This document shows positions 1 through 64,000 of a DNA stretch of 64,000 nucleotides, one piece after another. A program made the position numbers and the translations under genes. Below the pieces are notes generated by a model, which worked only from the letters and a program-made list of their open reading frames with translations, ran no database searches and had not been told where the DNA came from. Origin of the DNA: Cloacibacterium rupense (GTDB lineage Bacteria; Bacteroidota; Bacteroidia; Flavobacteriales; Weeksellaceae); contig NZ_BMLV01000001.1 in NCBI RefSeq assembly GCF_014645495.1, positions 541,996 through 605,995 of the forward strand. Reading direction: 5' to 3'. Numbering within the stretch: the stretch's first letter is position 1; every line of letters starts with the position of its first letter.

Positions 1-1
1 A

Positions 2-178
2 GCAAAAACCAAAGGATTTGTAATCAATAGATTAAGCAGCGCCCAGATTGCTGCCATTCCAGCCGCTAACAGGGTCAAAGGAATGATGGTCTATGATACC
101 ACCAATAAATGCCTTAGCATCTATAACGGCACTTCATGGCAATGCTTCAGTACTCAAACCTGCCCAACAGTGAATTAA
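2..178 (+). CDS. C-terminal end of a surface/structural protein (partial)
   Basis: Only the last 58 codons and the TAA stop at 176-178 are in the window; the reading frame enters at base 2. The peptide contains the pattern AAIPAANRVKGMMVYDT followed by CLSIYNGTSWQCFS. This type of ending is common on secreted Bacteroidota proteins, where it follows the phrase 'AAIPxPxxGMMVYDTT' and precedes a Cys/Trp-rich end. The function cannot be read from the tail. It is followed directly by AT-rich tandem repeats, so no downstream partner can be assigned. Confidence 0.7.
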   Translation, partial: AKTKGFVINRLSSAQIAAIPAANRVKGMMVYDTTNKCLSIYNGTSWQCFSTQTCPTVN

Positions 179-182
179 TATA

Positions 183-240
183 ATTGATAAGTGATAAGTG
201 ATAATTGATAATTGATAATTGATTACTGATAATTGATAAT
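183..240. repeat. AT-rich short tandem repeat (GATAATT type)
   Basis: About 58 bp of imperfect 7-10 nt units of the kind TTGATAATTGATAA and TTGATAAGTGATAA. It lies just behind the stop of the preceding gene, in a stretch (179-471) without a gene that also holds a 95-bp dispersed repeat and a TTCTATC microsatellite. Confidence 0.7.
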
Positions 241-300
241 GAACACTTCCAATTACTTACCCTATAACCTTATAACTTATAACTTCCATCTCCCATCTCC

Positions 301-395
301 GCGTACTTTTCAGAATATCTCTAGATATTCCTTTGAGAAACTCAAAAACATAAAGCCTATCAAAAACTCTCTGTGAACTTTGTGTTTAAAAGCTC
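301..395 (+). repeat. 95-bp dispersed repeat, copy 1
   Basis: First of four near-identical direct copies (301, 1738, 1877, 2009); a diverged inverted copy lies at about 26816-26910. The unit contains two hairpins: GAATATCT/AGATATTC with a 2-nt loop, and TTTGAG/CTCAAA with a 3-nt loop. It ends in TGTGAACTTTGTGTTTAAAA. It is intergenic in every copy and is usually preceded by CCATCTCC-type microsatellite. Confidence 0.85.
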
Positions 396-470
396 TCCAT
401 CTTCTATCTTCTATCTTCTATCTTCTATCTTCTATCTTCCATCTCCTATCTTCCATCTTCCAACTTCCAA
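394..470. repeat. TTCTATC/TTCCATC microsatellite
   Basis: Runs of the 7-nt unit TTCTATC turning into TTCCATC, ending at the stop codon of the next minus-strand gene. The same pyrimidine-rich unit, or its complement, recurs near 1845, 2160, 26911, 34840 and 36610, always between genes. Confidence 0.75.
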
Positions 471-471
471 C

Positions 472-1581
472 CTAAATCTTAATATAAATCTTCTTCTTAT
501 CCAGAACATACCCTACCAACCAACAAATCAACATAAAAACTATAGAGAATAAAAACGAACCCAGATAATCTCCAAAAGGTTGAAACAGGTTCTCATAAAT
601 CCAAAGGTAAGAGGCTTTGCCAGCAATAGGAATTCTCCACATAATAGGAACCAGTAGTTCTGATAAAAGATAAATGGCCAAAGTATTTTTACCAAACACC
701 TCAAAGAAATATACCCCTTGAGATAAACGTAAAAAATCACTGTAATAAACCACCAATCCCAAAACTGAAGCAGACAAACCTACGGTAAGCAAAACATAAG
801 AACTGGTCCATAATTTTTTATTGATTTCAAAACCATAACCCCACAAAAAACCAACAGCTATCAATACAAAACCGAGCATAAAGATTTTTGCCAAACCTTC
901 ATACGTCTTCCCTTTTTCTTGAATCAGTTTCCCCACAAAATACCCTGCTATTACATTCACCAACGCAGGAAAAGTACTCAGAAAACCTTCTGGGTCAAAG
1001 GCAAAACCCTCACCATGATAGATATGCCCTTCGCTTAGTAGTTTCATATCCAAATCAATTACAGGATTTACTCTCATATCATAAGGCCCATAGAAATGGT
1101 ATATCAACGCATAAACTACCAAAATAAAGGCACTGATGTATAGCGATACTTTGGGCTTAAAATAATACAGCAACAAAGAAGCCATCCCATAACACAAGGC
1201 TATTCTTTGTAACACCCCAAAAACTCGGGTCTGCTCAAAAGGAAATGATTTGATATTGAATTGTTCATCTACATTAAAAAACGGAAACCAATACATTAAA
1301 TATCCCAAAAGAAAGATGATAAATGTTCTCTTAAAGATTTTGGTCAATACCTTAGAAGCGGGCATTTTTCTCCATTTATCCATTACAAAACTCATAGAAT
1401 TGCCCACCGCAAAAAGAAAAGCCGGAAACACCAAATCTGTTGGCGTAAAACCATTCCATTGGGCGTGCAACAACGGTGCATAAGTGGTGCCCCAACTCCC
1501 AGGAGTATTCACAATGATCATAAAACAAACCGTCATCCCACGGAAAACATCTAAAGCTAATGAACGATTACTTAGTTGCAT
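472..1581 (-). CDS. DUF5009 / heparan-alpha-glucosaminide N-acetyltransferase-like membrane protein
   Basis: A 369-residue polytopic inner-membrane protein with about ten hydrophobic segments. The N-terminus RSLALDVFRGMT, then MIIVNTPG and LVFPAFLFAVG, is the signature of the DUF5009/COG4299 family related to human lysosomal HGSNAT, which moves an acetyl group from cytosolic acetyl-CoA across a membrane to a terminal glucosamine. The acceptor in bacteria is not established. The next gene upstream on the same strand (2221..4401) is a GH89 alpha-N-acetylglucosaminidase, the enzyme that acts after HGSNAT in heparan sulfate breakdown, so the pairing supports a role in acetylated amino-sugar turnover. 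A 639-bp repeat tract separates the two, so co-transcription is uncertain. The start at the ATG at 1581 is the natural family start. Confidence 0.85.
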   Translation of the reverse strand: MQLSNRSLALDVFRGMTVCFMIIVNTPGSWGTTYAPLLHAQWNGFTPTDLVFPAFLFAVGNSMSFVMDKWRKMPASKVLTKIFKRTFIIFLLGYLMYWFPFFNVDEQFNIKSFPFEQTRVFGVLQRIALCYGMASLLLYYFKPKVSLYISAFILVVYALIYHFYGPYDMRVNPVIDLDMKLLSEGHIYHGEGFAFDPEGFLSTFPALVNVIAGYFVGKLIQEKGKTYEGLAKIFMLGFVLIAVGFLWGYGFEINKKLWTSSYVLLTVGLSASVLGLVVYYSDFLRLSQGVYFFEVFGKNTLAIYLLSELLVPIMWRIPIAGKASYLWIYENLFQPFGDYLGSFLFSIVFMLICWLVGYVLDKKKIYIKI

Positions 1582-1737
1582 ATATATCTTTTGTTTATAG
1601 TTTAATATTGTTTGATATGGTTTGAAATTGTTTGAGGTTGTTTGAGGTTGTTTGAAATACTAGCTAATCAAATGCATCAATCATCCTCCAGCTTATGGCT
1701 TATGGCTAATAGCTTTTTGCATCCATCTCCCATCTCC

Positions 1738-1832
1738 GCGTACTTTTCAGAATATCTCTAGATATTCCTTTGAGAAACTCAAAAACATAAAGCCTATCAA
1801 AAACTCTCTGTGAACTTTGTGTTTAAAAGCTC
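1738..1832 (+). repeat. 95-bp dispersed repeat, copy 2
   Basis: Matches copy 1 at 301-395 over its whole length by eye, including both small hairpins. Confidence 0.85.
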
Positions 1833-1876
1833 ACCAACTTCCATCTTCCATCTTCCATCTTCCATCTCCCATCTCC

Positions 1877-1971
1877 GAGTACTTTTCAGAATATCTCTAG
1901 ATATTCCTTTGAGAAACTCAAAAACATAAGGCCTATCAAAAACTCTCTGTGAACTTTGTGTTTAAAAGCTC
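1877..1971 (+). repeat. 95-bp dispersed repeat, copy 3
   Basis: Direct copy differing from copy 1 at two visible bases (GAGTAC for GCGTAC at the start; ATAAGGCC for ATAAAGCC). Confidence 0.85.
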
Positions 1972-2008
1972 TCCATCTTCCAACTTCCATCTCCCGTCTC
2001 CCATCTCC

Positions 2009-2103
2009 GCGTACTTTTCAGAATATCTCTAGATATTCCTTTGAGAAACTCAAAAACATAAAGCCTATCAAAAACGCTCTGTGAACTTTGTGTTTAAAAG
2101 CTC
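2009..2103 (+). repeat. 95-bp dispersed repeat, copy 4
   Basis: Direct copy differing from copy 1 at one visible base (ACGCTCTG for ACTCTCTG). The 37-nt gap to copy 3 consists of microsatellite. Confidence 0.85.
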
Positions 2104-2220
2104 TCTATCTACGATTTACGATTTTTGATTTACGATTTAACTTCTGACTTCTGACTTATAAATTCCAACTTCCATCTTCCAACTTCCATCTCCCATCTTC
2201 CATCTTCTAACTTCCTACTT

Positions 2221-4401
2221 CTACTGCCATTTCCCAAAATACTTATCATACAATTTCATACTCAATTCTAGGGTATTGCCTTTTGGTTTTGTAGGATAAG
2301 GATTCTGAGCTTCAGACCAACTCCATGCAAATTCATTGACTTTATTAATCATTTCCTTTTCGTCTAAGGTCTTGCCTTGTTCTACGGCATTGATGGCATC
2401 ATTGATGAATATCTTCCAACGTTCACCATAGAAATCCTTCATCAGTCCTGCAATGGAACGATTGGCGTAATCATTCAAATCTCTGCCTTTTTCTCCCCAA
2501 ACAGTAATGATTTTTCGAGCGTCTTTTTCGTAATAGTGCTTTTCCGAAGGAATGGTGGTCATGGCTTTGGCCTCTTCTATCCACGTGCCTAACAAATAGT
2601 TTTTATTACTTCCTAGAAGTTCATCAATATCATGAATCAGTTCTAGCATTTTTTGACCCTGAACCTTCATTTTTACCACATCTTTGGCATCATAAGCTTG
2701 GGTAAATTCATCTCTGTATTTCACGAAAATATTCCCTAGCACTTGCTTACCTACTACCGTAAGGTCGTCATTGTAGGTATCTGTGTTTCCTTTGGCCAAG
2801 ATGAGTAACCTCCAAGCTTTCGCCAAATCACTATTTTTATACTTAATACCCGGATTTACCGTCCAGTTGAAATATCCTCGCAATGATGGTTTAGAATTCG
2901 TTAAATCTCCCTTCCCTACATCAGAATAGTCTACATAAATCTTTTCAGAAATCAACTTCCACGCTGCTGCAGCATTCTCGTCAGATTTTCCTAATCTGGT
3001 TTTGGCATAGGTTTCTACAAAAGGTTTCATACTGCTGCCTTTGGTCCATGCCTTATCCAATACAAATTCGTACATCACGGGATTATTCCCAAAACCTTCT
3101 AAGGTAGCTCCCAATCCCCAAAAATTCTTACCTCCGTTTAGATAGGTATTTTCTATTTTTTCATCTGCATCTTTCAGATTACCATGCAATGTAGTATTAC
3201 CCCCAAAATTCCCTAGATAACTCCAAATGTAGGGTTGACCAAAGAAAGATTCGGTACGTTTCCAGACTTCTGTATTGTCACAGAAATAATCCAGTAAAAT
3301 CATCTTTCCTTGCGGTACCGCTTGCAAATAAGCTTTTATGCGCTCATTCGTCCATTTATCTTGCATAAAATAGAAAATCCAACCCATCTGCAACCATTCT
3401 GCCTTAGCATCTACCTTAGTTAGAGATTCATAAATATGTTTAGAGACATCTGCCAAATACTGAGGTTCCCAACTTGGCGGTGTTACCTCATTGAAAGGGT
3501 CTGTACCGTAGATATGGTCGGTACCAAATTCTTTGGTTTGTTCTTTCAGAAATGCTTCTTGAATTTGATTGAACAAAGGGTCGAAAGAATCTAAAAAATA
3601 ACTCTGGTATGGCGAACTGAAATTGCCCCATTCTCCTAGCGAAGTGATTTTAGCATTCGGAAATTTATTTTTAAGAGCTTTTGGCACGTGCCCAGCAAAC
3701 GCTGGCAATACGGGCTTCATATTCAGTGCTCTGGCCCTTTCTAGAATTTTCTTTTGAAGGTCTGCTTGTCCATCTATCCAAGACATCGGTAGAGGACCTT
3801 CCCAATGGTCTATATTCGCCATTCTATGCCAAGGCAGATAAGCTGGCCCTGTAAAGAACCCTCTGATTTCTTCGTCTGTTAACCCAAATTTTTTCCATAC
3901 ATTCAACCATACTTTTTCTTGTCCGGTAATTGCCAAAGGAAGGTTCACCCCGTTGAGTGCCATCCAATCGATGAAGCGTTCCCAGTCTCTCCATTTCCAC
4001 CAAGGCATGGTGTAGCCAAAAGTGCAGTAATTCAAGAAAAAACGATGCTGCACCCTAGCTTCATTGCTAATGGTTTCTGTAAACGTGGGCATTTCTTTAG
4101 GCAAGACAATCTGATTGTCAGCAAACCAAGACACCGAAGTATGACAATAGTTTTTAAGATAATAATGAAATCCTACCGCCATAGCATTGGCAGAGTTAGC
4201 GGTGATATGCAACTTACCGTCTTTGAATTGAAGTTGATACCTATCTTTTTGTTCTGAGTTAGATTCCTGATGGAAAACCACTCGCGAAGAAAACGCGGGG
4301 GCTATTCTTTGTACCAATGCTTCTGCAGCAGCTACATCTTTGTTCTTCGCAAAAAGTCCTAAGACGATGAATAGCAATAAAGAAGAAAACCACTTTTTCA
4401 T
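2221..4401 (-). CDS. GH89 alpha-N-acetylglucosaminidase (NAGLU-type)
   Basis: A 726-residue secreted enzyme that removes terminal alpha-linked N-acetylglucosamine. A signal peptide (MKKWFSSLLLFIVLGLFA) precedes the GH89 N-terminal domain (about 25-100), the catalytic TIM barrel (about 105-450) and the helical C-terminal domain. The predicted acid/base is E305 in DPFNE and the nucleophile is E435 in LEGFGNN; these align with human NAGLU E316 and E446. NYCTFGYTMPWW near 124 is also typical of the family. Length is as expected (human about 743). Its neighbour is a DUF5009 membrane protein of HGSNAT type. The substrate could be a host glycan or peptidoglycan-derived sugar; the sequence does not decide. 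Confidence 0.95.
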   Translation of the reverse strand: MKKWFSSLLLFIVLGLFAKNKDVAAAEALVQRIAPAFSSRVVFHQESNSEQKDRYQLQFKDGKLHITANSANAMAVGFHYYLKNYCHTSVSWFADNQIVLPKEMPTFTETISNEARVQHRFFLNYCTFGYTMPWWKWRDWERFIDWMALNGVNLPLAITGQEKVWLNVWKKFGLTDEEIRGFFTGPAYLPWHRMANIDHWEGPLPMSWIDGQADLQKKILERARALNMKPVLPAFAGHVPKALKNKFPNAKITSLGEWGNFSSPYQSYFLDSFDPLFNQIQEAFLKEQTKEFGTDHIYGTDPFNEVTPPSWEPQYLADVSKHIYESLTKVDAKAEWLQMGWIFYFMQDKWTNERIKAYLQAVPQGKMILLDYFCDNTEVWKRTESFFGQPYIWSYLGNFGGNTTLHGNLKDADEKIENTYLNGGKNFWGLGATLEGFGNNPVMYEFVLDKAWTKGSSMKPFVETYAKTRLGKSDENAAAAWKLISEKIYVDYSDVGKGDLTNSKPSLRGYFNWTVNPGIKYKNSDLAKAWRLLILAKGNTDTYNDDLTVVGKQVLGNIFVKYRDEFTQAYDAKDVVKMKVQGQKMLELIHDIDELLGSNKNYLLGTWIEEAKAMTTIPSEKHYYEKDARKIITVWGEKGRDLNDYANRSIAGLMKDFYGERWKIFINDAINAVEQGKTLDEKEMINKVNEFAWSWSEAQNPYPTKPKGNTLELSMKLYDKYFGKWQ

Positions 4402-4993
4402 TTGTCGATTTTTTAAAGGTCAAATAGAAACGCTTTCTCTTCTTGTACCTCTCTTTGCAGTAGCGATTTCATATTTCCTATTTTTAGAGGGATAAAGATA
4501 AGAAATTATAGTCTCAATTTGATACTTTAAAAGGTCTTTTGGTAGATGATATCCGGTCGTTGGTATAAATCCATAAATAATTTACCCATAATGCATTATC
4601 ATAATTCATTCAGATTGTTCATTAACAGTAAAATACACAAAGAGCGCAATTAAAATTTTCATTGAATTTGTTGTTAAGTAAAAATCATTTGATAACAAAC
4701 TTTTTGCTCCCTTTGCGTTTAATTTTTTATATAATGCACTAGAGTTTAAGTTATTAGTGTTGAGCTGAATTGCAATTAATTTAATAAAGCTCAAAAATAA
4801 GAGCGATTCAAAAAACTAATCAAATAAACAGTTGGCTTTTATATCATATCACAAAATAATACAATCTTCTTTTCCGAAATAAAAGCTGTCATGATTTTTA
4901 TCATTTTATGTTAATTCTAATATTTTTTATAAACATTTTATTTAACATAATCTATAAATTTATAAATTAATTATTCTAAAAATTAAATGAACT
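4402..4993. other. Gene-free intergenic stretch
   Basis: Very AT-rich. It separates the minus-strand GH89 gene from the plus-strand beta-propeller gene, so promoters for both are expected here, but no clear TAnnTTTG element with a -33 box was found. The 62-codon minus frame at 4606-4794 corresponds to an intergenic sequence containing CTTTGCGTTTAA-type text common between Flavobacteria genes and is not called. Confidence 0.6.
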
Positions 4994-6046
4994 ATGAAAA
5001 AATTCTTTACCTTCTTTACAGCTTTGCTATTGAGTAATGCTTTATTTTCCCAGTCTGTTGTTAATATTGGATCAGGCTTCGCATCTCCATATAATGTTTT
5101 AGTTGATAGCAATCAAAACATTATTGTTACCGATTTTGAAAATCTAAGAATATTGAAATTAGATACTAATGGTCAATTAATTACTAGTTATAGCGATAAT
5201 TCTTATAAACCTGTAGGGTTAGCTCTTGACAGCAATGATAATATGTATTTTACTTGTGTTAACCAACCTAGTGATAATATGATGCATGTAAAAAAACTGA
5301 ATGCTGATGGTACTGGTCTACAAACAATAGCTGATATTATTGGAGAGAATTATGGTCTTTGTATAGACTCTAACAATAAGCTATATGTGGCGGACCCTCT
5401 AAATAAATCTATCATAAAAATGGATTTAGATGGCACTAATGCAACTATATTAGGAAGCGGTAACATAGAGCCTATTTCTATTGTAACAGATAATAATGGA
5501 CATCTCTATTTTACAGAATTCACAACTGACAAAATTAGTAAAATAGATGTAGACGGTAATAATTTAACGGTTTTAGCCACTAACCTTAATGGTCCAGTGG
5601 GAATTAACTTAGATAACAATAACAATATCTATTTTACAGAAGCAAAATCAAATGAAATTAAAAAAATGGACATCAACGGAGGTAATATAACCACCTTAGC
5701 TACAGGAATGAACTTTCCTTTTGGAATAGACACAGATGCCAATGGTGTAACCTATGTTTCTAATATTGGTGATAATACCTTAAAAAAAATAACAATCAAC
5801 AACCTAAAAACCAACAATCTTGAAAAACCTTTATTTACCCTCTCACCCAACCCTGCCAAAGACCAGGTAACCTTTACTCGCCTCAATCAAAATACTGAAA
5901 TCAAAATTTATGACCTCACAGGAAAACTAATTTATAATACCCAAGTGAAAGGCAATACTTACACCCTAGACACGTCTTCTTTTAAAAATGGAGTTTACTT
6001 GGTGAAGGCCAATGAACAAACCTCAAAATTAATTATTTCTAAATAA
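4994..6046 (+). CDS. NHL/SMP-30-like beta-propeller protein with T9SS type A sorting domain
   Basis: 350 residues: signal peptide (1-19, ending LFSQ), then about six propeller repeats of roughly 42 residues. Each repeat carries a 'D.N.N.Y.T/V' strand and a 'I.K.D..G.N...L' strand, as in Virginiamycin B lyase/NHL-like propellers. The C-terminal 75 residues start at FTLSPNPAKD, contain IYDLTGKLIY and end FKNGVYLVKANEQTSKLIISK-like. This is the por secretion type A domain, which directs export by the type IX system and anchoring at the surface. No catalytic site is visible; binding or scaffolding is likely. It is transcribed alone, with an inverted repeat about 70 bp downstream. Confidence 0.88.
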   Translation: MKKFFTFFTALLLSNALFSQSVVNIGSGFASPYNVLVDSNQNIIVTDFENLRILKLDTNGQLITSYSDNSYKPVGLALDSNDNMYFTCVNQPSDNMMHVKKLNADGTGLQTIADIIGENYGLCIDSNNKLYVADPLNKSIIKMDLDGTNATILGSGNIEPISIVTDNNGHLYFTEFTTDKISKIDVDGNNLTVLATNLNGPVGINLDNNNNIYFTEAKSNEIKKMDINGGNITTLATGMNFPFGIDTDANGVTYVSNIGDNTLKKITINNLKTNNLEKPLFTLSPNPAKDQVTFTRLNQNTEIKIYDLTGKLIYNTQVKGNTYTLDTSSFKNGVYLVKANEQTSKLIISK

Positions 6047-6114
6047 TTTATGATTTAATGACATATGCATTCCTAAGTTTTAGAAATGCAAATACTCGAA
6101 TTGATATTAATTTT

Positions 6115-6167
6115 TTAAGCAATAGCTTATACAAACTCAGCTATGAAAATTAGAAGCTATTGCTTAA
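6115..6167. repeat. Perfect 14-bp inverted repeat near the RAYT gene
   Basis: Arms TTAAGCAATAGCTT (6115-6128) and AAGCTATTGCTTAA (6154-6167) around a 25-nt loop. It could end transcription of the plus-strand gene, but the T-tract after it is poor (TTATATAAC). It lies 38 bp from the 3' end of a REP-associated transposase gene. Confidence 0.75.
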
Positions 6168-6204
6168 TTATATAACAAATAACCATACCTCCATACTCTT
6201 TGGT

Positions 6205-6840
6205 TCATTTCTTTCTTTTTTTAGAAATCTGATGCTCCTCCCAACTTTTTGGGTTATTTTTAATGTATTCTGTTATTCTCCAAAAGGCGAGGTCGTTTCT
6301 TATGATATGTTCATAATAATTGCGTTGCCATAATCTCTTATTAAACGGTGGCCATCCCAATGATTTTACGCCCCGAATGTATTCTACGGTGGTTATGGAT
6401 TTGAACGCGCCTATTATATCACCAACCGTCACCGTTTTCGTCGTTGTCGTCGTCGTCGTCGTTGTCGGGGCAACCCCTTGTGGTTGCCCGTCAATATGGT
6501 CGACCACGAGGGTCGACCCTACGGTTTCGTTATCCAATTTTTCTGTATTTTTTATCGTCGTTGTTCCGACGATGATTTCTAAAATGGCATGGAAATGGTC
6601 GGGCATAATTACATATTCATGGCAATGAATATTGGGGAAACGTATTTTCAATTTCAACCATTCTGATTCTATCATTTGGCCAGCTTCATTCAATATCATT
6701 TCACCATTGATGATTTCCCCAAATAAATGGGCTCTGTCTTGACAACAAATGGTGATAAAATACCATCCTTCTTGGCTGTAATCATAACCTTGCAGTCGGA
6801 TAGAACGGCGCTGGTAGCCTTCTTTACGGTAATGGTACAT
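6205..6840 (-). CDS. REP-associated tyrosine transposase (RAYT, Y1/IS200-like)
   Basis: 211-residue single-strand transposase of the HUH/Y1 superfamily. YDYSQEGWYFITICCQ (19-34) opens the fold, MPDHFHAI (about 79-86) carries the His-x-His metal site, and the catalytic tyrosine lies in WQRNYYEHIIRN near the C-terminus. RAYTs are domesticated single-copy transposases linked to REP palindromes. Between the HUH motif and GDIIGAFKSIT sits a low-complexity insert of about 45 residues with nine threonines in a row. Its DNA contains a (GTC)n tract and two perfect palindromes. The gene stands alone on the minus strand. Confidence 0.93.
   Translation of the reverse strand: MYHYRKEGYQRRSIRLQGYDYSQEGWYFITICCQDRAHLFGEIINGEMILNEAGQMIESEWLKLKIRFPNIHCHEYVIMPDHFHAILEIIVGTTTIKNTEKLDNETVGSTLVVDHIDGQPQGVAPTTTTTTTTTKTVTVGDIIGAFKSITTVEYIRGVKSLGWPPFNKRLWQRNYYEHIIRNDLAFWRITEYIKNNPKSWEEHQISKKRKK
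6440..6518. repeat. GTC trinucleotide tract and two palindromes inside the RAYT gene
   Basis: A GTC/GTT triplet run (about 6440-6466, encoding polythreonine) is followed by palindrome 1, GGGCAACC (6468-6475) / GGTTGCCC (6482-6489) with a 6-nt loop. Palindrome 2 is GGTCGACC (6498-6505) / GGTCGACC (6511-6518) with a 5-nt loop. All are in frame with the coding sequence. Confidence 0.85.
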
Positions 6841-6888
6841 TAGTTTTATTTTGAACCTTAGGGTTCTATTGATTGGTTATTAATCTAA

Positions 6889-7098
6889 CTATTTCTTCTT
6901 TTTGTATTCTGTTTGGCAATGGGTACACCCCCATTCTGGACTGTCTTGGGTGATGCAACAACCGCCGATGATTAACTTTCCGTTTTCGTAGCGTTCCCAC
7001 GATTCTGGTGATGGCATTCCGTAGAGGATTTTCACCACGGTCTTTTTGCCACACTTTTGACATTTTATAGGTTTGCGAAGTACTTTTATGGGTTTCAT
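6889..7098 (-). CDS. Small zinc-ribbon protein
   Basis: 69 residues with IKCQKCGKK near the N-terminus (CxxC) and GGCCITQDSPEWGCTHCQ near the C-terminus (a CC pair, then CxxC). The phrase YGMPSPESWERYENGKLIIGG-like is shared by a widespread family of small putative zinc-binding proteins of unknown role. An overlapping frame (6866-7063) is a shadow. It is separate from the RAYT gene (gap of 48 bp) and from the next gene (44 bp). Confidence 0.85.
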   Translation of the reverse strand: MKPIKVLRKPIKCQKCGKKTVVKILYGMPSPESWERYENGKLIIGGCCITQDSPEWGCTHCQTEYKKKK

Positions 7099-7142
7099 TG
7101 GGTTATTGTTTTTTTGATGGTTTTATAAAAGTACAAAAAAAA

Positions 7143-7913
7143 TTATTCATAATAAATCTTTCGGGTAAACTCTGCATTGCGTATTTTTTTGTCCCCTGCT
7201 TTTTTGTATCGGATTTCTTTTGTCCAGTTTCCGTAGGGGTCGTACTTATACTCAAAAGAAAACATGAGGGAAGAAACCAAATCTCCATATTCATTAAATA
7301 CATTGTCATCAGTCGGTTTTTCGTAGTTCAAAGTGTTGTACAAACTAGAACTTACCAATTCATCTTTCGGTTTGTAGATATACGCAGCATACGTATTATT
7401 CGCATAATCATAAGTTGCTTTTTCGTATCCCAACTCTCCATTGTTAATAACCTGAAAGACCGGATTTCCTCTTTCATCATTTTCTATACTCACCACTTCT
7501 ATCAATTGGTTTTTGGCATTGTACTTTTCATATCTTATCAAAAAATGATGGTCGTCATAGATATAGTGTGTAGACGTTATTTCATTTCCAAAAAGAGGAA
7601 TCTTACGCGTGGTGGTACTTTTAACTTTTAAGGTATCCGCTTCATATTCATTGACCATTTTAAAGATTAATTCATCATCTTCATTATACCTTTCTTCTTG
7701 GGTTAATCTAAAATGAGCGTTTAGATAGGTGATTTCTTTTCTTTTTTCGGTATTGTTTACATTATAAAAAACGGTTTTAGATTCTATTTTTTTTATAGGC
7801 TTCTTTTTACCGATTTCATAGGCATCATTTATGTGCAGTGTGGTGTATATATTCTGTGCCTTGCCCTGAAAAGAGACAAAAATAATCAACAAGAGAGAGA
7901 ATAAGGTTCGCAT
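7143..7913 (-). CDS. Secreted protein with YD-repeat-like strands, unknown function
   Basis: 256 residues with a signal peptide (MRTLFSLLLIIFVSFQGKAQ). The mature part is rich in short strand phrases of the form 'Y.YD..G.' (YEYDxxGN-like; FEYKYDPYGNWTKEIRY at about 219-235). It resembles the RHS/YD-repeat-like hypothetical proteins common in Bacteroidota, but there is no toxin domain and no full RHS core. It is probably periplasmic or outer-membrane associated. A long plus-strand frame over the same bases is antisense shadow. Confidence 0.75.
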   Translation of the reverse strand: MRTLFSLLLIIFVSFQGKAQNIYTTLHINDAYEIGKKKPIKKIESKTVFYNVNNTEKRKEITYLNAHFRLTQEERYNEDDELIFKMVNEYEADTLKVKSTTTRKIPLFGNEITSTHYIYDDHHFLIRYEKYNAKNQLIEVVSIENDERGNPVFQVINNGELGYEKATYDYANNTYAAYIYKPKDELVSSSLYNTLNYEKPTDDNVFNEYGDLVSSLMFSFEYKYDPYGNWTKEIRYKKAGDKKIRNAEFTRKIYYE

Positions 7914-8024
7914 GGTTATTGGTTTTTGATGGGTATTATAATGATAATTTTGGCTAATAGAATAGCTAGTTATTCAAAATCTTATATTTATATGCTCTAA
8001 ATCCCATTATTAATATTAATTAAT

Positions 8025-9770
8025 TTATAATTTTTCAAAAGCTTTTTGAACAACTTTTGCAATTCTTTTTCTTCTTTCCAAAAGAAAATCTTGATAGTTC
8101 ATTTCCTCCCAATTTTCTGGTAAAGCATGCCAATAGTACATTCTTTGCCATACATCATTATCAAATCTACTTCTATAATATGGTAAATATATCTTAGGTT
8201 CTTTATCACTTATAGCAATATTATCACTCCATTCTACTAATGCAAAATTGGCAATCTGATTGTAATCTCTTTGTTCGGTAACACCGTTTCGCATTAACCA
8301 AGCTTTTGGAAATAAATGATGTCTTTCTAAAGCAGATTTATTTGCTCTTAAACCAGATTCCAAAAGTTCTTTGACTTGCAGTTTTGAAAAAAGACCAAGT
8401 GCATTATGTATGTTTAAAGATGCATAATAAGCAAATAAAGATGGCGAACGGAATGATGAAGTTGCCAAATCCATAGGAAGTGTAACCTCCCAAAAATCTG
8501 ATGTCAATTGAGAATCAACAATTGAGTTGAGTTCTTTTACAAAATCATCAGCATTTTCTACAGAACGGAATTTTGCTAAATCCATTTCCATAGCAGTTTC
8601 AGGAGACCCTGTGTACCTTCCGGTAATAGAACACATAAAAAACCATTTGGCTATTAGTTTTTTTAATTCATATAAATCTACTTTATAATCTATTCTGCCA
8701 ATCAAAAAGAAGACATAAGAGTATAAAATATTGTTATTAGAAGAAATGAAACTTTCGTTATTATACCCTGCTTGTTTTAATGCTTTGATGAACTCATGCC
8801 AATTCTGAATATCCAAAGTGTGCGCTTGTGCTACTTTCAATTTTTCAAACTGTTGTTCTCTTCTTTCTTCACTAAACAATCCTGTCTCTAGATCTTTTCC
8901 TCTCAAGATACTGTAAATGTATTGTAATCTCGCTCTTCTAAATGCCAAACCAACACTTGCTCTTAACATTTGTTCTGGTTTTGGCACTATGAGGTAATTA
9001 AATGGAGTTGCGTAAGTAGTAGAAGGTAATCTAGCATCACGACAGAAGTTTTCTAAATTGGTTCTTCCTTCATCCCAAAATACACTCATTAAGGTTAAAA
9101 TGAAATCTGCTTGGTTGAGGGTTTTTCCTTCGGAATTGATTCTTACAAAAACATCTGCAACTTGTTCTTCGTCTATTTCTTGTGAAAGTTCTAAAACAGA
9201 AAATGGATAGTTTTCTAAATTCTTCAGTCGCATAAATGCTTCTTGAATTTTCATCTCTAATTCATCTGAAACCACAATATGATTTTTCAAGTTAGCCACA
9301 AAATCCATGATGACTTTAAAAATATTGATGTTGGGTTGCCATAAATCTGAAATGTTTTGATAATATCTAGGATTCCTTTTTATAGCGGCATCTGGAACTT
9401 CAAATTTATTTTCTAAAGGATTGAAAGCAATTATAATTTTTGTCTTTTCGTAGTTTTCTCGAATGACTTCTTGTCCTTTTAGCACCGCATACAATGATGT
9501 TAATCTTTGCTGACCATCTACAATTAAAAGATTGGCAAACTTTTGTTTGATATCTGTACCAATTCCTTTTACCCCATCTATATTGGCATTTTCCCAAAAA
9601 AGAAAATAACCAACAGGATAACCTTTGTACAAACTATCAAAAAGGTCACGCACTTTGGTATCTTTCCATACAAAAGGTCTTTGAATGTCTGGTAAGCCAA
9701 TAGTTCCTAAATCTATATTTTGAATGAGTGAATTGAGATTGTATTTTACATCTTTAAAAAGTGTTGCCAT
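8025..9770 (-). CDS. DUF262 (GmrSD-type) protein with C-terminal HNH-like motif
   Basis: 581 residues. The N-terminal DUF262/ParB-like domain has IQRPFVW (29-35) and DGQQR (85-89), the nucleotide-binding signature of GmrS and related defence proteins. The C-terminal region has ERHHLFPKAWL (about 482-492) followed by an Asn in IANFALVEW (about 506-514), which fits an HNH-type nuclease of the DUF1524-like kind. In GmrSD enzymes this combination cuts modified DNA and is NTP-stimulated. It is the last gene of the minus-strand defence cluster, 144 bp beyond the DUF4391 gene, so it may be a separate unit. Confidence 0.88.
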   Translation of the reverse strand: MATLFKDVKYNLNSLIQNIDLGTIGLPDIQRPFVWKDTKVRDLFDSLYKGYPVGYFLFWENANIDGVKGIGTDIKQKFANLLIVDGQQRLTSLYAVLKGQEVIRENYEKTKIIIAFNPLENKFEVPDAAIKRNPRYYQNISDLWQPNINIFKVIMDFVANLKNHIVVSDELEMKIQEAFMRLKNLENYPFSVLELSQEIDEEQVADVFVRINSEGKTLNQADFILTLMSVFWDEGRTNLENFCRDARLPSTTYATPFNYLIVPKPEQMLRASVGLAFRRARLQYIYSILRGKDLETGLFSEERREQQFEKLKVAQAHTLDIQNWHEFIKALKQAGYNNESFISSNNNILYSYVFFLIGRIDYKVDLYELKKLIAKWFFMCSITGRYTGSPETAMEMDLAKFRSVENADDFVKELNSIVDSQLTSDFWEVTLPMDLATSSFRSPSLFAYYASLNIHNALGLFSKLQVKELLESGLRANKSALERHHLFPKAWLMRNGVTEQRDYNQIANFALVEWSDNIAISDKEPKIYLPYYRSRFDNDVWQRMYYWHALPENWEEMNYQDFLLERRKRIAKVVQKAFEKL

Positions 9771-9914
9771 GGTTTTGCTTTAATTTTTTGTTTTTAATTT
9801 GGGTGATGAATTAGTCTTATTATATTGCCTTAATCATTTTTGTAAACTTTTCCAAAATAGCGTATTTTATTTAATAACAAATATCTTAGATTTTTATCAA
9901 TTAATAATAATTCG

Positions 9915-10562
9915 TCATTTATCATTTAATAATTTTTCTAATTCTTTTAGTTTTAAATTTAACGCCACTTTTTTATTGAATTGCTTACTGTTAGTTATTG
10001 CGAGTTTTAGCTTATTAATATCTCTCTTTATTATATCCAATTCTTTTTGTGATTCTACTAAATGTTGAATAGTTTTTGAATCAACTAAGTTTAGCTTGAA
10101 TTGTTCACAAAAATCTTTATACAACCAATCTAAGGAGTTTTTAAGGTTAATTATCAAGTTAAAGTCTGATTTTAATGACCATTCTGTGGTAAAAGTATAA
10201 TCTATAACTGCATGATCTGGATTATTTGGATTGCTATGTTTGGGAGAAGTAGAAACGTAAAATTCATCCTTAAAAATAATTATGAAAATAATGGTATATG
10301 GAATTGTTTTGTCAATTACTTCCAATAATTTTTTAATATTACTTTTTTCTTTTAATTCAATAGTAAATATTTGTATCTCTTCAATCTCCTTGCCTTGCAA
10401 ATTAATGGTCTCAAATGATAATTTATTTACCCAAGTGATTTTAGAAATATAAATAGAAAAGTCCTTTTTTTGTTTATTTGTTATATAAGAATCAAAGGAA
10501 TTTTTGGGAATTACTTTTTTTACTTCAGTGGATGTAGGTAGATTAAACATATCAAATTTCAT
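9915..10562 (-). CDS. DUF4391 family protein
   Basis: 215 residues. The layout matches DUF4391: N-terminal FNLPTSTEVKKVIPK, a central beta-rich region (about 45-140), and a C-terminal helical end with EKLLNDK. Family members sit next to SNF2-type helicases and type III-like methylases in defence loci and are thought to be accessory subunits. It starts 11 bp after the stop of the helicase gene, so the two are probably co-translated. No catalytic residues are evident. Confidence 0.8.
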   Translation of the reverse strand: MKFDMFNLPTSTEVKKVIPKNSFDSYITNKQKKDFSIYISKITWVNKLSFETINLQGKEIEEIQIFTIELKEKSNIKKLLEVIDKTIPYTIIFIIIFKDEFYVSTSPKHSNPNNPDHAVIDYTFTTEWSLKSDFNLIINLKNSLDWLYKDFCEQFKLNLVDSKTIQHLVESQKELDIIKRDINKLKLAITNSKQFNKKVALNLKLKELEKLLNDK

Positions 10563-10573
10563 TAATACTGTTA

Positions 10574-13500
10574 CTATTTTACAATCAGAAAAGAAATTAA
10601 TTTAAAATCCTCTATTCCTTTGAACCTATCTTTCATTATTGTAGTTCCTCCCGCTCTAAATAAGCTTAGAATCTCTTTTTCCTCTTCCGTTTCTAAGATG
10701 GAGCCTATAGCATTTTTAAGCAATTCAGAATAATGAGACATATTATGATATTCATCTGTTTCTTCACTTACCTTTTCACAGAGAGAAATGATTGGCTCTT
10801 TTATTCCTTTGCAAAGTTTTCTAATTGCATCTAATGTTTTCTTAGAATCAATATGATTAAGAATTAATCTGCCTTCATTACTTATATAAACCAAATAAAA
10901 AGGATGAAGGCGATTGAGTCTGTTAATATTAATATTTTCATTGATGTTTTTTAAAACAAAAATAACACCTGGTCTCAAAATATCTGTAGATTCTACTACT
11001 GCATGAATGCCTTCTGGTATATCAATCATTTCGCCATATTCTTTGATAAAGTTTGATAAATCTATTCTAAAGTCATTAAGTCCCAAGTCTGTAATGTCTA
11101 TTCCTTCTCTTAAATCCTCTAAATCTGTTACTTCTTCTTGAAGTTTTTTTAATTGGATTTTTCTGTATTCTAAATCTTTTTGGTTTTCTTTAAGTAAATT
11201 ATCATCAGCAGTACCAGATAAGTCTGAAATAAGCATTCTATCTTCTACCCTTTGTTTCAAATTAATGTAGTTATCTAAAGTAATATCTGGCCAAAAATTC
11301 ACCAGAGTAATAGATTCATTTTTAGAACCTATCCTGTCTATTCTACCAAATCTCTGAATGATTCGAACTGGATTCCAATGAATATCATAATTAATCAAAT
11401 AATCACAGTCCTGAAGATTCTGTCCTTCTGAAATACAATCTGTGGCAATTAAAATATCTATTTCTTCATCAATTTTAGGGTAAACCAAAGCTTTGTCTTT
11501 TGATAGCGGAGAAAAACTGCTTAATAAAGCATTAAGTTCTGTAGGAATATTTTTAGTTGTGGCCACTCTTCTAGAACCTGAAATAAGAGTACTGTTTATA
11601 TGATATTTATCTTTAAAAACCCGACTAACATTCTCATATAAGTAGTCTGCGGTATCTGCAAATGCAGTGAAGATGATTACTTTTTTATTATTACCGTTAA
11701 AAGGATTATTGATTTTAGCTTCAATATTTTTGATAAGTGTTTGGAGTTTATAATCAAATTTTGGGGTAATTTTATTTACTTTTTTCATTAATTCATTAAG
11801 AATTTCTAAATCTTCTTCTAGATCTTCCTTCCATTGTCTGCGATCAATATCTGCTAAGTGAACTTTTACTTTATTGCCAAATAAATTTTCCTCGTCTCCC
11901 CAATTAGAATCCCAATCAAAATTTTCATTTTCAGTATCGAAGTGACTACTTGTTAGCGATTCTAAACCGTCTTTATTCAATGCCTTTAAAGTATTTTCTA
12001 TTTGAATTAATATACCTTTCGTTGTAATTCTAAAAGAGTCTATAGAACTTTCTATTCGCTTCAAAAGATTAATGCGCATTAGAATTTTCAAACTCTTTTC
12101 TCTATCAAGTTGAGTAAGTTTTCCACCTTTCGTTTTTTTATCATATTTATCTGCATATTTGGGTAATTGGCTTGGCAGAATATATTTTAGTGGAGAATAT
12201 ACCGAAAGATTTAATCTACTTAAAAAATCAGCAATTTCTACATAGGTCAAACTATGATCTTCTGTTAAAGAACATTCTAAGGATAAAGGTTTATTTCTTT
12301 TGGGAAATTTTCCAATATCTGCGGTATCATAATAAGTGGTAATATGTTTTCTAGAGCGGGCAATGGTTAACGAATCCAGAATTTCAAAAAAATCAAAATC
12401 AAGCATTTCTAAAAGTTTTTCGGTAGTTCTTTCAGAAATATCCATTTTAGACCATTCATTAAAAGCAGTTTGTGCTCTTTTAAAAATTTTATCAATGCCG
12501 TTGTGTGTATCTAATTTGTCATCTATTATTGTAGAATCACCTTCGTAAGCTAGTGCTAATTGATTTTTAAGATCACTAAAACGATTATTTACTGGGGTAG
12601 CAGAAAGCATTAAAACCTTGGTCTCTATACCATCGCGCATTACTTTTCTCAATAATTTTTGATAACGGTTTTCTTTTTCGGAATACGTAAGACCAGCGTT
12701 TCTAAAATTATGAGATTCATCAATGACTACCAATCCATAATTCCCCCAGTTTACATTGGCTAAGTTTCTACCATTACTCATCCCGTTTTCTCTTGATAAA
12801 TCGGTATGGAAGAGCACATCATAACGCAATCTATCTTGAGCTAAAATATTGTTTTTATCATTATGACGATAAGTATTCCAGTTGGCTTCCAGTTTTTTCG
12901 GACAAAGAACCAATACATCTTTGTTTCGCATTTCATAATATTTGATAATCCCTAAAGCCGAGAATGTTTTACCCAAACCCACACTGTCTGCCAAAATGCA
13001 ACCCTTATATTTTTCTAGTTTATTAATAGCCCCTATTACTGCATCTTTCTGAAAATTAAATAGTTTATTCCAAATGACAGTATCTTTAAATCCTACTCTA
13101 TCATCTGGTAAATGATCTAGACTTAAGTCATCTAAAAAATCATTGAAGATATTATAAATCGTTATGAAATAAATAAACTCTGGACTGTTTTCTTTAAACG
13201 CTTTTTCAAAATACTGCTGAACTTGTTCTGTTACTTCTTCTAAATCTTCTTCGTTTTCCCATATCTGGTTAAACCAGTCTAAATAAGCTTTACTATTGGG
13301 ATAATCTGTTTTTTGAATTAAAGTAGGAAAACCCTTTTTAGGAGTCACGCCTAAATCTGACGTAGTAAAACTTTGCAAATTATTCCATGCAAACTCTTCA
13401 TTTTCTGAGTTTTGTGAATGGATAATTCCAGGAATTGGAAAACCTGTTTGTTTATTAGATTTGAATGTTACTTTTTCTTTCACCCATTTACTGCATTCTT

Positions 13501-13804
13501 GTGCTATTGCGCGCTGATTAAGCTGATTTCTTAACCGCAACTCAAAATCTCCACCACAGAGTTCTGCTTCTTTGTAGAGATGTGGAATAAAGAATTTAGG
13601 AACTTCTTTCTTAAGGTTATCTTGAATAAAAGTGGGCGATGTAAAAACAAAACGCAGTTCTTCTATATTTTTAAGTTCTTTTCTCAATGCTTCAAAAGCA
13701 TAGATAGAAAACGAAGAAGCTGCAATAGATAGTTTACTTTTTTTACCAATGCTTTCTTTTAAATCGTCTATTAAGCGGGTGTTGATATTGTCAATTAGTT
13801 TCAT
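10574..13804 (-). CDS. PLD-like/SNF2-type helicase of a defence system
   Basis: 1076 residues. The N-terminal 100 residues look like the PLD-like module found before such helicases (SKLSIAASSFSIYAFEAL). The helicase core has Walker A ADSVGLGKT (272-280), motif II DESH (362-365), motif III SATPVNN (401-407), and motifs V/VI in ISEGQNLQ and QRFGRIDRIGS. This places it in the SNF2/HepA-like superfamily 2. The C-terminal 250 residues are unassigned. The ATG overlaps the stop of the upstream GHKL gene (TAATG), so translation is coupled. Similar helicases occur in DISARM-like and type III-like systems, but the DISARM partners are absent. Confidence 0.9.
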   Translation of the reverse strand: MKLIDNINTRLIDDLKESIGKKSKLSIAASSFSIYAFEALRKELKNIEELRFVFTSPTFIQDNLKKEVPKFFIPHLYKEAELCGGDFELRLRNQLNQRAIAQECSKWVKEKVTFKSNKQTGFPIPGIIHSQNSENEEFAWNNLQSFTTSDLGVTPKKGFPTLIQKTDYPNSKAYLDWFNQIWENEEDLEEVTEQVQQYFEKAFKENSPEFIYFITIYNIFNDFLDDLSLDHLPDDRVGFKDTVIWNKLFNFQKDAVIGAINKLEKYKGCILADSVGLGKTFSALGIIKYYEMRNKDVLVLCPKKLEANWNTYRHNDKNNILAQDRLRYDVLFHTDLSRENGMSNGRNLANVNWGNYGLVVIDESHNFRNAGLTYSEKENRYQKLLRKVMRDGIETKVLMLSATPVNNRFSDLKNQLALAYEGDSTIIDDKLDTHNGIDKIFKRAQTAFNEWSKMDISERTTEKLLEMLDFDFFEILDSLTIARSRKHITTYYDTADIGKFPKRNKPLSLECSLTEDHSLTYVEIADFLSRLNLSVYSPLKYILPSQLPKYADKYDKKTKGGKLTQLDREKSLKILMRINLLKRIESSIDSFRITTKGILIQIENTLKALNKDGLESLTSSHFDTENENFDWDSNWGDEENLFGNKVKVHLADIDRRQWKEDLEEDLEILNELMKKVNKITPKFDYKLQTLIKNIEAKINNPFNGNNKKVIIFTAFADTADYLYENVSRVFKDKYHINSTLISGSRRVATTKNIPTELNALLSSFSPLSKDKALVYPKIDEEIDILIATDCISEGQNLQDCDYLINYDIHWNPVRIIQRFGRIDRIGSKNESITLVNFWPDITLDNYINLKQRVEDRMLISDLSGTADDNLLKENQKDLEYRKIQLKKLQEEVTDLEDLREGIDITDLGLNDFRIDLSNFIKEYGEMIDIPEGIHAVVESTDILRPGVIFVLKNINENININRLNRLHPFYLVYISNEGRLILNHIDSKKTLDAIRKLCKGIKEPIISLCEKVSEETDEYHNMSHYSELLKNAIGSILETEEEKEILSLFRAGGTTIMKDRFKGIEDFKLISFLIVK

Positions 13805-16800
13805 TACAAATCAAATGTTTTTAAATAGTCAACAAATTCGTAGAAATTTTTCCCATTAGTCCAAATTGGTTTATTTATATATACAGATTCTATTTTTTTA
13901 TCTAAAACAACATTAATATTCTCACTTTTAGAAAGATTATCGAGTCCATTATCCCAGTTAATTATCTTGTCTCCAATTTGATAACCAATGTCTTTTACAA
14001 ATTTCGCATTTTTGATAAAATATTCTTCAGTGATTTCGGTAATATCATCAGGTCTTGTTACAACACATAAAGCATAATTATCTTTTTCTTTAACGGCAGT
14101 ACGTCCTTGCAAAATCGACATACGTACATTTGGCTTATCTTCAATAACATTTTTAATCTCAACAGAAAATTTATCAGATTTAAGAACCAGTTCAAAATCT
14201 TTACCTACATCTGGATTTCTAATCTCAATTTGAAGATTGAGATTTGAAAAAACTTTTTTGAACGCATCTTCAGCTGTTTTTCCAATTTGTTTCCATTTTT
14301 CTCTTTGTACTCTAAGATTAATCATTTCATCAGCCTTTTCCAATAGTTCTTCAGTCCCTAATTCATTTGCAACTCTCTCTAGTTCCTTCATTTCAGCGGT
14401 AGATAATTTGATTTTTGCTAATTCAGCAATATCTTCCATTGATTTGCCTGATTGCTTTAATGCCATTATTTGCTTACTGAATCCATCTCCTAAAGAAATC
14501 ACATATAACATATCTCTTTTTGAAGCAAAAGTTTTTAGATATGCTGAAGCATCTGAATGTTTTTCATACCAACTATTAATTTCTAAAAAAACCTGATGGA
14601 GTTCACCATCTTTTGAAACTTTAGTCTGAATATTAGGATCAAGGAATAAATTATCAATTTTTTCTGTGATTATTGGTATAGAAGCTGTTCTAAAATTTGA
14701 AATATTTAATTTATTTGATACCAAAAAAGATCTTACATTATACTTACAATAATCTTTAACAATATCTTTCAAGTTTTCATCGAAATATTTTGTATCCTCT
14801 TCTTGAAATATAGATTCCGAATCATAAGCAAAATCCCCATTTTGCATTGGTATTACTTTGTATTTGGCAATAAAACCTTTAATATCTTCTCTCGAACTAT
14901 TTATATAATTAATAAATGAACTTAACCAAGTGTACGCTGACTCTTCATTACTGTCAAAATAAGTTTGAGCAAATGAATTAAAATTTTGCTCTTTTTGAAT
15001 TAACCAACACAAATATTTTGCAGTCCACAATTCCGCAGGATAACTAAAGTTCTCATAATCTATTGAAATTATTTTTCTTTCACTAACTTTTTCAGGAAGT
15101 AGTTCCTTTATAATATCTAACCATTGTTCTCTCCTCGGTGCTCTATCACTTCTAAACAATGTGTTTATGTGTAAAATTGAGTTAATCTGTTCATCTGTTG
15201 CTTCTTCAATCTTAAGTTGACTTATAAGATCCGAATTGAGTGATTTGTAAAATTCATGTAAATTAAATTCTTTAATATCATTGACTTTGCCTAAGAATTT
15301 ATTTAAAAACTCAGTATCTAAATCCCTTCCGAGTTTTCTGGAAACATATTTCATTTCATCATCAATGTCAGGATACTGAGAAACTTCCAATCTAGTTTTA
15401 AATTCATTTTTCTCATTGAGATAAATTGGATATGATTCTCCTAACTTCGAATTTTTTACTTCTAAAAAATCATAAACTTTCTTTAGCTTTTGATACGTTT
15501 CCGGCTTTGTAAAATCGACAAAATTAGGTAAGCCAGCCAGTAATTGTTCCAAAGAAATTGTAACTTCGGTATTCCAACTATGATATTCTTGATTGATAAT
15601 TTTATTCCAGTCTTTTAAGCTTTCAGAAGATGGAACCTGATTGGGTATTAAATCCTTTAATAATTCAAAAAATTCTAAGTCAGTCGCCAAGTCAATTATT
15701 GGAAATCTGGCTTCCTTAATTAGACTGAGATTTCCATTTGCATTTTTAACAATAGCTTTCTCAGATATTAAGGTTCTAATAGGTTTTTGTATATTCTCCA
15801 AATACCATTCTTCATTATGATATTTCTCTACAAATTCAGGTAAACCAGAAAGCGCTAAGTGATGTAAATTATCACAATTGGAATCTATTAACGTAGAAAT
15901 AAACTTCAAATATTCTTCAATAAATTCTTTGAGATAAAAGCGATTATTATCAGCCGTAGCATCTTGCATATTATCATCTTCTTTTTTTGTTCTAATTCCA
16001 TCCCGCTCCTCTGTCGGCTTAAAGTTTTTATGCTGTACAAAAACGGGTAAATGGAAATTTTCAGAACCTATCAATGGAAATTCTTTATATAATACTGATT
16101 TACCCTCAATACTTTCTATACTATAAATTCCATCATTATTTATAACTGGAAGTCCAAAAATTATTGATTCTGTTTCCTTATATAAGATTCCAGAATTATT
16201 TTCTACTTCTATATAATCCAACCCATCTATTGAGCTTGGAACAGGATTAATTTGAAAAAATTTCTTTACTCCATCTCTAATAATTGTTACAGAGTTGATA
16301 TGCTTTTTTTCTTTTTTATTTATTAGAAGTACAAATGGAATATTATTTTCCAATTCTTCCAACCCACTAATTGCGTATTTTTTTGAAGTAACAGACAAAG
16401 GATATGTAAATGAATGAAGCAAAACGTCTATGTTTTCTGCAGGATTATCAACGATTTCATCAATTTGCTGAAAAGCATTTAATAAAGATTGTTTCATTTG
16501 TTCTAAGGCCTTTGTTTCCTCCAAAGTTGCTGCAGTTCTATCTATTTCTAATATAAATTTTCTTAAAGTTGCATCTTCTTTTCTTTGATGAATTCCATTA
16601 ATGGTAAGTTTTCTACTCAAAATATGTGTTGTAATAAATCCTGTCCCATATTTTCCAGTTGTTCCGTCAACTCCACTTAATGATTTTGTAGATGTTTTGT
16701 ATAATAGTGCAAGCAAATGTTTGGTTTCAAAAGCAGAACCGTTATGTGAAAATATAATTTCATCATTTTTTAATTCATAAGTAATGTTAACACCTTCTTC

Positions 16801-16974
16801 TGTAGCTACATCTTTAGCGTTTTGTAATAATTCCCATACCCATCTTGTTTTTTTATTTTCCGGAAATGTATTTAACCTATCTATATCGTGAATAATATCT
16901 CTTGCTTCACTTTCGCTTCTCTGCAATTCTCTTTCTTTTTGAGCTTCTGTCATTTTCTCCAAGTTATTAGTCAT
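13804..16974 (-). CDS. GHKL ATPase (sacsin/MutL-like) with C-terminal PD-(D/E)xK nuclease-like domain
   Basis: 1056 residues. The N-terminal ATP-binding fold has the N box ELLQNAKD (48-55) and the glycine box GTTGKYGTGF (104-113), as in histidine-kinase-like ATPases of the sacsin-like defence group. The C-terminal part (about 898-985) has DVGKDFELVL then VEIKN. D926, E939 and K941 give a D-x12-E-x-K pattern like DUF3883/PD-(D/E)xK nucleases. The 700-residue middle is unassigned. Its start overlaps the GIY-YIG gene by 8 bp and its stop overlaps the helicase start. This suggests one functional unit: ATP-gated nuclease plus helicase plus GIY-YIG protein. Confidence 0.85.
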   Translation of the reverse strand: MTNNLEKMTEAQKERELQRSESEARDIIHDIDRLNTFPENKKTRWVWELLQNAKDVATEEGVNITYELKNDEIIFSHNGSAFETKHLLALLYKTSTKSLSGVDGTTGKYGTGFITTHILSRKLTINGIHQRKEDATLRKFILEIDRTAATLEETKALEQMKQSLLNAFQQIDEIVDNPAENIDVLLHSFTYPLSVTSKKYAISGLEELENNIPFVLLINKKEKKHINSVTIIRDGVKKFFQINPVPSSIDGLDYIEVENNSGILYKETESIIFGLPVINNDGIYSIESIEGKSVLYKEFPLIGSENFHLPVFVQHKNFKPTEERDGIRTKKEDDNMQDATADNNRFYLKEFIEEYLKFISTLIDSNCDNLHHLALSGLPEFVEKYHNEEWYLENIQKPIRTLISEKAIVKNANGNLSLIKEARFPIIDLATDLEFFELLKDLIPNQVPSSESLKDWNKIINQEYHSWNTEVTISLEQLLAGLPNFVDFTKPETYQKLKKVYDFLEVKNSKLGESYPIYLNEKNEFKTRLEVSQYPDIDDEMKYVSRKLGRDLDTEFLNKFLGKVNDIKEFNLHEFYKSLNSDLISQLKIEEATDEQINSILHINTLFRSDRAPRREQWLDIIKELLPEKVSERKIISIDYENFSYPAELWTAKYLCWLIQKEQNFNSFAQTYFDSNEESAYTWLSSFINYINSSREDIKGFIAKYKVIPMQNGDFAYDSESIFQEEDTKYFDENLKDIVKDYCKYNVRSFLVSNKLNISNFRTASIPIITEKIDNLFLDPNIQTKVSKDGELHQVFLEINSWYEKHSDASAYLKTFASKRDMLYVISLGDGFSKQIMALKQSGKSMEDIAELAKIKLSTAEMKELERVANELGTEELLEKADEMINLRVQREKWKQIGKTAEDAFKKVFSNLNLQIEIRNPDVGKDFELVLKSDKFSVEIKNVIEDKPNVRMSILQGRTAVKEKDNYALCVVTRPDDITEITEEYFIKNAKFVKDIGYQIGDKIINWDNGLDNLSKSENINVVLDKKIESVYINKPIWTNGKNFYEFVDYLKTFDL

Positions 16975-17548
16975 TTTTTAATTTTAATATGCTTTCAGCT
17001 TCTGCTCTACAAATCTGTCTCAATCCGTCAAGTTTATCTGCAAAAATATTATAGTTCCTTGTCCTTTTATCTAAATCTAAAGTTGGTTTCAAAAATTTTA
17101 TCACTTTCTTCTCCCAATCTCTCAACTCAGAGTAAGAAATTGAATTCTCATCTTCCCAATAACCAATGATAAGATTTGCAGTCATCCAATCTGTCAAAAG
17201 TCTTTCTCCTTCTTCATTGAACTTGTAATTAAGTAATTCTCTTTTGCTATTTGTTCCATTTCGAGAAAATGCTATTAAGCTAAATTCTTCTTTTAAAATA
17301 GCACCAATAGAGCGACGTAAAGTAGAGCTACCCGTACTTTTACTATTGAAGTGATTTCCGAAATCTCTATCCTTCAAACTATTCTTTGCAATTCCAACAT
17401 AAAGCGTCTGATTGGGTTTCCCAAATTCTTTTAAATATGAGCTTTCATTAAGAAAAAAAGCATAAATACCAGGACAATCCGGGTAAGTTATGTGCTCATT
17501 GAAACCTTTAGCATTGGCTTTTATAGATTGTACTATTTCATCTAACAT
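16967..17548 (-). CDS. GIY-YIG nuclease-like protein of the defence cluster
   Basis: 193 residues with CPGIYAFFL (GIY at 27-29) and TLYVGIAK (YVG at 50-52), followed by SLKDRDFGNHF and STLRRSIGAIL. This is a GIY-YIG fold with the usual Tyr pair and a candidate catalytic Arg. The C-terminal half (about 110-193) is helical and not assigned. It overlaps the GHKL gene by 8 bp and is the first gene of that coupled set. A 79-bp remnant of a mod gene lies immediately upstream. Confidence 0.85.
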   Translation of the reverse strand: MLDEIVQSIKANAKGFNEHITYPDCPGIYAFFLNESSYLKEFGKPNQTLYVGIAKNSLKDRDFGNHFNSKSTGSSTLRRSIGAILKEEFSLIAFSRNGTNSKRELLNYKFNEEGERLLTDWMTANLIIGYWEDENSISYSELRDWEKKVIKFLKPTLDLDKRTRNYNIFADKLDGLRQICRAEAESILKLKND

Positions 17549-17561
17549 ATTAGTTAATATT

Positions 17562-17640
17562 ACATCACCCTCATCTCTGTTTGTGGGGAAAGTTGTTTTA
17601 GGAATTGTCTTACGTTTTCTATTGAGGTAACATTTTTAAA
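17562..17640 (-). pseudogene. Remnant of the 3' end of a type III mod gene
   Basis: This 79-bp stretch aligns without gaps to 19670-19748, the 3' end of the intact mod gene, with seven mismatches (about 91% identity). On the minus strand it reads as the last 26 or so codons of Mod, including a version of QLLKQLSPQTEMRV. It lies between the GIY-YIG and DGQHR genes. The simplest reading is that the two genes at 17661-19648 were inserted behind mod with duplication or exchange of its end, leaving this scar. Confidence 0.85.
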
Positions 17641-17660
17641 ATAGATAATAAATTAATATC

Positions 17661-18860
17661 TTAATTAACATTTTTCTTTGATGTTGGAATCCCTATTTCT
17701 TCAGCTAATTCTTTAAACAATTGATTTTGTAATCCAGCTGAACCACTACCAGAGTATTTACTTTTAGCACCAAAATATTTTTCAATTAGTTCATTATTAT
17801 TTTCAAAAGCAAGAAACATTTTTCTAAATAATTTTTCTAAATCATTTAGACTTAAATCTAATAATTCAACTTTTTCAGATTTTTTATATAATCCTAATTT
17901 TAAATTTTTATCTATCCAACCTAATAACTTTATCAAAGCGCCTAAAGCATTAGTTTTTGTTAAAATAGTAGCACTAGATTTATCAACTGTAACTGGCCAA
18001 TAGGCTTTAAAAATGTCTTTAATTACATCAAAATAAGCTACAAAAACTTTTGGAAGTTTCTTATATGCATCACCATCCTTTTTAAAATCATCAGTAATGT
18101 AATTCCAAGTTCCTTTAGGGCTAAAGTTAGGAAGTATGGCTTGCATTAAAAAGGATTGTGAAACAAATCCTGTTTTTCTATCAAAATCTTTAACAAAACC
18201 TTTTAAAGGAGATTTTTCTGACTTATTGAGATATTTACCCAATTCATGAGCCACATAGAGATTACTTAATTTATAATCTTTATTTTCTCTAGGTATTTCA
18301 CCAAATATATCATAGTATAATGATCTATCAACAGGTTTCTGGTTGAAGTTTACATCTGCAAAAATCCTTGCTTGTTCCCATAAATCATAATTAATTAATA
18401 AAGTACAATTAAATTTATAATTATTTATTTTTTCAACAGATTTGTTGGCATTCATGTAATCATTATAAAGACTTTCCATTGCCTTCATTCTATGTTGACC
18501 ATCTACGATTAGGCAGCTTTCTTTTTCAATTGGAAATTCAAAATCAACTATTCCATTATCAAATTTTAGATTTTCAAATTCAAAATCAGTACTTAAAATT
18601 AATGAAGAAGGAAAAAGAACATTTGAATTATCCAGATTATTGATTAGATTATCTTCAATATATTTTTTAATATCTTTTACTCTTTTTTCATTAGTTGATC
18701 TTTGATAAAATTTATCAGATTCAATATCAAAATTTTCTTCAATAGACCAATTAGATGCTTCTCTCTTGGAAAATTTAACAATATTATTAAGTTTACTAAA
18801 CTCAATAGATGTGATTAAAATAATATGATCATTATTTTTATATAATTCAATGGCTTTCAT
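17661..18860 (-). CDS. DGQHR-domain protein (DndB/ParB-like fold)
   Basis: 399 residues. CLIVDGQHRMKAM places the DGQHR motif at 120-124. The motif defines a ParB/sulfiredoxin-like domain family that includes DndB, the regulator of DNA phosphorothioation loci. No dnd genes are present, so a DndB role is not claimed. The C-terminal half (about 225-395) is helical and ends in a Gly/Ser-rich segment (KYSGSGSAG). It starts 11 bp behind the membrane coiled-coil gene, forming a two-gene unit with it. Confidence 0.82.
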   Translation of the reverse strand: MKAIELYKNNDHIILITSIEFSKLNNIVKFSKREASNWSIEENFDIESDKFYQRSTNEKRVKDIKKYIEDNLINNLDNSNVLFPSSLILSTDFEFENLKFDNGIVDFEFPIEKESCLIVDGQHRMKAMESLYNDYMNANKSVEKINNYKFNCTLLINYDLWEQARIFADVNFNQKPVDRSLYYDIFGEIPRENKDYKLSNLYVAHELGKYLNKSEKSPLKGFVKDFDRKTGFVSQSFLMQAILPNFSPKGTWNYITDDFKKDGDAYKKLPKVFVAYFDVIKDIFKAYWPVTVDKSSATILTKTNALGALIKLLGWIDKNLKLGLYKKSEKVELLDLSLNDLEKLFRKMFLAFENNNELIEKYFGAKSKYSGSGSAGLQNQLFKELAEEIGIPTSKKNVN

Positions 18861-18871
18861 ATACTTAATTT

Positions 18872-19648
18872 TTAAATAGATAAATATTCATCTGAAAATA
18901 AATCTCCAATTTTTTCTTTTGTGGTTTCAGTCTCTAAATTATCACCAGCTTTCTTCTCTTCAACTTTAGAATTTCTTTCAATTGATCTTTTATCGCAGCA
19001 TTTTTCAATTTGCTCTTCTAAACTAGAAATTCTAGTATTTATGCTTTCATTTAATTTATTAGTAAAATCATCACTTACTTGTAGTTCTTTATTTTCAAAC
19101 TTTTCTTTAAATTCAAAATTAATTTGATTTCTAATATCCTTCTTAATTTCTTCTAAATTTTGTTGAACTTCAGCCTTAGCTTCAATTTCAGCAATTTTCT
19201 TTGCTTCAAACTCTGCTGTCTCAACTGTACTTTTTTTTATTTCATTAATAGATTTAAAACCAAAAAAAGTAGCCAATGCAACAAGTATTGAAAGAAAACC
19301 TGCTCCGTAGGTAAACAATTTACTTCTATCTTCTTGAACAGAAAGAATAGATTCCATTCTTTCGTGTTGAGTTTTCACAGAATTATTAATTTCTTCAAGA
19401 AGTTTCTTATTGTTTTCCTCAATCGAAACAATCGAAATAGAATCTTTAAAATTTTTATTGGTATTGTTAGAAATAGTAATTTGATATTTTATTTCTAAAG
19501 GCTTAGAAGCTAATTTTTCAGGATCTTTAGTTATTAATTTAAAGATCAACATTAATAACAAACAAACTGCTAATCCTACAACAATTAAGGCAGTCCATTC
19601 ACCTCCAATTATTAATTGTGAAATTGACTTTTTTTCTTTATCATCCAT
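18872..19648 (-). CDS. Two-TM membrane protein with long coiled coil
   Basis: 258 residues of unknown family. TM1 is at about 19-39 (TALIVVGLAVCLLLMLIF) and TM2 at about 111-131 (LFTYGAGFLSILVALATFFG). The Lys/Glu-rich C-terminal region (about 135-235) is predicted coiled coil with a single CC pair (EKCCDKR). Both ends should face the cytoplasm. It lies between mod and the DGQHR gene (gaps 19 and 11 bp). Membrane proteins in this position in defence islands are often effectors that disturb the membrane; that role is inferred from place and shape only. Confidence 0.75.
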   Translation of the reverse strand: MDDKEKKSISQLIIGGEWTALIVVGLAVCLLLMLIFKLITKDPEKLASKPLEIKYQITISNNTNKNFKDSISIVSIEENNKKLLEEINNSVKTQHERMESILSVQEDRSKLFTYGAGFLSILVALATFFGFKSINEIKKSTVETAEFEAKKIAEIEAKAEVQQNLEEIKKDIRNQINFEFKEKFENKELQVSDDFTNKLNESINTRISSLEEQIEKCCDKRSIERNSKVEEKKAGDNLETETTKEKIGDLFSDEYLSI

Positions 19649-19667
19649 AGTTATTAATTTTTAGTTT

Positions 19668-21626
19668 TTACACCACCCTCATCTCTGTTTGTGGGGAAAG
19701 CTGTTTTAGGAGTTGTCTTACGTTTTCTTTTGCGGTATCATCTTTAAAACCATTATCTCTAAACACAATACGCAATGGTTTTTCTTTGGCAATTTCTTTG
19801 GCAAAAGCTTCGTCTAGTTCATGATCAAAACATGCGTAGAGAGAATCTCCTGCTACAGAAAATACTTCTTTGCCGGCAATGGTTTTACGCTCTATTTTTA
19901 GAGAAAGTGGCAACCCCCAATCTAGCATAATCTGGGTAAGCAAATCTTCTGCGGTACGATCTGGCTTTACATTATCAGCAAAAAGATCTAGCGTAGCTTG
20001 GTTATATTCTTGCGGTTTATAGTACACCTCTTGCATATTGCTAGAATCTAAACGATAGACACGGAAACCTAAGTCGATGTTTGAACCAGGATTTGCTTGA
20101 ACATTGTCCGAACCAGGATTTGCTTGATTTTCCTGATTACCAAGATTAAATAAATCCTGAGAATCCTGGTTCAGACCTTTTCCATCCTGAGAATCCTGGT
20201 TCAGACTTTCTTTTATTTTTTGTGCTGCACGGCGTATTCTTTCTTTGCCTATTTCGCAGATGTTTTTGTAACCAACCTTGTTTGCTTGACTTTTTTCAGT
20301 TGTTAACTCGGGAACTTGTACCATAATATATTTTCTATTGCCGCCATCTTCTGCATTGAGTTGCATTACGGCATGTGCTGTTGTGGCAGAACCAGAAAAG
20401 AAGTCGAGTATCAAACCTTCTCTTGATGAAATCTCAATACATCTTTTTATTAACAAGGACGGTTTAGGAGTATCAAAAACATTTTCAGGAATCAAATCTT
20501 TCATTTCATATCTAGCAATTTTCGTATCTGCAGCAAATTCTCGATGCCACCAAGTTTGCGGAGTTATACCATCTTTAACTTCAGTTAAGAATTTTTTCTG
20601 CATTGGTCTTGCTGTACCTGCAACTCCGAAAGTAATCCTATTATCATTCAATAATTCATTAAATTTTGTCTCTGATATCCTCCAAGATGTTGATTCTGGT
20701 GGCCAATGGATTTGACCATTTGGTCCTGTAATTGGGAAATAACAGTTTTCAGAAAAAGTTCGAACCGACAAATCACTTGCTCTCCATACTCCTCTTGGAT
20801 CATTATCTGGATTTTTATATGCAGCTAATTGCTTTTCATCTCGCTTTAATAAAATTGGATTCCAGAAACTTATGTTTTTTGCATACAAAATAATATGTTC
20901 GTGAGTATCTGACATTCCTTGAGCATCATTCGCAGGACCATACTTTTTTTGCCAAACAATGTTCGCAACAAAATTCCCTTCTCCAAAAATCTCATCACAA
21001 ATCTTTCTCAGATTATGCACTTCATTATCATCGATAGAAATAAAAATAACACCGTCTTCCGTTAAAAGATTTCTTGCCAGTTTTAATCTTGGGTACATCA
21101 TGCTTAGCCAATCGCTGTGGTAGCGTCCGCTGGTTTCTGGGTTGACTACCAGCTTTTGGTTGTACTCGTCTTTTTGTCCGCTTTCCAAGAGTTCTTCGTT
21201 TCCAGCTTTGGCAAAATTGTCTTTATACACAAAATCTTTCCCCGTGTTGTAAGGCGGGTCTATGTAAATCATTTTTATTTTGCCTAGATAACTTTCTTGC
21301 AAAATTTTTAGCACTTCTAGGTTGTCTCCTTCTATGTAGAGGTTTTCGGTGGTATCAAAGTCAACAGAATCTTCACGCACTGGTCGCAAAGTTTTGGTGG
21401 TAGGCAAATTGGCGGTAACAATGGCTTCTCTTTTCCCTGGCCATTCTAGTCGGTAGCGTTCTTTGTTGCCTTCTACAATTTCGGTAGAGAGTTCTTGCTT
21501 TAGCAAATCAAAATCTATGCGTTTTCCTTCTGCAGTTTCGGTAACGCAGTTCGGGAAAAGAGCCGCTATTTTTTCGATATTAAGGCTGGTAATATCGGTA
21601 GATTTTAGGTCTAGTTTATCGTTCAT
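19668..21626 (-). CDS. mod: Type III DNA-methyltransferase (Mod), adenine-N6
   Basis: 652 residues. DPPY (123-126, in YIDPPYNTGKDF) is catalytic motif IV, and DFFSGS (408-413) is the SAM-binding motif I. DPPY before FSGS is the beta-class order used by type III Mod subunits. Target recognition should lie between them, about 225-380. Residues 475-518 are a low-complexity insert made of repeated NQDSQD and QANPGS units. Mod both protects host DNA and gives the complex its sequence specificity. Its start is 7 bp from the stop of res, the expected partner, although Res is translated first here. Confidence 0.95.
   Translation of the reverse strand: MNDKLDLKSTDITSLNIEKIAALFPNCVTETAEGKRIDFDLLKQELSTEIVEGNKERYRLEWPGKREAIVTANLPTTKTLRPVREDSVDFDTTENLYIEGDNLEVLKILQESYLGKIKMIYIDPPYNTGKDFVYKDNFAKAGNEELLESGQKDEYNQKLVVNPETSGRYHSDWLSMMYPRLKLARNLLTEDGVIFISIDDNEVHNLRKICDEIFGEGNFVANIVWQKKYGPANDAQGMSDTHEHIILYAKNISFWNPILLKRDEKQLAAYKNPDNDPRGVWRASDLSVRTFSENCYFPITGPNGQIHWPPESTSWRISETKFNELLNDNRITFGVAGTARPMQKKFLTEVKDGITPQTWWHREFAADTKIARYEMKDLIPENVFDTPKPSLLIKRCIEISSREGLILDFFSGSATTAHAVMQLNAEDGGNRKYIMVQVPELTTEKSQANKVGYKNICEIGKERIRRAAQKIKESLNQDSQDGKGLNQDSQDLFNLGNQENQANPGSDNVQANPGSNIDLGFRVYRLDSSNMQEVYYKPQEYNQATLDLFADNVKPDRTAEDLLTQIMLDWGLPLSLKIERKTIAGKEVFSVAGDSLYACFDHELDEAFAKEIAKEKPLRIVFRDNGFKDDTAKENVRQLLKQLSPQTEMRVV
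20073..20204. repeat. In-frame short-repeat insert inside mod
   Basis: About 130 bp with two copies of CCTGAGAATCCTGGTTCAGA-type units and two copies of GAACCAGGATTTGCTTGA-type units. The two unit types share GAACCAGGAT in opposite orientations, so they can pair. The insert encodes the repeats NQDSQD and ANPGS. Confidence 0.8.
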
Positions 21627-21633
21627 TTTGATT

Positions 21634-24600
21634 TTATTTTAATTGTGCAATATCTAATAATTTGCTGTAATTGGTAATTACATCAAATTTTACTTCGCTA
21701 CCGCTTATCGTACGGAAGTGTTCTTGTGCGCAATGTATTTTTAGTTGTTCTATTTCTCTCAGTTGGTTTAGCTCATCAGAGCCTTTGGTTTCTGCTACAA
21801 AATAGATGTGCCTTACTTTCTCTTTATCTAGCACTATGGCCCAATCTGGGCTGTAATGGGCAACAGGTGTAGAAATGTAAAAACTTTTTGGCAATTTGGC
21901 ATATACTATTACTTCTGTAGCTTGCTCTAGGTTTTCGGCAAATTGTTTTTCTATGCTAGAATCTGTATTTAGAAAATCATAAATATGTTTTTGGAGTACC
22001 TCATTGGTTCTTATAATACTCTTATCATTGGTAAAAACTGTTTTGGCATCATAAGATTCTTCGGTTTTATGATACGCAATATTGTTAATGATAAGGCTTG
22101 CCTTGGCTTCGTTAATTAGTTTTGCGGTTTTGGCAATAAATTCTTCGGGGTTTTGTCTGAGCATGTAGAACTTGTCAGATTTTATAGATTTCAGAATTTC
22201 TACCAATGTGCTTCTTTTAAGATTGGTAATAGCTTCTATTTCTCCTACAATATCATAAGAGACTTGGGCGTATAAATCTGCTTTTATTTTCTGCTGTTCT
22301 GTTTTGGTTACAGTAATGGCAGTGCCTTCTTTCAAATCTTCTTTGGAGGCTTCTTGCAGTTCGCCAGTTTTTATTTCATAACTTCTGCTAGAGACGTGTA
22401 AATCTGCATTAATTCTGTTTCTGCTTTCTTCAATGAGTTTCAGCGTATCAAATTTCACTTCATAGATGGTTTTCAGACTTATTTTTTTCCAAAGTTCCTG
22501 AAACTCTTTTTTTGCAAAGTTCTGATTGGTTTGTAAAGTTATGGTTTGTCTTTCATCTACTGGTTTTGGCGCTTCGCCATTATAAACAGATTGCAGTAAC
22601 TTATGAACGGCTGCTGCATAAGGCAATAAATTTTCGGGTAAAGGAACTTCGTTTTTTTCAATACGCTCTTTACCTTCTGCCGTTATTTTGTCATCTTCAT
22701 CCAGAATGTCATGTTTGTAGAGAAATTTATTAAGCTTTTTAGCGTCTTCATCGGTAAGTCTTATGGTTTCATCTTTTTCATTGGTTAATAATTTACCAAG
22801 GAAAAACTTAGCATCTGCTTTTACTGGGCGATCTTTCAGAGAATTGGCAATTTCTGTTTGCAAACCTTTGGCAAAGGCTTCATAACTTTCAGAGGCTATT
22901 ACCGTTAATTTATTAATTTCCTGTACTTGTTCTCCTACCAATTCAAAATCTTGTCTTGTCCCACGATGATCAACACAAAGCCTCATTCCTCGCCCAACTT
23001 CTTGTCTTCTTCTGGTTTGGCTACCACTATCAATATTTTTGAGGGCACAAATTTGGAAGACATTCGGATTGTCCCAACCTTCCTTCAGCGCAGAATGCGA
23101 GAAAATAAAACGCGTAGGTTCCTCAAAACTTAAAAGTTTTTCTTTGTCCTTCATAATGAGATCGTAAGCTGATACATCATCAGAATCTTCGCTTCCTCTC
23201 TTAATGGTAGGATCTACGGGTTTCCCTTTTTTATCAATAGAGAAATAACCATTATGCACTCTATCTGCATCATCTCTTTTCAGATACTCCAAATAATTGC
23301 CTGGTGCATAAGCTTTGTGTATTTTTCTGGCATCAGTTTCTACTACAAAATCGGTATATTCTTGTTGGAATAAGTCTATGAATTCATTGACTACCTTTTG
23401 ATATTCTTCTTCAAAAATTTTGGCATACTCTCCTAATTCTGCTTCTCCTAATTCATTATAGACTCTGTATTTTTCAACAGAATCAATAAAAAATAAGGAC
23501 AGTACTTTAATTCCTTTATCAAATAATGCTTTTTCTTTTTGTAGGTGAGAAAGTATTGTTTCCCTAATTTGTATTCTTCTGAAAGCTAATTCATCTTTAT
23601 CATTCAGTACATCACCAGGATAAATGTCTTGCCCGTTGACTACAATTTTATTTTGATAGCCATTAATCTCTGTTATTAAGCAATTCTTATAAGCAGGTAA
23701 TCCACCTGAAATTTCGTATAAATCTACGCCTTGTTCTAATTTTTCACGAACTCTTTTTACTCCGTTGCCATTTCTTTTTTCATACTCCAAAATTGCAATG
23801 GGCGGTTTGTTTACACTTAAAGCGATATGCTCTAGGTAGAGATAGCCAGATGTTCCTGTAGAGCCTTTCAAATTAATTCCTTTTACCTGAATTTTTTTTA
23901 CCAGCTTTTTATTGTAAGCATCTAGTGCATCTAACCTATAAACTTTATTATACTCTTCGGCATGTGTTGCAGAATATCGCAAAGTAAAAAGTGGGCGAAA
24001 ATCTTCCATACTTTGCAAGGTAACAGAACCTTTTTTCCCTACAGATTGAGGTTCGTCAATGATTAGAATAGGATTGGTTTGAGACAATATCTCAATAGGC
24101 TTTCTAGAACCAAACTGATCAAGTTCTTGGTGTATTCTTCTTGCATCTGCACCTTTTGCTGCAAAAGCTTGTGTATTAATAATCATTACACTTATTCTAC
24201 TATCCGAAGCAAAGGTTTCTATATCCTGTGGACGTGAAGAATTATAGATGAAAGGGCTAATTTTGTGCCCATAAATTTCCTGAAAATGTTCTTGCGTAAT
24301 CTCAAAAGTCTTGTAAACGCCTTCTCTTATCGCAATGCTAGGAACAATGATAATAAATTTACTCCATCCATATTTTTTATGCAATTCATACATCGTACGA
24401 ATGTAGGTATAGGTTTTACCTGTACCGGTTTCCATCTCTATAGTAAGATTATACCCTATGTTTACACCTAGTAGGGTATCTATAGTCTGATTTTCGATAA
24501 GATTTTGTTCTCTTTGAACAGATTTGAGATTTTCTAAAAATTGACGGTCTGTAATTTGAATAGCACTATTCCTATAGCCTATATCTTCTAAAATATCATG

Positions 24601-24777
24601 ATCAAAAACAGAAGATTGATAAGCATTTACCGCTTCAATTTCTTTAGCACGTTTAATAATGTCTTTACTTCTTTCTAAAGTAAATCGATTGGTTTTAAGT
24701 GCTTGCCCTTCAAAACATTTCACAACTGCATCCACTGCTTGCAACTGAAAATCTTGTTCCTTAAACTGTAATCTCAT
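21634..24777 (-). CDS. res: Type III restriction endonuclease subunit (Res)
   Basis: 1047 residues from the ATG at 24777, which begins MRLQFKEQDFQLQAV as in the family; an upstream in-frame ATG at 24873 would add 32 atypical residues. The superfamily 2 core has Walker A ETGTGKT (116-122), motif II DEPQ (241-244), and motifs V/VI in SALKEGWDNPN and RRRQEVGRGMRL. The C-terminal nuclease has SPDWAIV followed by VAETKG, the PD...ExK catalytic pattern of type III Res. The protein translocates DNA and cuts when two unmethylated sites meet. It is the first gene of the minus-strand island, and mod follows at once. Confidence 0.93.
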   Translation of the reverse strand: MRLQFKEQDFQLQAVDAVVKCFEGQALKTNRFTLERSKDIIKRAKEIEAVNAYQSSVFDHDILEDIGYRNSAIQITDRQFLENLKSVQREQNLIENQTIDTLLGVNIGYNLTIEMETGTGKTYTYIRTMYELHKKYGWSKFIIIVPSIAIREGVYKTFEITQEHFQEIYGHKISPFIYNSSRPQDIETFASDSRISVMIINTQAFAAKGADARRIHQELDQFGSRKPIEILSQTNPILIIDEPQSVGKKGSVTLQSMEDFRPLFTLRYSATHAEEYNKVYRLDALDAYNKKLVKKIQVKGINLKGSTGTSGYLYLEHIALSVNKPPIAILEYEKRNGNGVKRVREKLEQGVDLYEISGGLPAYKNCLITEINGYQNKIVVNGQDIYPGDVLNDKDELAFRRIQIRETILSHLQKEKALFDKGIKVLSLFFIDSVEKYRVYNELGEAELGEYAKIFEEEYQKVVNEFIDLFQQEYTDFVVETDARKIHKAYAPGNYLEYLKRDDADRVHNGYFSIDKKGKPVDPTIKRGSEDSDDVSAYDLIMKDKEKLLSFEEPTRFIFSHSALKEGWDNPNVFQICALKNIDSGSQTRRRQEVGRGMRLCVDHRGTRQDFELVGEQVQEINKLTVIASESYEAFAKGLQTEIANSLKDRPVKADAKFFLGKLLTNEKDETIRLTDEDAKKLNKFLYKHDILDEDDKITAEGKERIEKNEVPLPENLLPYAAAVHKLLQSVYNGEAPKPVDERQTITLQTNQNFAKKEFQELWKKISLKTIYEVKFDTLKLIEESRNRINADLHVSSRSYEIKTGELQEASKEDLKEGTAITVTKTEQQKIKADLYAQVSYDIVGEIEAITNLKRSTLVEILKSIKSDKFYMLRQNPEEFIAKTAKLINEAKASLIINNIAYHKTEESYDAKTVFTNDKSIIRTNEVLQKHIYDFLNTDSSIEKQFAENLEQATEVIVYAKLPKSFYISTPVAHYSPDWAIVLDKEKVRHIYFVAETKGSDELNQLREIEQLKIHCAQEHFRTISGSEVKFDVITNYSKLLDIAQLK

Positions 24778-24870
24778 TATTAATTTTGATAATAAAGTGC
24801 TAAATTTACAAAAACCTTCCTTAACACCAATACGGGAACCCTGAAAATATCCATAAAAACCCATAATATT

Positions 24871-24905
24871 CAAAAAAAATCCACCCTTTCGAGTGGATTT
24901 ACTTT
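24871..24905. terminator. Bidirectional hairpin terminator
   Basis: AAATCCAC (24877-24884) / GTGGATTT (24893-24900) with an 8-nt loop, flanked by an A-run on the left and ACTTTTTT on the right. An identical hairpin recurs at 25702-25725. It lies downstream of the GIY-YIG gene and upstream of res, both on the minus strand. Confidence 0.8.
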
Positions 24906-24940
24906 TTTATGTTAAAAAATGAATGTTTTTTTAATTGGTT

Positions 24941-25052
24941 GTGGTTTCGGCTCCGCTCAACCACCGAATTTTTTTTATTGTCGTTGCTATTCATTGGTGA
25001 CTGAGCGGAGTCGAAGTCACCATTACTGTTGTTTCGACTCCGCTCAACCACC
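24941..25052. repeat. REP-like palindromic units, left group
   Basis: Three alternating units: TTTCGGCTCCGCTCAACCACC (ends 24965), its inverse form GGTGACTGAGCGGAGTCGAA (starts 24996), then TTTCGACTCCGCTCAACC (from 25032). Neighbouring units can fold on each other. The last ends seven bases before the stop of the GIY-YIG gene. Confidence 0.85.
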
Positions 25053-25058
25053 TAATTA

Positions 25059-25364
25059 TCAACTTTTATTCTTGCAATGCGTTTCATTTATACATTCTGC
25101 AAGTTTTTTCAGTTCATCTGTCCTATTGTCGATTAAGGCCTCTTTTTTCTTTCGACTCCAACCTTGAACTTGCTTTTCTCGATAAAAAGCCTCATCAATA
25201 CGACTAAATTCTTCAAAATAAATAAGTTTGATTGGCAATCTTTTCTTCGTATGATTTGCACCTTCTCCATTATGATGTTGTTGCAAACGGAGTTCAAGAT
25301 TATTAGTACTTCCTGTGTAGTAGCTACCATCGCTACATTCCAAAATATACATCCACCCTTTCAT
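25059..25364 (-). CDS. GIY-YIG nuclease, YhbQ/UPF0213 type
   Basis: 101 residues, a complete single-domain GIY-YIG protein: GWMYILEC, DGSYYTGST (Gly18), LELRLQQH with the catalytic-type Arg26, then LIYFEEF with the metal-binding Glu. Family proteins cut branched or damaged DNA in vitro; the cellular role is unclear. The gene stands between two groups of REP-like palindromes, with the left group 7 bp past its stop and the right group 35 bp before its start, and it is bracketed by two identical terminators. Confidence 0.92.
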   Translation of the reverse strand: MKGWMYILECSDGSYYTGSTNNLELRLQQHHNGEGANHTKKRLPIKLIYFEEFSRIDEAFYREKQVQGWSRKKKEALIDNRTDELKKLAECINETHCKNKS

Positions 25365-25398
25365 ATTTTTTTTCTAAAAATAACAAAATATTTGCAAA

Positions 25399-25659
25399 GG
25401 TGGTTTCGACTCCGCTCAACCACCGAGTTTTTTGTTATTAGCTTTGCTATTCATTGGTGACTGAGCGGAGTCGAAGTCACCATTACTGTTGTTTCGACTC
25501 CGCTCAACCACCGAGTTTTTTTGTTGTTAGCTTTGCTATTCATTGGTGACTGAGCGGAGCAGAAATCACCATTACTGTTGTTTCGACTCCGCTCAACCAC
25601 CGAGTTTTTTTGTTGTTAGCTTTGCTATTCATTGGTGACTGAGCGGAGTCGAAGTCACC
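25399..25659. repeat. REP-like palindromic array, three tandem 88-89-bp units
   Basis: Each unit has TTTCGACTCCGCTCAACCACC, an AT-rich spacer (GAGTTTTTTTGTTGTTAGC-like), then the inverse GGTGACTGAGCGGAGTCGAAG and a short linker. Units begin near 25403, 25491 and 25580. The second inverse copy is degenerate (GCGGAGCAGAAATCACC). The alternating-orientation design is that of BIME elements. Confidence 0.9.
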
Positions 25660-25695
25660 TAATTATCAATTCAAGCGTTATCCACAATGACATTT

Positions 25696-25725
25696 ATAAA
25701 AAAATCCACCCTTTCGAGTGGATTT
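25696..25725 (-). terminator. Terminator of the DUF6266 gene
   Basis: AAATCCAC (25702-25709) / GTGGATTT (25718-25725) with the same 8-nt loop as the hairpin at 24877. On the minus strand it is followed by a T-run. It sits 4 bp past the stop of the gene at 25729. Confidence 0.85.
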
Positions 25726-25728
25726 TGA

Positions 25729-26370
25729 TTACACTAGGGTAATTGCCCCCAGGTACATACTGTTGCAGACCTGCGTTTCGGTTTCATTGGCAATAAAAGC
25801 ATAGACCTGCGCTTCCATGCCTGCATAGGAACTGTGCAGGGTGATGCTGGTTTGTGCCTCACTGCGGAACGCTACACCTTCGAAAATCTCAAAGGTAGAG
25901 AGCGCCTCGAAATAGCAGACCACACTCACTTTGTCGGTTGCTAGGGCGTTGCCTTGCAAGCCATTGTCTTCCCAAGTAAGGTTAATTACGCCACCTGTTG
26001 CCGCTTGGGCTTCTGCATTTTGAAAACCGGTGAGGTCACCTTTGGTGATGAGCACTTTGTTGTAAATCACCGTTGGCAAACCATCTACCATTTCCAAAGC
26101 ATTGTTAATGAAATAAGATGCCGCTAGGTTCACCCTAGACTTTACGCCAGCATCTGTTCCAAAAAAACGATTTTGAATGTTTCGCAAAGGATTCAAAAAC
26201 GCAATGGTGGTTTTGAACTTCAACTGTTGCATCAGTTGTTTGTCTGTCTTCGGTTTCGAAGACGATTTTGGGGTACTGCGGATAATGTCTTTTCCGCGCC
26301 AATTGGCACCAACTACTGGCCCCACTTTTCCTGAGAACCCGCCGAGGATTCCTTTCTTAATTTCTGCCAT
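25729..26370 (-). CDS. DUF6266 family protein
   Basis: 213 residues. The N-terminal motif GGFSGKVGPVVGANWRGKD then IRSTPK is the hallmark of DUF6266, a Bacteroidota family of unknown function. The rest is a run of beta strands that may form two Ig- or jelly-roll-like domains. There is no signal peptide, membrane segment or catalytic motif. Its base composition is richer in GC than the surrounding island. It has its own terminator and, 70 bp upstream, a striking array of 10-bp units that could control it. Confidence 0.82.
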   Translation of the reverse strand: MAEIKKGILGGFSGKVGPVVGANWRGKDIIRSTPKSSSKPKTDKQLMQQLKFKTTIAFLNPLRNIQNRFFGTDAGVKSRVNLAASYFINNALEMVDGLPTVIYNKVLITKGDLTGFQNAEAQAATGGVINLTWEDNGLQGNALATDKVSVVCYFEALSTFEIFEGVAFRSEAQTSITLHSSYAGMEAQVYAFIANETETQVCNSMYLGAITLV

Positions 26371-26440
26371 GATAAAAATATTTATTTGTTATACAGGTCA
26401 AAGGTAAATACTAAATTTTAAATAACTGCTAATCAATAAC

Positions 26441-26580
26441 TTACGTGTCCACATTTGACCATTTTTGACCACCTTTGTCTTAGAATGTCCTGTTTTGTCC
26501 AGAAATGTCCGCTAATGTCCACCTTTGTCCAGTTTTGTCCACCTTTGTCCGCAATTGTCCACTAATGTCCAGTTTTGTCC
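26441..26580 (-). repeat. Array of fourteen 10-bp units (GGACA(A/T)(A/T)nnn)
   Basis: Fourteen consecutive decamers in exact register. On the minus strand each begins GGACA or a close variant (GGTCA, AGACA) and continues with AAACT, AAGGT, TTAGT or similar. Exact repeats include GGACAAAACT (twice) and GGACAAAGGT (twice). The period equals about one helical turn, so the conserved GGACA boxes face one side of the DNA. It lies 70 bp before the DUF6266 start. Confidence 0.9.
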
Positions 26581-26631
26581 ACCCCTCTTTTAGAATCCTT
26601 CGAGTCTTCTTCGAGACTTCTTCGGGTGTCC

Positions 26632-26657
26632 TTCGGAAAAAGAGACGTTTTTCCGAA
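26632..26657. repeat. Perfect 10-bp inverted repeat
   Basis: TTCGGAAAAA (26632-26641) / TTTTTCCGAA (26648-26657) with a 6-nt loop. It is preceded by CTTCGAG-type short repeats (26598-26630). There is no gene on either side within 200 bp, so it may be a terminator relic or a protein-binding palindrome. Confidence 0.65.
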
Positions 26658-26815
26658 GAAGACCAAAAGAAAAGTGGGAGAAAAGTGGGGAGGTGGAAGA
26701 TGATTGATGATTGATGATTGATGATTGATGTAAATCAAAAATCGTAAATAATTTTCTTTGCCCCAGCCCTGAAGGGTGGAAAATTATTATCGGAGCTTGG
26801 AACTCGTTGTGGAAA

Positions 26816-26910
26816 AGTTTTAAACACAAAGCTCACAGAGAGCTCTTTTGAGAGGCTTTATGTTTTTGAGTTTCTCAAAGGAATATCTAGAGATATTCTG
26901 AAAAATACAC
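26816..26910 (-). repeat. 95-bp dispersed repeat, copy 5 (inverted, diverged)
   Basis: Reverse complement of the repeats at 301-2103. The right half is nearly identical, including both hairpins; the left half differs (CTCACAGAGAGCTCTTTTGAG). It shows that the element is dispersed and not only locally tandem. Confidence 0.8.
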
Positions 26911-27040
26911 TGAAAAAGGAGTTGGGAGATGGAAGATGGGAGTTTGGAGATGGAAGATGGAAGATGGGAGTTGGAAGATGGAAGATAGAAGATGGAAGGA
27001 GGAAGGAGGAAGATGGAAGGAGGAAGATGGAAAACGAACA
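26911..27040. repeat. GGAAGATGGGAG-type microsatellite
   Basis: Purine-rich 7-nt units (GGAAGAT, GGGAGTT), the complement of the microsatellite at 394. With 26371-27059 as a whole it makes up a gene-free stretch; the overlapping minus frames here only translate the repeat (LPSSIFH-type). Confidence 0.75.
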
Positions 27041-27059
27041 CGAAACTCGGAACTCAGAG

Positions 27060-27317
27060 CTATAAGACTTTGGCTTTTTCTTTGAAATGGGCAACGGGAT
27101 AAAAAATCTTCCCCCCAAGAGTGAAATAGGGAACAAGATTGCTTTTTCTCCATCTCTGCAATGTTTTATCAGAGACATTGAACATGTGTTTCAAATCTGC
27201 ATTGTCATAAAACAACTTTTCTTCAGGGTTGATGTACACTTGCTCTTTCACTTGCTGACTGACCAGCTCGTGAACGATTTCGGATTGTTTTTTTGGTCTA
27301 TGATTCCTTTTGGCCAT
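27060..27317 (-). CDS. Helix-turn-helix (excisionase-like) DNA-binding protein
   Basis: 85 residues. LFYDNADLKHMFNVSDKTL then QRWRKSNLVPYF and LGGKIFYPVAHF match the HTH-17/MerR-like small DNA-binding proteins often found on Bacteroidota mobile islands as excisionase or plasmid-control factors. The N-terminus is basic (MAKRNHRPKKQ). No integrase or replication gene is in sight, so it may be a relic. It could bind the 10-bp direct repeats about 200 bp upstream; that is inference. Confidence 0.82.
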   Translation of the reverse strand: MAKRNHRPKKQSEIVHELVSQQVKEQVYINPEEKLFYDNADLKHMFNVSDKTLQRWRKSNLVPYFTLGGKIFYPVAHFKEKAKVL

Positions 27318-27520
27318 TAATTTTTATAAATTTTATACAATATTAAAAAAAATATCTTTTTAACACAATAACAATTCAAAAATACTTTTCAACAAAGAAC
27401 CACTTTTTATTCGATTTAAGACTACTTAACTCACATATGCTCCTGACACCCATATTAATTTGTAGTAAATTTTTAATACATATACGTGCACATAAAATAA
27501 AAACAAATAAATTAAAAATC

Positions 27521-27557
27521 ACAAAAACGTTACAAAACGTTACAAAACGTTACAAAA
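27521..27557. repeat. Iteron-like 10-bp direct repeats (TACAAAACGT)
   Basis: Three to four units of ACAAAAACGT/TACAAAACGT in perfect 10-bp register, the last one partial. They sit in the middle of an extremely AT-rich, gene-free stretch (27318-27815) upstream of the HTH gene. Nothing else was recognised in that stretch. Confidence 0.75.
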
Positions 27558-27815
27558 ACAATCAAATTGCATTATTTTTAATGTAAATAATTATTTATTT
27601 AATTTATCACAATTACAAAACACAACAAAAACCAACAATTTTAATGAAGCACATACAGAATAGACAAACCTCCTGCTCCAGCAAAATAATCAATACTTCG
27701 TCTTTTGAAAACAACAGAAAAATGAATATTACAGACTTAGACTAAATAGTAAAAATCTGCAAAACAATAAATAAGAAAATAAGAGAATTAAATTAGAAAA
27801 AAAATGAAACAAACA

Positions 27816-28133
27816 CTAAACCTCACCCTGCTCTACCACCCATTGATTGATGCTTTCCACCGCTTTTTTTATTTGCTCTGAAGCAGAACTGACAAGGGTT
27901 TGTTTTTGGGTTTTGTTCCAAGTTTTTATTTCTTGTTCACGGTATTTGGCAATATCCAAATTCAGGTATTCCTCGAAATACAGGAGTTGTACAGGGCGTC
28001 TGCCTTGGGTATATCCTGCGCCTTCACCAGATTGGTGCTTCTGTAAGCTCAATGCCAAATCTATGGTACTGCTGGTGTAGTAAGTGCCATCTGCGCATTG
28101 CAATAGATAAACGTATCCTTTGTGAAGTTCCAT
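27816..28133 (-). CDS. GIY-YIG family protein with degenerate active site
   Basis: 105 residues, plainly a YhbQ-type GIY-YIG protein (GYVYLLQCADGTYYT, RRPVQLLYFEEY). Two positions conserved in active members are changed: Gly of YTG is Ser21, and the catalytic Arg is Ser29 (LALSLQKH, against LELRLQQH in the paralogue at 25059). It is probably not an active nuclease, or is decaying. It stands alone between the AT-rich tract and a long microsatellite. Confidence 0.85.
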   Translation of the reverse strand: MELHKGYVYLLQCADGTYYTSSTIDLALSLQKHQSGEGAGYTQGRRPVQLLYFEEYLNLDIAKYREQEIKTWNKTQKQTLVSSASEQIKKAVESINQWVVEQGEV

Positions 28134-28159
28134 TGTTAGAATTTGTGATACGAAGATAG

Positions 28160-28510
28160 GGAAAAATGGGGAGATAGGGATTGGGGAGTTGGAGAGTTGG
28201 GAGTTGGGGAGTTGGGAGTTGGAGAGTTGGGGAGTTGGAGAGTTGGAGTGTTGGAGAGTTGGGGAATTGGAAGATGGAAGATGGATGATGGATGATGAAT
28301 GATGGATGATGGATGATGGATGATTGATGCTGGACGATGGATGATGGATGATTGATGATTGATGCTGGATGATTGATGATTGATGGATGATGAATGATGG
28401 ACGATGGATGATGGATGATAGGCTATAAGCTAGAAGCTAGAAGCTAGAAGTAGAAGCTATATGCTATATGCTAGAAGCTATATGCTATATGCTACAAGCT
28501 AGAATGTAAA
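28160..28510. repeat. Compound microsatellite block
   Basis: Three successive types: GGAGTTGGGAGTT units (28160-28270), GATGATGGATGATTGAT units (28270-28420), then AGAAGCTATATGCT units (28420-28505). It fills most of the gene-free stretch 28134-28632. Confidence 0.8.
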
Positions 28511-28627
28511 TCGTAGATGAAGGTAGGTTTTGAAAGTAAAAAAATCAACCAAAAAGACGTATTGCTGAAAAATATGAAAAAAAATATAAATAAATATAAA
28601 AAAATAATAACGATAATAAAAAATTAC

Positions 28628-28635
28628 TAACTTTG
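28628..28635 (+). promoter_or_regulatory. Candidate -7 box (TAACTTTG)
   Basis: Exact match to the Bacteroidota TAnnTTTG -7 element, about 110 bp before the ATG at 28747. No clear -33 TTTG is found in the A-rich upstream sequence. Confidence 0.4.
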
Positions 28636-28746
28636 TTTCAACACATTACATCACCAACAAAGTTTTATCTTGATTCTAAAAACACAGGTTTTTTCTATCG
28701 AAGAATTATATCTCTGGTTGAAAACGCCAAATTACAAGATATGATT

Positions 28747-28974
28747 ATGAAAAAAACATTTATCCTCTTAACGGCCTTGGTTTTTTCTTTAGGCTACTCG
28801 CAACAAGAACCATCACCCCATGATGCTTCTGCTACAGAGCAAATGCATGGCATGAAAGGCAGCACTAGATTTACCTTCGGACTAGGACACACGCATGTCT
28901 CAGAAGGAAAAATAGATGGAAATACCAAATGGCTGGTCATTCCGTCTTTTAGTTTTAATTTTGATTATTGCTAG
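28747..28974 (+). pseudogene. Truncated outer-membrane protein, N-terminal fragment
   Basis: 75 codons: a good signal peptide (MKKTFILLTALVFSLGYSQ), then FTFGLGHTHVSEGK and WLVIPSFSFNFDY. This resembles the start of a Flavobacteria outer-membrane beta-barrel family of about 200 residues. The frame stops at TAG right after FDYC, at the first barrel strand. The start at 28747 is chosen over the upstream in-frame ATG at 28633 because the signal peptide begins here. Beyond about 28965 the sequence belongs to a different gene. Confidence 0.75.
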
Positions 28975-29185
28975 TTTTTACTATAAAATACCCAAAACAA
29001 TATATCTCATTTTTATAATCCTGTGTGTTTTATTAGGAGTTATTGCCATTTATGGAGGTTTAACCAAAGATACAAGCAATTGGCCCAATGAATTTTGGAG
29101 ATGGGCAGGCATAGCTGTCAATAGTTTGCCTATATTAGCTTTTGTAATTTTACTGAAAAAAAAAACAAATAAACAAATGAACTAA
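28964..29185 (+). pseudogene. C-terminal fragment of a small three-TM membrane protein
   Basis: In a different frame from the preceding fragment: LILIIASFYYKIPK, a strong TM (YLIFIILCVLLGVIAIYGG), then WPNEFWRWAGIAVN and a last TM, ending KKKTNKQMN. An open frame reaches back to an ATG at 28916, but its first 15 residues are out-of-frame sequence of the barrel fragment. The natural N-terminus seems lost. Its TAA overlaps the ATG of the amidohydrolase gene (TAATG), so it was once the upstream partner in that operon. Confidence 0.65.
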
Positions 29186-30933
29186 TGAAAAAATTAAAAT
29201 TAATTGTTGCAACATTGATTATTGCAGCAAGTATCATAAGTTGCAACAAAAACTCAAAAAGCAGTACTGAAGGAAGCAACACCCCTATAGCCACAGCAGA
29301 TGGTAAATCTACCACGCTATATTATGGGGGCGACATCATCACCGTAGAAGGCGATGAGCCAAGCTATGCAGAAGCCGTGGTGATAAAAGATGGTAAAATA
29401 GCATTTGTAGGTGCAAAATCAGACGCCGAGAAGCAGTTTGCTGATGCCACAAAAATTGACCTAGAAGGCAAAACCTTAGTACCAGGCTTTGTAGATGGGC
29501 ATGCCCATTTTAGTAGTTTTGGTTCACAAGCAGTTACCGGAAATTTATTGGCTTCGCCAGACGGAAAATGCAACTCTATTCCTGAGTTAATTGCTGAATT
29601 AAAAGATTGGCACACCAAAAATGGAGTTGATAAGACCAATGGTTGGATTGTTGGAATGGGCTTTGATGATGCTGCGCTAAAAGAAAACCGCTTTCCTACC
29701 AAGGATGACTTAGACCAAGTTTCTAAAGATGTTCCAGTGATGATAGTGCATATTTCTGGGCATTTTAGTGTGGTGAACTCCAAGGGGCTTGAATTGCTAA
29801 AAATCACCAAAGACACCAAAGACCCTAAAGGTGGTTTAATCCGAAGAGTGGCTGGCAGCCAAGAACCTAACGGAGTATTAGAAGAACTGGCAAGTATACC
29901 TTACATGCTGAAAACCCTTACTCCTAGTACTACAGAAATGGCAGATTACTACCTAGAAAAAGGTTTTGAATTGGCAACGAGCTATGGCTATACTACAGCA
30001 CAAGAAGGGCGTGCCATGGACAATCATTTGCAACTGGCAGACTATGCCAAACGTGGTAAAATGCCAATAGATGTCAATTCTTATATAGATTATACGTATC
30101 CTCAGTTTTTTTCTAGTGAATGGTATAGCAAAGATTACAAAAACCATTACCGTATTGCTGGTATTAAATTAACCTTGGATGGTTCACCACAAGGAAGAAC
30201 CGCATGGAGAACCATACCTTATATTCTACCACCAGATGGACAGCCAAAAGATTATAGAGGCTACCCTGCCATTCCTGATGATAAAGAGGTTGCAAGAATA
30301 GTAGATATGGCATTTAAAAATAATTGGCAAATGGAAGCACACTGTAATGGAGATGCTGCTTTAGACCAATGGCTGAAAGCCTTAGCCCCAGCTGTAAAAA
30401 AATATGGCAACAAAGACAGACGTAACGTGCTAATTCATGGTCAGTTAATAAGAATGAACCAGATAGATAGCTTGAAAAAATACGACCTCATTGCCTCTTT
30501 ATTCCCAATGCATACCTTCTACTGGGGAGATTGGTACAAAAAAATCATTGGTGAGGAAGCAGCGATGCACATTAGCCCTATTAAAACTTGTATAGACAAA
30601 GGCGTACACGTAACCAGCCATACCGATGCACCAGTAGCATTGCCTAACCTGATGATGATAATGCATACCACCGTGAACCGAGTATCAAGAAGCGGAGCTG
30701 TAATTGGTGCTGAGGAAAGACTAACCCCATATCAAGCATTAAAATCAATCACCATTTGGGGAGCATATCAATTATTTGAAGAAAACAAAAAAGGCTCATT
30801 GAAAGTAGGCAAACTAGGCGACTTGGTGATTCTAGACAAAAACCCTTTAAAAGTAGACCCTATGACCTTGAAAGACATTTTAGTGTTACAAACCATCAAA
30901 GAAGGTAAGACTGTCTTCAATAGAAAACTATAA
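29185..30933 (+). CDS. Amidohydrolase (YtcJ-like, COG1574) lipoprotein
   Basis: 582 residues. The N-terminus has a lipobox (AASIISC, Cys near 20), so the enzyme is probably lipid-anchored on the periplasmic side. TLVPGFVDGHAHFSSFG carries the HxH metal site; further His in MEAHCNGDAALD and VLIHGQ and the Asp in TSHTDAPVAL complete the amidohydrolase-3 metal centre. The family hydrolyses amide or cyclic amide bonds; the substrate is unknown. It overlaps the stop of the membrane fragment upstream, and a lipoprotein gene follows after 168 bp. Confidence 0.92.
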   Translation: MKKLKLIVATLIIAASIISCNKNSKSSTEGSNTPIATADGKSTTLYYGGDIITVEGDEPSYAEAVVIKDGKIAFVGAKSDAEKQFADATKIDLEGKTLVPGFVDGHAHFSSFGSQAVTGNLLASPDGKCNSIPELIAELKDWHTKNGVDKTNGWIVGMGFDDAALKENRFPTKDDLDQVSKDVPVMIVHISGHFSVVNSKGLELLKITKDTKDPKGGLIRRVAGSQEPNGVLEELASIPYMLKTLTPSTTEMADYYLEKGFELATSYGYTTAQEGRAMDNHLQLADYAKRGKMPIDVNSYIDYTYPQFFSSEWYSKDYKNHYRIAGIKLTLDGSPQGRTAWRTIPYILPPDGQPKDYRGYPAIPDDKEVARIVDMAFKNNWQMEAHCNGDAALDQWLKALAPAVKKYGNKDRRNVLIHGQLIRMNQIDSLKKYDLIASLFPMHTFYWGDWYKKIIGEEAAMHISPIKTCIDKGVHVTSHTDAPVALPNLMMIMHTTVNRVSRSGAVIGAEERLTPYQALKSITIWGAYQLFEENKKGSLKVGKLGDLVILDKNPLKVDPMTLKDILVLQTIKEGKTVFNRKL

Positions 30934-31101
30934 ACATAACCCACCCACTGTATTCTATAAAACCAGCATCTAATATTTATCAATGATTAAAAACCAAATA
31001 TAAATAGCCCAAGTACCCATAGACCTATTAACAAAAGCAAAATGATGCTGGCCAGAACTATAAGAAAAGCAGTAAAATAAAAATACAAACCATTATATGT
31101 C

Positions 31102-31731
31102 ATGAAAAGACTCATACAACTCAGCATTTTTGTCATTCTGATGGTGTCTTGCGCTCCACAGATGATGAGCACTTGGGATAAGCCCAATTACACCGCTCCT
31201 GTACAAGATAAGATTTTGGTAATGGCCATCAGCAACAATCTACAGGTAAGGCAATCACTAGAAAACGAAATAGTGGCTGCACTGAAGGAAAAACTCCCTA
31301 ACAAAAGTTATGTAACAGGACTTACCATCTTTCCACCGAATATCGATTTATCAAAAATGAGTGAAGCCCAGATAGAGGAAAAAGTAAAATCATATCATCC
31401 TACTGCGGTATTAACCAGTTGTATCATCAACAACTATGAGTCTAGCGAATATAATATGAGCGAGCCCACCTACATCCCTAGATATTTCAGATACGGAAGG
31501 TATGTGTATAGAAGTTATGAGGTCATCAATACCCCTGGGTATTATTCTACCAACCAAAACTTTGTACTAGAGTCTAATCTATTTGACGCAAAAGAAGGCA
31601 ATAACCCAGAAGAAGCAATGGTCTGGAAAGGTCAGTCAGAAATAACCAACCCCAGCTCTGTAGCCTCTGGCGCTAGAAGCTATGCCAAAAATTTGGTCAA
31701 CTATTTGGTTTCTCAACAAAAGATAAAATAA
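31102..31731 (+). CDS. Lipoprotein of unknown function
   Basis: 209 residues with a lipobox (VILMVSC, Cys17). The mature part starts with a TWDKPNY phrase, has KILVMAISNNLQVRQSLE and YHPTAVLTSCI, then a Tyr/Arg-rich loop (about 125-150), and ends in a helix (ASGARSYAKNLVNYLVSQ). It resembles DUF4136-like or GNA1162-like outer-membrane lipoproteins in layout, but I cannot assign the family firmly. Confidence 0.75.
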   Translation: MKRLIQLSIFVILMVSCAPQMMSTWDKPNYTAPVQDKILVMAISNNLQVRQSLENEIVAALKEKLPNKSYVTGLTIFPPNIDLSKMSEAQIEEKVKSYHPTAVLTSCIINNYESSEYNMSEPTYIPRYFRYGRYVYRSYEVINTPGYYSTNQNFVLESNLFDAKEGNNPEEAMVWKGQSEITNPSSVASGARSYAKNLVNYLVSQQKIK

Positions 31732-31765
31732 GGCCGTTATCGGTATTCTATTTTCAATTTAATAC

Positions 31766-31800
31766 AAAAGGCGCTTATGAAAATCATAAGTGCCTTTTTG
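31766..31800 (+). terminator. Intrinsic terminator
   Basis: 15-bp stem with one G:T mismatch, AAAAGGCGCTTATGA (31766-31780) / TCATAAGTGCCTTTT (31784-31798) with an AAA loop, then T-rich sequence. It ends the lipoprotein gene and lies before the convergent histidine kinase gene. Confidence 0.9.
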
Positions 31801-31850
31801 GTTTTTTATCTCTTAGCATAATGGTCTTGAAATAGAATATTAAAAAAAGC

Positions 31851-33578
31851 TTATGCCTTTTTTAAAACAAAAGAAAAGGTACTTCCCTTGCCCAATTCAC
31901 TCTCGATGGTGAGTAGACCACCTTGGGCTTCTATAAGTTCTTTGCCGATGCTGAGACCTAAGCCCGTGCCTTCTTTTTTTGAGCCCGGAATTCTGAAATA
32001 GCGTTCAAATATTTTTTCGTGATATTGTTCTTCTATACCCTTCCCAAAATCTTGCACAGAGAATTTAATGCCTTGTTCTGCCTGTTCTACACTGATGTGT
32101 ACTGCTGCATTTTCATAAGAATATCTAATGGCATTAGACAAAAGATTATTAAGTACCCAAGTTGTTTTTTCACTGTCTGCCAATACTTTATCCACTGCTA
32201 TATCTTTATTTACTTTAATGGTAATTTGTTTTTGTTCTGCCGCAGATTTATTGGCATCTATGGCATTGTGAATGATGGCATCTACATCCGCAGGTTTTAT
32301 TTGGAGTTGCATAATTCCGCTTTCTAGTTGGGTCATATTAAGTAGTTCTCCTGTAATATTGAGCAATCTATTGGCATCTTCTCTGATACCTTCTATCAAA
32401 TGCTTTTGTTCGTCATTTAATGTTCCAATTTGTGGATTTTCTAACAAATGCAAGCCCATTTTGATGGAAGAAATAGGCGTTTTGAACTCATGAGAAACGG
32501 TACCCATGAAATTGGTTTTTGCGATGTCTAACTCTTTGAAAGGGGTAATGTTTTTAAGAATAATCACCTTGCCAATGAACTGAGGATTTCTCTCGCCCGT
32601 TGGGATGATGTTGATGTCTACAATTTCTTTTTCGAAATAAGATTCTTTGCCATCAGAATAGATTTTCATAGGTTCAGAATGCTCTTTTTTGAGTTCAGGC
32701 TGAATCATATCTCTGATGATTTCTCTTACCAAATCATTGGTTACTGCGATGTCTTGAATTAACTTACCAATGAGAATTTCTTTTTTTATTCCAATAATTT
32801 TAATGGCTTCATCATTTACAAAAAGAACTCTGTTTTCTTCGTCTATTCCTACTACGGGATTGTTCATTTTATCAATCAAGGTTTCTATTCTTTTTTTGCC
32901 TTGTAAGATTTTATCGAGTTTGCTTTCGGAATATTCTTGTAGTTTTTCTGCCATCACGTTAAAAGATTGCGCCAAGTCACCAAATTCGCTATGGCTTTCA
33001 AAATGCACTCTTTCTTTGTAATTCTGATTGGCAATTTGTCTGATGCTGTCTGTTAAAATCTTGATGGGGTCTGCAATGTTAGAAGGCAGATTAACCAACA
33101 AAATAAATGCAATGAGAAAACACAACATACCCGCTGCAGAAATTACGACAATGGCATTGTCTGCGGTTGCGTTGGCCACCTTGCTTTTGTGCTCTATGGC
33201 ATTCATATTCAGTTCCATCAATTCGGTGATGTCTTTTCTGATTTTGGATTGCAAAAGATGGTCTGTAGGATTAGCCTTTAAGTTATTGAAATGGGCTGAG
33301 ATGCTGTCTGTAATCTCTTTTTCGCCAGGTTCTGTGATATTTTTTTGTTGATTGAGGAGGTGTTTTTCAAAAGCCAAAAAAGAGTTAGCTTGCGAAGGAA
33401 CATCTTCTAGCGAGAGCAACATACTTCTAGAATACTCTAGGGTATTGTAGTTGGCCACCAAAATATTATTGGTATCTTTTTTTAGTTTATTGATGTACCA
33501 ACCGCCTAGAACAGACAAGAGAATAATCATTAAAAAGAGCAATCCTACTCCTGCATTAAGTTTTGTTTTTATTTTCAT
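31851..33578 (-). CDS. Membrane sensor histidine kinase (HAMP-PAS-HisKA-HATPase) of the kdp locus
   Basis: 575 residues: TM1 (about 9-29), a periplasmic domain (30-140), TM2 (about 143-165), HAMP (165-220), PAS (230-335), HisKA with phosphorylated H363 in VSHEFKTP, and HATPase with NAIRYS, DFGKGI and GTGLGL. It lies 118 bp behind the separate KdpD sensor gene, which lacks a kinase, so the two probably share the work of one KdpD. The likely partner regulator is the NtrC-type protein at 41119. The last gene of the kdp block. Confidence 0.92.
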   Translation of the reverse strand: MKIKTKLNAGVGLLFLMIILLSVLGGWYINKLKKDTNNILVANYNTLEYSRSMLLSLEDVPSQANSFLAFEKHLLNQQKNITEPGEKEITDSISAHFNNLKANPTDHLLQSKIRKDITELMELNMNAIEHKSKVANATADNAIVVISAAGMLCFLIAFILLVNLPSNIADPIKILTDSIRQIANQNYKERVHFESHSEFGDLAQSFNVMAEKLQEYSESKLDKILQGKKRIETLIDKMNNPVVGIDEENRVLFVNDEAIKIIGIKKEILIGKLIQDIAVTNDLVREIIRDMIQPELKKEHSEPMKIYSDGKESYFEKEIVDINIIPTGERNPQFIGKVIILKNITPFKELDIAKTNFMGTVSHEFKTPISSIKMGLHLLENPQIGTLNDEQKHLIEGIREDANRLLNITGELLNMTQLESGIMQLQIKPADVDAIIHNAIDANKSAAEQKQITIKVNKDIAVDKVLADSEKTTWVLNNLLSNAIRYSYENAAVHISVEQAEQGIKFSVQDFGKGIEEQYHEKIFERYFRIPGSKKEGTGLGLSIGKELIEAQGGLLTIESELGKGSTFSFVLKKA

Positions 33579-33696
33579 ATCAAAGGATTTTGGAGTACGC
33601 AGTAAGAAGTGGTAATTAATAAATAAGAGATGAATTCTAAAAAGTAAATTTAACTATTTTTCAGCAAACATTTGACTTCCCACTTCTAACTTCCCT

Positions 33697-34809
33697 CTAA
33701 CTTAAAATCACCAAATCTATATTTTCTTTAGACAATCTATTGAGCAGTGAATTGAAGGTATCTGTAGCCAGAATAATTTTCCAAAGGTTGAGATGAGGTT
33801 TCCCGATGCAAACGGTGCTAATTTTTCGCTCTTCGCATTGCTCCATAATGGCTTTGGTAACATTATCTCCTTCTATTTTAATAATTTCTGCCCCCAATTC
33901 TGTGGCCAATTTAAAATTATTGATAAGGTGCCTCTGTTTATCGAGTGGAATTTTGTCTGGACTTTCCCTAGGGAGTTGCACATACAAAAGATACCACTGA
34001 CTGCTGTAATAATTGGCCAAACGTGCGGTCTTTCTAATCACTTTTCTGGCTACCGCTTCATTGGAACTGATGCAGGCTAAAAACCTTTCTTTTCTGATGT
34101 TTTTTATCTGCGAAACTTCGGTTTCTACTTTTCTTTGCACTTGAGACGCTACCTCTTTCAGCGCCAACTCTCTGAGTTGAAGAATATTATCATTTTTAAA
34201 GAAATTATTGAGCGCTGCATTTATTTTGGCTGCATCATAGATTTTACCATCTTTTAATCTTTTGATGAGTTCGTCTGCGGTAAGGTCGATATTCACCACC
34301 TCATCAGCTTGTGCCAATACACTATCTGGAATGCGCTCTTTAACCTCGATATTGGTAATTTCTTTTACTTCTTCGTTTAAACTTTCGATATGTTGAATGT
34401 TTACTGCACTTATCACATTAATGCCAGCCTCTAAAATATCTATCACATCTTGCCAACGTTTTTGGTTCTTGCTGCCTTCGATATTGGTATGTGCCAATTC
34501 ATCTACAATCACCACTTCTGGACGAAGGTTGATGACCGCTTGTACATCTAATTCTTCTAATTCTTTGCCTTTATAAAAGAGTTTTCTTCTAGGGATTAAA
34601 GGCAAACCTTCTATCAACGCCTGAGTTTCTTTGCGATTGTGCGTTTCTATATAACCTATTTTTACATCTATGCCGCTTTCTAGAAGCGCATGTGCCTCTT
34701 GCAACATACGGTAGGTTTTGCCTACACCTGCGCTCATTCCGATGTAGATTTTAAATTTTCCGCGCCTTGATTTTTTAATCAATTGTAAGAAGTCTTGGCT
34801 GGTTGTCAT
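33697..34809 (-). CDS. kdpD: KdpD N-terminal sensor (KdpD and USP domains, no kinase)
   Basis: 370 residues against about 890 for full KdpD. It has the KdpD domain with Walker A GMSAGVGKT (24-32) and VVIVDELAHTN, and a universal-stress-protein-like domain (about 240-370) with CIGKPHL. There are no membrane, HisKA or ATPase domains, and the frame ends cleanly. In E. coli these cytoplasmic domains bind cyclic-di-AMP/ATP and tune kinase activity. Here they form a separate protein that must act in trans on the kinase encoded next to it. Such splitting is known in Bacteroidota kdp loci. Confidence 0.93.
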   Translation of the reverse strand: MTTSQDFLQLIKKSRRGKFKIYIGMSAGVGKTYRMLQEAHALLESGIDVKIGYIETHNRKETQALIEGLPLIPRRKLFYKGKELEELDVQAVINLRPEVVIVDELAHTNIEGSKNQKRWQDVIDILEAGINVISAVNIQHIESLNEEVKEITNIEVKERIPDSVLAQADEVVNIDLTADELIKRLKDGKIYDAAKINAALNNFFKNDNILQLRELALKEVASQVQRKVETEVSQIKNIRKERFLACISSNEAVARKVIRKTARLANYYSSQWYLLYVQLPRESPDKIPLDKQRHLINNFKLATELGAEIIKIEGDNVTKAIMEQCEERKISTVCIGKPHLNLWKIILATDTFNSLLNRLSKENIDLVILS

Positions 34810-34810
34810 A

Positions 34811-34875
34811 GGTGGGTGATTGATGATTGATGATTGATGATTGATGGAAGATGGAAGATGGAAGATGGAAGTTTA
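34811..34875. repeat. GATTGAT/GGAAGAT microsatellite
   Basis: Short tandem units between the porin gene and kdpD (GATTGATGATT, then GGAAGATGGAAGAT). Intergenic; no function is evident. Confidence 0.7.
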
Positions 34876-34907
34876 ATTTTTATGTCCGACTTCCGACTTC
34901 CGACTTC

Positions 34908-35999
34908 TTAAAAACTAACGGCTAAAGATGTAAGTGCCGAAAAATTGTTTTGTTGGGCATTCATCTCTCTATTCAAGAAAATGGCATCTTTGCTGTTGAG
35001 GTTTTTCACTTCTGTTCGCCAAACCAGATTGGGTAAAATCTGATAATCAGCATTCAGAGAATAACCAAAAGTTTGAAAACCATTAGGAGTACCTGTGGCT
35101 ACAATGACCCCATTTTTGTCTTGGTAATACTCTCCTCTTGCTGCAAAAGACAACTTTTCTATTGGGCTGTATTTTGCGATAACTACAGGTGAATACCACA
35201 CATTGTATTGTTCGCTACCTTTGGCTTTTTGTTCTGCCCCTATATCAAAACCTGCTATCAAAGACCACTTAGGATTCAACTGAAAAACGCCATACAAATT
35301 ATGAAAATACCTCATTTGTTTTTGTGCATCTGGTTTATCATTTCCTATGAAAGAACTGCTATTCAAGGTAATTTTATCATTCGGTTTATAAGTTAATTGA
35401 TGCCCAAAACCTAGGGTAGAATTGCCCTCTACTCTTTGTATTCTCTGCCAACCGTTAAGAACCAGTCCACTCACAAACCATTTTCCGCTGTCGCTGGTGT
35501 AAGAAATCTTAGCACCAGCTTCATAATATGGAGAATTGTCTGCCAGCATGCTTCTTGTTAAGGTAAAACAATCTTTGCTGATGGCACTTTCGAAACCAAT
35601 ATGAGAGGGTAAAACTCCGGCATCTACCCAAAGGTTTTTAGAAGAAGAGATTTTGACTCCTACATTAGCTTCGTAGATGTTTTTTAATACGCCAGGTTCT
35701 GCTGCGTAATTGGCATTCATGTACGTGCCTGCTGCCAAAGCAAGATTAGCTCTTAGCCTTTCGGTTTCGTAATTGGCTTTGATGAGTCCTAGATTAAGGT
35801 TGACCTCGTTATTTCTGTTGTGACTGTAAACCAATCCAGGTCTTGTATTATTTACTGGGTTATTGAAATCATATTGATAGTACACCTCAGCATATCCTGA
35901 TATTTTCAGAGGATTATTTTCTTTTTCTTGTGAGAAAAAAAAGGGTGCAGTTCCTAAAGCAATAAGAGCTAGTAATGATTTGTTTTTTAAGGTTTTCAT
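34908..35999 (-). CDS. Outer-membrane porin of the kdp operon
   Basis: 363 residues. The signal peptide ends at about FFFSQ. The mature protein is an amphipathic beta-barrel with SGYAEVYYQYDF at the start, many GxxxY strands and a terminal LTSLAVSF. It resembles the DUF1597-type porins placed between kdpC and kdpD in Flavobacteria. Potassium passage across the outer membrane is the natural guess from position, unproven. It lies 29 bp after kdpC. Confidence 0.85.
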   Translation of the reverse strand: MKTLKNKSLLALIALGTAPFFFSQEKENNPLKISGYAEVYYQYDFNNPVNNTRPGLVYSHNRNNEVNLNLGLIKANYETERLRANLALAAGTYMNANYAAEPGVLKNIYEANVGVKISSSKNLWVDAGVLPSHIGFESAISKDCFTLTRSMLADNSPYYEAGAKISYTSDSGKWFVSGLVLNGWQRIQRVEGNSTLGFGHQLTYKPNDKITLNSSSFIGNDKPDAQKQMRYFHNLYGVFQLNPKWSLIAGFDIGAEQKAKGSEQYNVWYSPVVIAKYSPIEKLSFAARGEYYQDKNGVIVATGTPNGFQTFGYSLNADYQILPNLVWRTEVKNLNSKDAIFLNREMNAQQNNFSALTSLAVSF

Positions 36000-36028
36000 T
36001 AATTTTATTGATAAATATGATAAATATA

Positions 36029-36589
36029 TTATTTTAATTGTTGAAGCGCAAGATTGAGTTTCAAAACATTGATTTTTTCAGTTCCGAAAAATCCAAAAAG
36101 CGGTTTTTCTGTATTTTCAACAATGATTTGTTGAATTTTACTCTCATTGATATTTCTGATTTTGGCAATTCTTTTTATTTGAATAGAGGCAGCTTTCACT
36201 GATATATTAGGGTCTAATCCGCTTCCGCTGGCGGTAACTAAATCTGAAGGAATTTCAGATTTTTTAACTTCTGGATTGTGTTTTAAGAAATGATTGATTC
36301 TTTCTTCCACTGTTTTCAGATAATCTGGATTTGATGGACCTTTGTTGCTCCCAGCTGCACCTGCTGAATTGTAATCTACTGCAGATGGTCTTGACCAGAA
36401 ATATTGGTCTTGGTCAAATTTTTGACCGATATTTTCATAGTATTTATGGTTGTTTTCGGTAATGACTTCTCCTTTTCCATGATTAGGAGAAAATTGTGCA
36501 ATTCCGAAAATCATCAAGGTATAAAACCCAGAGAATATAAGCACACTGACTGCTGTGAGTCTGATGGCGGGTAAAATATTTTGTTTCAT
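36029..36589 (-). CDS. kdpC: Potassium-transporting ATPase subunit C
   Basis: 186 residues from the ATG at 36589 (MKQNILPAIRLTAVSVLIF). An upstream in-frame ATG adds 26 residues encoded by microsatellite and is rejected. One N-terminal TM anchors a periplasmic domain with DQYFWSRPSAVDYN, SNKGPSNPDYL and ASGSGLDPNIS, all KdpC signatures. KdpC sits beside KdpA and supports potassium capture. A 137-bp gap with microsatellite separates it from kdpB. Confidence 0.95.
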   Translation of the reverse strand: MKQNILPAIRLTAVSVLIFSGFYTLMIFGIAQFSPNHGKGEVITENNHKYYENIGQKFDQDQYFWSRPSAVDYNSAGAAGSNKGPSNPDYLKTVEERINHFLKHNPEVKKSEIPSDLVTASGSGLDPNISVKAASIQIKRIAKIRNINESKIQQIIVENTEKPLFGFFGTEKINVLKLNLALQQLK

Positions 36590-36600
36590 AATTTTTGAGG

Positions 36601-36655
36601 TTGAGGTTAAGGTTAGAAGATGGAAGATGGAAGATGGAAGTTGGAAGTTGGAAGG
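36601..36655. repeat. GAAGATG/GGAAGTTG microsatellite between kdpB and kdpC
   Basis: GGAAGATGGAAGATGGAAG-type units inside the operon. The insertion extends the apparent kdpC frame. Confidence 0.7.
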
Positions 36656-36726
36656 CAAAAAAAACATTTACATTTTTTCTTTTACTTTTTATTTCTGCTT
36701 TCTGATTTCTATCTTCTATCTTTTCA

Positions 36727-38769
36727 CTACATAAAAATGGCTACGATTAAGTCTATTATTTTGATACCGATGAATGGAATTAAAACACCACCTAAACCGT
36801 AAATTAAAAGGTTTCTTCTGAGCAAAGCGCTGGCACCAATAGGTTTGTACGCTACCCCTTTCAAGGCCAATGGTATCAACATAGGGATGATAATGGCATT
36901 AAAAATTACCGCTGAAAGAATGGCAGTTTCTGGCGAATGTAATTTCATGATATTCAAACCTTGTAACGCTGGAATAGAGGTAATAAAAAGCGCTGGAACA
37001 ATGGCAAAATATTTCGCTACGTCATTGGCTATACTGAATGTGGTTAAGGTACCTCTGGTCATTAGCAATTGCTTACCGATTTCCACCACTTCAATTAATT
37101 TGGTTGGGTCATTGTCTAAGTCCACCATATTGCCCGCTTCTTTGGCCGCTTGTGTACCGCTGTTCATGGCTACGCCTACATCTGCCTGAGCCAAAGCAGG
37201 TGCATCATTGGTTCCGTCACCCATCATGGCTACCAATCGGCCTTCAGATTGTTCTTTTTTGATGTAGTTCATCTTATCTTCTGGTTTGGCTTCTGCGATG
37301 AAATCATCTACTCCGGCTTTTTCTGCAATATATTTTGCGGTCAATGGATTATCACCCGTCACCATCACGGTTTTAATTCCCATTTTTCTCAAACGTTCAA
37401 AACGCTCCTGAATGCCTGTTTTGATGATGTCTTGTAATTCTACCACTCCAAGAACTTTTTCGTTTTCTGAAACCACCAAAGGAGTTCCACCATTACTAGA
37501 AATAGATTTTACAACATCATCTATTTCAACAGGAAAATGATTCCCTGCTCTTTCAACAATTTTTTTGATGGCATCTGAAGCTCCCTTTCTAATTCTGGTA
37601 TTATCTACATTAATTCCAGAGCATCTGGTTTCTGCGGTGAAGTTGATGTATTCAGCATTATTGACATCATAATTCAATGGATTTACAGCTGCTAATTCTA
37701 TAATAGATTTACCTTCAGGTGTTTCGTCAGCCATGGAGCTCAGTACCACAGATTTTATAAAATGGCGTTCTTCTACTCCGTTGGCCAAATGAAAATGGGT
37801 TGCTTTTCTGTTCCCGATGGTAATGGTACCTGTTTTGTCTAGTAAAAGTACATCTACGTCACCAGCTGTTTCTACGGCTTTACCACTTTTGGTAATCACG
37901 TTGGCGCGCAAAGCTCTATCCATACCAGCAATTCCGATGGCAGATAAAAGTCCACCAATGGTAGTAGGAATCAAACAAACAAAAAGCGAAATAAATGCTG
38001 CAATGGTAATGGGGGTTTGAGCGTAATCTCCGAAAGGTTTCAGGGTGATTGTCACAATGATAAATACCAAGGTAAATCCTGCCAAAAGTATAGTCAGTGC
38101 AATTTCATTGGGTGTTTTTTGTCTGGAAGCGCCTTCTACCAAAGCAATCATTTTATCTAAGAAACTTTCGCCAGGTTCTGTAGTTACTTTTACTTTGATA
38201 AAATCTGACAAGACTTTGGTTCCGCCAGTTACGCTGCTTTTATCTCCACCAGCTTCACGGATTACAGGCGCACTTTCTCCGGTGATGGCACTTTCGTCAA
38301 TAGTTGCCAAACCTTCTATAATTTCGCCGTCTGTTGGGATGATGTCTCCTGGTTCGCAGATAAAGATATCTCCTTTTTTCAATTGACTAGAAGAAATTAA
38401 GGTTACTTCATTCAACGTTAATTCACCCATAGGATTGATCCATTTGGCTGGGGTCTCTTCTCTGGTTTTTCTTAGAGAATCTGCCTGCGCTTTTCCTCTG
38501 GCTTCGGCAATAGCTTCCGCAAAATTGGCAAATAAAAGGGTAAGAAAAAGAATGAAGGTTACGATAAGGTTGTACACCAAACTTCCTTGGCTACTTTCTC
38601 CCAAAGCAATCCAGACACAAACGCCCGCCATTACTAAAGTACCTACCCAAACCATAAACATTACAGGGTTGAGAATCATTTTGGCTGGATGTAGCTTGAT
38701 GAAAGATTGTTTCAAAGCTTCATTTATTAATTCTGGTTGAAACAATTTATTTTGATTGTTATTTTTCAT
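36727..38769 (-). CDS. kdpB: Potassium-transporting P-type ATPase subunit B
   Basis: 680 residues, normal for KdpB. It carries TGES (163-166; the Ser is the inhibitory phosphorylation site in E. coli KdpB), DKTGT (311-315, catalytic Asp311), VTGDNPLTA and [18 protein letters not shown]. It hydrolyses ATP and drives potassium uptake through KdpA. It is preceded by kdpA with a 64-bp gap. Confidence 0.97.
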
Positions 38770-38833
38770 TTTTTTATTCGTTATAAGTGAGCTGTAAAAA
38801 GTTAGAAGTTTTAATAATATTCACTTGCATTTC

Positions 38834-40531
38834 TCAGAGACTAAAATATTCTGCAATAGGTCCTAAAGCTAAAGCTGGGAAGAAAGACAAAGCCGCAACG
38901 ATGGCAATGACAGCAAAAACCAACAATCCGAAAGTAACGTTATCTGTTTTTAAAGTTCCTGCACTTTCTGGGATGTATTTTTTGGCAGCCAAACTTCCTG
39001 CAATGGCCACTGGGCCTATGATAGGTAAATATCTCGCCATCAACATTACCATTCCGCAGGCGATATTCCAGAATGGGGTATTGTCTCCCAAGCCTTCGAA
39101 ACCACTACCGTTATTAGCACTAGAAGAAGTAAATTCGTACAACATTTCGCTGAAGCCGTGGAAGCCAGGATTATTAAGCCAACTGGCATAAGTTTCAGGA
39201 TTTTGAGCATAAGTATAACTGGCAATGGCAGTTCCTGTAAGAATGAGGAATGGATGTAGCAATGCAATCATCATCGCAATTTTCATTTCTTTGGCTTCTA
39301 TTTTTTTACCAAGAAATTCTGGTGTTCTACCCACCATTAATCCGCTGATGAAAACTGCCAGAATAATGAAGATATAGAAGTTGAGAAAACCTACTCCTAC
39401 ACCACCATAAAATGCATTTACCATCATTCCCAACATTTGGTTCATCCCGCTTATAGGCATGAAACTGTCGTGCATAGCATTGATACTTCCTGTAGAAATA
39501 ACGGTGGTAGCAATACTCCAATATGCTGATGCTGCAGAACCAAAACGTAGTTCTTTACCTTCCATATTTCCCATAGTTTGTGAAATTCCCATATTGGAAA
39601 TGGCTGGGTTTCCATTAACTTCAGCAATCACTGTAGGTATTGTCAATAGAAGAAAACCAACCGTCATGACTCCGAAAACTGTCCATGCTAATTTTCTTCT
39701 TTTTATGATGTATCCCATTGCAAAAACCATTGCCAATGGAATGAGCATTTGGGTAACGATTTCTATAAAATTGGTGATGTAATTAGGGTTTTCAAAAGGA
39801 TGGGCAGAATTAGGCCCAAAAAAACCTCCACCATTGGTTCCTAAATGTTTGATGGCTACATAAGCAGCTACAGGGCCACGGCTGACTTCAACATTATCAC
39901 CCTGAAGATTGGTGATTGCATCTTTGCCTTCGAAAGTCATGGGAACACCATTAAAAGCTAATAAAGTAGCTACTACTATTGCTATTGGTAATAAAATTCT
40001 GGTGCAACTTCTCACGAAAAAGAAGTAGAAATTACCCAATTTATCGGTAGTTCTTTCTTTCATGGCCATAAAAACAACAGCTGCAATGGCCATTCCGCAT
40101 CCTGCAGAAATAAACTGCCATAGCATAAGGGATAATTGCCCTAAATAAGACATTCCAGTCTCGCCAGAATAATGTTGCAAATTGGTATTGGTAATAAAAC
40201 TAACGGCAGTGTTAAAAGCTAAATCTCCGCTCATTGAAGGATTTTTATCCGGATTTAGAGGAAGCCAACCCATGTTGGTTAATACGAACATGGCGATGAG
40301 AAACCAAACCATATTGATGGTAAGAAGTGCCACCAAATGTTGTTTCCAATTCATTTCTTTTTCAGGGTCTATGCCTGAGAGTCTATAAAAAAGTCGATCA
40401 ACTGGGTTTAAAATTTTATCCAGCCAAGTCTTTTCATTGCTGAATATTTTGCCAAAATATCTACCCAAAGGTATTGCTAGAGAGACGGTGATGGCAAATG
40501 TAAAAATGATTCCTAAAATTTCTGTATTCAT
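38834..40531 (-). CDS. kdpA: Potassium-transporting ATPase subunit A
   Basis: 565 residues, ten TM segments of the potassium-channel superfamily type. The selectivity loops include GTNGGGFFGPNSAHPFENP and FNTAVSFITNTNLQHYSG. Length is typical (E. coli 557). It is the ion-binding subunit of the high-affinity uptake complex. It begins 11 bp after the stop of a 35-codon small membrane gene. Confidence 0.97.
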   Translation of the reverse strand: MNTEILGIIFTFAITVSLAIPLGRYFGKIFSNEKTWLDKILNPVDRLFYRLSGIDPEKEMNWKQHLVALLTINMVWFLIAMFVLTNMGWLPLNPDKNPSMSGDLAFNTAVSFITNTNLQHYSGETGMSYLGQLSLMLWQFISAGCGMAIAAVVFMAMKERTTDKLGNFYFFFVRSCTRILLPIAIVVATLLAFNGVPMTFEGKDAITNLQGDNVEVSRGPVAAYVAIKHLGTNGGGFFGPNSAHPFENPNYITNFIEIVTQMLIPLAMVFAMGYIIKRRKLAWTVFGVMTVGFLLLTIPTVIAEVNGNPAISNMGISQTMGNMEGKELRFGSAASAYWSIATTVISTGSINAMHDSFMPISGMNQMLGMMVNAFYGGVGVGFLNFYIFIILAVFISGLMVGRTPEFLGKKIEAKEMKIAMMIALLHPFLILTGTAIASYTYAQNPETYASWLNNPGFHGFSEMLYEFTSSSANNGSGFEGLGDNTPFWNIACGMVMLMARYLPIIGPVAIAGSLAAKKYIPESAGTLKTDNVTFGLLVFAVIAIVAALSFFPALALGPIAEYFSL

Positions 40532-40542
40532 TGTATGGGTTA

Positions 40543-40650
40543 TTAAAATGGGGAAAACAATAATTTACTCAATGAAAATACCGTGCATAGAAGCAGTAAT
40601 ATTGCTGCATAGATCAAGATTTCTGTAAGGCTTTGTTTTAAACTATTCAT
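40543..40650 (-). CDS. Small single-TM protein between kdpF and kdpA
   Basis: 35 codons from ATG at 40650: MNSLKQSLTEILIYAAILLL, then a hydrophobic stretch, ending LLFSPF. It is one TM helix with a polar N-terminus. Position (30 bp after kdpF, 11 bp before kdpA) and a clean start and stop support a real gene, perhaps an extra KdpF-like stabilising subunit. It is too short for homology to decide by eye. Confidence 0.6.
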   Translation of the reverse strand: MNSLKQSLTEILIYAAILLLLCTVFSLSKLLFSPF

Positions 40651-40680
40651 GGTAATTATTTACATTATTATTAAACTATT

Positions 40681-40758
40681 CTAAAATTTTTCTGGTTTGA
40701 TAAGCACATAAGTCATGTAGAAAAATGCGGCTAAGGCGATAAAAAATAAGAGTATCAT
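40681..40758 (-). CDS. kdpF: Potassium-transporting ATPase subunit F (KdpF)
   Basis: 25 codons from ATG at 40758: one TM (MILLFFIALAAFFYMTYVLI) followed by KPEKF. The ending matches the KdpF pattern, where E. coli ends YALINAEAF. KdpF is a single-helix subunit that stabilises the KdpABC complex. Its ATG overlaps the stop of the preceding small frame (ATGA). Confidence 0.85.
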   Translation of the reverse strand: MILLFFIALAAFFYMTYVLIKPEKF

Positions 40759-40835
40759 ACTTTTTCGAAGAATTTGATGGTTAAAAAGAAAATTACAAAG
40801 AGTACTATTCCTAGTAGAGTAAGTGTGGCAGTCAT
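40755..40835 (-). CDS. Tiny single-TM protein overlapping kdpF
   Basis: 26 codons from ATG at 40835: MTATLTLLGIVLFVIFFLTI, ending KFFEKV. Its TGA overlaps the kdpF ATG by 4 bp, the usual mark of translational coupling. One TM. It is not a known Kdp subunit as far as I can tell. Confidence 0.6.
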   Translation of the reverse strand: MTATLTLLGIVLFVIFFLTIKFFEKV

Positions 40836-40839
40836 AGGA

Positions 40840-40953
40840 TTAAAAAAAGTTTTTAATGATTAATGTGGCAGTGATTAAAGTCCCGAAATAGGCAGCCAAT
40901 AAGTGCCAAGATTTCCAAGAACTATAGGTTTGTTTTTTACTAAGGTTTTGCAT
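40840..40953 (-). CDS. Small single-TM protein at the head of the kdp operon
   Basis: 37 codons from ATG at 40953: a polar N-terminus (MQNLSKKQTYSSWKSWH), then a TM (LLAAYFGTLITATLII), ending KNFF. Its stop lies 4 bp before the next ATG. It is the first of four tiny frames leading into kdpA. Confidence 0.6.
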   Translation of the reverse strand: MQNLSKKQTYSSWKSWHLLAAYFGTLITATLIIKNFF

Positions 40954-40982
40954 TTTTATCTATATTTATTTGCCATAACCTT

Positions 40983-40999
40983 CTCAATTCTAATTCCAA
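40983..40999 (-). promoter_or_regulatory. Weak sigma54-like promoter candidate for the kdp operon
   Basis: On the minus strand TTGGAAT-N5-TTGAG has the -24 GG and the right spacing, but GA in place of GC at -12. It stands about 30 bp before the first small frame. It is mentioned because the neighbouring regulator is of sigma54-activating type. Confidence 0.25.
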
Positions 41000-41072
41000 A
41001 AAGAAAGAAATACACTCAAAACACTGTAATTCAACACAATAAAACAAAAATCACCCTATGCTATAAAACAAA

Positions 41073-41093
41073 ACCCTTTCAAAATGAAAGGGT
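41073..41093 (-). terminator. Terminator of the response regulator gene
   Basis: ACCCTTTCA (41073-41081) / TGAAAGGGT (41085-41093) with an AAA loop. On the minus strand it is followed by TTTTGTTTTATAG. A second TGAAAGGGTT half-copy lies at 41108. It separates the regulator from the kdp structural genes. Confidence 0.85.
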
Positions 41094-41118
41094 CTATACT
41101 ATCGAAATGAAAGGGTTA

Positions 41119-42459
41119 CTATTTTAATTGATATTCTTCTAGCTTTCGGTAAAGCGTAGTAAGAGCAATATTGAGCAATCTGGCGGTTTCGGTTTTGTTA
41201 CCGTTGGTATAATTCAAAACTTTTTGGATATGAATTTTTTCTGCACTTGCCAATTCGAAAGCGGATAAGATTTTAGGTTCTTTACTTTGAACTTTTTCGA
41301 AATCTAAAGGGAGAGAATCAGCGTTTAAGGTATCACCATCAGAGAGAATTACGCTTCTTTCAATCACATTTCTCAGTTCACGAATGTTCCCTTTCCAAGA
41401 ATGCACTTTTAGAGATTCTAGATAATCTTCGGAAATACCTTTTATTTTTTTACTGGTACTATGAGCAAACTTTTTAAGAAAATACAGTGCCAATTCTTCT
41501 ATGTCTACTATCCTATCTCTGAGTGCTGGCAAAGAAATATTGAAAATATTGATTCTATAATACAAATCTTCTCTGAAATGACCAGCTATAATTTCTTTTT
41601 GCAAATCTCTATTGGTAGCGGCTATAATTCTTACATTGACTTTTATGGGTTTGTTGTCTCCCACTTTTAAGAATTCGCCAGACTCTAAAACACGCAAAAG
41701 TTTGGCTTGCAAATCCAGAGGCATTTCCCCTATTTCATCTAAAAAAACCGTACCGTTATTGGCTTCCTCAAAAATACCTTTGGTTTCCTTGAGAGCACCT
41801 GTAAAAGCACCCGCTTTGTGACCAAACAATTCGTTTTCTAATAATTCTTTGCTGAATGCAGAGCAATTAACCGCAATAAAATTCTGATGGTTTCTTTGGC
41901 TGGCATTATGAATCGCTTGTGCAAAGACTTCTTTACCTGTTCCTGTTTCACCTGTAAGCAATACTGTAGCATCTGTGGTTGCTACTTTTTGGGCAGCCTC
42001 TTTTGCAGATTTTATGAGTTTAGACTTGCCAATGATGTGGTCAAAAGAAAGCTTATCTCCCAATTGTTTTTCTAGTTGAAGAACTCTTTTATTAAGTGCT
42101 ACTTTCTCTGAAGCTTTGTATACTAAAGGAATGATTTTATTGTTATCATCACCTTTGGTGATATAATCAAAAGCTCCGTTTTTAATGGCTTGTACCCCAT
42201 CTGGTATATTGCCAAATGCTGTTAACAAAATAATTTCTATGGTGGGAAATTTTCCTTTGACCAATTTAGAAAACTCTACGCCATTGCCATCTGGTAATTT
42301 CACATCACAAAGCAATACATCAATATCAGAAATTTCTAATTTTCTGAGACCACTTTTCAAATCCGAAGCCTGAAAAACTTCAAACCCTTCTAAAGCGATA
42401 ATTCTAGAAAGCAGTGTTCTGATTTTTTCTTCGTCGTCTATGATGAGAATTCTTGACAT
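41119..42459 (-). CDS. NtrC-family sigma54-dependent response regulator of the kdp locus
   Basis: 446 residues: receiver domain with phosphoacceptor D52 (CDVKLPDG), AAA+ domain with Walker A GETGTGKE (170-177), the sigma54-contacting loop GAFTGA (217-222), and a C-terminal Fis-type HTH (NKTETARLLNIALTTLYRKL). In enteric bacteria kdp is controlled by KdpE, an OmpR-type regulator; this locus has an NtrC-type instead. The partner kinase should be the one at 31851. It is transcribed in the same direction as the kdp genes, with a terminator in between. Confidence 0.94.
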   Translation of the reverse strand: MSRILIIDDEEKIRTLLSRIIALEGFEVFQASDLKSGLRKLEISDIDVLLCDVKLPDGNGVEFSKLVKGKFPTIEIILLTAFGNIPDGVQAIKNGAFDYITKGDDNNKIIPLVYKASEKVALNKRVLQLEKQLGDKLSFDHIIGKSKLIKSAKEAAQKVATTDATVLLTGETGTGKEVFAQAIHNASQRNHQNFIAVNCSAFSKELLENELFGHKAGAFTGALKETKGIFEEANNGTVFLDEIGEMPLDLQAKLLRVLESGEFLKVGDNKPIKVNVRIIAATNRDLQKEIIAGHFREDLYYRINIFNISLPALRDRIVDIEELALYFLKKFAHSTSKKIKGISEDYLESLKVHSWKGNIRELRNVIERSVILSDGDTLNADSLPLDFEKVQSKEPKILSAFELASAEKIHIQKVLNYTNGNKTETARLLNIALTTLYRKLEEYQLK

Positions 42460-42605
42460 AGTAAAATTTTGGGTACAAATATACAGCAGAAGTTATAATA
42501 GTTGATGATGAAATTACTAGTCATCTATCAAAACGTTTTATTTTATCTCTTAACAATAAGAATATTATGTTAAAATAAATGCTTAATTTTCAACAATAAA
42601 AATAA

Positions 42606-43352
42606 ATGAAAATGAAACAATTATTCTCTATTGGATTTCTTACTCTTGCTCTGATGAGCGTATCTGCACAACAACTAAAACCTGTTTCTTATGCTGATGG
42701 CACCCAAAAACTAAATGGTTTGGTGACGTCTAACGCAGGAAAAAAGCTACAAGGCGTGTTGATACTCCCCGCTTGGAAAGGAATAGACAACGAAGCCAAA
42801 CAAGCTGCCCTAGACCTAGAAAAAGCTGGCTATATTGCATTTATTGCCGATATTTACGGTGAAGGAAATGTGCCAACAGACAATGGAGCAGCTGCTAAAA
42901 TTGCAGGACAATACAAACAAGATTATCAGGCTTACCAAAAGAGAATAGCACTAGCACTAGAGCAACTGAAAAAAGCAGGTGCTGATAAAGTGGCAGTCAT
43001 TGGGTATTGTTTCGGGGGAACTGGCGCATTAGAAGCCGCTAGAGCTCAGTTACCAGTTGCAGGTGTTATCAGCATTCACGGTGGTTTGGGTAAAGATGCT
43101 TCGAGACCTAATGGCACTTTAAATACTAAAATTTTAATAGAACACCCTGCCGAAGACCAAAGTGTGCCACAAGAAATGGTGAATGCCCTCATCAAAGAAA
43201 TGAATGAAGGTAAGGCAGATTGGCAAATCTATACTTATGCCTATTCTAAACATACTTTTACTAACCCAGAATCTAAAGATTATAACCCCGTAATGGCTAA
43301 GAGAGCTTGGCAACATACATTGATGTTTTTAGATGAAGTGCTAAAGAGATGA
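42606..43352 (+). CDS. Dienelactone hydrolase-family alpha/beta hydrolase, secreted
   Basis: 248 residues with a signal peptide ending near VSAQQ. The fold has the nucleophile elbow GYCFGG (Cys nucleophile, as in dienelactone hydrolase), then EHPAEDQSVP with the catalytic Asp region, and KHTFTNP with the His. The substrate is unknown, and an exported location is unusual for true chlorocatechol enzymes. It stands alone, with its 3' end near a terminator shared with the convergent methyltransferase gene. Confidence 0.9.
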   Translation: MKMKQLFSIGFLTLALMSVSAQQLKPVSYADGTQKLNGLVTSNAGKKLQGVLILPAWKGIDNEAKQAALDLEKAGYIAFIADIYGEGNVPTDNGAAAKIAGQYKQDYQAYQKRIALALEQLKKAGADKVAVIGYCFGGTGALEAARAQLPVAGVISIHGGLGKDASRPNGTLNTKILIEHPAEDQSVPQEMVNALIKEMNEGKADWQIYTYAYSKHTFTNPESKDYNPVMAKRAWQHTLMFLDEVLKR

Positions 43353-43440
43353 GTGATGAGTGATGAGTGATGAGTGATGAGTGATGAATGATGAATGATA
43401 GTTGATTGATGGATGATGGGTGATGGGTGATGGGTGATTG
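43353..43440. repeat. GAGTGAT/GATGGGT microsatellite
   Basis: Tandem GATGAGT units begin at the stop codon of the hydrolase gene and turn into GGGTGAT units. Confidence 0.75.
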
Positions 43441-43501
43441 TAAATCTAAAATTTTGAATTGAAACGGCAGTTGGAAAAGAGATAAAAAAAGTAGAAATGA
43501 G

Positions 43502-43536
43502 AAACGCAAGCGATGATATTGCTTGCGTTTTATTTT
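43502..43536. terminator. Bidirectional terminator between convergent genes
   Basis: AAACGCAAGC (43502-43511) / GCTTGCGTTT (43521-43530), 9-nt loop, then TATTTTT. Confidence 0.9.
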
Positions 43537-44132
43537 TAGTTCTTACGGGCTACAAAACGGATGACAGAGCCTTCACCTTGATGGTAAGGACCTTCGTCTA
43601 AGTGAATAATGCTTTGACCAATAAATTTAAAAGCGACACCAGGAAAGTTTTTCTGAATCTCTTCTAAAGAAAAAAGCATTTCCGCTTCTTTCGGTCCACC
43701 AGAAGAATAGTTCAATTGCTCTTTGCTAAAAGCTTCAAAAATAATAACGCCTCCAGGTTTTAATAGGGAAAGCAAATGAGCATGAATGGCAGTGCGCTCA
43801 GCCGCTGGAAAGTGTGCGAAAATAAGCACCAAACCATCAAAAGATTGTTCGGGATATCCCAAATCAAAAACATCGCCTACCAAGTAATCTATGGTTACTT
43901 GCTGTTCTTGTGCTAGAGCTTCGGCTTTGTTTTTGGCAGATTCACTAATATCAAATGCAGAAACAACATAACCTTTTTTAGCAGCAAAAACGGCATTTCT
44001 ACCCTCGCCTTCTGCTGCAAAAAGTACTTTTCCTTGGGGCAATTCATTGATGGATTGTTGAAGAAATTTGTTGGGCAATGTGCCATAGACAAATTCTTTT
44101 TCCGCATAGCGGTCGTTCCAAAATTCTTTCAT
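43536..44132 (-). CDS. Class I SAM-dependent methyltransferase
   Basis: 198 residues from the ATG at 44132 (MKEFWNDRYAEKEFVYG), which is the usual start of this small family; an upstream ATG would add 24 atypical residues. Motif I is VLFAAEGEGRNAVFAAKKG, followed by AFDISESA (acidic motif II) and LKPGGVIIFEAF. It resembles TehB/thiopurine-type small-molecule methyltransferases. The substrate is not known. Confidence 0.9.
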   Translation of the reverse strand: MKEFWNDRYAEKEFVYGTLPNKFLQQSINELPQGKVLFAAEGEGRNAVFAAKKGYVVSAFDISESAKNKAEALAQEQQVTIDYLVGDVFDLGYPEQSFDGLVLIFAHFPAAERTAIHAHLLSLLKPGGVIIFEAFSKEQLNYSSGGPKEAEMLFSLEEIQKNFPGVAFKFIGQSIIHLDEGPYHQGEGSVIRFVARKN

Positions 44133-44369
44133 CGTGTGTATTGGTTTTCTTAATTCTACAAACTTAGTGTATTTATTGCAAAAATACGACAACAAAAGTA
44201 ACATAATTATCTATATCAATAGACGAAACAAATAACAAAAAGAAACTTCATCTATCACATCTATAATATACGAAAATCTTTTTACAAACAAAGAAACAAG
44301 AGTTACTTTTTAAAATGATTTATTCTGAGACTTTTGTACTATAAACTTAACAATAAATATTAAATAAAA

Positions 44370-45071
44370 ATGGAGAATCAGACCTTTATGCCAAGAATTG
44401 GGGACCAAGCCCCAGAATTTACAGCCATCACTACGCAAGGAACCATCAATTTCCCAAAAGATTATGCAGGGAAATGGGTAGTATTCTTTAGTCACCCCGC
44501 AGATTTCACACCGGTGTGTACTTCTGAGTTTATGACTTTCGCCCACATGGAAAAGCAGTTCAATGAGGCCAACTGTGAATTGCTAGGACTTTCTGTAGAT
44601 GGTTTATACAGCCATATCGCATGGTTAAGAACCATTAAAGAAAAAATAGAATACAAGGGAATGAAAGACATAGAAGTTAAGTTTCCTTTGATAGAAGACA
44701 TTACGATGGAAGTTTCTAAAAAATACGGAATGATTATGGAGGGAGAAAGCAGCACAAAAGCAGTAAGAGCCGTGTTTTTTGTTGACCCTAAAGGAACGAT
44801 AAGAACCATCTTATATTATCCACTAAGTGTAGGAAGAAATTTTGATGAAATCTACAGAACATTAATCGCCCTACAAACAGCTGATAATTTCGACATTGCT
44901 TGTCCGGCAGACTGGAGACCTGGTGATGATGTGATTGTACCTACCGCTGGTTCTTGTGGCGTAGCCAAAGAAAGAATGGAAGACAAGGAGCATCTAGATT
45001 GTAAAGATTGGTTCTTCTGCACCAAAAAACTAGATAAAGATGAAGTATTGAATGCCATCATCAAAAAATAG
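44370..45071 (+). CDS. Peroxiredoxin, Prx6 type with C-terminal Cys pair
   Basis: 233 residues. PADFTPVCTSEF carries the peroxidatic C50. Near the C-terminus C211 and C217 (DCKDWFFC) repeat the C-x5-C spacing of the archaeal Aeropyrum thioredoxin peroxidase (C207, C213), so resolution is probably by an intramolecular or intersubunit disulfide. It reduces hydrogen peroxide and alkyl peroxides in the cytosol. Own terminator; single gene. Confidence 0.95.
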   Translation: MENQTFMPRIGDQAPEFTAITTQGTINFPKDYAGKWVVFFSHPADFTPVCTSEFMTFAHMEKQFNEANCELLGLSVDGLYSHIAWLRTIKEKIEYKGMKDIEVKFPLIEDITMEVSKKYGMIMEGESSTKAVRAVFFVDPKGTIRTILYYPLSVGRNFDEIYRTLIALQTADNFDIACPADWRPGDDVIVPTAGSCGVAKERMEDKEHLDCKDWFFCTKKLDKDEVLNAIIKK

Positions 45072-45093
45072 AAATTGAAATATAACACCTTAC

Positions 45094-45130
45094 AAATCTC
45101 CACTTTGAATTGCAGTGGAGATTTTTTTTA
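45094..45130 (+). terminator. Terminator of the peroxiredoxin gene
   Basis: AAATCTCCACT (45094-45104) / AGTGGAGATTT (45114-45124) with a 9-nt loop, then a T-run. Confidence 0.92.
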
Positions 45131-45616
45131 CCCTTTACAAAAAAAAATAAGACAGAAAGAGCATTCTCATTTAAAAAATAATGTAAAAGAATAAATAGCA
45201 TAAGCTAAGGAATAATATCTATGTATACTCCCAAGGACTACCTCTGTGAAAACATTGGTAGAGTTTTTTTTAAAGAAAAAAACAGACAAATAGAGTCAAC
45301 GCAATTCTATGTGTTAAAAATGGTTAAAATATAGAACAGATATTAAGGTAAAAAAGTCCTAAAAAGTCATTTTATAAACATAAAATTGCTAAACAATAAC
45401 TCTACGGCATAATGATTATTAGCATAACAAACAAGCAAGTTACACTACATAAATTTTATAAAATATTAATTTACAAATATTTACAAAAAATAAAAAATCT
45501 ACAAAAAAACAACTGACATAACTCATATTTTGAAAAACACTTAATAATGGTCTACAAGTTTAAATTTGTCTCTGTAGAAATGAAACCGTTAACAGTTTCT
45601 TAAAAAAACAAAAGAG
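45131..45616. other. Gene-free leader of the phosphate operon
   Basis: About 490 bp, over 70% A+T by eye, with no plausible frame. It must hold the operon promoter and any binding sites of the operon's own regulator. Confidence 0.6.
45561..45568 (+). promoter_or_regulatory. Candidate -7 box (TAAATTTG) of the phosphate operon
   Basis: Exact TAnnTTTG match 49 bp before the first ATG. The nearest TTTTG upstream lies 28 bp away rather than the usual 19-21, so an activator may be needed or the call may be wrong. Confidence 0.4.
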
Positions 45617-46264
45617 ATGTTTAAATTTAAACAAACCAATGACACGATTAACAACATTAATCATTTTTTTGATGTGATTGATCAAGCTTTAATTGTCTTT
45701 AAAGAAGGAACTAAAAATTATCTCTATAACCATACAGAACAATTCAACACCAATCTTGAGAGCATGTCTGCATTAGAAAACGAGGCAGACAACCTAAGGC
45801 ATAAAATAGAAAGCAATATCTACAGTCTAACTTCACTTGCCAGAGTACGTGGTGATATTATAAGATTGATAGAAAATATGGATGACATAGTAGATATATT
45901 AGAAAGTAGCTTATTTCAATTTGAAATTGAAAGGCCTTATGTACCTGCAGAATTGTACGCAGATTTTGTAAGACTTACAGAGCTGTCTACCATGGCGGTA
46001 GAAAATCTAATACCAGCAGCAAAATCATATTTTAAAAACCCTGAGAATCTGAACGAAAAAATACATAGAGTGTATTTCTATGAAAAAGAAACCGATAAAC
46101 AAGCGCAGAATTTAAAGAGAAGAGTATTTCATGACTTTAATACTTTAAAGTTGAGTGAAAAATTCCATTTAAGATATTTTGCATTGCACATCGAAAATCT
46201 ATCTGATGCGGCAGAGAAAGCAGCAGACCAACTATTAATCATGTCAATTAAAAGAGGAATCTAA
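45617..46264 (+). CDS. DUF47 / PhoU-like phosphate transport regulator
   Basis: 215 residues, all-helical, of the DUF47 family (YkaA/PhoU-like). It has the repeated E-x3-D metal-binding patterns of PhoU folds (ALENEADNLRHKIE; ENMDDIVDILE; YFYEKETDKQAQNLKRRVF). DUF47 genes normally sit directly before a PiT low-affinity phosphate transporter and modulate it. That is the case here, but the PiT partner is fused to a DNA-binding domain. The stop and next start overlap (TAATG). First gene of a nine-gene operon. Confidence 0.92.
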   Translation: MFKFKQTNDTINNINHFFDVIDQALIVFKEGTKNYLYNHTEQFNTNLESMSALENEADNLRHKIESNIYSLTSLARVRGDIIRLIENMDDIVDILESSLFQFEIERPYVPAELYADFVRLTELSTMAVENLIPAAKSYFKNPENLNEKIHRVYFYEKETDKQAQNLKRRVFHDFNTLKLSEKFHLRYFALHIENLSDAAEKAADQLLIMSIKRGI

Positions 46265-47922
46265 TGCTGGTACTCTCTCTCATATTAATTTCTCTATTTT
46301 TTGGATGGTGGCTGAGTACTTCAGACTATGCATTCAGTTTCAGTGGACTCTTTTCTACTCGATACTTTAATGCGTCCCAAATAATAGGCATAAGTATGGG
46401 AGGTCTAATTTTGGGAGGCCTATTGACCTGTAGTAGTCAAGGAGAAGCTATAGAGATTTCATCGCCCATTATTTCATTGACCTTAGCTTTTTCAGCATTT
46501 TTCGCAGTATTATTGACCTATAAAATAAGCAAATTAAGTTCAGTAATCTATGCATTAGTAGGCTCTTTGGTAGGTTGGCAATACTATAACACAGGAACTA
46601 TAGACTGGGGATACCTTGTAAAAAACAGTATAGTCTGGACCATTGCTCCGTTAATAACCATTGCATTGTCCTACTTTGTGACTTTGTTTTATAAAAAATA
46701 CATTGTCAACACTAATTTACACTATTTAAAACTCAACCAATATCTTAAGATTGGCATCTATCTGAATGCAATAGTATTGGCATTATTGATAGGAATCAAC
46801 AATGGAGGAATGCTTATCTTATTGATTAAAAGCATTAAGACTAATTATCAATTTGCGTTAGACACCTTGCCCATGAGTAAAGATTACTTTATTTATTTGG
46901 CAGCTGTATTGCTTATTGTACTGTTTACTTTTTACAAAACCCAAAACAATGTAAAACATTTGGCACAAGCCAACGCCAATGCTAGTACGGAAACTACCCT
47001 TGTCGTTATCAGTGTTTCTAATTTGGTGATTCTACTTTTCAGCACTCCACTATTGGTTATTCCTCTATCTTTTCCACAGATTATAATGGCAGCAGTATTG
47101 GGAAATGCTCTTACCAAACAAAATATACAAATAGAAATAAAAAAAATAGCCCGTTGGATGATCGTATTTGTACTCGCTCCATCTTTGGCATTTTTTATTT
47201 CCTATTTTACCTTGCACCTCATCAGTAAACAATATATTTCTCAAGAAAGCAATATCAACAATGGAGATGATTATAACATCATCAACATCGCTACCCCACT
47301 CTTTTTGGTGAGCATTATTATTCTTTTGGTAGGTGTAATATTTTATTTAGCAAAAGAAAATAAACTAAAACTGAAGGCTCAAAAAGAAGTTTTGAAACAT
47401 CAAGAGAACTTATTTGAAAACCAAAAATCACTTTCTGCGATGGAGGTAAAAACCATTTTGCTAGAAAATGACAAACTCAATACAAAACTAGAGCTCAAAA
47501 GAAAAGAACTTACCAATATTGCCCTCAACATTACCGAGCAAAAAGCATTTTTAGAAAAAATACACCAAAAATTAAAAAACTTAAAAAGCATAGACCTCCC
47601 TGAAGAAAAAAATAAAAAGTTAGATGAACTAGAAAGAGAGGTTTTTCAGAAAATGAACTTCTCACAAGAAATAGAACATTTTTATACTCAAATAGAAAAC
47701 CTACACAAAGATTTTAACATACGGCTTACAGAGCACCACCCTCACCTTACGGAAAACGACAAAAGATTGGTCACCTTACTAAGGCTAGGATTCTCTACAA
47801 AACACATATCATCACTCACCAACATTTCACCTAAAAGTGTAGAAATAGCCCGGTACAGATTGCGGAGCAAACTAGGACTTTCTCACGAACAAAACCTGAT
47901 TAATTATCTAAAAACAATTTAA
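46264..47922 (+). CDS. Degenerate PiT phosphate permease fused to a C-terminal HTH domain
   Basis: 552 residues. The N-terminal 345 have about nine TM segments that follow the PiT layout. STSDYAFSFSGLF stands where PiT has GANDVANAFG, and KLSSVIYALVGSLVG where PiT has LPVSTTHAIVGALIG. VKNSIVWTIAPLITIALSY matches the loop-TM after it, and the half repeats with IKKIARWMIVFVLAPSLAFF. Key Asn/Asp/Thr residues are lost, so transport is doubtful. Residues about 360-470 are coiled coil. Residues about 490-552 form a LuxR-type HTH (FSTKHISSLTNISPKSVEIA, then RYRLRSKLGL). I infer a membrane-bound phosphate sensor and transcription factor. Coupled by overlap to the DUF47 gene. Confidence 0.85.
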   Translation: MLVLSLILISLFFGWWLSTSDYAFSFSGLFSTRYFNASQIIGISMGGLILGGLLTCSSQGEAIEISSPIISLTLAFSAFFAVLLTYKISKLSSVIYALVGSLVGWQYYNTGTIDWGYLVKNSIVWTIAPLITIALSYFVTLFYKKYIVNTNLHYLKLNQYLKIGIYLNAIVLALLIGINNGGMLILLIKSIKTNYQFALDTLPMSKDYFIYLAAVLLIVLFTFYKTQNNVKHLAQANANASTETTLVVISVSNLVILLFSTPLLVIPLSFPQIIMAAVLGNALTKQNIQIEIKKIARWMIVFVLAPSLAFFISYFTLHLISKQYISQESNINNGDDYNIINIATPLFLVSIIILLVGVIFYLAKENKLKLKAQKEVLKHQENLFENQKSLSAMEVKTILLENDKLNTKLELKRKELTNIALNITEQKAFLEKIHQKLKNLKSIDLPEEKNKKLDELEREVFQKMNFSQEIEHFYTQIENLHKDFNIRLTEHHPHLTENDKRLVTLLRLGFSTKHISSLTNISPKSVEIARYRLRSKLGLSHEQNLINYLKTI

Positions 47923-47942
47923 AACTTAAACAATAACTTACC

Positions 47943-49325
47943 ATGAAAAAGTTAATACTTTCTATGGCATGCTTAGGCTTGTCCTTGACCGCCTACGCCC
48001 AAAACGAAAAAGATTCTGTAAGGTATGACCAATACGGAATAAAAGTTGACAGAAAACCACTTCAGACCGAAGAAAGAAATGGAATTCTAGTCATGGAATC
48101 TAAAGATTCTAATTACAAATTATGGTTTGACATCCGTGTACACGTAGATGCGGCTACTTTTTTCGGTCAAGACAAAGATTATGACCCAATAGGAGACGGT
48201 GCCAGCATCAGAAGAGCACGTTTCGCTGTAAAAGGGCAAGTAACCCCAGAATGGTATGGTGAAGTAGATGTCAATTTTGCTAATGGCGTTTTAGAACTGA
48301 AAGATGCTATTGTAAGATACACAGGCTTCAATGACTGGGAATTACAAGCGGGTAACTTCAAAGAAAATTTCCAACTGACTAGAAACACCTCATCTAGATA
48401 TCAACCATTAATGGAAAGACCTATGGTGGCCAATAATCTAGGGCCAAACCGTAGTGTGGGGGTAAATGCTAAATACCAAAAGAAATGGATTTTTGCTTCT
48501 TATGGAGTATTCTTCCATGCTGTAGAAGATTCAGAAACCAGAACTTATGTAGAAGACAACAACAAAGATTATGGCAGAAAAGAAGGATTGGCACATACCG
48601 CAAAAGTGGTTTTCCAACCTTTATACAAAAGTTCTGATGCTAGTTTACATCTAGGAGCAGCTGTTTCTAGACGTAAACCTTCTACAGACGTAGACCCAGG
48701 TGAATATGGAGGTGTAAGAATAAGCACTAGAAATGCCACCAGCATCAACAGAAAAAAATACCTAGATACTGATGTAATTCCGAATGTAAACTTCAGCCTC
48801 TACTCTACTTATGAAATTGCAGGACACTACAAGGGACTAAGATTTGAATCTGCCTATGTACAAGACGATGTACACATTCTAAAAGATGCTCCAGCTAACG
48901 TAAACAAAAGTGTAAAGAAATTCCACGGAGGATATGTTATGGCCAGTTATCTGCTTTTCGGTGGAAAACAAAAGTATGATTACAATGGCGCAAAATTCAA
49001 TCAAGTAAAAAGAGGAAGAAGCTGGGGTGATATAGAATTGGCTGCTAGATATGATTATATGGACCTAAACAGTGGTGGTGTTTTGGGAGGCTCAGGAGAA
49101 AACTACACTTTTGGAATTAACTATTACACCTCTAAAAATGTAAGATTCTCTTTAGATTATCAATATTCTAACAACGATAGATATGCCAACGGAAAAGGTA
49201 AACTCTTTGTAGGACATGATGTAAACGGAAACCCTACCAAAGACCCTTCGCAAGTGGTAGAAGCAGACGGAAAAGCAGGTGTAGACTTCCATATGGTGGC
49301 CGCAAGAATTCAAATTGATTTTTAA
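47943..49325 (+). CDS. Phosphate-selective porin (OprO/OprP family)
   Basis: 460 residues with a signal peptide (MKKLILSMACLGLSLTAYAQ). The mature protein has LWFDIRVHVDAATFFGQD, SIRRARFAVKGQVTPEWYGEVDVNFANG and the terminal strand of a 16-stranded barrel (MVAARIQIDF). This is the OprP pattern of anion-selective, starvation-induced porins taking up phosphate or polyphosphate. Third gene of the operon, 20 bp after the sensor-regulator. Confidence 0.92.
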   Translation: MKKLILSMACLGLSLTAYAQNEKDSVRYDQYGIKVDRKPLQTEERNGILVMESKDSNYKLWFDIRVHVDAATFFGQDKDYDPIGDGASIRRARFAVKGQVTPEWYGEVDVNFANGVLELKDAIVRYTGFNDWELQAGNFKENFQLTRNTSSRYQPLMERPMVANNLGPNRSVGVNAKYQKKWIFASYGVFFHAVEDSETRTYVEDNNKDYGRKEGLAHTAKVVFQPLYKSSDASLHLGAAVSRRKPSTDVDPGEYGGVRISTRNATSINRKKYLDTDVIPNVNFSLYSTYEIAGHYKGLRFESAYVQDDVHILKDAPANVNKSVKKFHGGYVMASYLLFGGKQKYDYNGAKFNQVKRGRSWGDIELAARYDYMDLNSGGVLGGSGENYTFGINYYTSKNVRFSLDYQYSNNDRYANGKGKLFVGHDVNGNPTKDPSQVVEADGKAGVDFHMVAARIQIDF

Positions 49326-49344
49326 TAATAGTAAAACTTAAACA

Positions 49345-50178
49345 ATGAAAAATTTATTACAACTCTCAATATTCATCTTATCTCTAGTAGGACTGCAATC
49401 TTGTGTAGAAGATGAAATGTATGTAGGGCCAGCCACAATAGTAAGTGTAGCAGCCACACCTATAGCCCCCAACTCTACAGAAACGGTAACTGTAATGGCA
49501 AAAATAACCGACCTAAAAGGAGTAACAGCAGTTAAATTATATTATAAAACTTCAACTGAAAGTACTTTTAAATCTGTAGATATGCCTGCCACTTCAGAAA
49601 AATTTATGTACTCAGGTATCATTCCTGCTTATCCTAAAGACACTACAGTACAATATTATGTAGAAGCCAACAATGAAAACAACCTGACTACTTATTACCC
49701 TGCAAAAGCCCCTACAGCTACTGTAAGCTATAAAGTGGGTGCGTCTTCAGTAGTAAAATTGTTTATCAATGAAGCCTTTGCAGATGGTACTAAAGATTCT
49801 ACTGACCCAGACTGGGTAGAAGTTTACAATGACTCTGATATAGAAGTAAGCTTGAACGGGTATGCATTTTACGACGACGGCATAAAAACCTCAAACGGTG
49901 CAAAACCTAAAAGAATTCTAGGAGATATCAAAATACCATCTAAGGGTTTTGTATCTATCCCTACAGAGTATAATGGTGAAACGGTAACGTTCGGGTTAAG
50001 TACCTCTGGAGATGCGGTATATCTAGAAGATAAATCTGGTGTTTTGGTGACATCTCTAGACTTCAACGGCATTAGTTTATCTGGCAAAAAATCGTATGGA
50101 AGAAAACCTGATGCCTCTAGCACTTTTGTGACCTTTGCTAACCCAACTAAAGCAGCATCTAACAACAATGCTAACTAA
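49345..50178 (+). CDS. Lipoprotein with Ig-like and lamin-tail (LTD) domains
   Basis: 277 residues. Lipobox VGLQSC (Cys20); an Ig-like region (about 32-130) with VKLYYKTSTESTFKSVDM and YYVEANNENN; then an LTD fold (about 137-265) with LFINEAFADGTKDSTDPDWVE, LNGYAFYD and SGDAVYLEDKSGVLV. LTD domains bind DNA or sugars, or tether proteins, and occur with CotH kinases and polyphosphate genes in Bacteroidota. It is probably at the cell surface, perhaps working with the porin just before it. Confidence 0.85.
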   Translation: MKNLLQLSIFILSLVGLQSCVEDEMYVGPATIVSVAATPIAPNSTETVTVMAKITDLKGVTAVKLYYKTSTESTFKSVDMPATSEKFMYSGIIPAYPKDTTVQYYVEANNENNLTTYYPAKAPTATVSYKVGASSVVKLFINEAFADGTKDSTDPDWVEVYNDSDIEVSLNGYAFYDDGIKTSNGAKPKRILGDIKIPSKGFVSIPTEYNGETVTFGLSTSGDAVYLEDKSGVLVTSLDFNGISLSGKKSYGRKPDASSTFVTFANPTKAASNNNAN

Positions 50179-50209
50179 TACAAATAAACAAATTATATAA
50201 AAAATTACG

Positions 50210-50851
50210 ATGAGTAAAGAACAAATGGAGATTGGTGCAATCTCAAAACCTAGATTTGAGTTCCGTACGTTCGGACAAAACTTTGATGAAGCAGCCAAAA
50301 GAATGGCGAGATTATCTATACCAGTTCCTGAAAAAGTATGGGAAAGAAGTAGTGATGAAATCTACATTTTATCTAGAACCAATGACATAAACAATACCAA
50401 GATAAGAGACGGTAAAATGGACATTAAGACCTATGTACAAACTGTAGATGGACTAGAACAATGGAACCCTCTAATGAAAGGAGAATTCCCTATAGCTGCA
50501 GAAGTATTAAGAAATGAAGTATTCCCTGCATTTATGGTAGAAATGCCAGCATTAACCCAAGAAACTTACACTTATGAAGAATTCATCAGTATGATAGAAA
50601 ACAACCCTGATTTGGCTGCAGTAAGAGTGCATAAGCAACGTTTCGGGTACATGGTGAATAATACCATCTGCGAAGTAGGCAATGTACTAGTAAATGGTGC
50701 AAAAATAGTAACCATCAACTCAGAATCTACTGAGCTAGAAGACATTAAAAAAACCATTGTAGATGTAAAATTAGAAGGTGTAGAAAATATCAACTATCTT
50801 CAAGCCATCAAAAGAGTCATCGGAATGATCAACAAACCATTAGCAAACTAA
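50210..50851 (+). CDS. CYTH-like (triphosphate tunnel) protein, divergent
   Basis: 213 residues, cytosolic, not firmly assignable. It resembles a CYTH tunnel fold: RFEFRTFG at the start (a remnant of ExExK); a charged strand KIRDGKMDIKTYVQTV where CYTH proteins have RxRxxxxxxxxTxK; later VRVHKQRFGY and ICEVGNVLVNG; and an acidic end, INSESTE. It lies 14 bp before a canonical CYTH gene, as if the operon carries two tunnel proteins. It may be a polyphosphate-binding or regulatory partner. Homology by eye is weak. Confidence 0.6.
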   Translation: MSKEQMEIGAISKPRFEFRTFGQNFDEAAKRMARLSIPVPEKVWERSSDEIYILSRTNDINNTKIRDGKMDIKTYVQTVDGLEQWNPLMKGEFPIAAEVLRNEVFPAFMVEMPALTQETYTYEEFISMIENNPDLAAVRVHKQRFGYMVNNTICEVGNVLVNGAKIVTINSESTELEDIKKTIVDVKLEGVENINYLQAIKRVIGMINKPLAN

Positions 50852-50865
50852 TAAATAATAAAAAA

Positions 50866-51336
50866 ATGGCACAAGAAATAGAAAGAAAGTTTTTGGTAAA
50901 AGGTGATTATAAAGCTTTATCTACCAAAAGTACAAGAATCACACAAGGTTACCTATCCTCTGTACCAGAACGTACCGTAAGAGTGCGTGTAAAAGGAGAT
51001 AAAGGCTTTATCACCATAAAAGGCATAGGCAGTGCGTCTGGAGCTAGCAGATACGAATGGGAAAAAGAAATCCCAGTAGAAGAAGTAAATGAACTTTTAA
51101 AAATATGTGAACCTGGGGTAATAGACAAAACCAGATACCACGTAGTAGCAGGTCCACATACATATGAAGTAGATGAGTTCTATGGTGAAAACGAAGGACT
51201 TACTATAGCAGAAGTAGAACTAAGCAGTGAAGAAGAATCTTTCGAAAAGCCTGAATGGCTAGGCGAAGAAGTAACTGGTGATGTGAAATATTACAATTCT
51301 ATGTTGATGAAAAACCCATATACTAAGTGGTCTTAA
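50866..51336 (+). CDS. CYTH-domain triphosphate tunnel metalloenzyme
   Basis: 156 residues. It opens with EIERKFLV, the ExExK metal/triphosphate motif of CYTH, followed by TVRVRVKGDKGFITIKG, DKTRYHV, YEVDEFYGENEGLTIAEVELSSEEE and a C-terminal tail. It has all the basic and acidic strands of the eight-stranded tunnel. Single-domain bacterial members (NeuTTM, ygiF type) hydrolyse tripolyphosphate. In this operon it could process imported or stored short polyphosphate. Confidence 0.92.
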   Translation: MAQEIERKFLVKGDYKALSTKSTRITQGYLSSVPERTVRVRVKGDKGFITIKGIGSASGASRYEWEKEIPVEEVNELLKICEPGVIDKTRYHVVAGPHTYEVDEFYGENEGLTIAEVELSSEEESFEKPEWLGEEVTGDVKYYNSMLMKNPYTKWS

Positions 51337-52082
51337 TCAAAAACATACTAGCAGTAGCTTTGGCTGTCCTCGCGCTCGATTCCCAAAAAGAGGACAGCAT
51401 AGCTGCTGTAAATACTCCTTCGGAAAAAGATTGGAAGGAATACAAAACGGGGCTGAAAAATCTCTCAGGCCTTAGTTTCAATCAAGACCAATCTGCATTG
51501 CTTGCCATTACAGACAAGGGAAGCATTTATGAAATAAATTTCGAGGGAAAAATCAAAAGGCAACTGCCCTTTGATGAATTTGGTGATTTCGAAGCCATTG
51601 CCATAGATTCTCGTAAAAACACCATTTATCTGGCAGATGAAAACACCATGTCTGTTTATGAATTGTCTAAAAACGAAAAAAAACTAAACAAAATAGTAAA
51701 TATAAGCATACCCAATGCTGCTTACAATAGAGGTTTAGAAGGATTAACTTGCGGAAGAGACACCTTATACATTGCCAATCAATCTGAACCCTGCAGGCTT
51801 TTTAAATATTCTACTGTTAATAAAAAAATTATCTCTCTAGACCTACCATATGCCACATTTTTGTCAGACATTTTTTATGATGAAACAGACAATACCCTAT
51901 GGATAATAGATAGCAAACAATATAAAATCACCCATTGTAAGCTCAATGGAAAAATCATTGCACAACAAGACATTCCTATGGTGAGAAAAGCAGAAGGCCT
52001 CTGTGTAGATCGAAACAAAAAAATAGCATGGATAGGCTGTGACAAAACAGGAAACTTGTATCGAATTAAATTAAAAATTTAA
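51327..52082 (+). CDS. SdiA-regulated-type beta-propeller protein
   Basis: 251 residues, start GTG at 51327 inside the end of the CYTH gene (10-bp overlap), with no later ATG in a suitable place. A short hydrophobic N-terminus (LIKNILAVALAVLAL) suggests export or anchoring. Propeller phrases are LSGLSFNQDQSALLAITDKG, FEAIAIDSRKNTIYLADE, GLEGLTCGRDTLYIANQSEP and AEGLCVDRNKKIAWIGCD, which is the SdiA-regulated domain, related in fold to beta-propeller phytase. A phosphate-ester hydrolysis or binding role would fit the operon but is inference. Confidence 0.85.
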   Translation: MVLIKNILAVALAVLALDSQKEDSIAAVNTPSEKDWKEYKTGLKNLSGLSFNQDQSALLAITDKGSIYEINFEGKIKRQLPFDEFGDFEAIAIDSRKNTIYLADENTMSVYELSKNEKKLNKIVNISIPNAAYNRGLEGLTCGRDTLYIANQSEPCRLFKYSTVNKKIISLDLPYATFLSDIFYDETDNTLWIIDSKQYKITHCKLNGKIIAQQDIPMVRKAEGLCVDRNKKIAWIGCDKTGNLYRIKLKI

Positions 52083-52084
52083 TA

Positions 52085-53680
52085 ATGGAACACACTTCAG
52101 AATTTAATCCATTAAATATGGACAACTATAAGCTAGAAAAACTTCCAAAAATAGAAAAGACAGGAGTAGAAAAATGGATGATGAAATTGGGAGGCCCCAT
52201 AGCAATTTTATCTTTTGTTTTACTTTATTTCGTATTGGACATTCCCTTTCTCAATAAAATAGACCCAGAAGTACTAGGAAAAGATGCTCTAGCAAGATAT
52301 AAAGAATTAGGCGCAGAAGGTTTTGAAAAAATAAACTATGCCATGTTGGCCATTTTTGTAGCAGCCATTATCTTATGGATTACAGAAGCTATCCCTAACT
52401 ACCTGACTTCATTATTTGTGATATTAGCGATTGTAATGACACAGGTAACCACAGAAAAAGAGGCATTTTCACAGCTGGGTCACCCAGTGATGTGGCTAAA
52501 CATTCTATCATTTGTTTTGGCAAGTATGTTGGTAAAAACACAAGCAGCCAAACGATTTGCGCTATGGTTTGTCATCAAATTTGGTAAAAATTCTTTTTGG
52601 GTTATCTTCAGTTTCTTAGTAATCAACGTGGTTCTCTCAGCATTTATATCAGCCACTACTGCTAAAGCCACTATTCTACTGCCTATATTTATGGTAATCG
52701 CAGCCATCTATGGAGCTACTGGTGGCAATCACAGAAATAATTTTGGTAGAAATTTAGTTTTGCAAAATCTTTTTCAAATAAACATCGGTGCCTCAGGCTT
52801 TCTTACGGGTTCTGGTGCTAATCTACTAGCAGCATCTTTAATTGCCGGAGCTATGGGATGGAGCTTATTTAGTTATCAAGATTGGTTTATTGCAGCATTT
52901 CCGTTAGCCATTATCCTAATATTACTGGGTTGGCTGGTTGGAGCAAAATTAATGTTCCCTTTAAAAAAAGGTGAAGACCAACCACAAATAGAAGGAGGAT
53001 TGCAAAGTTTGAGAGAAGAATACTTAAAAATGGGAAAAGTAACCCGTGAAGAATACAAAGCCATTGCTATCTTTATCTGTGTACTTATTCTTTGGGCAAC
53101 AGATAAGCAACATGGCATCAACCAAACGGTAGTGGCCTTTATAGGTGCAGTAGTAGCATTAACCCCTGGGATAGGAGTTGTAAAATGGAATGACATCGAT
53201 ATTCCTTGGCATTTGATGATATTTTCTGCAGGAGCCTATACCTTAGGGGCGGGATTAGAAGCTACCAGTTTGCCAGCCACATTGGTAGAAGTAACCTTTA
53301 ACCATTTAGGAATTTGTGCTTCTACTCCATTTTGGGTGTTGTATTTGGTATTGACAGGCCTTATGCTCTTCAGTGCGTTATTATTTCAATCTAAGACCAT
53401 GCGTGCCTTGATATTTATACCAATAGCCATAGGCATAGCCAATAGATTTGGGTATCCGGTATTGAGTTTAGCCTTTCCATTGGCTCTTTTAATAGAACAT
53501 GTGTATGTATTGCCATTTAACAGTAAGCCAGCAGCACTGCTCTACACCACCAATCAGTATAGCATTACAGATAGTTTCAAATTTGGAATCACAATGATGA
53601 TATTGAGTTGGGCAATGATTATACTCTGGGGAGAAACCGTTTTAAAATGGTTAGGATACACCAACGGATTATTTTTTTAA
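52085..53680 (+). CDS. SLC13/DASS-family sodium:anion symporter
   Basis: 531 residues with 12-13 TM segments. It has ILWITEAIPNYLTSLFVIL, SFVLASMLVKTQAAKRFA, INIGASGFLTGSGANLLAA and IPWHLMIFSAGAYTLGAGL, typical of divalent anion:sodium symporters (dicarboxylate, sulfate or phosphate). In this operon phosphate is the obvious candidate, since the PiT protein seems to have lost transport residues. It follows the propeller gene after 2 bp. Confidence 0.9.
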   Translation: MEHTSEFNPLNMDNYKLEKLPKIEKTGVEKWMMKLGGPIAILSFVLLYFVLDIPFLNKIDPEVLGKDALARYKELGAEGFEKINYAMLAIFVAAIILWITEAIPNYLTSLFVILAIVMTQVTTEKEAFSQLGHPVMWLNILSFVLASMLVKTQAAKRFALWFVIKFGKNSFWVIFSFLVINVVLSAFISATTAKATILLPIFMVIAAIYGATGGNHRNNFGRNLVLQNLFQINIGASGFLTGSGANLLAASLIAGAMGWSLFSYQDWFIAAFPLAIILILLGWLVGAKLMFPLKKGEDQPQIEGGLQSLREEYLKMGKVTREEYKAIAIFICVLILWATDKQHGINQTVVAFIGAVVALTPGIGVVKWNDIDIPWHLMIFSAGAYTLGAGLEATSLPATLVEVTFNHLGICASTPFWVLYLVLTGLMLFSALLFQSKTMRALIFIPIAIGIANRFGYPVLSLAFPLALLIEHVYVLPFNSKPAALLYTTNQYSITDSFKFGITMMILSWAMIILWGETVLKWLGYTNGLFF

Positions 53681-53697
53681 ATAAATAAGAAAACAAA

Positions 53698-55161
53698 ATG
53701 ATTGATATAAAAGCTAAAATACACGATAAATTCTCTATAGAGTTCAAAGTAGGTTTTGTAGTAAGAAGAAAGACTAGGATTAACGACTTTGCCATTAACA
53801 CTTGGCTCTACATTCCCAATAGCTTAGATATCAACTCTCTTACCTACAGCAAAAAGCAATTCTATATTGATGTAAAATCTAATGTAAGACTCATTACCCC
53901 TAGATTTCTGCTAAGAGAAATTATGGGAGAAGAATGCTCTCCGATGGCCAATCTCGAAAACTCATTTCGTACCATGGCATCAGACCCTACTAGAACTAAT
54001 AAACGCGAGTATGAATATCAAATCAAGATGTTTATGGCGATATTAAAAAGTTCTATGAGAGATGAAATTCTACACATTTACAGCAATACCTTAAAAGAAG
54101 ACACCCCTTTTCTCTGTGAATCTTATATTAAAAACATAGAAGAAATCACCCAAAAATATAGAAGCCTGAGAACCATCATCAATGCTCCTACAGTTACTGA
54201 AAAAGTATTGAACTATTTTTTCTTTGGAGATGAATTTATGAGCAATATTATAGACCAACACACCTACAGACTTACTTATTTTATAGAAAACAATTACCCC
54301 GAGCACCTAGAAATAATTGAACGATTAAAAGGTTTGATTAAATCTGAAATAAAATATAAAAATGAAAAAGGCTACCAAGTAGCCGAAGAAGAAAGTCAGA
54401 GAAAAAACCAAGAAGTAATCTATAGGCAAGGCATACTAAAAAAATATATAGAAAGTGACCTCTATTTAAAATCTGACCAGAAAAGAGATGGCTTTTTTGT
54501 AGAACAAATCTACTATAGCATAGCTGCCGGAGTTTCTATGATTTTCGCCACGGCAATAGCCTTTTCTTTTCAACAGAAATTTGGGAATTTCACCATGCCA
54601 TTATTTGCAGCACTAGTGGTAAGTTATATGCTAAAAGACCGAATAAAGGATTTGATGCGTTATTATTTTGCACATAAACTAGGGCCTAAGTTTTTTGATA
54701 ATAAGATTAATATGAGTATTAAGGATTTACCGATTGGTTGGAGTAAAGAAGGTGCAGATTTTATTTCTGAAAATAAAGTTCCTACAGAGGTAGATAAACT
54801 CCGCAGCAGGTCACCATTGGTAGAAGCAGAGAATAGAATAAACGATGAGAAAATTCTACTTTATAGAAAAAGAGTAAGAATAGATAGAAACAAACTAGAA
54901 AAAAATAGCAAGTACATAATCTCTGGTATTAATGATATTTTAAGAATATATATCAACAGTTTTACCCAAAAAATGGACAACCCTAGAGTACCTCTTTATA
55001 AATTGGACGAACAAGATAACATTACCACCATCAAAGGCAATAAAGTATATCTCCTGAACATTATTATGCAATTTCAATATGAAGGTAAAACAGATTATAA
55101 ACGCTTCAGAGTAGCTTGCAACCGCACAGGAATCTTAAAAATAGAAGATTTATCTGAATAA
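53698..55161 (+). CDS. Unknown membrane protein closing the phosphate operon
   Basis: 487 residues, not recognised. The N-terminal half (1-270) is soluble: beta-rich to about 80 (EFKVGFVVRRKTRINDFAIN), then helical. Two adjacent TM segments lie at about 275-315 (IAAGVSMIFATAIAFSFQ and LFAALVVSYMLKDRI). The C-terminal half (330-487) is basic and soluble, with LYRKRVRIDRNKLEK and IMQFQYEGKTDYKRFRV. The layout, two cytoplasmic halves around a TM hairpin, suggests a membrane-tethered enzyme or polymer-binding protein. It starts 17 bp after the symporter gene. Confidence 0.8.
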   Translation: MIDIKAKIHDKFSIEFKVGFVVRRKTRINDFAINTWLYIPNSLDINSLTYSKKQFYIDVKSNVRLITPRFLLREIMGEECSPMANLENSFRTMASDPTRTNKREYEYQIKMFMAILKSSMRDEILHIYSNTLKEDTPFLCESYIKNIEEITQKYRSLRTIINAPTVTEKVLNYFFFGDEFMSNIIDQHTYRLTYFIENNYPEHLEIIERLKGLIKSEIKYKNEKGYQVAEEESQRKNQEVIYRQGILKKYIESDLYLKSDQKRDGFFVEQIYYSIAAGVSMIFATAIAFSFQQKFGNFTMPLFAALVVSYMLKDRIKDLMRYYFAHKLGPKFFDNKINMSIKDLPIGWSKEGADFISENKVPTEVDKLRSRSPLVEAENRINDEKILLYRKRVRIDRNKLEKNSKYIISGINDILRIYINSFTQKMDNPRVPLYKLDEQDNITTIKGNKVYLLNIIMQFQYEGKTDYKRFRVACNRTGILKIEDLSE

Positions 55162-55202
55162 GAATAGTTTTTTTTCAAAATAGGACACCTATTTTATTTG
55201 AC

Positions 55203-55234
55203 ACCGTAGAATAATTGTATTCTACGGTTTTTTA
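55203..55234. terminator. Terminator of the phosphate operon (bidirectional)
   Basis: ACCGTAGAAT (55203-55212) / ATTCTACGGT (55219-55228) with a 6-nt loop, followed by TTTTTT. It also serves the convergent lipocalin gene. Confidence 0.92.
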
Positions 55235-55247
55235 TTAATCAAAAACC

Positions 55248-55787
55248 CTATCCCTTATCATGTTTCACCCAGATGAGTTGAGACACGTCATATCCATCTT
55301 TTTTGGCTTTTTCTAGGAATCTTTTTTTAGTGGCTTCGTCTATGGTTTTGGTTCTAGAGAGTATCCAAATGTATTGGGTATTGCTACCATAGACTAAAGC
55401 ATGTTGATATTCTGGGTCTATATCTACCACATTATACCCTGCATAAAATGGCCCAAAGAAAGAAACCTTCAGCCGGGCTTCTGTTTCAGAATTGACGAAT
55501 TTAGCTTTCCCTTCGGCCGACGCCCATTTTTGTTTTTGAGTATTGAAGCCCTTGTTATAGACCCTAATACTCCCGTTATTATTTAGAGAATATTCTGCAG
55601 TAACGTTATCTAAGTTCCTTTCGAAGCGGTAATCGAATCTTGCTATTTCGTACCATTTACCTAGGTATTTCTCTTTTTTAAAGTCTTTTACAGCGGTTAC
55701 TCCCTCAGGAATTCCTACACATGAAGTGCATAAGGAAGAGAAGAATAATAATGCCAATAAACCAGTAAATAGCTTTCTATTTTTCAT
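55248..55787 (-). CDS. blc: Bacterial lipocalin (Blc-like lipoprotein)
   Basis: 179 residues from the ATG at 55787 (MKNRKLFTGLLALLFFSSLCTSC); an upstream ATG adds 15 poor residues. Lipobox SLCTSC; then YLGKWYEIARFDYRFE (lipocalin motif 1), NVTAEYSL, YNVVDIDPEYQHALVYG and YIWILSRT. These are the Blc hallmarks. The protein sits in the outer membrane and binds fatty acids or lysophospholipids. Single gene. Confidence 0.94.
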   Translation of the reverse strand: MKNRKLFTGLLALLFFSSLCTSCVGIPEGVTAVKDFKKEKYLGKWYEIARFDYRFERNLDNVTAEYSLNNNGSIRVYNKGFNTQKQKWASAEGKAKFVNSETEARLKVSFFGPFYAGYNVVDIDPEYQHALVYGSNTQYIWILSRTKTIDEATKKRFLEKAKKDGYDVSQLIWVKHDKG

Positions 55788-55896
55788 TGTTTTTATTTTT
55801 AGACAAAATAAAACATTTTTGAAACAAAACATTTAATTATTTAATTATTCGTTTTCATCTAAATAATAGATAAAATTACTAAATAAGGGCAGTTTT

Positions 55897-55927
55897 TTTG
55901 TGTAGTCTTTTATATATTGTATTTTTG
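55897..55927 (+). promoter_or_regulatory. Promoter of pruA (TTTG-N19-TATTTTTG)
   Basis: TTTG at 55897-55900 and TATTTTTG at 55920-55927 match the Bacteroidota housekeeping sigma consensus (TTTG, 19-20 bp, TAnnTTTG). The expected transcript start is near 55934, about 27 bp before the ATG. Confidence 0.8.
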
Positions 55928-55960
55928 TAAAGAATCAATTTTAATATAAAAATTAAAAAT

Positions 55961-57586
55961 ATGTCATTTGCAATTTCTAGAGTACCCGCTCCTAAAAATG
56001 AACCTGTAAGAAGCTATGCTCCCGGTTCTGCAGAGATTAAATCTCTCATCTCCACTTATAAAAAAATGTGGAAAGAAAAAGTAGAAATCCCAATGATTAT
56101 TGACGGAAAGGAAGTAAAAACTGATGAAAAAGCCAGTTTACACTCTCCTCAAGATCATAAACATACGTTAGGCTTCTATTATAAAGGAAACAAAAAGCAC
56201 GTAGATGATGCCATAAAATCTTGTTTGAAAGCCAGAAAAGAATGGGCAGAATTACCTTGGGAACAGCGTGCCTCAATCTTTTTAAAAGCCGCAGATTTAT
56301 TGGCAGGACCATACCGTGATAAAATCAATGCTGCTACCATGATTGGACAAAGCAAGAATGTTTTTCAGGCAGAAATAGACAGTGCTTGTGAAGCGATAGA
56401 TTTCTTGAGATTTAACGTACAATTTATGACAGAATTGTATTCTGAGCAACCGGTATCAGATGCCGGCATCTGGAACAGAGCAGAATACAGACCACTAGAA
56501 GGTTTTACCTACGCTATTACTCCATTTAATTTTACCGCTATTGCGCTTAATTTGCCAACTTCTATGGCTTTGATGGGAAATGTAGTGGTTTGGAAACCTT
56601 CTGCCACCCAAATCTACTCTGCTAAAGTAATAATGGATGTATTGATGGAAGCAGGTTTACCAGCTGGGGTTATCAATATGGTATTTTCTGGAGGTGCAGA
56701 AACCTCTCAGCAGATTCTAAGTCACCCAGACTTTGCGGGAATCCATTTCACGGGTTCTACAGAAGTTTTCCAATCTTTATGGAGACAAATTGGCGAAAAC
56801 ATTCATTTATATAAAACTTATCCAAGAATAGTAGGTGAAACAGGTGGTAAAGACTTTGTAGTAGCCCACCCTTCTGCTATACCTAGTCAAGTTGCTACGG
56901 CATTGGTAAGAGGTGCTTTTGAATATCAAGGACAAAAATGTTCTGCCGCTTCTAGAGCCTACATCCCTAAATCTCTTTGGAAAGAAGTGAAAAAAATAAT
57001 GGGAGCGCAATTGGCAGAAATAAAAATGGGAAGCCCAGAAGACCCATCTAACTTTGTGAATGCGGTAATCGACAAAAATTCTTTTGACAAATGCAAAGGC
57101 TATATCGATAGAGCTAATAAATCTAAAGAGGCTAAAGTAATTTTCGGTGGTGGTTGTGATGCCAAAAAAGGTTGGTTTGTAGAGCCTACAGTAATAGAGA
57201 CCAGCAATCCTCACTACGAAAGTATGGAAGAAGAAATCTTTGGTCCTATTCTTACTCTTTATGTTTACGAAGATAAAGATTGGAAAAAAACCTTACAATT
57301 GGTAGACGAAACTTCACCATACGCATTAACAGGTGCTATTTTCGCTCAAGACAGATATGCGATTAATGAGGCGACCAAAGCGCTAGAAAATGCTGCGGGT
57401 AATTTCTATATTAATGATAAGCCAACAGGTGCAGTGGTAGGTCAACAACCATTTGGAGGAGCTAGAGCTTCTGGAACAAACGACAAGGCTGGTTCTAAAA
57501 TGAATTTATTGCGTTGGGTATCTGCTAGAAGTATTAAAGAAAACTTCTTATCTCCTACAGATTATAAATATCCTTTCTTAGGTTAA
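55961..57586 (+). CDS. pruA: 1-pyrroline-5-carboxylate (glutamate semialdehyde) dehydrogenase
   Basis: 541 residues. Aldehyde dehydrogenase fold with E293 in VGETGGKDF as general base and catalytic C327 in YQGQKCSAASRAYIP. ITPFNFTAIALNLPTSMALMGN binds NAD. Length and motifs are those of mammalian-type P5CDH, the second step of proline breakdown to glutamate. No proline dehydrogenase is fused or adjacent. Own promoter and terminator. Confidence 0.96.
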   Translation: MSFAISRVPAPKNEPVRSYAPGSAEIKSLISTYKKMWKEKVEIPMIIDGKEVKTDEKASLHSPQDHKHTLGFYYKGNKKHVDDAIKSCLKARKEWAELPWEQRASIFLKAADLLAGPYRDKINAATMIGQSKNVFQAEIDSACEAIDFLRFNVQFMTELYSEQPVSDAGIWNRAEYRPLEGFTYAITPFNFTAIALNLPTSMALMGNVVVWKPSATQIYSAKVIMDVLMEAGLPAGVINMVFSGGAETSQQILSHPDFAGIHFTGSTEVFQSLWRQIGENIHLYKTYPRIVGETGGKDFVVAHPSAIPSQVATALVRGAFEYQGQKCSAASRAYIPKSLWKEVKKIMGAQLAEIKMGSPEDPSNFVNAVIDKNSFDKCKGYIDRANKSKEAKVIFGGGCDAKKGWFVEPTVIETSNPHYESMEEEIFGPILTLYVYEDKDWKKTLQLVDETSPYALTGAIFAQDRYAINEATKALENAAGNFYINDKPTGAVVGQQPFGGARASGTNDKAGSKMNLLRWVSARSIKENFLSPTDYKYPFLG

Positions 57587-57608
57587 GATTTAACTTTAAA
57601 TACAATAA

Positions 57609-57645
57609 AAACGCCTCTCAAGATTTTGAGAGGCGTTTGGTTTTT
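57609..57645. terminator. Terminator between pruA and the convergent porin gene
   Basis: AAACGCCTCTCA (57609-57620) / TGAGAGGCGTTT (57627-57638) with a 6-nt loop, then GGTTTTTC. Confidence 0.92.
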
Positions 57646-57658
57646 CATCATTTGCATT

Positions 57659-58942
57659 TTAGAAATGATAGTCTACCCCTAACTGAACCATAGAAGTATT
57701 CATTTCATAAGAAACAGAACTTCCAGGTATTGCTCCATATGGGTTAGATGGAGACGCCATCATAGGATTTAGCAATTGTCCTGTAGTAGAACCAGCGCTA
57801 GTTCCGTAATGGTAGTTGGCGTTGATGGTTAATTTAGGCGTTGCTTTATACCCTACCCCAAACTCATAAGCATGTTTGATGATGGCAGAAGCAGGAATAG
57901 AGAACATTGCCAATTCTGGTTTTATTGGGTTTGAGCTATAGGTATATCCTACTCTAATAGGGAATTTTTCAAAACCTTTGTATTGTAAACCAGCTGAAAC
58001 GATAGACATATTTTGCCATCCAAAACCTGCGATAGAACCATTCATGTTCCATCCTGTGGTTTTGAAACCTTTGGTATTTTCGTAATCTACATATCTGTAA
58101 TCTAATGCTAAGTCTATCATTTTATTAGAATACCCTGTACCAATAGAATAAATAGCCGGGAAATCCATTCTGAACTTATTTTCAGGAGCGGCAGAACCGT
58201 CAAGATAAGTGTTATCAAATTTAAATTCATTAAAGAACACTGGAGTTTTGTAAGAAGCTCCTAGTTTGAAACCTGAATCTGATTTGTAATACACCCCAAA
58301 CTGCGCTCCAAAACCAAATGCAGAAGCATTGTCAGAATTAGGATAGCCCATGGTCATGCTGGGGCCTGCCAATGGATTAGGATGAATTTTCAAACTAGAA
58401 TAATTGATGTTTGGTTGGATACCGATGGATAAATTATTACTCAACTTGTATGCGTAGGCAAAACCTACTTGCATCAACATATAATTGGATTCTAAATTAC
58501 CAAAACCACCATACTGTTGTGGTGCTAAAACAGGATTGGTCATATCCTCTGGATATTCTACCCCAAATCCGCTTACCCCAAAAATGGAAACGCCAAATTT
58601 ATGTTTATCATTCTTCCCAAAAGTAAATGCAACTGCAGGCATTACAGAATTAGGTTTTTGGTCTTCGGTAGTGCCAGACATGGTAGCAGTACCATTGTTA
58701 AAAGAAGAAGACAATTTAGGATTAGACATAAAAAGTCCTGCGCTTACAGAAAGGTCGTTGCCAGAAAACTCTGTGATTCCCGCAGGATTCCATTGTAGTG
58801 CTCCGCTTATATCAATCACCTGACCCGTAGAAGCTCCTCCCATAGACATATTTACAGAACCTATACCTTGCATTAAATGGCCTGTTTGTGCCATAATAAC
58901 TCCAGAGAATAATATTCCTAGAGTAGTAATTACTTTTTTCAT
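57659..58942 (-). CDS. OmpP1/FadL-family outer-membrane transport protein
   Basis: 427 residues from ATG at 58942 (MKKVITTLGILFSGVIMAQ signal peptide); a TTG 27 bp upstream extends the frame but is not needed. GSVNMSMGGASTG and WNPAGITEF near the N-terminus are FadL signatures (the plug and NPA motif), and a 14-strand barrel follows, ending MVQLGVDYHF. It imports long-chain fatty acids or other hydrophobic molecules. A TAACTTTG -7-like box lies about 25-32 bp before the ATG. Confidence 0.93.
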   Translation of the reverse strand: MKKVITTLGILFSGVIMAQTGHLMQGIGSVNMSMGGASTGQVIDISGALQWNPAGITEFSGNDLSVSAGLFMSNPKLSSSFNNGTATMSGTTEDQKPNSVMPAVAFTFGKNDKHKFGVSIFGVSGFGVEYPEDMTNPVLAPQQYGGFGNLESNYMLMQVGFAYAYKLSNNLSIGIQPNINYSSLKIHPNPLAGPSMTMGYPNSDNASAFGFGAQFGVYYKSDSGFKLGASYKTPVFFNEFKFDNTYLDGSAAPENKFRMDFPAIYSIGTGYSNKMIDLALDYRYVDYENTKGFKTTGWNMNGSIAGFGWQNMSIVSAGLQYKGFEKFPIRVGYTYSSNPIKPELAMFSIPASAIIKHAYEFGVGYKATPKLTINANYHYGTSAGSTTGQLLNPMMASPSNPYGAIPGSSVSYEMNTSMVQLGVDYHF

Positions 58943-59098
58943 GATTTTTTTATTATTTATGCTTAACAAAGTTACTTTGCTAAAACATCTGTAGTATTAT
59001 GATAAGTACTGCGTTTTGTCACGTTACACGTATATTACCATACATAGAATAAATATTACCACGAAAAGAGGTTGTAAAACAAAAAAATCCTCTCACTT

Positions 59099-59118
59099 TC
59101 GTGAGAGGAACATTTTTT
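59099..59118. terminator. Bidirectional terminator
   Basis: CCTCTCAC / GTGAGAGG with a TTTC loop, flanked by an A-run and a T-run; about 100 bp behind the methyltransferase gene at 59222. Confidence 0.85.
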
Positions 59119-59221
59119 CATTGTATTTTTATAATCAAACTCAGATTATAATCCAAATATATAATTTTTTTTTGATATAAATCATATTTTTAATAAAAAT
59201 TAATACTAAGGCATCAAATCT

Positions 59222-60013
59222 TTATTTTTTCTTGGCCATTATTGAATACATCAAAGGAATTTTGTCAAATAATTCAGAAATTCTATATTTACCAGGCTCG
59301 AACTCTATTGTTTTTTTGAAACAAGCGTAGGGAGACCAGTCATATTCTTGGAAATCATTAAGACTAAAACCGTTATTGATGAGGTTTTGGATGACTTCTG
59401 CCAAAGAATGATTCCACATGACATATTCTTGAGAAAGAAGAGCAGATTGGTCTGCATAAGTTCCCTCATAAGTTTCTATAATAGGTTCTTTGCTAGAATA
59501 AGGATATTTGACATAGGTAAAATCATCATCAAACATCCATACCACAGGATGAAATTCTACCATTACAAAAGTACCATTAGGTTTTAGAAATTTAGAAATC
59601 ACCTGGGCCCACTTTTTCATATCGGGCAACCAACCTATTACTCCATAACTGGTAAAAACCACATCAAATTCCTCTTCTAAAATATGAGGAAGTTGATAAA
59701 CATCTGCTTCTATAAAATTGACATTTACGCCACATTGAGCGGCTAATTTTTGGGCTTCGGCAATGGCTTTGTCTGATAAGTCAACCGCTGTGACCTCGGC
59801 ACCCATTCTGGCCAATGAAATAGAATCTTGTCCGAAATGACATTGCAAGTGTAGGATTTTCTTCCCACTAACATCTCCTAAAAGTGCTAATTCTGGCTCG
59901 TTAAGAGAAGTTCTGCCCGCTATAAACTCTTCCACAAAATAAAAGTCAGAAGTTAAGTGAAAAGCGACCTTATTATTCCAAGATTTTTTATTGATTTCTA
60001 GGTAATTAAGCAT
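59222..60013 (-). CDS. Class I SAM-dependent methyltransferase
   Basis: 263 residues. Motif I ILHLQCHFGQDSISLARMGA, then TAVDLSDKAI, ADVYQLPHILEEEFDVVFTSYGVIGWLPD and LKPNGTFVMVEF. The N-terminus (NYLEINKKSWNNKVAFHLTSDFY) is typical of a Bacteroidota subfamily of unknown substrate. Single gene. Confidence 0.9.
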   Translation of the reverse strand: MLNYLEINKKSWNNKVAFHLTSDFYFVEEFIAGRTSLNEPELALLGDVSGKKILHLQCHFGQDSISLARMGAEVTAVDLSDKAIAEAQKLAAQCGVNVNFIEADVYQLPHILEEEFDVVFTSYGVIGWLPDMKKWAQVISKFLKPNGTFVMVEFHPVVWMFDDDFTYVKYPYSSKEPIIETYEGTYADQSALLSQEYVMWNHSLAEVIQNLINNGFSLNDFQEYDWSPYACFKKTIEFEPGKYRISELFDKIPLMYSIMAKKK

Positions 60014-60153
60014 TTTAATTGAAGTTTAAAACAAAGATAAAATTATTCTACAAATTCTGTAATGTATAGAATAAATGTTGTAACTTTATAGGGCGATAAA
60101 ATTTCACTTAGAAAACACACTCACAAAAATATTAACACAAAAAAATCACAATT

Positions 60154-60441
60154 ATGAAAAAAGGAGTAAAAATAGTTGGGCTTTTAGCCGGCTTAGGAGC
60201 ATTGGCATTTTGGAGATATAAAAGAGCTACTCCAGAGGAAAAACAAAAAGTAAATGATTTTATCAACAATGCTAAAGATAATATCAATAAATTCAGTGAT
60301 GAACTAAAAACTAAAGCTGAAGACCTAAAAAACCAAGCCGAAAATAAGTACAATGAGTACAAATCACAGGCAGAAACTAAGATGGAAGACATCAAGGAAA
60401 AAGTGGAGGAAAAAATAGAAGAGGTAAAAACTGAATACTAA
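60154..60441 (+). CDS. YtxH-like small membrane-anchored helical protein
   Basis: 95 residues: one N-terminal TM (VKIVGLLAGLGALAFWRYKR) followed by a Lys/Glu-rich amphipathic coil (about 25-95), with repeating K..V..F.N.AKDN and ENKYNEYKSQAE patterns. It resembles YtxH/late-embryogenesis-like stress proteins. Function is unproven. Followed at once by a terminator. Confidence 0.82.
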   Translation: MKKGVKIVGLLAGLGALAFWRYKRATPEEKQKVNDFINNAKDNINKFSDELKTKAEDLKNQAENKYNEYKSQAETKMEDIKEKVEEKIEEVKTEY

Positions 60442-60444
60442 TGA

Positions 60445-60469
60445 AAAAGCCATCGTTTTGATGGCTTTT
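60445..60469. terminator. Terminator between the YtxH-like and DUF1835-like genes
   Basis: AAAAGCCATC / GATGGCTTTT with a 5-nt loop, then ATTTTAT; serves the convergent genes. Confidence 0.9.
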
Positions 60470-60884
60470 ATTTTATAATTTCAGAATTTTCTCTAAAATC
60501 TATTTGCTGAAAAAAGTCTTCGCAAGTCTTATTATCTGGTAAAACTCTTTTCTTTATCCAATTTTTATTTTGGAAAACGTCTAATAAAAACGCTAAATTT
60601 CTCAAGCAAAATTCATCATTACCAAACCAAAAATAGACTGTTGCTTCAGAGGGAATTTTATCCATTTTTAAAAATACTGAAACTACTTTCTCGCGGTAAT
60701 TTTCATCAGGAAATAATGCTTTGAAATAATCTGCTCTTTTCTGAAAAAATATTTCTAATTCATTCACATCATAAGAAGAATCTCCTTCTATCAATGCTTC
60801 TCTGAAAGGATATACTTTATCATTATGAGTTAAAAATTCCTTAAGATGATCACCATTTACGATATGATATTCAAGAGCTTCCAA
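60468..60884 (-). CDS. DUF1835-like protein, short
   Basis: 138 residues. EYHIVNGDHLKEFL, VYPFREALIEGD, FFQKRADYF and VYFWFGNDEFCLRNLAFLL follow the DUF1835 N-terminal domain. Family proteins are normally about twice as long, so this is an N-terminal-only or truncated form. Its stop overlaps the terminator. It starts 7 bp after the stop of hisS, suggesting co-transcription. Confidence 0.75.
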   Translation of the reverse strand: MEALEYHIVNGDHLKEFLTHNDKVYPFREALIEGDSSYDVNELEIFFQKRADYFKALFPDENYREKVVSVFLKMDKIPSEATVYFWFGNDEFCLRNLAFLLDVFQNKNWIKKRVLPDNKTCEDFFQQIDFRENSEIIK

Positions 60885-60891
60885 TAAATAA

Positions 60892-62235
60892 TTATTTTAA
60901 AAACTCTTCTATTTTCATTGTTTTTTGCTCACCAGAAGTTAGATTTTTGATGGTGATGTTTCCTTCTGATATTTCTTGTTCACCCAAGAAAATTAGATTT
61001 TCTATGCCTTTCTTTTCGGCGTAGGTAAATTGTTTTTTAAGTTTTGCACTTTCAGGGTAAATTTCTGCAGCAATTCCTTTTTCACGAAGTTTTGCTAAAA
61101 CTTTCATCGCTTCTGCCGCTTCTTTTTCGCCATAGTTGGCAAAAAGAAATTCTATTTTTCTTTCAGAATTTTGCGGAAAAAGATTCAGTTCTTCTATCAC
61201 GAGGTAAATTCTATCCAACCCAAAAGAAATGCCAATTCCAGGAATATTTTTCACGCCGAAAACTTCGGTAAGGTTGTTATATCTACCACCACCACCAATA
61301 GAACCCATTTCTACCCCTTGCGCTTTCACTTCGAAAATAGCGCCAGTATAATAGTCTAAACCACGAGCCAAAGTAATGTTGAACACCAACTCGTCTTCAA
61401 TTCCTAAATTTTTACAATTTTCTAAAACAAATTCTAGTTCTTCTACTCCACTTTTCCCGATTTCTACATTAGCGAAATTGGTTTTTAGGATTTCTAAAAC
61501 TTCAGATTGAGGTTTATTATCGAAAAGGAAACTTAGTTTTTCAATGGCTTCATCAGCAATATTTTTCTCTTGAAGTTCTTTTACTACGCCATCTTTCCCA
61601 ATTTTATCTAATTTATCTAAAGCAACAGTAAAATCTATCAATTGCTCAGAAATATTGGCAAATTCTGCCAAACCAGAAAGAATTTTACGATTATTGATGT
61701 GTATTTTTACAGGAATTTGTAATTCTTTGAACGACTTTAGATACAACTGCACCAATTCTACTTCTTGCCAAAGACTTTCGCTACCCACCACATCTGCATC
61801 GCACTGATAAAACTCTCTGAAACGGCCTTTTTGTGGTCTATCTGCTCTCCAAACTGGTTGAATTTGGTAACGCTTAAAAGGAAAAGTAAGCGTTCCTTGA
61901 TTCATGGCTACAAAACGTGCAAACGGAACGGTTAAGTCATATCTAAGGGCTTTTTCAGAAATCTGAGCAATTAGTTTTTGAGAATTTTTAGCATTCCAAT
62001 CTTCCTCTTTGGTTTTACTTGCGTAATCTCCAGAATTAAGGATTTTAAAAATCAATCTATCGCCTTCTTCACCGTACTTTCCGGTTAGAGTCGATAAATT
62101 TTCAAAACTTGGCGTTTCCAAAGGTTGAAATCCGAAGAGTTCAAAATTCTTTTGTAAAGTATTGATGATGTATTTTCTGCGGTAAACTTCCTGCGCTGTA
62201 AAATCTCTGGTTCCTTTCGCTAAACTTGGCTTCAT
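60892..62235 (-). CDS. hisS: Histidyl-tRNA synthetase
   Basis: 447 residues from the ATG at 62235 ([20 protein letters not shown]); an upstream ATG adds 17 atypical residues. Class II core: [27 protein letters not shown] (motif 2), the HisA motif [14 protein letters not shown], and [14 protein letters not shown] with [10 protein letters not shown] (motif 3), then the anticodon-binding domain. Essential for charging tRNA-His. Confidence 0.97.
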
Positions 62236-62376
62236 TTTTTGTAATTGATAAATGATAATTGGTAACTGATTTGCAAAAATACGCAAAAAAAATTTGCTGG
62301 ATGCTGGATGTTAGATGCTGGATGAATACTTGTTGCCTAAATATCAATTTAACATTAATCATTTATCTATCATCAT

Positions 62377-62874
62377 TTATGAAACATCAATCATGCTTTT
62401 CAGCATCCAAAGATTGCAACCTCCATGTCCAGAATTTCCTAGTGGTTTTTCTAGAAATTGGAAGCCTTGTTTTTCGTAAATGGTAACGGCAGTAGAAAAC
62501 TCAGGAATGCTTTCTAAATAAATCTGAGAATAGCCAAATTCTTTGGCGGTTTCTATGGTTTTTTCTAATAATAATCTGCCAATACCTCTTCCTCTTCCGT
62601 TTTCTGAAATATAGAATTTTACGAGTTCTGTGCAATTTTCTGGCAAGTTTTCGGTGGGGAAAATTCCGCAACAGCCTACAATTTTATCGTCTAATTCCGC
62701 TACCCAAAGTTGAGATTTCGGAGTTTGAAACAAAGCAAATAAATCATCTGTTGTAGGATCTTGATAGACAGTTCCTGCAGTGCATTTTACTTCGAAATCA
62801 TGAAAGCAACTTCTGATAATTTTGGCTAAAACGACGTTGTCTGTGGATTGGATTGGTCTGATATTGATTTTCAT
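62377..62874 (-). CDS. GNAT-family acetyltransferase
   Basis: 165 residues. FYISENGRGRGIGRLLLEKTI contains the acetyl-CoA-binding R/Q-x-x-G-x-G/A motif. LYLESIPEFSTAVTIYEKQGF completes the fold. The substrate is unknown. The N-terminus (MKINIRPIQSTDNVVLAKII) is typical. Confidence 0.92.
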   Translation of the reverse strand: MKINIRPIQSTDNVVLAKIIRSCFHDFEVKCTAGTVYQDPTTDDLFALFQTPKSQLWVAELDDKIVGCCGIFPTENLPENCTELVKFYISENGRGRGIGRLLLEKTIETAKEFGYSQIYLESIPEFSTAVTIYEKQGFQFLEKPLGNSGHGGCNLWMLKSMIDVS

Positions 62875-62919
62875 CTTTCAAAAATAGTGATTTTGAATGC
62901 AAAGATGAAATCTTAAAAA

Positions 62920-62949
62920 TAAAAAGCCTTGCCAAAAAAATGACAAGGC
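62920..62949 (-). terminator. Terminator of ssb
   Basis: GCCTTG / CAAGGC around a T-rich loop; on the minus strand followed by TTTTTATTTTT. Confidence 0.85.
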
Positions 62950-62972
62950 GATAGTTTCATTTGTGTTTTTCT

Positions 62973-63302
62973 CTATTTGGCACCTAAAAGAACCAATTCA
63001 TCTACTCTAATTTCTGTAAAATAGCGTTTTTGTCCGTCTTTGTCGTCATACGTTCTGTAGGTTAGTTTACCTTCTACGGCAATTTCTTTTCCTTTTTGCA
63101 CGTATTTTTCCATAATATCTGCTAGTTTTCCGTTGAAAACCAGATTGTGCCATTGTGTTTCTTCTACTCTTTCACCAAGAGAATTGGTATAAAAATCATT
63201 GGTAGCAAGAGATACTTTAGCGATTTTTCCTTTTTCGAAATTTACGATTTCTACTTCTTTACCGGTGTGACCAATCAACGTCACTTTGTTTCTTAAAGAC
63301 AT
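62973..63302 (-). CDS. ssb: Short single-stranded DNA-binding protein
   Basis: 109 residues: one OB fold (NKVTLIGHTGKEVEI, ATNDFYTN, TQWHNLVFNGKLADIMEKYVQKG, VEGKLTYRTYDD). It lacks the disordered tail and acidic DDDIPF-like tip of housekeeping SSB, so it is likely a secondary SSB, perhaps for repair or uptake. Single gene with its own terminator. Confidence 0.93.
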   Translation of the reverse strand: MSLRNKVTLIGHTGKEVEIVNFEKGKIAKVSLATNDFYTNSLGERVEETQWHNLVFNGKLADIMEKYVQKGKEIAVEGKLTYRTYDDKDGQKRYFTEIRVDELVLLGAK

Positions 63303-63611
63303 AATAAATAAATTTTAAATTAAACGTTAGAAACGAGTCGTTCTGTAATTCCCTCGAATCTCTGATGCAAAGTTGTGAGGAAGTAGAAAAAATAATCGGT
63401 ACTTACCCATTTAAATTCGTTTGTAGTCGTTTGTAAATGGATAATTTGTTGAATTTTAGTGAGTTAAATTTATAAAACAATTATAAATTCTTAATTTAAA
63501 ATTATAAAAAAACTTTTCTGAAATTAAAATCTAAGAAAAATTGACGCAAAAAGAGTAAATAAAAAAAGCTGCAAGAAATCTATTTCTTACAGCCATTAAA
63601 AACACAAATGA
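63303..63611. other. Gene-free stretch with terminator
   Basis: 309 bp. Holds the hairpin GCTGCAAGAAA (63568-63578) / TTTCTTACAGC (63583-63593), followed on the minus strand by a T-run: the terminator of the DUF2892 gene. It must also hold the ssb promoter. Nothing else was seen. Confidence 0.75.
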
Positions 63612-63797
63612 TTAATCTTCGATTCCGAATTTCTTCAATATTTTTTCCAGTAAGCACCAGTTGGTGAATGCCGATTGAAAAAGGTTAAGCCCTACAAAAC
63701 CTGTAAGGTAAAACCAGTTTTCGTTTACTTTTAGTCCTAAAATTAGGCTTAAAAGAATCATAAAACCGGCTACAGCGTGTATAATTCTTGTCTTCAT
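63612..63797 (-). CDS. DUF2892 small membrane protein
   Basis: 61 residues with two TM segments: RIIHAVAGFMILLSLILGL and WFYLTGFVGLNLFQSAFTNW, then CLLEKILKKFG. The FVGLNLFQSAFTNWC phrase is the DUF2892/YgaP-C motif, usually linked with thiosulfate or metal stress. It follows the partial gene after 7 bp, so the two are co-transcribed. Confidence 0.9.
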   Translation of the reverse strand: MKTRIIHAVAGFMILLSLILGLKVNENWFYLTGFVGLNLFQSAFTNWCLLEKILKKFGIED

Positions 63798-63804
63798 ATT
63801 TAGA

Positions 63805-64000
63805 TTATATTGATTTTTCTATGTCAAGTGTTGCTACGTGAACTTTGGATTGAAATTCTTGTTTGGCGTTGAAATTTCTTACTTTGCCACAGATTTCGTC
63901 CATTTTATCATCAGCCACAAAAGCCATGAACATTAGAGAATTGCTTTCTGTAACCTCAGAAGCAAACCAATTGTCTGCATGAGCTTCTTTGCTTTCTGCC
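63805..64000 (-). CDS. Small DUF3240/P-II-like protein (partial, 5' end outside)
   Basis: 64 codons and a TAA stop at 63805-63807; the start lies beyond the window. Readable phrases are WFASEVTESNSLMFMAF, DKMDEICGKVRNFNAKQ and KVHVATLDIEKSI. The beta-alpha-beta layout resembles DUF3240/P-II-like proteins found with metal-efflux or DUF2892 genes. Function unknown. Confidence 0.7.
   Translation of the reverse strand, partial: AESKEAHADNWFASEVTESNSLMFMAFVADDKMDEICGKVRNFNAKQEFQSKVHVATLDIEKSI

What the first reader, a model, noticed from the sequence alone, without database searches (positions are those of the whole stretch)
8025..17548. Compact GIY-YIG / GHKL-nuclease / PLD-helicase / DUF4391 system
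Four genes overlap or nearly touch (8-bp overlap, TAATG overlap, 11 bp), with DUF262 144 bp further on. They combine three potential nucleases (GIY-YIG, PD-(D/E)xK at the end of the GHKL protein, HNH of DUF262) and two ATPases. It contains none of the core genes of BREX, DISARM or Dnd, and has no methylase of its own unless it shares mod.
Basis: partly seen in the sequence, partly recalled or inferred. Interest (0 to 1): 0.72.

Follow-up and report, generated by a model that had tools for sequence, protein, structure and literature searches.

The report
Type III restriction operon with cargo genes
The five genes flagged are not a stand-alone system: two belong to a little-described four-gene version of a bacterial DNA-cutting defence that also occurs in E. 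coli, and the others look like swappable defence genes inserted into it.

Summary
Genes, coordinates and overlaps are as described, but the unit is drawn wrongly. The SNF2 helicase and DUF4391 belong with the type III mod and res genes just upstream. Of 83 loci chosen only by the helicase, 7 are cut short; 74 of the other 76 hold helicase, DUF4391, Mod and Res, ten with Res running off the end. Starting from DUF4391, 18 of 20 places have the helicase and 18 of 20 have Mod. GIY-YIG and GHKL occur in 1 of 83 loci, L043; a close relative, L056, has mod next to the helicase without them, so the pair is cargo. The GHKL protein matches PADLOC's TmtA over its full length. Cargo elsewhere includes AlbA/Schlafen, GmrSD, RhuM, Fic, AAA_13 and Abi families. 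The helicase's N-terminal domain has a PLD fold closest to SauUSI but no conserved HxK motif. DUF4391 has no clear PDB match. Prior work (PMC8259958) reported an extra helicase-like ATPase in other type III systems; its Eco86II gene lacks the PLD-like part and DUF4391. Verdict: an uncharacterised type III variant with interchangeable cargo, testable in E. coli.

The parts
21634..24777 (-). Res, type III restriction subunit (SF2 helicase + PD-(D/E)xK). ORF called from 24873 (TTG); relatives align from residue 33, so an ATG at 24777 is the likelier start
   Evidence: REase_III 3.7e-278; EcoP15I Res 3.8e-61
19668..21626 (-). Mod, type III beta-class DNA methyltransferase (DPPYNTG)
   Evidence: MTase_III 7.6e-250; EcoP15I Mod 2.8e-65
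19668..19749 (-). 82-bp direct repeat, copy 1: 3' end of mod
   Evidence: 91.5% identical to copy 2
18872..19648 (-). Cargo: membrane-anchored coiled-coil protein, no family match
   Evidence: found in 0 of 83 loci
17661..18860 (-). Cargo: DGQHR-domain protein (DndB/DpdB-like)
   Evidence: TIGR03187 4.6e-32; found in 0 of 83 loci
17560..17641 (-). 82-bp direct repeat, copy 2: leftover mod 3' end upstream of GIY-YIG, marking where the coiled-coil/DGQHR cassette probably entered
16967..17548 (-). Cargo: GIY_YIG_2 nuclease
   Evidence: only also in L043 of 83 loci
13804..16974 (-). Cargo: GHKL (sacsin-like) ATPase with C-terminal PD-(D/E)xK motif, PADLOC TmtA family
   Evidence: (TmtA 7.6e-226, residues 9-1053 on 6-1058 of 1063)
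10574..13804 (-). Core: SNF2-family helicase with N-terminal degenerate PLD domain
9915..10562 (-). Core: DUF4391 protein, alpha/beta domain plus C-terminal helical hairpin
8025..9770 (-). Downstream cargo: DUF262/GmrSD_N-type protein, 144 bp after DUF4391
   Evidence: DUF262 labels in 11 of 83 loci

Best explanation
The locus is an extended type III restriction-modification operon. Its core is Mod, Res, a pseudo-PLD SNF2 translocase and DUF4391. Mod reads an asymmetric site and methylates host DNA. On unmethylated phage DNA the Mod-Res complex moves along DNA and cuts with the Res PD-(D/E)xK domain. The SNF2 protein and DUF4391 are dedicated partners that most likely help this enzyme work in the cell, by clearing bound proteins, loading or turning over the complex, or easing the need for paired sites. 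GIY-YIG + GHKL, the coiled-coil + DGQHR pair and DUF262 are cargo that uses the operon as a carrier and adds back-up anti-phage layers. Shown here: gene content, co-occurrence, intact Mod and Res motifs, the missing HxK motif, presence and absence of the cargo, the mod-tail repeat. Inferred: every biochemical step.
For: Of 83 loci chosen by the helicase, 64 hold at least 70% of all four core profiles and 10 more hold all four with Res running off the end: 74 of the 76 not cut short. DUF4391-first: of the 20 best other places, 18 have the helicase and 18 have Mod. DUF4391 in 20 of 65 genomes with a REase_III match against 4 of 325 without, Fisher p about 1e-13. In a Res tree of 74 rows, 34 rows form one branch (SH-aLRT 100): 27 helicase-linked, 7 undetermined, none unlinked, across several phyla. 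The same four genes sit in order in three kinds of E. coli locus. Mod DPPYNTG in all 74 aligned sequences; Res PD, E and K columns in 96% of 66; no column of the first 247 helicase residues with His in 60% or more of 79. PLD fold nearest SauUSI. Cargo: 37 of 69 first-pass complete loci carry an extra ORF inside the operon, none of the 76 such ORFs matching a core profile, with defence-type families among them. In E. coli the DUF4391-Mod junction holds no same-strand cargo or different genes. L043 has GIY-GHKL right behind mod, L056 lacks it, and the window has an 82-bp mod-tail repeat around the DGQHR cassette.
Against: L101 (18% of the Mod profile, no Res) and L107 (28% of the Mod profile, Res in pieces) are broken. 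Seven of 34 helicase-linked Res rows fall in a second branch with 7 rows labelled unlinked; of these, L206, L217 and L222 end too early to tell and L207 keeps a DUF4391 remnant before mod, but L205, L208 and L209 look truly unlinked, so the partnership can be gained or lost. Four more distant PLD-SNF2 homologues (L039-L042, 26-31% identity) had no Mod, Res or DUF4391 match in their 15-20 kb. For Eco86II the extra ATPase was not required for methylation, and the partially purified enzyme that cut in vitro held no peptides of it (PMC8259958, section 17 and passages), so a role inside the complex is not given.
Confidence: 0.6

Rival explanations
1. As first proposed: GIY-YIG, GHKL, PLD-helicase and DUF4391 are one self-contained four-gene defence system, with GHKL and helicase as motors and GIY-YIG and PD-(D/E)xK as nucleases.
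For: Overlapping genes here and in L043; the GHKL stop codon overlaps the helicase start.
Against: GIY-YIG and GHKL are found in 1 of 83 helicase loci. GHKL homologues at six other sites (L017-L022) have no match to the window's helicase or GIY-YIG in the fetched 16-20 kb; ten neighbours scanned there include DUF4007, GmrSD, an HsdR-like SWI2/SNF2 protein, TIR and AlbA. Mod and Res are the constant partners.
Confidence: 0.05
2. Helicase + DUF4391 + Mod form a second, BREX/DISARM-like layer that uses the Mod mark to spare the host but blocks phage DNA without cutting; Res is a parallel arm.
For: The helicase resembles DrmD and BrxHI-type models. Systems built of an N6-methylase plus an HKD-SNF2 helicase are described (Type-2 BREX-related, PMC12839542 sections 28 and 31). 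The PLD domain has lost its motif.
Against: Res is recognisable in 75 of the 76 loci not cut short (in pieces in L107, absent in L101), with catalytic motifs in 96% of 66 aligned.
Confidence: 0.2
3. Helicase + DUF4391 are sensors that trigger the variable cargo when the type III enzyme is inhibited or phage DNA escapes (abortive back-up).
For: Cargo families include Abi-like, Fic, AAA_13 (PrrC/RloC-like, label recalled) and GmrSD. In the 13 loci with Mod/Res upstream of the helicase, 9 have cargo in the slot just before it.
Against: 32 of 69 first-pass complete loci have no cargo ORF of 150 aa or more inside the operon, yet keep helicase and DUF4391.
Confidence: 0.12

Closest known systems
Type III restriction-modification (EcoP15I / EcoP1I)
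   Same: Mod and Res with the canonical motifs and family matches along most of their length
   Different: Two extra conserved core genes (pseudo-PLD SNF2 helicase, DUF4391) and variable cargo
Type III systems with an extra helicase-like ATPase (Eco86II, BspHIV; Murray et al. 2021, PMC8259958)
   Same: A helicase-like ATPase gene beside mod and res; in Eco86II it is SNF2-related
   Different: The Eco86II helicase (963 aa) matches only the helicase core of ours (110 bits against 1231-1918 bits for three E. coli members), has no PLD-like part and no DUF4391 gene beside it; its Res does not match our Res profile at 1e-3
DUF499-centred Type-2 BREX-related systems (PMC12839542)
   Same: N6-methylase plus HKD-SNF2 helicase fusion
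   Different: No DUF499 or DUF3780 match among the ten proteins scanned; type III Res present
Tiamat (TmtA in PADLOC)
   Same: The GHKL protein matches TmtA over its full length
   Different: Here it is paired with GIY-YIG inside a type III operon; Tiamat is, as recalled, a one-gene system
SauUSI, NgoAVII R, BfiI (PLD restriction enzymes)
   Same: Fold of the N-terminal domain: SauUSI Z 13.6, rmsd 3.4, 149 residues
   Different: No conserved HxK motif in 79 sequences

Membership tests
Type III R-M | Mod: beta-class methyltransferase with DPPY | tested here: met
   (74 of 74 aligned)
Type III R-M | Res: SF2 helicase with C-terminal PD-(D/E)xK | tested here: met
   (PD, E, K columns in 96% of 66)
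Type III R-M | Mod2Res complex, ATP-dependent cleavage near paired sites | not testable with these tools
   needs purified protein
Eco86II-type (type III with extra ATPase) | Extra helicase-like ATPase gene beside mod and res | tested here: met
Eco86II-type (type III with extra ATPase) | ATPase of the Eco86II lineage, directly before mod | tested here: not met
   core-only match of 110 bits, no PLD-like part; ours comes with DUF4391. BspHIV could not be examined
Tiamat (TmtA) | Full-length GHKL protein of the TmtA profile | tested here: met
   9-1053 on 6-1058 of 1063, E 7.6e-226
Tiamat (TmtA) | Anti-phage activity of this protein | not testable with these tools
   needs a phage assay
HKD (PLD) nuclease | PLD fold | tested here: met
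   model mean pLDDT 72 with a weak loop at residues 58-93
HKD (PLD) nuclease | Conserved HxK catalytic motif | tested here: not met
   H.K anywhere in the first 250 residues in 13 of 79, no His column at 60% or more
BREX / BREX-related | PglZ+BrxC, or DUF499+N6-methylase+helicase | tested here: not met
   (full Pfam lists): no PglZ, BrxC or DUF499 match among the ten proteins from 8025 to 25364; the rest of the genome was not scanned
DISARM | drmA + drmB | tested here: not met
   no DUF1998 (DrmB-type) match; DrmD models far below their NCBIfam cut-offs. The PADLOC lists of two proteins are cut at 25 rows
Dnd / Dpd | Sulfur or deazaguanine modification genes | tested here: not met
   only a DGQHR-domain protein, below the DndB and DpdB cut-offs, among the ten proteins scanned

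The most novel reading that the evidence does not exclude
A distinct, ancient subclass of type III restriction-modification exists, in which a nuclease-dead PLD-SNF2 translocase and DUF4391 are required parts of a four-subunit machine in the cell, and whose operon is a chassis with preferred slots that trade whole anti-phage modules (Tiamat-like GHKL with GIY-YIG, McrBC, GmrSD, AAA_13, Fic, AlbA/Schlafen) between bacteria.
Probability: 0.4. Interest if true: 0.7.

Novelty: new variant of a known kind. Interest (0 to 1): 0.52.

Why it matters
RefSeq names these genes only as a helicase-related protein, DUF4391, a methyltransferase and a type III endonuclease, and no PADLOC model matches the window's DUF4391 protein at E 0.01. 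A four-gene core kept across several phyla, present in E. coli chromosomes and plasmids, means part of what type III systems do in cells is unexplained. The cargo slots suggest a general way in which restriction operons collect back-up defences, as is known for type I operons (recalled).

Tried and rejected
Stand-alone four-gene system: rejected by neighbourhoods. PLD as a further nuclease: rejected, motif absent. Same thing as the Eco86II extra helicase: tested and rejected for that gene; BspHIV could not be examined. A genome scan with the GHKL protein alone found no relative, since its exact peptide patterns suit close relatives only; the first 395-genome protein search also missed homologues that the PADLOC profile found. 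GHKL or GIY-YIG relatives on plasmids (2 and 4 records) and phages (GHKL, none); the three GIY-YIG plasmid loci viewed had no GHKL annotation. PDB look-up of GHKL by sequence: no match. DUF4391 fold: no Foldseek match at E 0.001 or better; VIA rows cover mainly the C-terminal hairpin (best Z 7.2), so this is not a claim of a new fold. Literature: DUF4391/PF14335 in 1 of 5.39 million held papers, on the TM7x epibiont, seen in the listing only; DUF4391 + helicase + defense 0 papers; 'SNF2-related protein' + type III restriction + methyltransferase 0 papers; other searches. Passages of PMC10853773, PMC11090510, PMC12458937 and PMC10952713 showed nothing on this gene set. Subscription journals and REBASE were not searched.

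Rows dropped and counts mended: L037 (same contig as L045) and the distant L039-L042 are not in the 83-locus count. First-pass ORF calls gave all four genes in 69 of 83; a six-frame check of 14 loci and then of all 83 give: 64 with at least 70% of each profile, 10 more with Res running off the end, 7 cut short of a core gene (L044, L052, L056, L078, L102, L111, L114), 2 broken (L101, L107). The Res tree used a hand-picked subset, the quick method and has two very long branches. For 12 of its 33 'unlinked' rows the stretch shows under 3.3 kb 5' of mod, or no mod, so that label is uncertain. The DUF4391-first test took 20 of 28 places outside the window's own, the rest being weaker or partial. 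The Pfam tally of cargo shows 25 of 51 families.
Full report
What is there. Upstream on the same strand, with gaps of 7 to 112 bp, lie a type III res gene, a type III mod gene, a membrane coiled-coil gene and a DGQHR-domain gene. From about 24777 to 9915 the genes read as one operon (inference from spacing), with DUF262 144 bp further on.

What belongs together. I built an alignment of the helicase from the window and four relatives and used it alone to pull loci from a collection of one genome per species (the best 80 of at least 580). With three loci found by a profile search (L035, L036, L038) this gave 83 loci. A six-frame profile check of all 83 gives: 64 with at least 70% of each of the helicase, DUF4391, Mod and Res profiles; 10 more with all four, Res running off the end of the stretch; 7 cut by contig ends before a core gene could be seen; 2 broken (L101 with 18% of Mod and no Res; L107 with 28% of Mod and Res in pieces). 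So 74 of 76 loci not cut short hold the four genes. The usual order is helicase, DUF4391, Mod, Res; in 13 loci, mostly Bacteroidota, Mod and Res come first.

Check from the other side. DUF4391 (PF14335) is in 24 of 390 genomes of the phylum, weak and partial matches included. Of the 20 best places other than the window's own, fetched with flanks, 18 have the helicase and 18 have Mod; 9 have Res, many contigs being short. Res matches are in 65 of 390 genomes; 20 of these 65 have DUF4391 against 4 of the other 325, Fisher p about 1e-13, taking the two draws as the same genomes. Type III loci without this pair also exist: of 33 Res rows from loci with no DUF4391 match, 21 have at least 3.3 kb visible before mod.

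Depth of the partnership. In a tree of 74 Res sequences one branch (SH-aLRT 100) holds 34 rows: 27 helicase-linked, 7 undetermined because their contigs end, none unlinked. It spans Bacteroidota, Bacillota, Actinomycetota, Pseudomonadota, Verrucomicrobiota, Acidobacteriota and others. A second branch mixes 7 linked with 7 rows labelled unlinked; three of these end too early to tell and L207 keeps a 62-residue DUF4391 remnant just before mod, leaving L205, L208 and L209. The tree needs 6 changes of the label, 5 of them forced by starred branches: old but not fixed. More distant PLD-SNF2 homologues (L039-L042) showed no Mod, Res or DUF4391 match.

E. coli. The same four genes stand in a row on pEC21Z137-115K, an IncFIB plasmid whose neighbouring genes look like those of a phage-plasmid (my reading), in CFT073 and in NCTC11023. 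Copies at 90% identity or more are in 10, 54 and 24 of 5,426 complete E. coli genomes, of which 9, 52 and 23 cover at least 80% of the query.

The cargo. GIY-YIG and GHKL occur in 1 of 83 loci, L043 from Flavobacterium sp. IB48, where Mod is followed by GIY-YIG, GHKL, helicase and DUF4391. The close relative L056 has Mod, then 121 bp, then the helicase (its contig ends inside the helicase). The Res proteins of L043 and L056 are sisters with the window outside, so L056 may have lost the pair rather than never had it; either way the pair comes and goes while the core stays. In the window the coiled-coil and DGQHR genes lie between two 82-bp direct repeats (91.5% identical) of the mod 3' end, one being the present mod end and the other a leftover just upstream of GIY-YIG. 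As L043 has mod directly before GIY-YIG, the DGQHR cassette probably entered later, behind mod. Across loci, 37 of 69 first-pass complete operons carry extra same-strand ORFs of 150 aa or more inside; none of the 76 such ORFs matches a core profile. Pfam finds AlbA/Schlafen and HATPase_c_4 in 13 each, RhuM 4, GmrSD 4, Fic 3, AAA_13 2, YhcG 2, Abi_2 2, McrBC 1 and others (25 of 51 families shown). In E. coli the DUF4391-Mod junction has no same-strand cargo in CFT073, an ATP-dependent nuclease plus DUF2130 in strain H6 and another ATP-binding protein in CAVP776. The GHKL protein is a full-length TmtA-family member, that is Tiamat in the literature (name link recalled; PMC12409356, passages, gives only the system name).

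Domains. The helicase has conserved SNF2 motifs. Its N-terminal domain, modelled at mean pLDDT 72 with a poor loop, is a PLD fold: Foldseek SauUSI 6.4e-6, VIA SauUSI Z 13.6, rmsd 3.4, 149 residues; NgoAVII R Z 12.2; BfiI Z 11.8. Yet no HxK motif is conserved in 79 sequences, so it is probably a dimerisation or DNA-holding domain. DUF4391 models well (mean pLDDT 94.7) with no clear PDB match. Mod and Res keep their catalytic motifs and match EcoP15I subunits of known structure.

Prior work. Murray et al. 2021 (PMC8259958; [quoted passage not shown] I located the Eco86II operon in NZ_LT601384: its 963-aa SNF2-related protein lies 20 bp before mod, with no DUF4391; it matches only the helicase core of our family (110 bits against 1231-1918 for three E. 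coli members) and its Res does not match our Res profile at 1e-3. So a type III system with an extra helicase-like ATPase is published, while I found no description of this lineage with a PLD-like domain, DUF4391 and cargo slots in the papers I could search. Some of the 500 genomes may include it. BREX-related Type-2 systems have an HKD-SNF2 helicase with an N6-methylase but are built on DUF499 (PMC12839542, sections 28 and 31 read). The 2008 MORC paper (PMC2292703, passages) describes GHKL proteins beside type III-like helicases, a general precedent for GHKL with restriction genes.

Mechanism. Most likely Res does the cutting, Mod the recognition and protection, and the SNF2 protein with DUF4391 assists in the cell. 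Steps shown are genomic only; the biochemistry is inferred. Rivals are a non-cutting BREX-like arm and a guard that triggers cargo.

Noticed in passing
window 17560-17641 and 19668-19749: 82-bp direct repeats of the mod 3' end flank the coiled-coil + DGQHR cassette, suggesting insertion behind mod that rebuilt the gene end.
   Followed up: partly
window 18872-19648: Membrane-anchored coiled-coil protein with no Pfam, PADLOC or NCBIfam match at E 0.01, paired with a DGQHR protein that is below the DndB and DpdB cut-offs.
   Followed up: no
L226, L227, L228 (helicase-like ORF before mod): Bacteroidota type III loci with an SNF2 helicase next to mod and no DUF4391; the L226 helicase is 47% identical to the Eco86II helicase.
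   Followed up: partly
L045, L053, L055, L077, L103, L105: AlbA/Schlafen-HATPase proteins are the commonest cargo (13 of 76 ORFs) of the extended type III operons.
   Followed up: partly
L017, L022: GHKL (TmtA-like) genes near DUF4007 genes and large ORFs of about 1070 aa at two sites; possibly another recurring defence neighbourhood.
   Followed up: no
plasmid and phage collections: The helicase family is in 102 plasmid records and 5 phage records, among them Erysipelothrix phage phi1605.
   Followed up: partly
window 25059-25364: A small GIY-YIG protein (PF01541, 101 aa) lies just upstream of res, in another Pfam family than the GIY_YIG_2 cargo gene.
   Followed up: no
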